Source of the DNA: Clostridia bacterium
Lineage (GTDB): Bacteria > Bacillota > Clostridia > Oscillospirales > Acutalibacteraceae
Assembly (NCBI GenBank): GCA_900752115.1
Contig: CAADUC010000112.1
Coordinates: 1 to 24,424, forward strand
DNA: 24,424 nt
Direction: 5' to 3'
The notes under the pieces were generated by a model that did no database searches, was not told the DNA's origin, and was given only the letters and a program-made list of their open reading frames with translations. The position numbers and the translations under genes were made by a program. Positions 1 to 24,424 of the stretch are shown piece after piece (position 1 is the first letter of the stretch; each line of letters starts with the position of its first letter).

Positions 1-45
1 AAGCACCTGGAGGCGGCTCTGGACGACGCCTTCATTGCCGGCTGA
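1..45 (+). CDS. C-terminal tail of an unidentified protein (partial)
   Basis: The first frame is open from the window edge and ends at a TGA at 43-45, giving the tail KHLEAALDDAFIAG. I do not recognise the protein from 14 residues. It is called coding because the tail is protein-like and a hairpin forms right at its stop, as expected at the end of a transcription unit. Another + frame is open a little further, so the reading frame is a judgement. Confidence 0.35.
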   Translation, partial: KHLEAALDDAFIAG

Positions 46-76
46 CTTCATTCAGCCGGAGCCTGCAAACAATTTT
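38..76 (+). terminator. Hairpin at the end of the upstream gene, possible weak terminator
   Basis: A perfect 8-bp inverted repeat has arms CCGGCTGA (38-45) and TCAGCCGG (52-59) around a 6-nt loop. It overlaps the TGA stop of the partial gene. A short T run (TTTT, 73-76) follows only after a gap of about 13 nt, so this is a weak intrinsic terminator or an mRNA-end stabiliser rather than a textbook terminator. Confidence 0.45.
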
Positions 77-125
77 GCGCATAAATCTTGACGGCACCCA
101 GTAGAATGTAATAGGGTGATTGAAA

Positions 126-509
126 ATGTCTAAAAGAGCAAAAAAAGAAAAGCGCCCTGTTGCGAAAATCGACTTCAAGCCGTATGGTGCAGCAATCAAA
201 GCTGGGCGCACAAAGCAGAAAGAATCCCGGAATAAGGCGGCCGACGCGCTGTTTATTTCGCCGCGCTATCTTGCCAACATCGAAAATAAGGGGCAGCATC
301 CCAGCGTACAGGTATTCTTAGAACTGATGTCCCGCTATCATATCTCTGTGGATCAGATTCTTCATGGTGAAACTATGGAGGGCAAGTCCACGGAGCGGAT
401 GCAGTTTGAAACGCTGTTGGATGAGCTGACGGACGCTGAAATCAAAATCCTCACAGCAACCGCGCAAGCGTTGCTGGACGCAAGGACGGACAACGAGGGA
501 GAAAATTGA
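126..509 (+). CDS. XRE/Cro-C1 family helix-turn-helix regulator
   Basis: This is a 127-residue DNA-binding protein. A lysine-rich N-terminus (residues 2-15) precedes an XRE-type helix-turn-helix at about residues 20-80, with the usual pattern of basic first helix (AAIKAGRTKQKESRNKAAD), recognition segment (FISPRYLANIENKGQHPS) and final helix (FLELMSRYHISVDQIL). The C-terminus is a short helical region rich in L, T and A. I start it at the ATG at 126, behind AGGG at 113-116, rather than at a TTG at 120 that would crowd the ribosome site. It sits alone between two hairpins, upstream of the mobilisation genes. Such proteins commonly control ICE transfer or excision genes; its target here is not shown by the sequence. 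Confidence 0.88.
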   Translation: MSKRAKKEKRPVAKIDFKPYGAAIKAGRTKQKESRNKAADALFISPRYLANIENKGQHPSVQVFLELMSRYHISVDQILHGETMEGKSTERMQFETLLDELTDAEIKILTATAQALLDARTDNEGEN

Positions 510-522
510 ATACGGTATAAGG

Positions 523-559
523 AACGCTATGAACAGGTGGTTCATGGCGTTTTTCTTTT
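523..559 (+). terminator. Intrinsic terminator after the XRE regulator
   Basis: A 12-bp stem is formed by AACGCTATGAAC (523-534) and GTTCATGGCGTT (540-551) with one T-G wobble and a 5-nt AGGTG loop. It runs straight into TTTTTCTTTT. This is a textbook Rho-independent terminator and separates the regulator from the mobC operon, which therefore needs its own promoter or start signal between 560 and 732. Confidence 0.85.
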
Positions 560-628
560 GAAAAAGTTTGCCTGCGGTTTGCCAAATTGCGGCTGTGCCG
601 CCGTTGTAGTAGTGAGGGAGATACCGTA

Positions 629-707
629 GCAAGCATAGGGAGTGTAGCCACACTCCCGCAAAGCACCTGTCTGTGCTTTGCTTGTTGGGATAATCCCAAA
701 CCCTTAT
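629..707 (+). other. Structured non-coding element, copy 1 (upstream of mobC)
   Basis: Three hairpins lie in 79 nt. Stem A is GGGAGTGT (638-645)/ACACTCCC (650-657) with loop AGCC. Stem B is GCAAAGCAC (658-666)/GTGCTTTGC (673-681) with loop CTGTCT. Stem C is TTGGGAT (685-691)/ATCCCAA (693-699). An outer helix CAAGCA (630-635)/TGCTTG (679-684) can close around A and B if B is shortened. The same element recurs inverted at 12798-12890 with flanks nearly unchanged and stem B replaced by a different but still paired sequence. It lies between a terminator and the mobC ribosome site. It could be a 5' leader RNA, an oriT-type relaxase site, or a DNA operator or single-strand promoter; the sequence alone does not decide. 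Confidence 0.7.
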
Positions 708-732
708 TCGGAGCGGAAAGGACGGTGAACAA

Positions 733-1062
733 ATGGCAAACCGAACGCGGAATATCGTGCTGCGCGTTCCTGTGACTGCCGAGGAACGGGCAATGATCGA
801 GCGTAAAATGCAGCAGATGGGAACGGGCTGTTTTTCCGTTTATGCGCGGAAAATGCTCATAGACGGCTATGTGATCCGGCTGGATTACAGCGACGTGAAA
901 GCAATGACCGCCGAGCTGCAAAAAATCGGCACAAACATCAATCAGATTGCGAAGCGCGTGAACGCTACGGGAACGCTCTATGCGCAGGACATTGAGGACA
1001 TCAAGGGGGCGATGGCGGAGATATGGCAATTACAAAGATCCATCCTATCAAAAGCACCTTGA
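733..1062 (+). CDS. mobC: MobC-family mobilisation protein (relaxosome accessory)
   Basis: This 109-residue protein has a ribbon-helix-helix-like N-terminus (TRNIVLRVPVTAEERAMIERKM) followed by the MobC family signature around residues 55-95 (ELQKIGTNINQIAKRVNATG). MobC proteins bind oriT and help the relaxase reach its nick site. AAAGGA at 717-722 serves the ATG at 733. The 3' end overlaps the relaxase start by 40 nt, so the two are translated together. It follows directly after the structured element at 629-707, which makes that element a candidate binding site. Family assignment is firm; binding to this DNA is inference. Confidence 0.9.
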   Translation: MANRTRNIVLRVPVTAEERAMIERKMQQMGTGCFSVYARKMLIDGYVIRLDYSDVKAMTAELQKIGTNINQIAKRVNATGTLYAQDIEDIKGAMAEIWQLQRSILSKAP

Positions 1063-2357
1063 AAAAAGCCATTGACTACATCGTTGATCCTGCAAAGACC
1101 GACGATAAGCTGCTGGTGTCCTCGTTCGGCTGCGCCGTGGAAACCGCAGACCTTGAGTTTGAAAAAACACGGCTGCTTGCTATGCAGAAAGGCAACAATC
1201 TCGCTCACCATCTGATACAGGCCTTTGAGCCGGGTGAGGTCAGCTATGCGCAAGCCCACGAGATCGGGCGGCAGCTTGCCGATGAAATCCTCGGCGGCAA
1301 GTATGAGTATGTCATTGCTACTCACATCAACAAGGAGCATTGCCATAACCATATTATTTTCTGTGCCGTGGATTTTGCGGAGCATAAGAAGTACATTTCC
1401 AACCGCAAAAGCTACGCGCAGATCCGCCGTGTCAGCGACAGACTATGCCGGGAAAACGGGCTGTCCGTTGTCGCGCCCGGCGCGGAGCGCGGCAAGCAGT
1501 ATGCCGAATGGGACGCGCAGCGGAAAGGGACAAGCTATAAGCAAAAGCTAAAAATCGCCATCGACAGGCTCATTCCCATTTCCAAAGACCTTGACGACCT
1601 CCTGCGTCGGTTGGAAGCCGAGGGGTATGAAATCAAACGAGGAAAGTATATCTCATTCCGCGCTCCCAGTCAGGAGCGATTTACCCGTGCAAAGACGTTG
1701 GGTGAAGCTTACACCGAGGAAGCCATAGCCGAACGCATCAAGGGCAAGGTCATTCTGAAAATGCCAAAGCCGGAGCGCGGCAGCGTGTCGCTACTGATCG
1801 ACATTGAAAACTGCATCAAGGCGCAGCAATCCGCAGGCTATGAACGCTGGGCAAAAATTGAAAATCTGAAACGCGCTGCCCGCACAATGGTATTTCTCGA
1901 CCAGCACGGCGTTTCCCGCTATACCGATTTGGAGCAGAAGATCACAGAGCTTCAGGACAGCAATGAGCAAGCTGCCGCTGCGCTGAAAACAGCGGAACGC
2001 CGCCTGTCTGATCTGGCGCTGCTGATAAAGCATACCGCCACCTACAAAGAGCTAAAACCGCTGTATAGCGAATACAAAAAATCCCGTGATAAGGAAAAGT
2101 ATCTGCGCGGACGTGAGCGTGAAATCATTCTCTTTGAAGCGTCGGCGCGGGCGCTGAAAGCGGCGGGCGTCGGTGATAAACTCCCCGACCTTGCCAAGCT
2201 ACGCGAGGAATATTCCAGACTGTCCGAAGAAAAGGATCGGCTGTACGCTGAGTACGGAAGCCTGAAAAAGCGTATGCGGGAATACGATGCCGTCAAGCAG
2301 AACATCGACAGCATCCTGTCCCCCAATCGTGGGCAGGAACAGGACAAAGCCTTGTAG
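1023..2357 (+). CDS. MOBP-type relaxase (mobilisation nuclease)
   Basis: This 444-residue relaxase would nick oriT, attach to the 5' end and lead the strand into the recipient. Residues 1-150 form the relaxase/mobilisation nuclease domain: a candidate catalytic tyrosine is Y19 (AIDYIVDP), and the metal-binding histidine cluster is THINKEHCHNHIIF with H101, H106, H108 and H110. A basic middle section (about 150-260) precedes a long charged helical, probably coiled-coil, region (about 270-435). The ATG at 1023 lies inside mobC. The domain order matches relaxases of Tn1549-like ICEs. The nick site is not directly identifiable; the stretch 560-732 upstream of mobC is the obvious place to look. 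Confidence 0.93.
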   Translation: MAITKIHPIKSTLKKAIDYIVDPAKTDDKLLVSSFGCAVETADLEFEKTRLLAMQKGNNLAHHLIQAFEPGEVSYAQAHEIGRQLADEILGGKYEYVIATHINKEHCHNHIIFCAVDFAEHKKYISNRKSYAQIRRVSDRLCRENGLSVVAPGAERGKQYAEWDAQRKGTSYKQKLKIAIDRLIPISKDLDDLLRRLEAEGYEIKRGKYISFRAPSQERFTRAKTLGEAYTEEAIAERIKGKVILKMPKPERGSVSLLIDIENCIKAQQSAGYERWAKIENLKRAARTMVFLDQHGVSRYTDLEQKITELQDSNEQAAAALKTAERRLSDLALLIKHTATYKELKPLYSEYKKSRDKEKYLRGREREIILFEASARALKAAGVGDKLPDLAKLREEYSRLSEEKDRLYAEYGSLKKRMREYDAVKQNIDSILSPNRGQEQDKAL

Positions 2358-2372
2358 TTTCTCTGACATTCG

Positions 2373-2399
2373 CACATTATTTTCAAATAATTTAATGTG
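2373..2399 (+). promoter_or_regulatory. Distal AbiE operator palindrome (decayed promoter duplicate)
   Basis: Arms CACATTA (2373-2379) and TAATGTG (2393-2399) flank a 13-nt spacer. The same arms and spacing recur exactly 54 bp downstream, about five helical turns away, so both sites lie on one face of the DNA. The copy includes a degraded promoter: CTGACA at 2363-2368 and AATAAT at 2386-2391 sit where the downstream copy has TTGACA and TATAAT. AbiEi antitoxins studied elsewhere repress their own promoter through paired inverted repeats, which fits. Confidence 0.75.
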
Positions 2400-2416
2400 T
2401 GTTCGTCGTTTCGTGG

Positions 2417-2445
2417 TTGACAACCGCACATTATTTCCGTATAAT
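2417..2445 (+). promoter_or_regulatory. Sigma-70-type promoter of the abiE operon
   Basis: A consensus -35 (TTGACA, 2417-2422) and a consensus -10 (TATAAT, 2440-2445) are separated by the ideal 17 bp. This is the clearest promoter in the window. It reads into the AbiEi start about 33 bp beyond the -10, and its spacer and -10 lie inside the proximal operator palindrome. Confidence 0.9.
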
Positions 2446-2453
2446 ATAATGTG
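2427..2453 (+). promoter_or_regulatory. Proximal AbiE operator palindrome over the -10
   Basis: Arms CACATTA (2427-2433) and TAATGTG (2447-2453) enclose a 13-nt spacer that contains the TATAAT -10 box. A protein bound here would block RNA polymerase. With the distal copy at 2373-2399 it forms a two-site operator suited to cooperative negative autoregulation by the AbiEi antitoxin. Confidence 0.8.
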
Positions 2454-2478
2454 TGATTGTCAAAGCGAGGTGAGAAGC

Positions 2479-3072
2479 ATGAACGCCAAGGAGAAAATCG
2501 AAGAACTGCTGGAAGCGTCGGAGGACGGCACGATCACCGCAGCGCAGGTGACGGAAGCCGGACTGCACCGCAGCGTCTTACAGGAGTTTGTCAAAAGCGG
2601 CGAGATGTACCGCTTCGGGCGCGGCCTGTATGTGCAGAGCAGCGCATGGGAGGACGATTTCTACCTCTTGCAGCGCAAGTATGGGCGCGGGATTTACTCG
2701 CACGATACCGCTCTGTATCTGTTGGGCTATTCAGACCGTACCCCGGCGAAATATACGATGACCTTTCCCAAGGGCTACAATGCCCCGTCCTTAAAGCAGG
2801 AGAACTTAATCATCAAGCGCGTTGTGCCGGAGAACTATGAGTTCGGCAGAATTGAAATCGAATCCCCCTCCGGCAATCCAATTCGTGTTTACGATTTGGA
2901 ACGGACGCTGTGTGACATCCTGCGCGGCAGCGGCAGCGACGTTCAGATCGTCGGAGAAGCTATGAAACGCTATGCAGCGTCCAAGGATAAGAACATTCAC
3001 AAACTGATGCAGTACGCAGACCAGCTTCGCGTGAAGCCTAAGGTGCTGCGATACATGGAGGTTTTGCTATGA
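2479..3072 (+). CDS. abiEi: AbiEi-family antitoxin and autorepressor (type IV TA)
   Basis: This 197-residue protein has the AbiEi layout: an N-terminal winged-helix region at about residues 1-60 (KIEELLEASEDGTITAAQVT, then LHRSVLQEFVKSGEMYRFGR) and a C-terminal domain with the family-typical GIYSHDTALYLLGYSDRTPA and YDLERTLCDILR stretches. I start at the ATG at 2479 behind GAGGTGAG (2466-2473); the frame is open further upstream, but that would run through the promoter and operators. AbiEi proteins neutralise the AbiEii nucleotidyltransferase without contacting it and repress their own operon. The stop overlaps the toxin start as ATGA (3069-3072), so the pair is translationally coupled. Confidence 0.9.
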   Translation: MNAKEKIEELLEASEDGTITAAQVTEAGLHRSVLQEFVKSGEMYRFGRGLYVQSSAWEDDFYLLQRKYGRGIYSHDTALYLLGYSDRTPAKYTMTFPKGYNAPSLKQENLIIKRVVPENYEFGRIEIESPSGNPIRVYDLERTLCDILRGSGSDVQIVGEAMKRYAASKDKNIHKLMQYADQLRVKPKVLRYMEVLL

Positions 3073-3914
3073 TGACTAAAAATCCGATGCAACTAAAAGC
3101 CTTTATCAAGAACAAAGCGGCAGAAAAGCATATCTCGGCGCAGCTCGTCATGCAGAACTATATGCTTGAACGGCTGCTGGAACGGATCTCGCTCTCGCCC
3201 TATAAAAACAATTTCATTCTCAAGGGCGGATTCCTGATTTCCGTCATTGTGGGACTGGACACGCGGGCAACAATGGATCTGGACACGACAATCAAGGGCT
3301 TCACCCTGACGCATGAAGCAATCCGCAAAATCTTTACAGAGATTTGCGCTATCCAGATTGCCGACGACGTACAGCTTGAGGTTGTCGGTATCTCTGACAT
3401 TCGGGAAACCGACGATTACCCCGGCATCCGGGTCGCGCTGAAAGCGAACTATCCGCCGATCAGCGTACCGCTGACGGTGGATGTCACCACGGGCGACATG
3501 ATAACGCCCCGTGAGGTGGAATACACATTCTCCCTGCTGTTCGATGACCGCACAATCAGTATTCTTGCCTATAACCTTGAAACGGTGCTGGCGGAAAAGC
3601 TGGAAACCGTGCTGTCCCGCAACATTGCGAATACCCGTCCGAGAGATTATTACGACGTACATATCCTGTACGCGCTGCGCGGCGCGGAGTGCGACAAAGC
3701 GACGCTGCGCAGGGCGCTGGAACGAACAACGCAGAAACGCGGCAGCGGCATGATCCTGACAGACTACCCGGAGATTATGAAAGAGATCCGCGAAAGCGAT
3801 ACGCTCCGTAGGCTGTGGGAGAAATACAGCCGCGAGTATGAATACGCAAAGGATATTTCCTTTGATGATACCTGTAATACCATTCAGACAATTATGGACG
3901 CAATCATGGTGTAA
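3069..3914 (+). CDS. abiEii: AbiEii-family nucleotidyltransferase toxin
   Basis: This is a 281-residue member of the AbiEii/DUF1814-type nucleotidyltransferase family. Visible catalytic features are the KGG motif (52-54), the MDLD metal site (D70, D72), a conserved lysine in LAEKLETVL (K177), and RPRDYYD (D193, D196). Such enzymes arrest growth after phage infection and, as TA toxins, stabilise mobile elements; related MenT toxins modify tRNA 3' ends. The gene starts within the antitoxin stop codon. All key residues appear present, so the toxin looks intact. Whether it serves phage abortive infection or retention of this ICE is not shown by the sequence. Confidence 0.9.
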   Translation: MMTKNPMQLKAFIKNKAAEKHISAQLVMQNYMLERLLERISLSPYKNNFILKGGFLISVIVGLDTRATMDLDTTIKGFTLTHEAIRKIFTEICAIQIADDVQLEVVGISDIRETDDYPGIRVALKANYPPISVPLTVDVTTGDMITPREVEYTFSLLFDDRTISILAYNLETVLAEKLETVLSRNIANTRPRDYYDVHILYALRGAECDKATLRRALERTTQKRGSGMILTDYPEIMKEIRESDTLRRLWEKYSREYEYAKDISFDDTCNTIQTIMDAIMV

Positions 3915-3932
3915 ACGAAAGGAGGCTTCTTT

Positions 3933-4325
3933 ATGGGTTGGCTGGCAGCGCAGGGCGCGATTATGGCGATTGGGCTTTTCATTGGGCTTGTCTGCTCGGT
4001 GATCGGACTATTCTTCGGGCATATCATTCTCTTTGACAGCATTGCTCTCGGCATCGCCGCCGGAGTGTGCTGCAATCAGTTTACTGCAATTCATCCGGCG
4101 CTGTGCCTCGTGATCGGCATTGCAACATTTCTGCTGCTATTGTGGCTGCAAAATACCAGCATTGGCTTCTGGCTCGTTGGCGGGCTGCTCACGCTGATCT
4201 ATGCAGCGGTGTTCGGGCTGCTGGCCTACTTCATTTCGGAGCATGATCCCATCTGGGGCTGGGTGATTTTCGGTCTGGTGTTCCTCGTGGTCGGTGCGCT
4301 GCACCTACGCGCACGGGATAGCTGA
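3933..4325 (+). CDS. Small polytopic membrane protein behind AbiEii (unknown function)
   Basis: I do not recognise this 130-residue protein. It is almost entirely hydrophobic, with about five membrane segments near residues 9-27, 31-47, 55-72, 78-101 and 107-123, and a short basic C-terminus (LRARDS). A strong AAAGGAGG site (3918-3925) lies ahead of the ATG at 3933, and the gene begins 18 nt after the AbiEii stop with no terminator between, so it is probably the third gene of the abiE operon. It could be a membrane partner of the toxin system, an unrelated cargo gene, or an ICE maintenance protein. No catalytic motif is visible. Confidence 0.75.
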   Translation: MGWLAAQGAIMAIGLFIGLVCSVIGLFFGHIILFDSIALGIAAGVCCNQFTAIHPALCLVIGIATFLLLLWLQNTSIGFWLVGGLLTLIYAAVFGLLAYFISEHDPIWGWVIFGLVFLVVGALHLRARDS

Positions 4326-4476
4326 AAGCAAGCGCAAAGTCACGGCTTAGAGTGCCTGTATGCCTTGCTGAGAGCGGCTTTACAGCGCGGGAAACGCAAA
4401 GGTCGTATGTTTCCCTGCCAGTTATGAAAAACGAGTTTGAAAGCGTGACAAATGAGATTGAAAGGAATGATTGTAT
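4326..4476 (+). other. Intergenic stretch between membrane protein and PIN gene
   Basis: It holds a 7-bp inverted repeat GGGAAAC (4389-4395)/GTTTCCC (4409-4415) with a 13-nt loop but no T tract. A short frame from the ATG at 4424 begins MKNEFESVTNEIERND and stops soon after entering the PIN gene out of frame. Its TTTGAAAGCGTGACA (4436-4450) reappears on the - strand in the 12.9-kb intergenic region. It may be a gene remnant at the junction of an inserted cargo gene. No convincing promoter is visible. Confidence 0.3.
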
Positions 4477-6324
4477 ATGTTCAAATATCCTTTGGCAGTA
4501 ACGATTGATACAAACATATTTGACGCAGCAAAATTCGACCTGTGTGATGCCAGTCCCCTCAAAACGCTCGAAAACTATGTTAAAAACGGGAAAATCAAGG
4601 TTGTTCTAAGTGATATTGTTGTACGGGAATCAAAAAGACATATTGCAGATCAGGTCAAAAAAATATGTGGGATTATGCGAAAGGCAAGAGCTGCCGCTTT
4701 GGAGGAATCTACTGAACATCTCATAAGAACTATTGGACTGGGCGAGATATTGAGAATCGTAACAAACAAAGATGAACTCATATCAAAAGGTGAGGAAATG
4801 TTTGATGATTTTCTCCGAACGATCAATACCGAAATTCTTGGCGCAGATTTAATAGATGTAGGTTTGGTACTCGGTGATTATTTTGAAACTAAGCCACCAT
4901 TTGAAAACAGCGAAAAGAAAAAAAGTGAGTTTCCAGATGCATTTATTGCTCAACAGATCAGGAAACGATTTGGCGAAACAGAAGAAGTTGTAATTATCAG
5001 TAACGATAAAGGTTTTATAAGGGCTTGTGGAGAAAGTGAAAATCATCTTTTCTTCAGTTCCTTAGGCAAGCTATATAATGCAATAAGTAAAGAAGATGCA
5101 GCGTATGATGAAACAATGGCCGTTATCAAGGACCTACAATTACGCATAAGCGCTGCTGTGAAAGAGTATATCAAAGACAATGAAAATATAGATGTTCATG
5201 GCCTCTCATACGACAAAGACGGGATAGAATCTGGGTACGATTACAATGAATTTTATCTGCATGGTATTTCAGATGTAACATTTTCTGTCCACTCCGTAGA
5301 TGAAATTTCCGACAATATTTCTATTGTCACGCTCTCATGTAAAGCAGATATTTCCGCTGATTGCTATTATGAGGATTATGCCAATGCTCCTTGGGACCCC
5401 GAAGAAAAAGAATATGTATTTGTTGATACAATAAAAATGCGCGAGGAACATAAAGCACGGTTTGGGTGCAGAATTGAGATTGACCGAGCAGAAAAGACGT
5501 TCAAAGTGTTTCCGTTTACAGTTATTTTGGGTGGCGATTCAAGACGCAACAGATATGAGGTTGAAGAACACCCCGTCGAAGATGATGAAGAAGAAATTCG
5601 GGATATGGACAGAGAAGCACTTGGATTTCAGGCGCTCGGAAGCTATGAATCATACTTAGAGGATAATTTACCTGATTCACATTTTTACGCAGATATAATC
5701 GCAAGGTTTGAGGAAATAAATGGCTTATACCGAAAGTATGATGACTGCTGTATTAGTTTTGATGACTTGTTGGCCGAACTTAATACTGCCAATCCTAAAG
5801 AGATCATCAAACTGATATACGAAAGATTGTTGGAAGTATCAGATATACCGCACATTGCCAATATAGAAAACATCACAGATTCCGAGATTGAAGAAATCCA
5901 AGCATGGGCAAGTGCTCAATATGAAAGAGCATCTGAGATTGCGGATATAGACACACTGCCAGATGTAATATCTTTCGGGGAAACGATTGTAATTAAGGGT
6001 ATAGACAGCAGTAAAGCATCATTGTCCATAGGTGATAATCAGATAAGCCCTGACGAGGGCAGCGAAGAAGTTATTGACATTTGTTTTTCTAACGGGGATG
6101 AAAATACGACCAGCGGATATATAAAACTGACTGTTGGCTATTTGAATTTCGATGAAGACGGTGGAGCAGCGGATGGTATAAGTGATGAGGTAGAATACGA
6201 ATATCACGACATACTAAAAGAATTGGATAATTTCATTTATGCTCAAAATTGTCTTATTGAAAAAGACACTCGTATTGCTGAGATTATCAGCGAAGCCATA
6301 AAAACAAATGGTGACAATACCTAA
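4477..6324 (+). CDS. Large PIN-domain (DUF4935-like) protein, putative RNase cargo
   Basis: This 615-residue protein begins with a PIN-like nuclease domain of about 200 residues. Acidic positions expected for metal binding are D11 (VTIDTN), D46/E51 (LSDIVVRE), D154 (EFPDAF) and D177 (IISNDKGF). The remaining 400 residues are acidic; a probable beta-rich part (about 245-370) and a helical part follow, and I recognise neither. The ATG at 4477 is chosen over the TTG at 4471 because AAAGGA (4461-4466) is too close to the latter. Base use is plainly AT-richer than in flanking genes (many ATA, AAA, GAT, AGA codons), which marks a recent arrival. It lies next to AbiE, so a defence role is plausible but inferred. 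Confidence 0.8.
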   Translation: MFKYPLAVTIDTNIFDAAKFDLCDASPLKTLENYVKNGKIKVVLSDIVVRESKRHIADQVKKICGIMRKARAAALEESTEHLIRTIGLGEILRIVTNKDELISKGEEMFDDFLRTINTEILGADLIDVGLVLGDYFETKPPFENSEKKKSEFPDAFIAQQIRKRFGETEEVVIISNDKGFIRACGESENHLFFSSLGKLYNAISKEDAAYDETMAVIKDLQLRISAAVKEYIKDNENIDVHGLSYDKDGIESGYDYNEFYLHGISDVTFSVHSVDEISDNISIVTLSCKADISADCYYEDYANAPWDPEEKEYVFVDTIKMREEHKARFGCRIEIDRAEKTFKVFPFTVILGGDSRRNRYEVEEHPVEDDEEEIRDMDREALGFQALGSYESYLEDNLPDSHFYADIIARFEEINGLYRKYDDCCISFDDLLAELNTANPKEIIKLIYERLLEVSDIPHIANIENITDSEIEEIQAWASAQYERASEIADIDTLPDVISFGETIVIKGIDSSKASLSIGDNQISPDEGSEEVIDICFSNGDENTTSGYIKLTVGYLNFDEDGGAADGISDEVEYEYHDILKELDNFIYAQNCLIEKDTRIAEIISEAIKTNGDNT

Positions 6325-6332
6325 AACAAAAA

Positions 6333-6374
6333 ACGCGGGGCGCAGCAGCCATCATCGGCTGCCGCGCCCCGCGT
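6333..6374 (-). terminator. Strong GC-rich terminator at the convergent junction
   Basis: An 11-bp outer stem (6333-6343 with 6364-6374) is followed, after one A/C mismatch, by a 6-bp inner stem (6345-6350 with 6357-6362) and loop ATCATC. On the - strand the hairpin is followed by TTTTTTGTTTT, so it ends the long leftward operon after TTRAP. On the + strand it is followed by CGTCTTTT, so it may also stop transcription from the PIN gene. Confidence 0.9.
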
Positions 6375-6380
6375 CGTCTT

Positions 6381-6599
6381 TTACTCTGCGTCGGAAAGCG
6401 TCATTGTGAATTGCGCTTCCTCAAATGCTGCGTCGGTCATGTTGTGCAGTTTATGGATCGTCTGCTCCGCCAGCGGACGCATATCTCCGTCCATATCCGG
6501 CAGCGCGTCGGAAATCGCCGCAATCGTTCTGCGGCGGTCATGCTTATGATAAATACAAATCAGGTTTTCTTCCTCAATGGTGAACGAAACATTGCCCAT
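6381..6599 (-). CDS. Transposon-transfer assisting protein (TTRAP family)
   Basis: This small acidic protein of 72 residues has the family look: MGNVSFTIEEENLICIYH at the start, an aspartate-rich middle (ALPDMDGDMRPLAEQTI) and KLHNMTDAAFEEAQF near the end. The family is found in Clostridia conjugative transposons and named for an assumed role in transfer; no biochemical activity is known to me. I choose the second ATG (6599) because GGAGGT abuts the first ATG (6605) but lies 6 nt ahead of the second. It is the last gene of the leftward operon, overlapping the previous stop region and followed by the terminator at 6333-6374. Confidence 0.82.
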   Translation of the reverse strand: MGNVSFTIEEENLICIYHKHDRRRTIAAISDALPDMDGDMRPLAEQTIHKLHNMTDAAFEEAQFTMTLSDAE

Positions 6600-6601
6600 G
6601 C

Positions 6602-7552
6602 TCATACCTCCAAATCATTATCTTTCGCCTTTGCCGCTGCCTTTTTAGGTGCAGCGGTCTTTTTTGACTGCCCCTTTTTGAGCTGCGCCCGGACAGAGGG
6701 ACGCTGCTTGCGCAGCGGCAGATCGCGCCGCTCGTCCTTGCTGATAAAAGCGAAAACGCCGTGTCTGTCCTTGACCGAGGAAAGATACAGCGTCTTATAC
6801 GGAAGCAGCGCAAATAGCCGCTCATGCTCCTTGCTGGATGCGATACGCTCAAACCACGGTGATACTTCTGCGACAAAATGCGTTCCGTTAGGGCTGTTGG
6901 GCGCTTGCAGGGATTGGAACGCCGCCGAAAGGCGCTGTGCTTCGGCAAGCACCTTTTCGTCGGAGAGCCGCCCGATATGCTCTCTGAAATTTCCGGGTTT
7001 CAGCCGTTCACGCTTCCGGCTTTCATCGCGCAGCAGATCCCGCAGCGCGTCCGGGTCATGCGGAACGGCTTCATAGCGCACGAACTTTCCATACTCCCGA
7101 TCCGGCGTTGCTTCAAAGCGGTATTCCTTGGGCAGCTCTCGCGAGCCTTTTTCATAGATCAGACGGTTATTGTCTGTCCGCAAGGCGGTCTGGATTGCAA
7201 GCTCGGCTTTCGTTGCATAGTCCAGCTCATAAATGCTGCCCTTTACCTTGCCGCTTTCCATGCCGGACAGCACCACGGCATAGGCAAGCACACGCTCCTT
7301 GGTCTGCTCATGGTAGAAACGGAATGTATTATGCTCCCGCGTTCCGCGCAGAAACACGTCCCGTTCCCGCAGACAATGCGTTCCATTGGGACGGGAAAAC
7401 CATAAATAGACCTTATCCTCGGCATTTTTACTCTTTGCCGCCTGTGTCAGAATCTTCTTGTCAATGTCAAAATCGTTCTGAAAGGCTGCTGTGTTCTGCT
7501 GCATGATCTGTTGCAGGGATGCCAGCACATCCACATTTTCAAATTTATTCAT
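6602..7552 (-). CDS. Conserved ICE accessory protein with PSVRAQLK tail
   Basis: This 316-residue soluble protein belongs to the conserved accessory set seen beside YodL/ArdC-type proteins in Clostridia ICEs; I cannot assign a biochemical function. The body (1-280) is mixed alpha/beta and charged, with a segment YLWFSRPNGTHCLRERDVF near residues 49-67. The last 35 residues are lysine/alanine-rich and contain PSVRAQLKK (from residue 285), nearly identical to the tail of the giant neighbour upstream (PSIRAQLKA). GGAG lies 6 nt before the ATG at 7552, only 3 nt after the giant gene's stop, so the two are made together. A role in early events in the recipient is inference. Confidence 0.7.
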   Translation of the reverse strand: MNKFENVDVLASLQQIMQQNTAAFQNDFDIDKKILTQAAKSKNAEDKVYLWFSRPNGTHCLRERDVFLRGTREHNTFRFYHEQTKERVLAYAVVLSGMESGKVKGSIYELDYATKAELAIQTALRTDNNRLIYEKGSRELPKEYRFEATPDREYGKFVRYEAVPHDPDALRDLLRDESRKRERLKPGNFREHIGRLSDEKVLAEAQRLSAAFQSLQAPNSPNGTHFVAEVSPWFERIASSKEHERLFALLPYKTLYLSSVKDRHGVFAFISKDERRDLPLRKQRPSVRAQLKKGQSKKTAAPKKAAAKAKDNDLEV

Positions 7553-7555
7553 AGG

Positions 7556-10500
7556 TCACTCCATTTCCAAAGCCTGCCGGATGCTCCGTTTGGCTTCCTG
7601 TTCCTTTTCTCGCTGCTGCGGCTTGCAGGACTGCGCACGATCCGCTTTGAGCTGCGCACGGATAGATGGCTTTTTGCCGTCCGGGTCGCGCTGCGGCGTT
7701 CTGCCGTCCTCGGCCTTGACCGCTGCGGCAAGCGCAGAGAGCGAAATCACCTCGCCGCGCTTTGCCTTTTCTTCCAGCTCGTCCACGGACGGGGTGTTGT
7801 TGATCTGTCCGTCAATCATGTTGTAGTTCTGTTCGGTGGACAGCTCCGCCGTGCGCATATAGTTTTCCTGCTCCCGCTGCTCGGCGGCAATGGCAAAGGC
7901 CTGTGTGCCGTTGCCCATGATAAGGTATTTGCCGTCATCGGTGCTGTGGTGATACCCATAGCCTGCGGCTTCCATCTGCTCACGGGTCATATTGGCAATG
8001 TGGAAGCTGCCGCGCGGCGTTGAAACGCGCTCCCCGGTCAGGTGGCCGTCAGGGACAGCGGATTCCTGCTGCTGGGCGCTGCGTTGCACGTCAATGGGCT
8101 TTTCCCCGGAGATAGGCTGAATACAGGAAATGTACCCTGCGGCGTAGTATGCGTTTTTGTTAAGCTGGCGCTGCCATGCGCCGACGCTGGGTGCCCAGCG
8201 AAAGCCGTTTGCTTTCAGCTCGTCCCGCGCTGCTTCATCCGGCTTGCCGTCAAAGAACACTTGCAGACGGTTATCTGCTTTGTTGGCTTCCACGCGCCCG
8301 CCGTCAAATTCCCATCCCGCAAAATTGGTTTCCTCATGCTGCCGCACCTGTTCAATGCGCCCACGGATGCGGCGGATCTCAGCGTTGTTGTTGGAGAGCA
8401 TATAGGCGGGGTACGGCCGGCTCTTATCCAGATGCCAGGACTGCGACATTTCCTGCTGCAATTTGGTGATCTGCTCCGGCGTCAGACTGGGGCAGCCCTC
8501 CAAAGTCTTATTCTTACGGAAATAGGCATTGACGGCTTTCATGGTTTCCTGCGCCGATTCCAGCTTGACGAGCTTGGCTTCCAGCTTTGCCGCTGCCTGC
8601 GGGTCGTCCATGCTGATACCGCCCATGCCTGTGCTGCGGATCTTATCCAAAATTCCCTGAACATCCTGCCATTCCTGCATATTGCGGTCACGGGCGGCGT
8701 TTTGCTTCTCTTTCTTGCGAACAGGGAAATTGCTGCCGCCTGCAACGAGGATCGAGGGAACACGGGCTTCAATGGCATAGTGGTCGTTCAGATTTTCCGC
8801 CAGCTTGCGGGCGTAGGTGTCCAGCAGCGCGTCAATTTTCTCATGGTACATGGGATCGACGCGCTCTTTCTGCCGCTGTGCAATCGCCGCTGCCTGATCC
8901 ACCATCTGCCGATATTCGGCGGTTGCGCTGCCTGCGGCGTAGTCGCGGTAGCTGTTTGCATCGTTGGCACGTCGGGCAGCGCCCTCATTGATGGTGTAAT
9001 ACCTGACGGCGGCTTGCTCCGGCGCGGTATCTGCGGGCAGCGTTTCCTCCGGCTGCTCCTGTACGTCGGCGGGCTGCTCCTGCGGCTCGTAGCTATTGGC
9101 TGCATATTCCTCCACGGTCATGCCTGCGGCTTCGGCTTCCTGTGCAATCTCACTTTCCACATGGGCTTTGTATTCCTGAAGCTCTTTATCAAAATCAGAA
9201 AGCTGCGGCGGGTCGGGCAAGTGATAATCGCCCGCGTTCAGCTTTTCCCGGCAAGCGTCCACATGGGCAAGAACCGCATGAAAATATGCTGTCTGCTCCG
9301 GCGTCAGGGCTTCTCCATTTTCCAGCATATCCGCAGCGGTGCGCTCCTGCTCGGAGAGGTTGCAATGCAGCCGCATATACGGCACAAACTCGGTGAGAAG
9401 CATTTCGCGCTCGGCCTTGTCCTTTTCCCACGCTTCCGCGCCCTCGTTGTGCAGCACAAAGTTTTTCCAGTTTTCGTCCTTGGCGTAGTATTCGTGATAG
9501 GCTTGGATATGGTCGATCAGAGCGCCGTCCCCGTCGCCAAAGTCTTGCCGTCCCTCGTAGCTGTCACGTTCCCCGTGAAATGTGCAGTCAATGCGGAATT
9601 TGGTTTTATCGTACCAGCCGCCTGTGTAGCCCGGCTTCTCACGCTCGGAACGCTTTTCATCGTCCAGCGCCTTAAAGAGCGCGTCGGCACGGGCAAGCGG
9701 GAGCTGTTCACCCTCTTGCAGTTTATCGCTCTCGCTCCAAAGAATCGTCACGACGGGCTGTACCGCAGGATCAAGGGAGGGTGCTTCCTTGCCGGACACT
9801 TCCTCTTGGGCATGGAACATGGCAAGCTGTTCGTCGCTGGCATAGGTCAGGTCGTCAAACTCCAAATCGTTCAGTTCGCCTTGGATCAGCGCAGCCAGCG
9901 ATTCATACGGTCGGCTTTCAATTAGCACATCACCCAAATATTTTTCAATGCGGAAGTCCGTCAGGTTTGCGTATGCCTGAATGGGGATTTCATCATCCGT
10001 AACGGTCGTGTGTCCAATACCAACGGCGGACAAGTCGCTGAAATCTGCGCCGGAATGAAATTCTTCGCGGCAGTAATCGTCGATCAGCTTTTTCGCAAGC
10101 TCCAATTCGGCGCGTCCCCGTGCGGCGTCGCTCAGATGCAGAGAGTAAAGGTCGGAAGCAGAGGAAAAGCCGACGTTGTTGAAAACATAGTCCACATCAC
10201 TTTCTTTCAGCGCTCCGGCTGCATAGTAATTCTCCCGCGTGGGTGTCGGGCTTACGCTTCCGGATGCAATATCGTGATTCAAGCCCGTTTCCAAATGCGT
10301 GCAGATTTTTCCGTCCACCGCCAGCGACGCATAGTACCAGCCTATGTAACCGCTGCTTTTCTGATCTGCGCCGTCGTTGAACTCCACATTCAGCAGCGTG
10401 TAGGGCTTCAAGCCCTTTTCTGCGGCAATGGCATTGTCCTGAAGCTCGCGCTCTTTAAGGGCGGTATAAGCAGTTTCCTTTGCAATTCGGATGATTTCAG

Positions 10501-12778
10501 GGTTATACCGTACCAACGCGCTATCGACAAGCTCCTGCCGTACCTTTTTGGTTCTGGCTTTCCGCGTTATGTGGTTGCCCAAAAACAGAGAGCTGCCATT
10601 ATCAAAGCGAATGGAAATATCACTTGTGCCGCGCCATTTTCCCGTGCAGGGCGAGGTTTCAATCGTGCCGGACGTGCAGCCGAACGCCTGCGCGATCACG
10701 CCGATTTTCTCCTGCATGGAGAGCGTTTCGTACTGTTTGGCAATTTCAACAGCCTGTTTCTGTAACTCTGTCAGCGGTCGTTCCGCTGGTGGGGCGTCAA
10801 CCTGTGCTTCCTGCTGTGCGGCCTGCTCCGGCTGTAAAAACTCCGGCACTTCGGTATAGCCGCCGCGATCCAGATAGTGCGCCGTTTTCTGTTCTCCGCG
10901 ATGCAGCACAATGACATCGGACATGGAAAGGCTATGCCCGGTAAAATCCTGCGGCCTGTCCATATTGAAGTGAACAAAAATGTCCTCCAGCGTGTCCGTG
11001 TCGGAGAGGGGCGCGGTATAGACCAGCTCATAATTTTCGCGGTCAACCCGCAGTCCGGCGGCCTTTACCTGTTCCAGCGGCTCAAATCGGAGATCCCGCG
11101 TTGCATCGCCGTCTTTGAGCTGATAGATAGAAAAAGTATTCTCCGGCACATCCTGCGCAGCAGTCTGTTCCTGCTCTGCGGTGTGCTGCGCCTGAAGCTC
11201 TGCAAAATGCCCCTCGATTTCAGAAATAAGCTCGCTGGCGGCGATGCGAATGGTTTCAAGGGATGCTTTCAGCTCCTTAATATTGCGGCCGCTGCTCCAC
11301 CCGGCAACGTAGCCAAAGGAGTAGTCCGACGTGTCCAGTCCGAAATGCTGGCACACCGTATAGGCGACGCTTTCCGCCTGCACCTCGCGGGTGCTGCGGT
11401 CAGGGCGCTCCGCCTGCTCCGGCGCGTTCAGGTCAATATCGTGCAGCTTGGCATGGGCAATCTCATGGATTGCCGTCTTGATGGTTTGCAGCTCGCTCAT
11501 GCCGTCGTCAATGGCAATGCGCTTTTCTGCAAGGTCATAATAGCCGTGTGCGTTGCCGTCGATTTTTTCAAGCGTCACAGGAACGGGAGAGGTCAGCTTC
11601 AAGGCTCTCCAAAAATCTTCATACTGTTCCACATTGCCCGTGAGCGCGTCCACGGCAATGTCGGGAAGCTCCTTGCCCTCGGTCTGGCTTACATCGAATA
11701 CCGACACCACCTTGAACGCCGGAATCGTCACCTCCTGCTGCTCCGTGACGGGCTTACCGTCTGCGCCGATCACAGGTTGCCCGGTGTCCGGGTCAGTTTT
11801 CACCACATCCTTTTTGATTTTATAAGGTGCGGGCGCAAGGATTTTGATGCTCTTTTCGCCGGATTTGACATGGCGTTCAAATTCGTCGCGCCACTTTCCA
11901 TAGCCTGCAACAAGGGATGCGTCCGGCTTCTGCATGACGATCAGCAGCGTATTGTTCAGGCTGTAATTGTGGAAGCGGGACATGGCTTTCAGATAATCCC
12001 GATACCGTTCACTTTCAAAAACCTCCTGTACGCCCTGTTCCAGATGCTCGGTGATCTCCTTGATTCTGCCTTGTGTGTCGGTGGCGTTCAGCACCAGCGG
12101 ACGCACGGGGATTGGCTCTGTGGGCAGCGCCGCGCCCTGCGGCAGCTCGTCCATATCCCGCTGGGGGCTGGGCTGCGCAGTCAGGCGATATTCCTGCGGC
12201 ACTTGGTTGGCTTTGTACCACTCCGCATAATCGTTGCCGTTATTGTAGACATAGCCATAATCGGTGAAAATGCCGCGATCCTCTTTGACCGCTTCGCGCC
12301 CATAGCTCTTGTAATCAAAGAACCTCTTGGCAGCGTCCGGCAATTCCAGCTCGTCCAGATCGTCAATGAGATAATGCCCGTAATCGTCGGAATTGTGTAC
12401 GGCGGGATAAAGCCAGTAGCAGTCCAGATTGTGCGTCAGGTTGATTAAGTCCGCCGCGCTTGCCGCATGGTCGCCATACTGTGCGGCAGCGGCAAACTTG
12501 TCGCGTTCCTCGTCGCTGCGCTGGGTGAGCAGCGCGGCAAGATAGTTCAAATCGTCCAGACTTTCGCCGGGCTGCAAGGCTTCGCTCCACCCGTCCAAAG
12601 AGGATTGATAGGCAGATACCTGATACTGTTCCGTGTCGCTCCCGTCTACGCCCAGCCGTTCAAAAACAGCGTTCATCGTTTCGGCATCGGTAGGCAGCGA
12701 TACCCATTCCGCAACAGGCGTTTCCTCGGTGTGCCGTGCGGTGTTGATAAGATATACTTCCAAAAGGTGTTCGTCCAC
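7556..12778 (-). CDS. Giant multi-domain anti-restriction protein (ArdA-ArdC-YodL fusion)
   Basis: This 1740-residue protein is built from mobile-element protection modules. Residues about 5-180 resemble ArdA, an acidic DNA mimic that blocks type I restriction (EVYLINTARHTEETPVAEWV onward). Residues about 238-370 resemble the ArdC N-terminal ssDNA-binding domain (HNYSLNNTLLIVMQKPDASL). A metallopeptidase follows with HEIAH (438-442) and a likely third ligand E469. A YodL-like domain spans about 549-648. Further parts resemble large polyvalent-protein (LPD) domains (about 675-1140), a DUF3849-like region (about 1255-1390) and a DUF4316-like C-terminus (about 1578-1693), ending in PSIRAQLK (1704-1711). 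I start at the GTG at 12778 because AGGAG lies 7 nt ahead; an in-frame ATG at 12799 has no ribosome site and overlaps the structured element. No membrane segment is seen. Confidence 0.88.
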   Translation of the reverse strand: MDEHLLEVYLINTARHTEETPVAEWVSLPTDAETMNAVFERLGVDGSDTEQYQVSAYQSSLDGWSEALQPGESLDDLNYLAALLTQRSDEERDKFAAAAQYGDHAASAADLINLTHNLDCYWLYPAVHNSDDYGHYLIDDLDELELPDAAKRFFDYKSYGREAVKEDRGIFTDYGYVYNNGNDYAEWYKANQVPQEYRLTAQPSPQRDMDELPQGAALPTEPIPVRPLVLNATDTQGRIKEITEHLEQGVQEVFESERYRDYLKAMSRFHNYSLNNTLLIVMQKPDASLVAGYGKWRDEFERHVKSGEKSIKILAPAPYKIKKDVVKTDPDTGQPVIGADGKPVTEQQEVTIPAFKVVSVFDVSQTEGKELPDIAVDALTGNVEQYEDFWRALKLTSPVPVTLEKIDGNAHGYYDLAEKRIAIDDGMSELQTIKTAIHEIAHAKLHDIDLNAPEQAERPDRSTREVQAESVAYTVCQHFGLDTSDYSFGYVAGWSSGRNIKELKASLETIRIAASELISEIEGHFAELQAQHTAEQEQTAAQDVPENTFSIYQLKDGDATRDLRFEPLEQVKAAGLRVDRENYELVYTAPLSDTDTLEDIFVHFNMDRPQDFTGHSLSMSDVIVLHRGEQKTAHYLDRGGYTEVPEFLQPEQAAQQEAQVDAPPAERPLTELQKQAVEIAKQYETLSMQEKIGVIAQAFGCTSGTIETSPCTGKWRGTSDISIRFDNGSSLFLGNHITRKARTKKVRQELVDSALVRYNPEIIRIAKETAYTALKERELQDNAIAAEKGLKPYTLLNVEFNDGADQKSSGYIGWYYASLAVDGKICTHLETGLNHDIASGSVSPTPTRENYYAAGALKESDVDYVFNNVGFSSASDLYSLHLSDAARGRAELELAKKLIDDYCREEFHSGADFSDLSAVGIGHTTVTDDEIPIQAYANLTDFRIEKYLGDVLIESRPYESLAALIQGELNDLEFDDLTYASDEQLAMFHAQEEVSGKEAPSLDPAVQPVVTILWSESDKLQEGEQLPLARADALFKALDDEKRSEREKPGYTGGWYDKTKFRIDCTFHGERDSYEGRQDFGDGDGALIDHIQAYHEYYAKDENWKNFVLHNEGAEAWEKDKAEREMLLTEFVPYMRLHCNLSEQERTAADMLENGEALTPEQTAYFHAVLAHVDACREKLNAGDYHLPDPPQLSDFDKELQEYKAHVESEIAQEAEAAGMTVEEYAANSYEPQEQPADVQEQPEETLPADTAPEQAAVRYYTINEGAARRANDANSYRDYAAGSATAEYRQMVDQAAAIAQRQKERVDPMYHEKIDALLDTYARKLAENLNDHYAIEARVPSILVAGGSNFPVRKKEKQNAARDRNMQEWQDVQGILDKIRSTGMGGISMDDPQAAAKLEAKLVKLESAQETMKAVNAYFRKNKTLEGCPSLTPEQITKLQQEMSQSWHLDKSRPYPAYMLSNNNAEIRRIRGRIEQVRQHEETNFAGWEFDGGRVEANKADNRLQVFFDGKPDEAARDELKANGFRWAPSVGAWQRQLNKNAYYAAGYISCIQPISGEKPIDVQRSAQQQESAVPDGHLTGERVSTPRGSFHIANMTREQMEAAGYGYHHSTDDGKYLIMGNGTQAFAIAAEQREQENYMRTAELSTEQNYNMIDGQINNTPSVDELEEKAKRGEVISLSALAAAVKAEDGRTPQRDPDGKKPSIRAQLKADRAQSCKPQQREKEQEAKRSIRQALEME

Positions 12779-12793
12779 GTCTGCGCTCCTTTC
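12776..12793 (-). promoter_or_regulatory. Ribosome site deciding a GTG start for the giant gene
   Basis: On the - strand GAAAGGAG is followed by CGCAGAC and then GTG (12778-12776), an ideal 7-nt spacing. The in-frame ATG 21 nt upstream directly follows hairpin C of the structured element and has no complement to 16S rRNA ahead of it. Confidence 0.75.
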
Positions 12794-12797
12794 TGAC

Positions 12798-12890
12798 ATA
12801 AGGGTTTGGGACTATCCCAACAAGCAATCGCCGCCCGGTCTGTGCCGGACGGCGATTTTTGGGAGTTGTAGCCACACTCCCTATGCTTGC
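12798..12890 (-). other. Structured non-coding element, copy 2 (upstream of the giant gene)
   Basis: Read on the - strand, this 93-nt segment begins GCAAGCATAGGGAGTGT and ends CCCAAACCCTTAT, as copy 1 at 629-707 does. Stem A is GGGAGTGT/ACAACTCCC with loop GGCT and one bulged A. Stem B (12826-12833 with 12850-12857, plus 12835-12838 with 12845-12848) has no sequence in common with stem B of copy 1 yet is fully paired. Stem C is TTGGGA/TCCCAA with a single A-to-G change in its centre. CAAGCA and TGCTTG can close the structure. It lies immediately before the ribosome site of the anti-restriction gene, just as copy 1 lies before mobC. On the opposite strand stem B followed by ATTTTT could act as a terminator. 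Confidence 0.7.
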
Positions 12891-12910
12891 TGCGTTACTG
12901 AATCGTTCTT

Positions 12911-12967
12911 TTATCTCCGTAAAATGCGTTCTGTCACGCTTTCAAAGCCGCTTTTCGCAGTTTCCAT
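12911..12967 (-). CDS. Possible 18-residue leader peptide or gene remnant
   Basis: An ATG at 12967 opens METAKSGFESVTERILRR and stops at TAA (12911-12913), about 20 nt before the structured element. The core TTTGAAAGCGTGACA coding FESVT is repeated at 4436-4450 in front of the PIN gene. No good ribosome site precedes it. It could be a leader peptide, a remnant of a lost gene, or chance. Confidence 0.2.
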   Translation of the reverse strand: METAKSGFESVTERILRR

Positions 12968-13032
12968 AGGAATACCCCGCACACTCCAAAAGCGTGTCTG
13001 GAAAACCGCTTGCCGCAAGGCTTTTGAAGCCC

Positions 13033-13401
13033 CTAAACCGTGACGCACCGAGCCTTTGCCCGCTGGCGGCGCTTGCGCTCGGCGGCGTTGTGCCGGGCAG
13101 CATAGGGCGCACAGCGGTCACAGTATTTTGCACGGTTGCTGCGGGCGGGAAAGGGCTTGCCGCACAGCTCGCATTTCTTTCGGGTGTCCGCCGTGGTTGC
13201 AAGATCTGCGCACAGCTCCCGGTCTGCGGGCAGCACTGCTTCCCGGAAGTATCGGCAGAGCAGCGAATAGCTGATGGCCTGCACACAGACGCACGGCTCG
13301 CCGTCGTCCAGCAGCAGACAGCATCCGCGCACATTGTTGGCGCAATGGCAGCGGGTCAGCTTTTTCACTCTGCGATGCTGCGCGTCATTCAGCCGGATCA
13401 T
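13033..13401 (-). CDS. Cysteine-rich VLP-domain protein
   Basis: This 122-residue protein has 13 cysteines. The first half has CHC (18-20), CC (27-28), CVC (37-39), C49 and C64; the second half holds a CxxC...CxxC zinc-ribbon-like unit (C77, C80, C94, C97) followed by an arginine/lysine-rich helix (AERKRRQRAKAR). It matches the small cysteine-rich VLP-domain proteins that sit next to topoisomerase III in Clostridia ICEs. Zinc binding and nucleic-acid contact are likely from the residues but untested. The start overlaps the TopB stop as ATGA (13398-13401), so it is coupled to TopB. The structured leader and giant gene follow after 254 nt. Confidence 0.82.
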   Translation of the reverse strand: MIRLNDAQHRRVKKLTRCHCANNVRGCCLLLDDGEPCVCVQAISYSLLCRYFREAVLPADRELCADLATTADTRKKCELCGKPFPARSNRAKYCDRCAPYAARHNAAERKRRQRAKARCVTV

Positions 13402-15476
13402 TTTCTCTGCTCGATACGGTAATTCACATACTTCTCTCCCGTATCACACAGCAGCACCGTCCCGTCATAGGTCTTGCCCGTGCGCTCAGAGTACAGCCCC
13501 TTGACTTTCGCCTTGCCGTCCTTTAGGAGCGCGGCGGCGATCTTCTTGGAAAAGACGCTTCTCCGGCTTTCAAAGAACTTGTCATTCTTCCACATGACAA
13601 AGCGGCAGGAGCGGTCAGAGCAGTAGAAATTCTTCTTGCCCTCATAGACAGGGCTTTTGCAGCGGGGGCAGATGCCGACTGCTTCCTTTTCCGGCGCGAA
13701 CAGCTTTTTGCCGTCCTCGGTGATGTGGGAATACCGCTTCACCAGCTCCCGCGTCATATCCTCGATTCCCTGCATGAAGCTCTGCGGGTCGTCGCTGCCC
13801 TTGGCAATCTCCGTCAGGCGGGTTTCCCATTCAGCGGTGAGCAGCGGCGATTTCAGCATATCCGGCAGAATGACAGCGAGATTGATGCCGTCCTTGGTCG
13901 GTACAAGACTTTTGCCCTTGCGCTCGACAAATCCGGCAGAGAGCAGCTTTTCGATCATCGCTGCCCGTGTTGCCGGAGTTCCCAGCCCTTGCCGTTCCGC
14001 ATCCTCCGGCATATCCTCCTTGCCCGCGTTCTCCATTGCGGACAAAAGCGAATCCTCGGTGTAGGGCTTGGGCGGCGTGGTATAATGCTCGGAAACAGAA
14101 GCCGTGACCGCTTCAAAAATCTGCCCCTCGGCAAGCTCCGGCAGCGCCGCATCCTCTGCGCTGTCCTCGTCCGGCTTGGCTTTGAGCACAGCGCGGAAAC
14201 GGGCGTCAATGTCTTTCCAGCCTGCCATCAGGATCGTTTTGCCCTTGGCGGTGAACGGCTTGCCGCCGCAGTCAAAGACCGCCGTAACGGTTTCATATTC
14301 CTGCGGCGCTGCAACGGCGCACAGCAGCTTGCAGCAGACAAGGGACATCAGCTTCTTTTCGCTCTCCGGCAGTCCGTCAAAGCCGTTGCCTGCAAAGGCC
14401 GTCGTGGGGATAATCGCGTGATGGTCGGAAACCTTGGCGCTGTTGATGACGCGCCCGATCTCCGGCATAAGCTCCGCGCCCTGCATAAAGGGAAGCACAG
14501 GCAGCAGCGCCGCAGCAAGGTCAGTTGCCGTCTGCGCCATATCCTCGGTGAGATAATTGCTGTCGGTGCGGGGATAGGTCAGGAAGCGCTTTTCATACAG
14601 GCTTTGTGCATAGTCAAGGGTTTGCTTGGCGGTAAAGCCGTAAACGCGGTTGGCTTCCCTCTGCAAGGAGGTAAGGTCAAAGAGCTTCGGCGGCAGCGCA
14701 GTTTTCTTCTCCTTTTTGAGAGAAACGCAAACGGCCTGCGACGCTTCGCAAGCCGTTTTCAGCGCATCCGCAGCGGCAGCGTCGGAAATGCGTTCACTTT
14801 CCGCGTCCACGCCGCCGCAGCCGATATGTACGATGTGGTATTTTTCCTTGTGGAACATCGTAATTTTTCCGTCGCGCTCCACCAGCAGATTCAGCGTAGG
14901 CGAAAGCACCCGTCCCACATTCAGGGTCTTGTGATACAGCACGGAGAAAAGCCGCGTCGCATTGATGCCCACAAGCCAGTCTGCCCGTGCACGGCACAGC
15001 GCCGATTGATACAGCGCGTCATATTCCGTTCCGGCTCTGCGTTCGGCAAAGCCCTCGCGGATGGAGCTGTCCTCCATTGAGGAAATCCAAAGGCGGGAAA
15101 AGGGCTTCGTGCATCCGGCCTGCTCATAGACAAAGCGGAAAATCAGCTCACCCTCGCGCCCGGCGTCACAGCCGTTCACCACCTCGGAAATGTCGCTGCG
15201 GTGCAGCAGCTCTTTCAGAACGGCAAGCTGCTTTTCTTTGCCGGGAGTAGGGGCATATTTCCACGTCTGCGGCAGAATGGGAAGATCCTCATAGCGCCAC
15301 TTTTTGTATCGCTCGTCATAGCTGCCCGCGTCTGCCATGCTGATAAGATGTCCGATGCACCATGACACCAGCAGTCCGTCGCCGGAAAGATACCCATCCT
15401 TTTGCTCCGCAGCGCCCAGCGCAAGGGCAACGGTCTTTGCCACGGAGGGCTTTTCACAAATAATCAAAACACTCAT
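13398..15476 (-). CDS. topB: DNA topoisomerase III (type IA)
   Basis: This 692-residue type IA topoisomerase passes single strands through a transient break and would resolve transfer or replication intermediates. The Toprim domain shows E8 (IICEKPSVAKT) and CDAGREGELIFRF (D104, E108), the form usual in Gram-positive TopB. The catalytic tyrosine is Y301 in FLTYPRTDS. The C-terminus carries a four-cysteine zinc element (CPRCKSP...CSDRSC) and a final basic domain. The ATG at 15476 overlaps the DUF4366 stop as ATGA. ICE-borne topB copies are common in this class of element and distinct from chromosomal topA. The full set of motifs suggests an active enzyme. Confidence 0.95.
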   Translation of the reverse strand: MSVLIICEKPSVAKTVALALGAAEQKDGYLSGDGLLVSWCIGHLISMADAGSYDERYKKWRYEDLPILPQTWKYAPTPGKEKQLAVLKELLHRSDISEVVNGCDAGREGELIFRFVYEQAGCTKPFSRLWISSMEDSSIREGFAERRAGTEYDALYQSALCRARADWLVGINATRLFSVLYHKTLNVGRVLSPTLNLLVERDGKITMFHKEKYHIVHIGCGGVDAESERISDAAAADALKTACEASQAVCVSLKKEKKTALPPKLFDLTSLQREANRVYGFTAKQTLDYAQSLYEKRFLTYPRTDSNYLTEDMAQTATDLAAALLPVLPFMQGAELMPEIGRVINSAKVSDHHAIIPTTAFAGNGFDGLPESEKKLMSLVCCKLLCAVAAPQEYETVTAVFDCGGKPFTAKGKTILMAGWKDIDARFRAVLKAKPDEDSAEDAALPELAEGQIFEAVTASVSEHYTTPPKPYTEDSLLSAMENAGKEDMPEDAERQGLGTPATRAAMIEKLLSAGFVERKGKSLVPTKDGINLAVILPDMLKSPLLTAEWETRLTEIAKGSDDPQSFMQGIEDMTRELVKRYSHITEDGKKLFAPEKEAVGICPRCKSPVYEGKKNFYCSDRSCRFVMWKNDKFFESRRSVFSKKIAAALLKDGKAKVKGLYSERTGKTYDGTVLLCDTGEKYVNYRIEQRK

Positions 15477-16246
15477 TCTTCATTCTCCTGTTCGTCGGGA
15501 TCGCTGGCGCTGCCTGCGTCCTCAAAATCCCCGTATTCATCGGTTTCATCGTCCTCATCAAAATCGAACTCGTCCAGCTCGTCGCCGCCCTTGACGCTGG
15601 ATTTCGGCTTGCGCAGCTTGAAGTACCACAGCGCACCGCCGCCACCCGCAGCAAGGAGCAGTACAAGGATCAGGATGCCACCCGCATTGTTTTTCTTCTC
15701 CGGCGTCGGCTCGTCGGGCTGTTCGGTTTCCTCTGGCGTCGCTTCCTTTCCGGCACAATTTGTCATATCCGTTTTGCAGAGGGCGCAGTTCGTATTGACC
15801 TTGCCAGCGGTGCATTTTTCGGTGCAGGAGCAGACAACGGGCGTATTCTGGCTGTCGTCCTCCAGCAGCGCCATCAGGTCGGCTTCGTCCACGGGATTTA
15901 AGAAATATGTCTGATAGCGTTCTTCTTCCTCGTCCAGCAGCTTGTCATAGTCAATGACGATATACAGCGTATGCCCATTTAGGGTTTCCACGGTGATAAA
16001 CTGCTTGTTGGTGTGTTTATCATAGAGAAGATCGCGGGTTGCGGCGATGCCATCCTCGGTGAACGGAGTGCCGGGGACAATCGTGGTGTCCTCCGGCTGC
16101 GGTTCCTCCTGCCATGTTTCAGGCGGCAGCTCGTCATCGTAGTAGTCGCCGCCGTCCGCATACGCGACGGTGGCAAAGGCCGTCATGCACAGCACCGCGC
16201 AGAGCAGCGCGGCGAATACAGAGCGAAAATGCTTATTCTTCGTCAT
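15473..16246 (-). CDS. DUF4366-family surface protein with signal peptide and TM
   Basis: This 257-residue protein starts with a signal peptide (residues 1-30, cleavage near AYA-DG). The outer part is acidic and contains six clustered cysteines (C139, C141, C145, C154, C157, C164) that could form disulfides or bind a metal. One membrane helix follows (about 189-209, LVLLLAAGGGGALWYF), then basic LRKPK and a very acidic cytoplasmic tail of about 40 residues. Such CD1107-like proteins occur next to TopB in Clostridia ICEs and are assumed to belong to the mating apparatus. AGGAGG lies 9 nt before the ATG at 16246, inside the DUF4315 gene, with which it overlaps by 14 nt. Confidence 0.85.
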   Translation of the reverse strand: MTKNKHFRSVFAALLCAVLCMTAFATVAYADGGDYYDDELPPETWQEEPQPEDTTIVPGTPFTEDGIAATRDLLYDKHTNKQFITVETLNGHTLYIVIDYDKLLDEEEERYQTYFLNPVDEADLMALLEDDSQNTPVVCSCTEKCTAGKVNTNCALCKTDMTNCAGKEATPEETEQPDEPTPEKKNNAGGILILVLLLAAGGGGALWYFKLRKPKSSVKGGDELDEFDFDEDDETDEYGDFEDAGSASDPDEQENEE

Positions 16247-16490
16247 CGGTCATGTCCTCCTGTTCGTGATAGGCGGTTTCCACGGGCGGCGCGTCGTTAC
16301 CGCCGCCACGCAGGAAGTTCATCAGCTCGTCACGGCTCATGCACATCGAGCGGACAAGATTGACGATTTCAAAGTTCTCCTGCTCGGTGCGCTGGGCTTC
16401 CAGCTCTTTCAGCCTGTTTTGGTACTCGGTGATTTTACCGCGGGTCTTTTCGATCTCACGGTCAATGCGGTCAATTTTGCTCATAGCCAT
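16233..16490 (-). CDS. DUF4315-family small coiled-coil protein
   Basis: This 85-residue protein has an N-terminal coiled coil (residues about 4-42, IDREIEKTRGKITEYQNRLK with heptad leucines/isoleucines), a short helical section with the family-typical VRSMCMSRDELMNFLR, and an acidic tail ending EDMTDDEE. The family is restricted to conjugative elements of Firmicutes and has no known activity. GGAG lies 10 nt before the ATG at 16490. It sits between the XF1762-like and DUF4366 genes, and its 3' end overlaps the latter. Its coiled coil suggests a binding partner, perhaps DUF4366 or VirB4; that is a guess. Confidence 0.85.
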   Translation of the reverse strand: MAMSKIDRIDREIEKTRGKITEYQNRLKELEAQRTEQENFEIVNLVRSMCMSRDELMNFLRGGGNDAPPVETAYHEQEDMTDDEE

Positions 16491-16493
16491 AGG

Positions 16494-16949
16494 TTAGCAA
16501 CTCCTTTCATTCAACCGCTTTTCGTAGCGGTATTTCATTTGCGCCGGATAGAGCGGCTGGGCAGGACGGCGGCTGCCTGTCCATGCCTTGCCGCCCGCAA
16601 GTCCGGCGTTCGTCCAGCCTGCGGCGCGTAGGCTCGCGCCGCTTTCGGTGTCCAAGGTGTAGGTGATAATTTTTCGGTAGCCCATCGCCCGCGCAGCCCG
16701 TGCCGCTGCCGCATAGAGGATGCTGCAAGCGTTTTTCGTGCCATCGCTGCACAAGCGGTTGACTTCCAACGTAAAGCCGTCGTCCAAATAGCGGCTCACA
16801 GGCCGTCCCACAATGGCAACGGCACAAAGCCGCCCATTTTCAGCGCAGCCAATGGAAAACTTGTGTCCGGCGACGGGCTTGTGGTGGCGGTGATGCTGCC
16901 GCACAAACTCGTTCGCCTGCGCAAGAGAAACAGGGATCAGCGTCAGCAT
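16494..16949 (-). CDS. XF1762-family protein (GNAT-like fold)
   Basis: This 151-residue protein matches the XF1762 family by its ends and core: VRQHHRHHKPVAGHKFSIG near the N-terminus, VGRPVSRYLDDGFTLEVNRL in the middle, and YRKIITYTLDTESGASLRAAGW toward the end. The arrangement resembles N-acetyltransferase-like proteins found in phages and ICEs, in which the R/Q-rich loop would bind acetyl-CoA. The substrate is not known. AAGGAGG lies 6 nt before the ATG at 16949. It is inserted between the wall hydrolase and DUF4315, an unexpected place for a small-molecule enzyme; modifying DNA, wall or a transfer protein are all possible. Confidence 0.78.
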   Translation of the reverse strand: MLTLIPVSLAQANEFVRQHHRHHKPVAGHKFSIGCAENGRLCAVAIVGRPVSRYLDDGFTLEVNRLCSDGTKNACSILYAAAARAARAMGYRKIITYTLDTESGASLRAAGWTNAGLAGGKAWTGSRRPAQPLYPAQMKYRYEKRLNERSC

Positions 16950-16960
16950 AGCCGCCCTCC

Positions 16961-19135
16961 TTAGTTATACGGCGGTCTGGCGTAGGCGTAGAAATGCGCC
17001 TGCCAATAGCTGCTGTTCAGGTTGGAATAGGAGATCGGATCTCCGCAATGGATCATCATGGAATTGCCGACGTAGATTCCCACATGGCTAACGCCCGGAG
17101 TATCGTATGTCCCGACGAAAAACACGAGGTCGCCCGGCTGCGGGTTGGAAACAGGGGTGGAAATGTTGTAAAGTCCCTGTGCGCCCAGCCTGCCCGTATT
17201 GCACACGCCGCTGTTTGTCAGCACCCAGCTCACAAAGCCGGAGCAGTCAAAGGAGGTAGACGGGCTGCTGCCGCCCCACACATAGGGGTATCCCAAATAC
17301 TTTTCTGCTTCCGTGATAACGGCGGCAAAGGTTTCGTCCTCCATTGCAGAGGGCGGAATTTCATATCCCTCCGGGCGGTTTGTGATGTACTTCGGGATGT
17401 ACTCGCTATCCCCGAACAGCTCCGGCTTGTTGCCCAGCACCGACATATACAGCGCATATTTGGACAGCGTTTCTTCGTCCATGATATAGACGGGGAGATG
17501 CGAGAGATCGAAGTTTTCCAGCTCGACGGTGCAGATGTAGTAGTTATACGGAACTTCTACCTCATACTCATTGCCCTCGCTGTCTGTTCGGGTAACGGTG
17601 CGGTAGCGCACCTCGGTCACGACGGTTTCCGTGAGAATATATTGCTTTTCAAAGAGCATTTGCAGCGTCCCGCGCACCTCGCTTGCCGTCCATGCGCCGT
17701 CATGCAGCGCGGAGAGGATCGATGCCAGAACATAGGGATCGTGCTTGATCTCGTCAAGGTCATAGTGGTATTCGTCGTAATCATGGGTGCGTTCATAGGT
17801 GTCGAGATATTCTTGCAGCTCGGCTTCCAGCGCACAGTAGGCGGCTTCGGCGGCGAGAATGTCCGCGTCCTCCGACTGATAGCTGGATGCAGCCACACCT
17901 CCGCCAGCCGCGCCCACCAGCGCAGAGCAGGATTGCAGCCCGCCGATCAGCATGACAATCAGCAGGAAACCAGCCAGAACGACCAGCACACCTTTCCAAT
18001 GGCGGGCAACGAACTCCGCTGCTTCCTTTGCCTTTTCTGCCGCTTTTTTCGCTGCCGTCGCGGTGGCTTCTGCGGTTTTTTCGGCACCTTTGGCGGTTGC
18101 CTGCGCGGTGCTGCCCGCAGCCTTTGCCGTTCGCGCAGCCTTGGCATATTCACGCTTTAGACGCTGCTTCTGGAAAAAGCGGTTGAGCGGATTGCTGGAG
18201 AGCATTTCAGGGTTATCATGCAGCACCTTTTGATAGTGGTATTCTGCATTGGCATTTACCGCTTTGTGCTCGGCCTTTTCCGCAGCGCGGTAGGGTTTCA
18301 GCTTGCGGTGACGGCGCTCCCAGCGAATTGCACCGCCTGCGCCATGCTCGGCAAGTTCTTCGGCTTTATGCCCGCTTTCCACGCCGACGTTTTCATGCTC
18401 GACCTCATGGATTTTTCCGTGCGCCTGTACTGCGACCTCCCGCAGCGGACGACCTAACGGATTCGGTTTCAGCTTGGGCGGGGACTTATCCACGGTATCA
18501 AAGCGCAGCTTGGCCTTGGCTGTGCCGCTGGCTTCATCAAAGACACGCTCCTTGCGCAGCACCCGTTTCTTGGGGATCGCTGCCTGTGCCGCATCCAGCT
18601 TGTCGGCGGCCTTTTCCGCACAGTGGATATGCTTGTGTAGCTCCGGCGCAGCGCGTTCTTCCTCGGAAAATTGCAAACAGGATGCAGAATACCGCTGCTG
18701 CGCCGCATCGCGGGACATCCGCGCCGTCTGCCGTGCCTTGTGTGCGTCATGCTCTGCGGCCGCACGGTCAAAGAACTTTTCCGCTGTACCGCCCGGCGCA
18801 GCGGAAGTCGGAATGTCCTGCGGGATATTGGAAACGGGGCTGCCGCCCTGCGGCTGAAATGGCTCGGCGCTTGGCTGCTGCGGTTTGGGCTGCTCCTTTT
18901 CCGGCTCTTTTTGCTCCTGCGGGCGAAGCTGCCGCCCGTGCTTGGGGGCATCCTCTGCCGGATTCATAGGTGCGTCGCGTTTTCCCATCTGGACAGGCTG
19001 CCTATCCGGGGAAAGCTGCTTTTCCGCGTCGCGCTCGGAAATATGGATTTCTGCACCCGTGGTCTGATTGTCCAGCACCGCGCCATCGCGGGTCATACGC
19101 TGGGTGAGCTTATCGCGGGGCTTAAATTCTTTCAA
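16961..19135 (-). CDS. NlpC/P60 cell-wall hydrolase of the conjugation apparatus
   Basis: This 724-residue protein joins a long cytoplasmic region to an outer peptidase. Residues 1-375 are basic, proline/glutamine- and then alanine/lysine-rich and probably extended or helical (AKGAEKTAEATATAAKKAAE). A membrane helix spans about 381-403 (GVLVVLAGFLLIVMLIGG). A linker domain follows (about 420-600). The C-terminal NlpC/P60 domain has C631 in FDCSGF, H684 in GVSHVGIY and H696 as likely third residue. It would cut peptidoglycan cross-bridges to let the channel through (a VirB1-like role). The start is TTG at 19135, overlapping the methylase stop as TTGA, with GGAGG 9 nt ahead. Confidence 0.9.
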   Translation of the reverse strand: MKEFKPRDKLTQRMTRDGAVLDNQTTGAEIHISERDAEKQLSPDRQPVQMGKRDAPMNPAEDAPKHGRQLRPQEQKEPEKEQPKPQQPSAEPFQPQGGSPVSNIPQDIPTSAAPGGTAEKFFDRAAAEHDAHKARQTARMSRDAAQQRYSASCLQFSEEERAAPELHKHIHCAEKAADKLDAAQAAIPKKRVLRKERVFDEASGTAKAKLRFDTVDKSPPKLKPNPLGRPLREVAVQAHGKIHEVEHENVGVESGHKAEELAEHGAGGAIRWERRHRKLKPYRAAEKAEHKAVNANAEYHYQKVLHDNPEMLSSNPLNRFFQKQRLKREYAKAARTAKAAGSTAQATAKGAEKTAEATATAAKKAAEKAKEAAEFVARHWKGVLVVLAGFLLIVMLIGGLQSCSALVGAAGGGVAASSYQSEDADILAAEAAYCALEAELQEYLDTYERTHDYDEYHYDLDEIKHDPYVLASILSALHDGAWTASEVRGTLQMLFEKQYILTETVVTEVRYRTVTRTDSEGNEYEVEVPYNYYICTVELENFDLSHLPVYIMDEETLSKYALYMSVLGNKPELFGDSEYIPKYITNRPEGYEIPPSAMEDETFAAVITEAEKYLGYPYVWGGSSPSTSFDCSGFVSWVLTNSGVCNTGRLGAQGLYNISTPVSNPQPGDLVFFVGTYDTPGVSHVGIYVGNSMMIHCGDPISYSNLNSSYWQAHFYAYARPPYN

Positions 19136-20085
19136 TGGGTATCACCTCCGATCCGTTCCCGTGCAAGGGAACAAAACTCCGTGTTCAGTTCAATGCCGAT
19201 GTAATGCCTGCCGTGCCGCTTCGCCGCAAGCCCCGTTGTGCCGCTGCCCATGAATGGATCAAGGACAATGCCGCCCTTGGGACAGCCCGCCAGAATACAG
19301 GTTTCCGCCAGCAGGGGCGGATAAGCGGCAAAATGCCCGCCCTTGTAAGGCACAGTGTTGATAAACCACACATCGCGCTTTGCCCGGACGGGTGAGATCA
19401 TGTCGTCGGTAATACTGCCTTTTTTCCTCGGCTTATTGATATTCTGTGTCTGCGGCTGTCCCGGAACGGGTGAGGAATACTTGCCCACGCCGCGCCCTGC
19501 CTTTTTGCGCAGGGCGGTCGTGGGGGCAATGGGTTCGGCAATGGCAAGCCAGTCATAGAAATAACGCCTGCTCTTGGTTAGCATGAAAATATGCTCATGG
19601 CTGCGGGTGCAGCGGTCTTTGGTACTCTCCGGCATGGGGTTTCCCTTTGCCCAGATCACGTCATTACGCAGATACCAGCCGTCGGCGCGGAGCGCAAAGG
19701 CCAGCATCCACGGAATCCCGATCATGTCCTTTTGCTTGCAGCCCCGCACCGCTTGGCAGAGAGAAATATTCTGCCCGTTGCGTCCCTGCGGATATTTGGG
19801 GTCGCGGGTATCGCCCTTGCTGCCTGTGCCGCAATAGCTGTCCGCAATATTTACCCACAAGGTTCCATCCGGGCGCAGCACCCGGCGCACCTCGCGGAAT
19901 ACCGCTGTCAGCCGCGAAATGTATTCCTCCGGCGTGGCTTCCCGCCCGATCTGTGCGTCCATGCCGTAATCCCTCAGCCCGTAGTAGGGCGGCGAGGTCA
20001 CGCAGCAATGAACGCTGCTCTCCGGCAGGGCTTTCAGCACATCCAGACTGTCGCCGCAGAGAATGGTATCAAGCTCCATCGTCAT
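19132..20085 (-). CDS. Orphan DNA methyltransferase, beta class (N4-C or N6-A)
   Basis: This 317-residue SAM-dependent DNA methyltransferase has catalytic motif IV TSPPYYGLRDYG (SPPY at 31-34) before SAM-binding motif I DPFMGSGTTG (276-285), the order of the beta class. SPPY is frequent in N4-cytosine enzymes but does not settle the target base. No restriction endonuclease gene lies nearby, so it is probably an orphan enzyme that marks the ICE against host restriction. The ATG at 20085 overlaps the VirB4 stop as ATGA, with GAGGTG 8 nt ahead, and its own stop overlaps the hydrolase start, so it is embedded within the transfer operon. Confidence 0.9.
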   Translation of the reverse strand: MTMELDTILCGDSLDVLKALPESSVHCCVTSPPYYGLRDYGMDAQIGREATPEEYISRLTAVFREVRRVLRPDGTLWVNIADSYCGTGSKGDTRDPKYPQGRNGQNISLCQAVRGCKQKDMIGIPWMLAFALRADGWYLRNDVIWAKGNPMPESTKDRCTRSHEHIFMLTKSRRYFYDWLAIAEPIAPTTALRKKAGRGVGKYSSPVPGQPQTQNINKPRKKGSITDDMISPVRAKRDVWFINTVPYKGGHFAAYPPLLAETCILAGCPKGGIVLDPFMGSGTTGLAAKRHGRHYIGIELNTEFCSLARERIGGDTH

Positions 20086-22493
20086 ACGCCGTTCACCTCG
20101 CTCGGCTTGGTGGACATGATGCGGTAAAGCTCGGTATCTCGTGGGAACTTGTCTGCAAAGGGCAAAATCACATTTTCAAAGAACAGAAGTCCTTCGCCGG
20201 GTGGGGAGTTGGTAACGAACTTTAGCTGCTCCGGCGAGATGTTCAGACGTTCGGCAAGGATTTTGCGGTCGCCCGCCGCTTGGTTGAGCATACAGATGAA
20301 GTCTGAATTTTCCAGAATATTTTCGATTTCCGGGCTGGACAGTAGATCCTTGACGTTTTGCGTCGCACCTGTCGGCACACCGCCCCATTTTCTGAAACGC
20401 TTCCAGATCTCCGCGCTGTATGCTGCGGTCTGCGGCTCTTTCAGTAACAAATGAAATTCGTCCGCGTAGTACCACGTCGATACGCCTGTGTTGCGGTTGC
20501 GGGTAACGCGATTCCAAACCTGATCCTGAATTACCAGCATTCCCGGCTTTTTCAGGTTTTTCGGCAGCTCCTTGATGTCAAAGCAGACAAAGCGGTTGTC
20601 AATGTCTACCGTCGTTCGGTTGTTGAAGAAATTGAGCGATCCCGACACATACAGGTCAAGCGCCTGTGCCACACGGTCGGCTTCCGGCAAATGCTGCTCC
20701 GTCAGCGCGGCGTGGAGGTCGGAGAGGATCGGCATATTTTCCGGGCGCGGGTCTGCAAAATACGGCTGATAGATGCGCTGTACAGCGCGGTCGATCACAG
20801 TACGCTCAATGGCTTCCAACCCCGATTTCCCGCCCATGATAAGCTCACAGAGGGACAGCACAAAGTCAGATTTCAGCGCCAGTGGATTTTCGTCCTCGGA
20901 ATAGTTCAGGTTGATGTCCAGCGGATTGAGGTAGTCATGGCTTGTAGGCGAGAGCTTGACAATCTGCCCGTGCATCAGCTTTACCAGCGGCGCATATTCT
21001 CCCTCCGGGTCGCACACCAGCACATGATCGTGGGTTTTCAGCAGCACACCCACCATTTCACGCTTGCAGGAAAACGACTTGCCGCCGCCCGGTGTGCCGA
21101 ATACAAGTCCGTTTGGAGAACGAGCGTCTCTGCGGTCAAGCATAATCATGTTGCCGGATTGCGCATTTAAGCCATAGTAGAGTGAATCGCCGCCCTGAAA
21201 TAGCTCCTGTGTCACAAAGGGAACGATAATTGCTACAGCGGAGGTTGTCATGCCCCGTTTGATTGGGATTTGGTTTTCACCCAGCGGCAGCGAGGACACA
21301 AGCCCGCGCTCCTGCTGGAAGTCCAGCCGTGTCAGGGTGCAGTTGTGCTTTTGCGCTACGCCTGCTGTACGGAATACCTCATTTTCCAGCTTGCGTTTGG
21401 TATCGCCATAGTTCAGGACAAGAAAAGTCAGCATGAAATAACGCTCATTCCGGCTTTGGAGATCTTGCAGCAGTTTTTTCGCTGCACCGCCGTAGGTGGC
21501 AAGGTCAGAGGGAAGAATGTCCATGTCGTAGCCGTCCCGAACAGCCTTTTTCTGCTCCTGAATTTTCATGGCGTCAAGGTCTGTGATTTTCCGCTTTACC
21601 ATTTTTACGGCTTCCGTCTGCTCCAACGCCTGAATATGGACGTTGACAACAAGGCTGCTGTCGGTATCAAGGAAATCAGTCAGTATTCGGTCGGTCAGCT
21701 CCGGCGTAATGATCTGCAAAAAACTCGCAGCGCAGAGCTTGCCGCCCATCTGGAACATACGGCTGTTTTTGAACGCAAAGGAGGACGGCGCGATAAAATC
21801 CTTGGTGGAAAGTCCGCCAGCGGCAAGCCATTTCCAGTCAAAATGAAAGCTCTCTCCGTCCGGGTGCAGAATACCGTGTAATACCTCCAGCCGTTCCTTT
21901 CCGTCCAGCACATGGGACACCGCCCCCATGATTTTGAAGTACCCCTGAATATCCAGCGAGATTCGCGTCAGCCTTGCCCGCGCCGCCTTGAGGTTATCCG
22001 CCTCAATCGTGTAGGTGATGTATTTGGCTTTCACATTGCCATTATTGCCGTGGGTGAGCTGCCGTTTCAGAATGTCTGTCTGCTCCTGCCGGATATGGTC
22101 TAAGCCATCGCCGGTGGGCGGCATTTCAAAGCTCCGGGCAATCTGCTCCCGGTCGGCCTTGCGGTTAGGGTAGGTAAGCTGCACATGGATGGAAGAATCC
22201 AAATAGTTATACAGATCGCAGAGGTATTCAAAAATAGCCGTCTGGTCGTCAGGCTGTGCGAGTAAATAGTTGATGTCAAAAAACTCGATGCTCTGCGAAT
22301 AGCGCCTGTTTCCGAGATAGCAAACGCCGTCCGGGTACATGATCTGATAGGGTATCGTGTCCTGCGCGGTGTGCGGTTTACCGTCGCCACGATATTTGCG
22401 GATGACGGCTTCAATCTGCTTTCTTTCGGCGCGGGTCAGCTTTGGCTTTTCTGCCGCAATTTTTGTTTCCGCGCTGCTTGCTCTTTTCGACAA
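20082..22493 (-). CDS. VirB4/TraE-family conjugation ATPase
   Basis: This 803-residue ATPase powers assembly and transfer of the type IV secretion channel at the membrane. The N-terminal part (about 20-440) is the VirB4 family domain; the C-terminal ATPase has Walker A GTPGGGKS (466-473) and Walker B YYADEFHLLL (D678, E679), plus the downstream TGATQNVKDLL stretch typical of VirB4. The start is TTG at 22493, with AGGAGG 9 nt ahead inside prgI; no other candidate occurs before residue 50. The start lies 83 nt before the prgI stop in another frame, an unusually long overlap. Confidence 0.94.
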   Translation of the reverse strand: MSKRASSAETKIAAEKPKLTRAERKQIEAVIRKYRGDGKPHTAQDTIPYQIMYPDGVCYLGNRRYSQSIEFFDINYLLAQPDDQTAIFEYLCDLYNYLDSSIHVQLTYPNRKADREQIARSFEMPPTGDGLDHIRQEQTDILKRQLTHGNNGNVKAKYITYTIEADNLKAARARLTRISLDIQGYFKIMGAVSHVLDGKERLEVLHGILHPDGESFHFDWKWLAAGGLSTKDFIAPSSFAFKNSRMFQMGGKLCAASFLQIITPELTDRILTDFLDTDSSLVVNVHIQALEQTEAVKMVKRKITDLDAMKIQEQKKAVRDGYDMDILPSDLATYGGAAKKLLQDLQSRNERYFMLTFLVLNYGDTKRKLENEVFRTAGVAQKHNCTLTRLDFQQERGLVSSLPLGENQIPIKRGMTTSAVAIIVPFVTQELFQGGDSLYYGLNAQSGNMIMLDRRDARSPNGLVFGTPGGGKSFSCKREMVGVLLKTHDHVLVCDPEGEYAPLVKLMHGQIVKLSPTSHDYLNPLDINLNYSEDENPLALKSDFVLSLCELIMGGKSGLEAIERTVIDRAVQRIYQPYFADPRPENMPILSDLHAALTEQHLPEADRVAQALDLYVSGSLNFFNNRTTVDIDNRFVCFDIKELPKNLKKPGMLVIQDQVWNRVTRNRNTGVSTWYYADEFHLLLKEPQTAAYSAEIWKRFRKWGGVPTGATQNVKDLLSSPEIENILENSDFICMLNQAAGDRKILAERLNISPEQLKFVTNSPPGEGLLFFENVILPFADKFPRDTELYRIMSTKPSEVNGV

Positions 22494-22845
22494 TCGCCTT
22501 TACCTCCTGTTCCATTTTGTATTGGCGCACAAGGGCGTCGTAAGCATTGACAGTCTGATAGGGGCGCTCCTTTGGGCGCAGGAAGCAGCTTTCAATAATC
22601 TGCCGCACCACGACTTCAAGGGGCTGCCCGTTTTTCTCATACACGCCTAAAAGAAAGCCGGGAAGCATGACGAGAATCATCACCATTGCAGCAGCCGTTG
22701 TCCCGGCGCTGCCTTTCAGTAAAAAGAAAAGCGGCACTCCCATGAGCGCCGCCAGCCCAAAACAGAGAAGTTGCCGCTTTGTCAAGTTGAAAAGCACCTT
22801 GGATTTGATCTTCGTCAAATCCTTTGGCACGTTCACATAGGCCAT
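22411..22845 (-). CDS. PrgI-family membrane protein of the type IV secretion system
   Basis: This 144-residue protein has the PrgI pattern: MAYVNVPKDLTKIKSKVLFNL, two close membrane helices (about 24-44 and 48-70, LLCFGLAALMGVPLFFLLKG and MVMILVMLPGFLLGV), then a cytoplasmic part with FLRPKERPYQTVNAY and a strongly basic tail. PrgI occupies the VirB3-like position next to VirB4 in Gram-positive systems. GGAG lies 7 nt ahead of the ATG at 22845, which is 3 nt after the MT-A70 gene's stop. The last 27 residues are read from DNA that also encodes the VirB4 N-terminus. Confidence 0.9.
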   Translation of the reverse strand: MAYVNVPKDLTKIKSKVLFNLTKRQLLCFGLAALMGVPLFFLLKGSAGTTAAAMVMILVMLPGFLLGVYEKNGQPLEVVVRQIIESCFLRPKERPYQTVNAYDALVRQYKMEQEVKAIVEKSKQRGNKNCGRKAKADPRRKKAD

Positions 22846-22848
22846 ACG

Positions 22849-23412
22849 CTAACTCCTTTCCGCAAGCTGAATATCGCTTGCAATTTCATTGCCCCATGCG
22901 TCCCACCCCGGCGTTTTCTGACGGGCGAACAGCTCCACACGGGGCAGGTTGCCCATGAGCGCAAGAATTTTTTCCCGCGCTTCATCGGGCTTTTTGCTGT
23001 GCTGCTCAATAGGGGAAATAATAAACTGATGGATGCCCGCCGACTGCCGCTTGGGTTTCCCTTTCGTTGCCAGCAGACAGATTTCCGCGTTGCTGCGCGT
23101 CCAGTAGCCCATGCCGTAAAACCATGACGGACTTTTGCGGTTGCGTTTGAGCCAGACAAACGCCACGGTTTTATACCGAAAGCCCCATGCGCGGATCAGC
23201 CGCAGGGCTTCGGGAAGCTGCGGAAAGGTCGCCCAGAGGAACAGGGCGCAGTCTTTTGATGCCAGCTCCGGCACGGGCAGGGCGCAAAGCTCGTCAATGC
23301 TCATGGTGGGATAGTGATTTTCTGCCGCACCCTGTACCTTTCTCTGTTCATAGCGCCACGGCGGGTCTGCGTAAATGATATTATACGTTCCGATAGGCAA
23401 GCCCTCCGTCAA
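22849..23412 (-). CDS. MT-A70-family DNA N6-adenine methyltransferase
   Basis: This roughly 187-residue methyltransferase opens with NIIYADPPWRYE, the DPPW catalytic motif (16-19) of the MT-A70 family, and continues with family features such as CALFLWATFPQLPEAL and NAEICLLATKGKP. These enzymes methylate adenine N6 in DNA of phages and mobile elements. The start is uncertain: a TTG at 23412 overlaps the TrbL stop as TTGA, as in other junctions of this operon, but has no clear ribosome site, and GGAGG lies just after it. It is the second methylase in this operon and again without a nuclease partner; sheltering the ICE from restriction is the likely role. Confidence 0.88.
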   Translation of the reverse strand: MTEGLPIGTYNIIYADPPWRYEQRKVQGAAENHYPTMSIDELCALPVPELASKDCALFLWATFPQLPEALRLIRAWGFRYKTVAFVWLKRNRKSPSWFYGMGYWTRSNAEICLLATKGKPKRQSAGIHQFIISPIEQHSKKPDEAREKILALMGNLPRVELFARQKTPGWDAWGNEIASDIQLAERS

Positions 23413-24272
23413 TGAGCACTGAACACGGCTTTCGCCATGCTGCCCGTCTTAAACAGACAGAAGCACAGCAGCACCGTATAGCCCATTGCCATCCAAATTG
23501 CGCCGGACACATCGCCTGTTGCAGTAATGCTTTGAATCAGCACGGCATAGATGCCGACAACGACCATGATTAGAAACGCCTGAAAGCCCAGCGCCAGCAA
23601 AGACTTTAGATAGTTTTGTCCGACATTCCGCCATTCTCCGTTTGTCATGGTGGCAAGCGGGATGGGTCCCAGCGAGGTCACAAGGTATATTTCAATCATC
23701 CTCCCGTAGACCACCAGCATAATGCAGATGGAAAGAATGTTCATGGTCAATCCGACAAACAGGGATTGAAACCACAGTCCAATCAGCCCGCCAAGGCTCA
23801 TAGCTTCCAGCGACGTTTGCAAGTCACCCACAAGGGAATCTATGTCAATGCTGGTATTTCCGATTATCACGCCCGCGCTCTGATTGACGACCTGCTGCGC
23901 CGCGTCAAAAACGCCCATGACAATATTCCAAGTGTTCGTGACGATTAGGACAGCCGCGTAGGTTTTGAACACCCATTTGAAGAACATAAAGGTGTCAATG
24001 TCGTGCAGATTGTTTTTCTCTGTCACCATCTGGATCAGCTCGTAGGTCATTACAAATGCGAGAATTGCACCCGCAATCGGGATAATGACGGATTCGGACA
24101 GATTGCGGATCATATTGAAAATGCCGGAGTTCCAGCCCTGCGGCGTCGCTCCGACATCAGCGGCAATTTCACCCACCTTTGTATTCACCGTATCGAACAG
24201 CCCCGACAGGTTGCCGATGATTCCGTCGATCAGAACGCCCTTAAGCCATTCCTCCAGCCAATCAATAATCAA
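23409..24272 (-). CDS. TrbL/VirB6-like polytopic channel protein
   Basis: This 287-residue membrane protein has the TrbL/VirB6 type: an amphipathic N-terminus (IIDWLEEWLKGVLIDGIIGN), the conserved FDTVNTKVGEIAADVGATPQ segment, then about five membrane segments (roughly 61-80, 102-122, 164-190, 222-248, 256-275). Between them lies the family-like SLGPIPLATMTNGEWRNVGQ cytoplasmic loop. It would line the inner-membrane part of the conjugation channel. The start is TTG at 24272; AGGAGG lies 9 nt ahead and no ATG fits. It follows Maff2, its usual partner in Clostridia ICEs, separated by a large GC hairpin. Confidence 0.9.
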   Translation of the reverse strand: MIIDWLEEWLKGVLIDGIIGNLSGLFDTVNTKVGEIAADVGATPQGWNSGIFNMIRNLSESVIIPIAGAILAFVMTYELIQMVTEKNNLHDIDTFMFFKWVFKTYAAVLIVTNTWNIVMGVFDAAQQVVNQSAGVIIGNTSIDIDSLVGDLQTSLEAMSLGGLIGLWFQSLFVGLTMNILSICIMLVVYGRMIEIYLVTSLGPIPLATMTNGEWRNVGQNYLKSLLALGFQAFLIMVVVGIYAVLIQSITATGDVSGAIWMAMGYTVLLCFCLFKTGSMAKAVFSAH

Positions 24273-24290
24273 AAGGCAGCACCTCCTTTC

Positions 24291-24323
24291 CCGCGCCGCC
24301 CCCGGTCAGGGGGGGCGGCGCGG
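24291..24323 (-). other. 13-bp GC hairpin between Maff2 and the TrbL-like gene
   Basis: Positions 24291-24303 pair perfectly with 24311-24323, all G/C, around a 7-nt loop. No T tract follows on either strand, so it is not an intrinsic terminator. On the - strand it ends just before the AAAGGAGG of the TrbL-like gene. It could protect the 3' end of a processed maff2 mRNA or limit translation downstream. Confidence 0.7.
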
Positions 24324-24342
24324 CGGTGTATTTCAGAATCGG

Positions 24343-24424
24343 TTAGCTGAACAGGCCGGAGAGCAGTGGGACAAGAACGCCGCCAATCAAGGCAACGCCG
24401 CCGCCCGCCCTGGACGGTGTTATT
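24343..24424 (-). CDS. Maff2-family small membrane protein, C-terminal part (partial)
   Basis: The - strand frame entering at the right edge gives ITPSRAGGGVALIGGVLVPL followed by LSGLFS and a TAA at 24343-24345. This matches the end of Maff2 proteins, short two-helix membrane proteins that precede TrbL in Clostridia ICEs. Their size, hydrophobicity and position suggest a VirB2-like pilin or channel subunit, which is inference. The N-terminal part lies beyond the window. Confidence 0.72.
   Translation of the reverse strand, partial: ITPSRAGGGVALIGGVLVPLLSGLFS

What the first reader, a model, noticed from the sequence alone, without database searches (positions are those of the whole stretch)
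629..707. Duplicated structured element with a swapped but still paired hairpin, in front of both mobC and the anti-restriction gene
Seen directly: 629-707 (+) and 12798-12890 (-) share near-identical 5' (GCAAGCATAGGGAGTGT) and 3' (TTGGGATARTCCCAA, then ACCCTTAT) blocks, while the middle hairpin has no sequence similarity and yet is perfectly or nearly perfectly paired in both. Structure kept while sequence changes is the hallmark of a functional fold. Both copies sit at the same place, just before the ribosome site of an operon's first gene. Inference: it may be a regulatory leader RNA, an oriT (hairpins followed by a conserved nic-like block), or a folded single-strand promoter that fires when the transferred strand enters the recipient, as Frpo does on F-like plasmids. 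The last would explain a copy before the anti-restriction gene.
Basis: partly seen in the sequence, partly recalled or inferred. Interest (0 to 1): 0.82.

Follow-up and report, generated by a model that had tools for sequence, protein, structure and literature searches.

The report
Twin oppositely facing DNA transfer origins
The two look-alike folded DNA elements look like start sites for DNA transfer (oriT): one corresponds to the known start site of this family of gut-bacterial mobile elements, and the other is a matching second copy facing the opposite way beside an anti-restriction gene, whose job has not been tested.

Summary
In detail: two copies share outer blocks and differ in a middle hairpin that stays paired. 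Across 56 chosen relatives, 14 of 14 tested stem pairs show changes on both sides. The window is a Tn1549-type integrative conjugative element. The 5' block is the complement of the nic motif listed for Tn1549 (RYGCTTG|C), eight bases from hairpin 1; of five such motifs in the held part of a vanB element taken as Tn1549, only copy A's lies at about the listed place. So A is the oriT. In relatives the element also lies between converging genes, so it is not a leader RNA. Copy B is a complete second copy on the opposite strand. In 20 of 21 elements A and B share the hairpin-1 type (15 identical) while hairpin 2 differs, and the hairpin-1 core follows the DNA-binding strand of MobC. B is most likely a relaxosome site matched to A: a second oriT and/or a MobC-controlled switch for the anti-restriction gene. 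The single-strand-promoter idea is not supported: from either nic the anti-restriction gene enters last. The main novelty is the conserved, specificity-matched, inverted pair. Whether B is nicked is untested.

The parts
629..707 (+). Element A: oriT of the ICE (nic box, three hairpins, ACCC tail) before mobC
   Evidence: homologous to L003:20008
629..634 (-). nic box GCTTG|C on the - strand, predicted cut between 630 and 629; transferred strand leads leftwards
   Evidence: motif RYGCTTG|C listed for Tn1549 (PMC7755788 passage); sites in L003 listed; no cutting test
638..657 (+). hairpin 1 of A (GGGAGTGT-AGCC-ACACTCCC), specificity hairpin, 8 nt from nic
658..681 (+). hairpin 2 of A, variable in sequence
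680..685 (+). GCTTGT arm, can pair with the nic box GCAAGC
   Evidence: absent from both A and B in L166, L178, L184
685..699 (+). hairpin 3 of A (TTGGGA-TAA-TCCCAA), tail 700-707
733..1062 (+). mobC (NikA-like ribbon-helix-helix relaxosome protein)
   Evidence: PF21983 9.8e-14, PF05713 4e-11
1023..2357 (+). relaxase (MobA/VirD2 type)
   Evidence: PF03432 1e-35
12798..12890 (-). Element B: second oriT-type element, inverted relative to A, before the anti-restriction gene
12885..12890 (+). nic box of B on the + strand, predicted cut between 12889 and 12890; strand would lead rightwards
   Evidence: same motif as A; no cutting test
12861..12881 (-). hairpin 1 of B (same stem as A, one bulged base)
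12826..12860 (-). hairpin 2 of B, different in sequence from that of A
12806..12820 (-). hairpin 3 of B, tail 12805-12798
7556..12799 (-). ArdA-ArdC-M78-YodL-LPD25-DUF4316 polyvalent anti-restriction gene (listed ATG 12799; likely start GTG 12778)
   Evidence: Pfam; sequence
13398..15476 (-). DNA topoisomerase 3 gene; in 18 of 27 class-B relatives the nic box of B begins within 20 nt of the end of this reading frame, in the other 9 (window included) the VLP gene (here 13033-13401) lies between

Best explanation
A is the origin of transfer of a Tn1549-type ICE. MobC (NikA-like RHH) reads hairpin 1 in duplex DNA and helps the MobA/VirD2-type relaxase cut the strand opposite to mobC at GCTTG|C, eight bases from hairpin 1; hairpins 1-3 then lie at the end of the transferred strand that enters last. 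B is a complete second relaxosome site of the same specificity on the opposite strand, not a leader RNA or a single-strand promoter. Its most likely role is a second, oppositely directed oriT; MobC bound there may also adjust output of the anti-restriction gene in the donor. Shown by sequence: fold, compensatory change, nic motif, matched hairpin 1, opposite strands. Inferred: MobC contact at hairpin 1, cutting at A and at B, control of the anti-restriction gene.
For: A table gives the Tn1549 oriT as 28 bp at 22239-22266 with nic RYGCTTG|C (PMC7755788 passage). Of five RYGCTTGC sites in L003 from 8400 on, only A's lies 11.4 kb from the integrase stop, which fits the listed place if the element is about 33.8 kb with the integrase at its right end (both recalled). 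Fold and covariation. Context: 0 of 143 elements have a relaxase relative within 4 kb on the nic side (119 have that much sequence held), while classes A and C (67 elements, so defined) have one on the hairpin-3 side, on either strand. A/B hairpin 1: 15 of 21 identical, 20 of 21 same type by eye, 0 of 5000 partner shuffles of 18 distinct pairs as close; three further pairs, L166, L178 and L184, also match, one with a single base change. The hp1A-hp1B distance correlation, 0.87, is above that of either with any of four proteins (0.46-0.73). MobC beta strand: LRxPVT in 11 of 11 loci with core GTGT(A/G)GCCAC, KF(Y/R)VT in 22 of 22 with core GTACC; the other 8 of 41 class-A loci had another strand (4) or were not correctly extracted (4). 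Strands: 20 of 20 same-locus A-B pairs convergent; the 6 same-strand pairs all have different hairpin 1, as reported for loss of same-strand oriT pairs through the relaxase in staphylococcal plasmids (PMC4652767 passages).
Against: Nothing I saw tests nicking at B. B is absent at 9 of 35 topoisomerase-to-Ard junctions, 5 of these in loci that have an A. One of 21 pairs (L079) has unmatched hairpin 1. Hairpins 2 and 3 are also slightly closer within an ICE than between ICEs (20.7 against 22.4, and 5.3 against 7.8; 0 of 5000 shuffles each), and the four proteins correlate with one another at 0.75-0.94, so common descent of whole ICEs explains part of the match; all pairs may stem from one duplication. 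Two of five covariation measures were not above every shuffle (20 and 145 of 500), and the automatic consensus fold missed the outer pairs of hairpin 2. The Tn1549 relaxase is said to be cis-acting (PMC6856555 passage), which fits poorly with mobilisation of small elements in trans.
Confidence: 0.83

Rival explanations
1. B is only a MobC operator: MobC feeds back on both the mobC-relaxase operon (A) and the anti-restriction gene (B), and B is never nicked.
For: MobC of plasmid RA3 autoregulates its operon from a palindrome in the mobC promoter, the operon lying next to oriT (PMC4175270 abstract). ArdC-type polyvalent proteins are proposed to travel with the DNA, so they would be needed in the donor together with the relaxosome (PMC5512222 passages). 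Hairpin 1 follows the MobC beta strand.
Against: B keeps the nic box, hairpin 2 and hairpin 3, which an operator does not need. In 18 of 27 B the nic box begins within 20 nt of the topoisomerase frame's end, leaving little room for a promoter upstream. No sigma-70-like promoter was found at either copy, a weak test since shuffles average 0.1.
Confidence: 0.3
2. Structured leader RNA (cis-regulatory 5' UTR) of mobC and of the anti-restriction gene.
For: Both copies lie 5' of a ribosome site in the window; strong RNA folds; compensatory changes; tail-to-ribosome-site pairing in the window folds.
Against: In 11 of 26 class-C relatives the element lies between converging genes; in four small elements the next gene is 309-627 nt from the element's first base (a 100-aa ORF overlapping the element in L117 is taken as spurious). 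No Rfam match at gathering. Pairing of the tail with the ribosome site is only 2-3 bp in L003 A and L006 A, and in L006 the gene after B is annotated to start about 124 nt away. The A-B match tracks a DNA-binding protein.
Confidence: 0.04
3. Single-strand promoter (Frpo-like) that fires when the transferred strand enters the recipient.
For: Anti-restriction genes in plasmid leading regions often have such promoters (PMC11541004 passages).
Against: With the nic in the 5' block the anti-restriction gene is on the trailing side of both A and B, and for transfer from A its template is not the transferred strand. No -35/-10 match (weak test). The same element occurs beside other genes (only the ORFs given were scanned).
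Confidence: 0.03
4. A and B match only through concerted evolution (gene conversion) or shared ancestry, with no function at B.
For: Distances of all parts and proteins correlate across ICEs, and hairpins 2 and 3 are slightly closer within an ICE too.
Against: Within an ICE, hairpin 2 differs by 20.7 edits on average against 1.3 for hairpin 1 (not scaled for length, 35-42 against 24 letters), and B hairpin 2s resemble one another across hairpin-1 types more (13.7) than A and B of one type (19.3); for A the difference is small (18.0). So hairpin 1 changed in parallel in two separate sites.
Confidence: 0.1

Closest known systems
oriT of Tn1549 (OriTDB entry as quoted in PMC7755788; Tsvetkova et al. 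2010 not held, nothing seen)
   Same: A is its likely homologue: same nic motif, same hairpin 1 stem, same place before mobC and relaxase
   Different: The listed oriT is 28 bp, which would cover nic box plus hairpin 1; the second inverted copy before the polyvalent gene, present in that element too (L003:28037 -), is not in what I could read
pWBG749-family staphylococcal oriT and its mimics (PMC4652767 and PMC8136818, abstracts and passages)
   Same: Several inverted repeats beside the core, one of which (IR2) is swapped and sets specificity through an RHH protein (SmpO); carriers without a relaxase; two oriTs on opposite strands
   Different: Different core (CTTATGCTCTT); there, plasmids with several copies mostly carry different subtypes (58 of 67), here the two copies of one ICE mostly have the same specificity
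ICEclc with oriT1 and oriT2 recognised by one relaxase (PMC5714925 passage)
   Same: Two origins on one ICE served by one relaxase
   Different: MOBH relaxase in Pseudomonas; sequences not compared here; no link to an anti-restriction gene known to me
Frpo/ssi single-strand promoters (PMC11541004 passages)
   Same: Folded single-stranded DNA near anti-restriction genes
   Different: Position relative to nic; no promoter hexamers found; not in the leading region

Membership tests
Tn1549-type oriT (copy A) | nic motif RYGCTTG|C | tested here: met
   ATGCTTGC on the - strand at 636-629
Tn1549-type oriT (copy A) | same place as the listed oriT of Tn1549, before mobC | tested here: met
   by distance to the integrase gene in a vanB element on pMG2200 taken as Tn1549 (identity, length and map recalled), not on the Tn1549 record itself
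Tn1549-type oriT (copy A) | cut by the relaxase | not testable with these tools
   needs a nicking assay
Tn1549-type oriT (copy B) | nic box plus cognate hairpin 1 | tested here: met
   in the five loci found through A alone (L003-L006 by similarity to the A region, L061 because only A matched the pattern), 5 of 5 B have the exact box
Tn1549-type oriT (copy B) | supports transfer | not testable with these tools
   no experiment
cis-regulatory leader RNA | lies in the 5' UTR of a gene in relatives | tested here: not met
   class C and small elements
cis-regulatory leader RNA | match to a known Rfam family | tested here: not met
   for 580-760 one hit of 14.1 bits, E 0.038, against a gathering score of 180, is taken as chance
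Frpo-like single-strand promoter | promoter hexamers in the fold | tested here: not met
   (sigma-70 consensus only; weak test)
Frpo-like single-strand promoter | in the leading region with the transferred strand as template | tested here: not met
   geometry from the nic motif; inferred, no transfer experiment
MobC operator | binding by MobC | not testable with these tools
   association of beta strand and hairpin 1 only

The most novel reading that the evidence does not exclude
Tn1549-type ICEs keep two working origins of transfer of one specificity, facing opposite ways, so that either strand can be sent. The second one sits at the gene of the anti-restriction protein thought to travel with the DNA, tying relaxosome assembly to supply of that protein; the opposite orientation is enforced because same-strand copies would be deleted by the relaxase.
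Probability: 0.3. Interest if true: 0.7.

Novelty: new variant of a known kind. Interest (0 to 1): 0.5.

Why it matters
Tn1549-type elements carry cargo, including vancomycin resistance, among gut bacteria. A conserved second oriT-type site would change how their transfer direction, gene order on entry and relaxosome control are understood. The hairpin-1 code (MobC beta strand against hairpin core) would give a way to predict which small elements an ICE could mobilise.

Tried and rejected
Translational sequestering of the ribosome site by the CCCTT tail: seen in the window folds, only 2-3 bp in L003 A and L006 A. Intrinsic terminator: none at A; at B one weak match on the other strand, within shuffle expectation. 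Rfam: no match at gathering; a below-threshold hit dismissed. Phage records and E. coli genomes: no match of the queries given. Outer stem GCAAGC/GCTTGT as universal: rejected, since in L166, L178 and L184 A and B have both lost the GCTTGT arm. A second oriT in Tn1549-type elements in print: the listings showed none by title or abstract start, but the key 2010 paper is not held.

Rows and choices: one search used the window, L003-L007 and L038-L144, not L001, L002 or L008-L037. Of 49 class-D elements, 12 lie near a contig end or have a MobC, relaxase or topoisomerase relative nearby; 21 pairs, 18 distinct; 20 same-locus pairs, 19 with all four proteins, 16 distinct; 56 of 118 distinct elements, chosen by hand for near-equal length and variety; the search pattern fixed the nic box, the GCTTGTTGGG block and CCCAA, so only hairpins 1 and 2 count as a covariation test. 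One search used 80 of the 116 loci; one search repeated it on all 116: 119 sites, 71 with the full pattern, 100 with a hairpin-3-like stretch; two sites (L148, L183) look like chance 17-mers.

Full report
Observation. A runs 629-707 on +, B 12890-12798 on -. Each has GCAAGC, hairpin 1, hairpin 2, GCTTGT, hairpin 3 (TTGGGA...TCCCAA) and ACCCTTAT. Both fold better than all shuffles as RNA and as single-stranded DNA of the opposite strand. The window is a Tn1549-type conjugative element: MobC with NikA-like and MobC domains, MobA/VirD2-type relaxase, AbiE pair, ArdA-ArdC-YodL-LPD25 giant, topoisomerase, CD1107-like gene.

Relatives. Searching plasmid records with the A region matched 18 records, 14 of them Enterococcus. 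The one opened, pMG2200, has a vanB element that I take to be Tn1549 (name recalled) and that carries both copies. A pattern with only the nic box, GCTTGTTGGG and CCCAA fixed matched 50 of 394 genomes of the nearest held genome's order, and 16 of 87 and 33 of 247 of two families (overlapping sets); the reversed pattern matched in none. From 113 loci I extracted 143 elements: 41 before mobC/relaxase (class A), 27 after the topoisomerase gene (class B; 26 also before an Ard-type gene), 26 beside a relaxase gene that reads towards the element (class C), 49 with none of these in my windows (class D; 12 of them at contig ends or with such a gene nearby). A scan of named genomes for the exact 17-base 5' block gave 116 loci with 119 sites, most by title in gut Clostridia and Erysipelotrichaceae: 47 A, 26 B, 38 D, 8 at contig ends.

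Fold. In a 56-sequence alignment all 14 pairs tested in hairpins 1 and 2 have changes on both sides; 80.5% of cells pair against 57.6% after shuffling, and the covariation score is 0.520 against 0.187 shuffled and at most 0.310 slid; two of five measures were not above every shuffle. RNAalifold found hairpins 1 and 3 and the outer stem but not the outer pairs of hairpin 2. Among 63 distinct hairpin-1 20-mers, 78.6% of positions pair against 56.2% shuffled (highest 60.5%) and at most 53.2% slid. Of 118 distinct hairpin-2 regions, 88 have z below -2, mean -3.49. The sequences are related, so these numbers overstate independence.

What A is. A table in PMC7755788 (passage only) lists the Tn1549 oriT as 28 bp at 22239-22266 with nic RYGCTTG|C. 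The complement of the 5' block is ATGCTTGC, and hairpin 1 ends eight bases before the cut, as in other MOBP origins (recalled). In L003 from position 8400 on there are five such motifs; the one in A is 11.4 kb from the integrase stop, which fits the listed coordinate for a 33.8-kb element with the integrase at its right end (length and map recalled); the other four do not. So A is most probably the mapped oriT, and the transferred strand leads away from mobC.

Not a leader. In class C the relaxase gene ends 53-167 nt after hairpin 3, and in 11 of 26 an HTH gene ends within 60 nt before the element: there it lies between converging genes. No element of 143 has a relaxase relative within 4 kb on the nic side (119 have that much sequence held), as expected if transfer genes enter last. 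In L117, L046, L063 and L007 the next listed same-strand gene starts 309, 360, 627 and 336 nt from the element's first base (a 100-aa ORF overlapping the element in L117 is taken as spurious). L117 and L046 (Pfam) and L007 (annotation) have a serine recombinase next to the element. No relative of the Tn1549-type relaxase was found beside these four; other relaxase families were looked for only in the ORFs scanned and in the annotation of L007.

What B is. In 21 ICEs with both copies, hairpin 1 is identical in 15 and of one type in 20; the exception is L079. Partner shuffling of 18 distinct pairs never came as close (mean 1.3 edits against 6.1; 0 of 5000). Hairpins 2 and 3 were also closer than every shuffle, but by little for hairpin 2 (20.7 against 22.4). 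Three more pairs, L166, L178 and L184, match in hairpin 1, one with a single change, and in all three both copies have lost the GCTTGT arm. Hairpin-1 distances of A and B correlate at 0.87, above either with MobC, relaxase, Ard protein or topoisomerase; the proteins themselves correlate at 0.75-0.94. The MobC beta strand follows the hairpin-1 core in 33 of 33 loci with one of two common strands; 8 further class-A loci had another strand (4) or were not correctly extracted (4). With the staphylococcal precedent, where an RHH protein reads the swapped repeat (PMC8136818 abstract and passages), this says B is most likely seen by the same MobC as A. B is found at 26 of 35 topoisomerase-Ard junctions in loci chosen for having an element; the 9 without it include 5 with an A. 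A and B are on opposite strands in all 21. Elements on the same strand of one locus occur in 6 pairs, all with different hairpin 1. In staphylococcal plasmids, pairs were always on opposite strands and the authors suspect relaxase-mediated deletion of same-strand pairs (PMC4652767 passages); this fits a nickable B but rests on related cases.

Why beside the anti-restriction gene. Iyer et al. (PMC5512222 passages) propose that ArdC-type polyvalent proteins of conjugative elements such as Tn1549 are delivered with the DNA. They would then be made in the donor when the relaxosome forms, and a MobC-responsive site before both genes would coordinate them. This is inference. The single-strand promoter idea fails on geometry: the gene is on the trailing side of both nic boxes.

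Verdict. A is a homologue of the known Tn1549 oriT. B is a conserved, specificity-matched, inverted second copy: a new variant of a known kind. ICEclc is a precedent for two origins with one relaxase (PMC5714925 passage). Whether B is nicked, is an operator, or both is open.

Noticed in passing
   Followed up: partly
L117:14968, L046:5001, L063:5001, L007:16002, also L129:6460 and L144:1257: Small elements with an oriT-like element and cargo: TetR and flavodoxin-like (L117), AraC-GNAT and MATE (L046), ABC transporter (L063), two-component system and ABC transporter (L007), with a sigma70-like ORF further on; serine recombinase next to it in L117, L046 and L007. L129 has ORFs of similar sizes to L117 but was not scanned. 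L007, L063 and L144 have near-identical hairpin 2, but L007 has another hairpin-1 type, as if specificity had been switched.
   Followed up: partly
L048:5001/5334, L049:5001/5252, L050:14651/14993: Two oriT-like elements 250-340 bp apart, convergent, with different hairpin 1.
   Followed up: no
L166, L178, L184: Clostridium fessum, C. porci and Traorella massiliensis elements in which A and B have both lost the GCTTGT arm while keeping hairpin 1 and a hairpin-3-like stretch.
   Followed up: partly
window 4426-4450 (+) and 12932-12956 (-): A 25-base dispersed inverted repeat (TTTGAAAGCGTGACA core), one copy before the PIN-domain gene, one about 40 nt upstream of B.
   Followed up: no
window 2364-2407 and 2418-2461: 44-base direct repeat before the AbiEi/AbiEii pair, perhaps the AbiEi operator.
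   Followed up: no
window 16494-16949, 19132-20085, 22849-23412: A gene with a weak, below-cutoff Pfam hit to Mom and two methyltransferase-like genes inside the transfer region; the methyltransferase calls rest on my reading and, for the last, on annotation of relatives.
   Followed up: no
L081:1671-1756 (-): c-di-GMP-I riboswitch (Rfam) about 2.3 kb from an oriT-like element.
   Followed up: no
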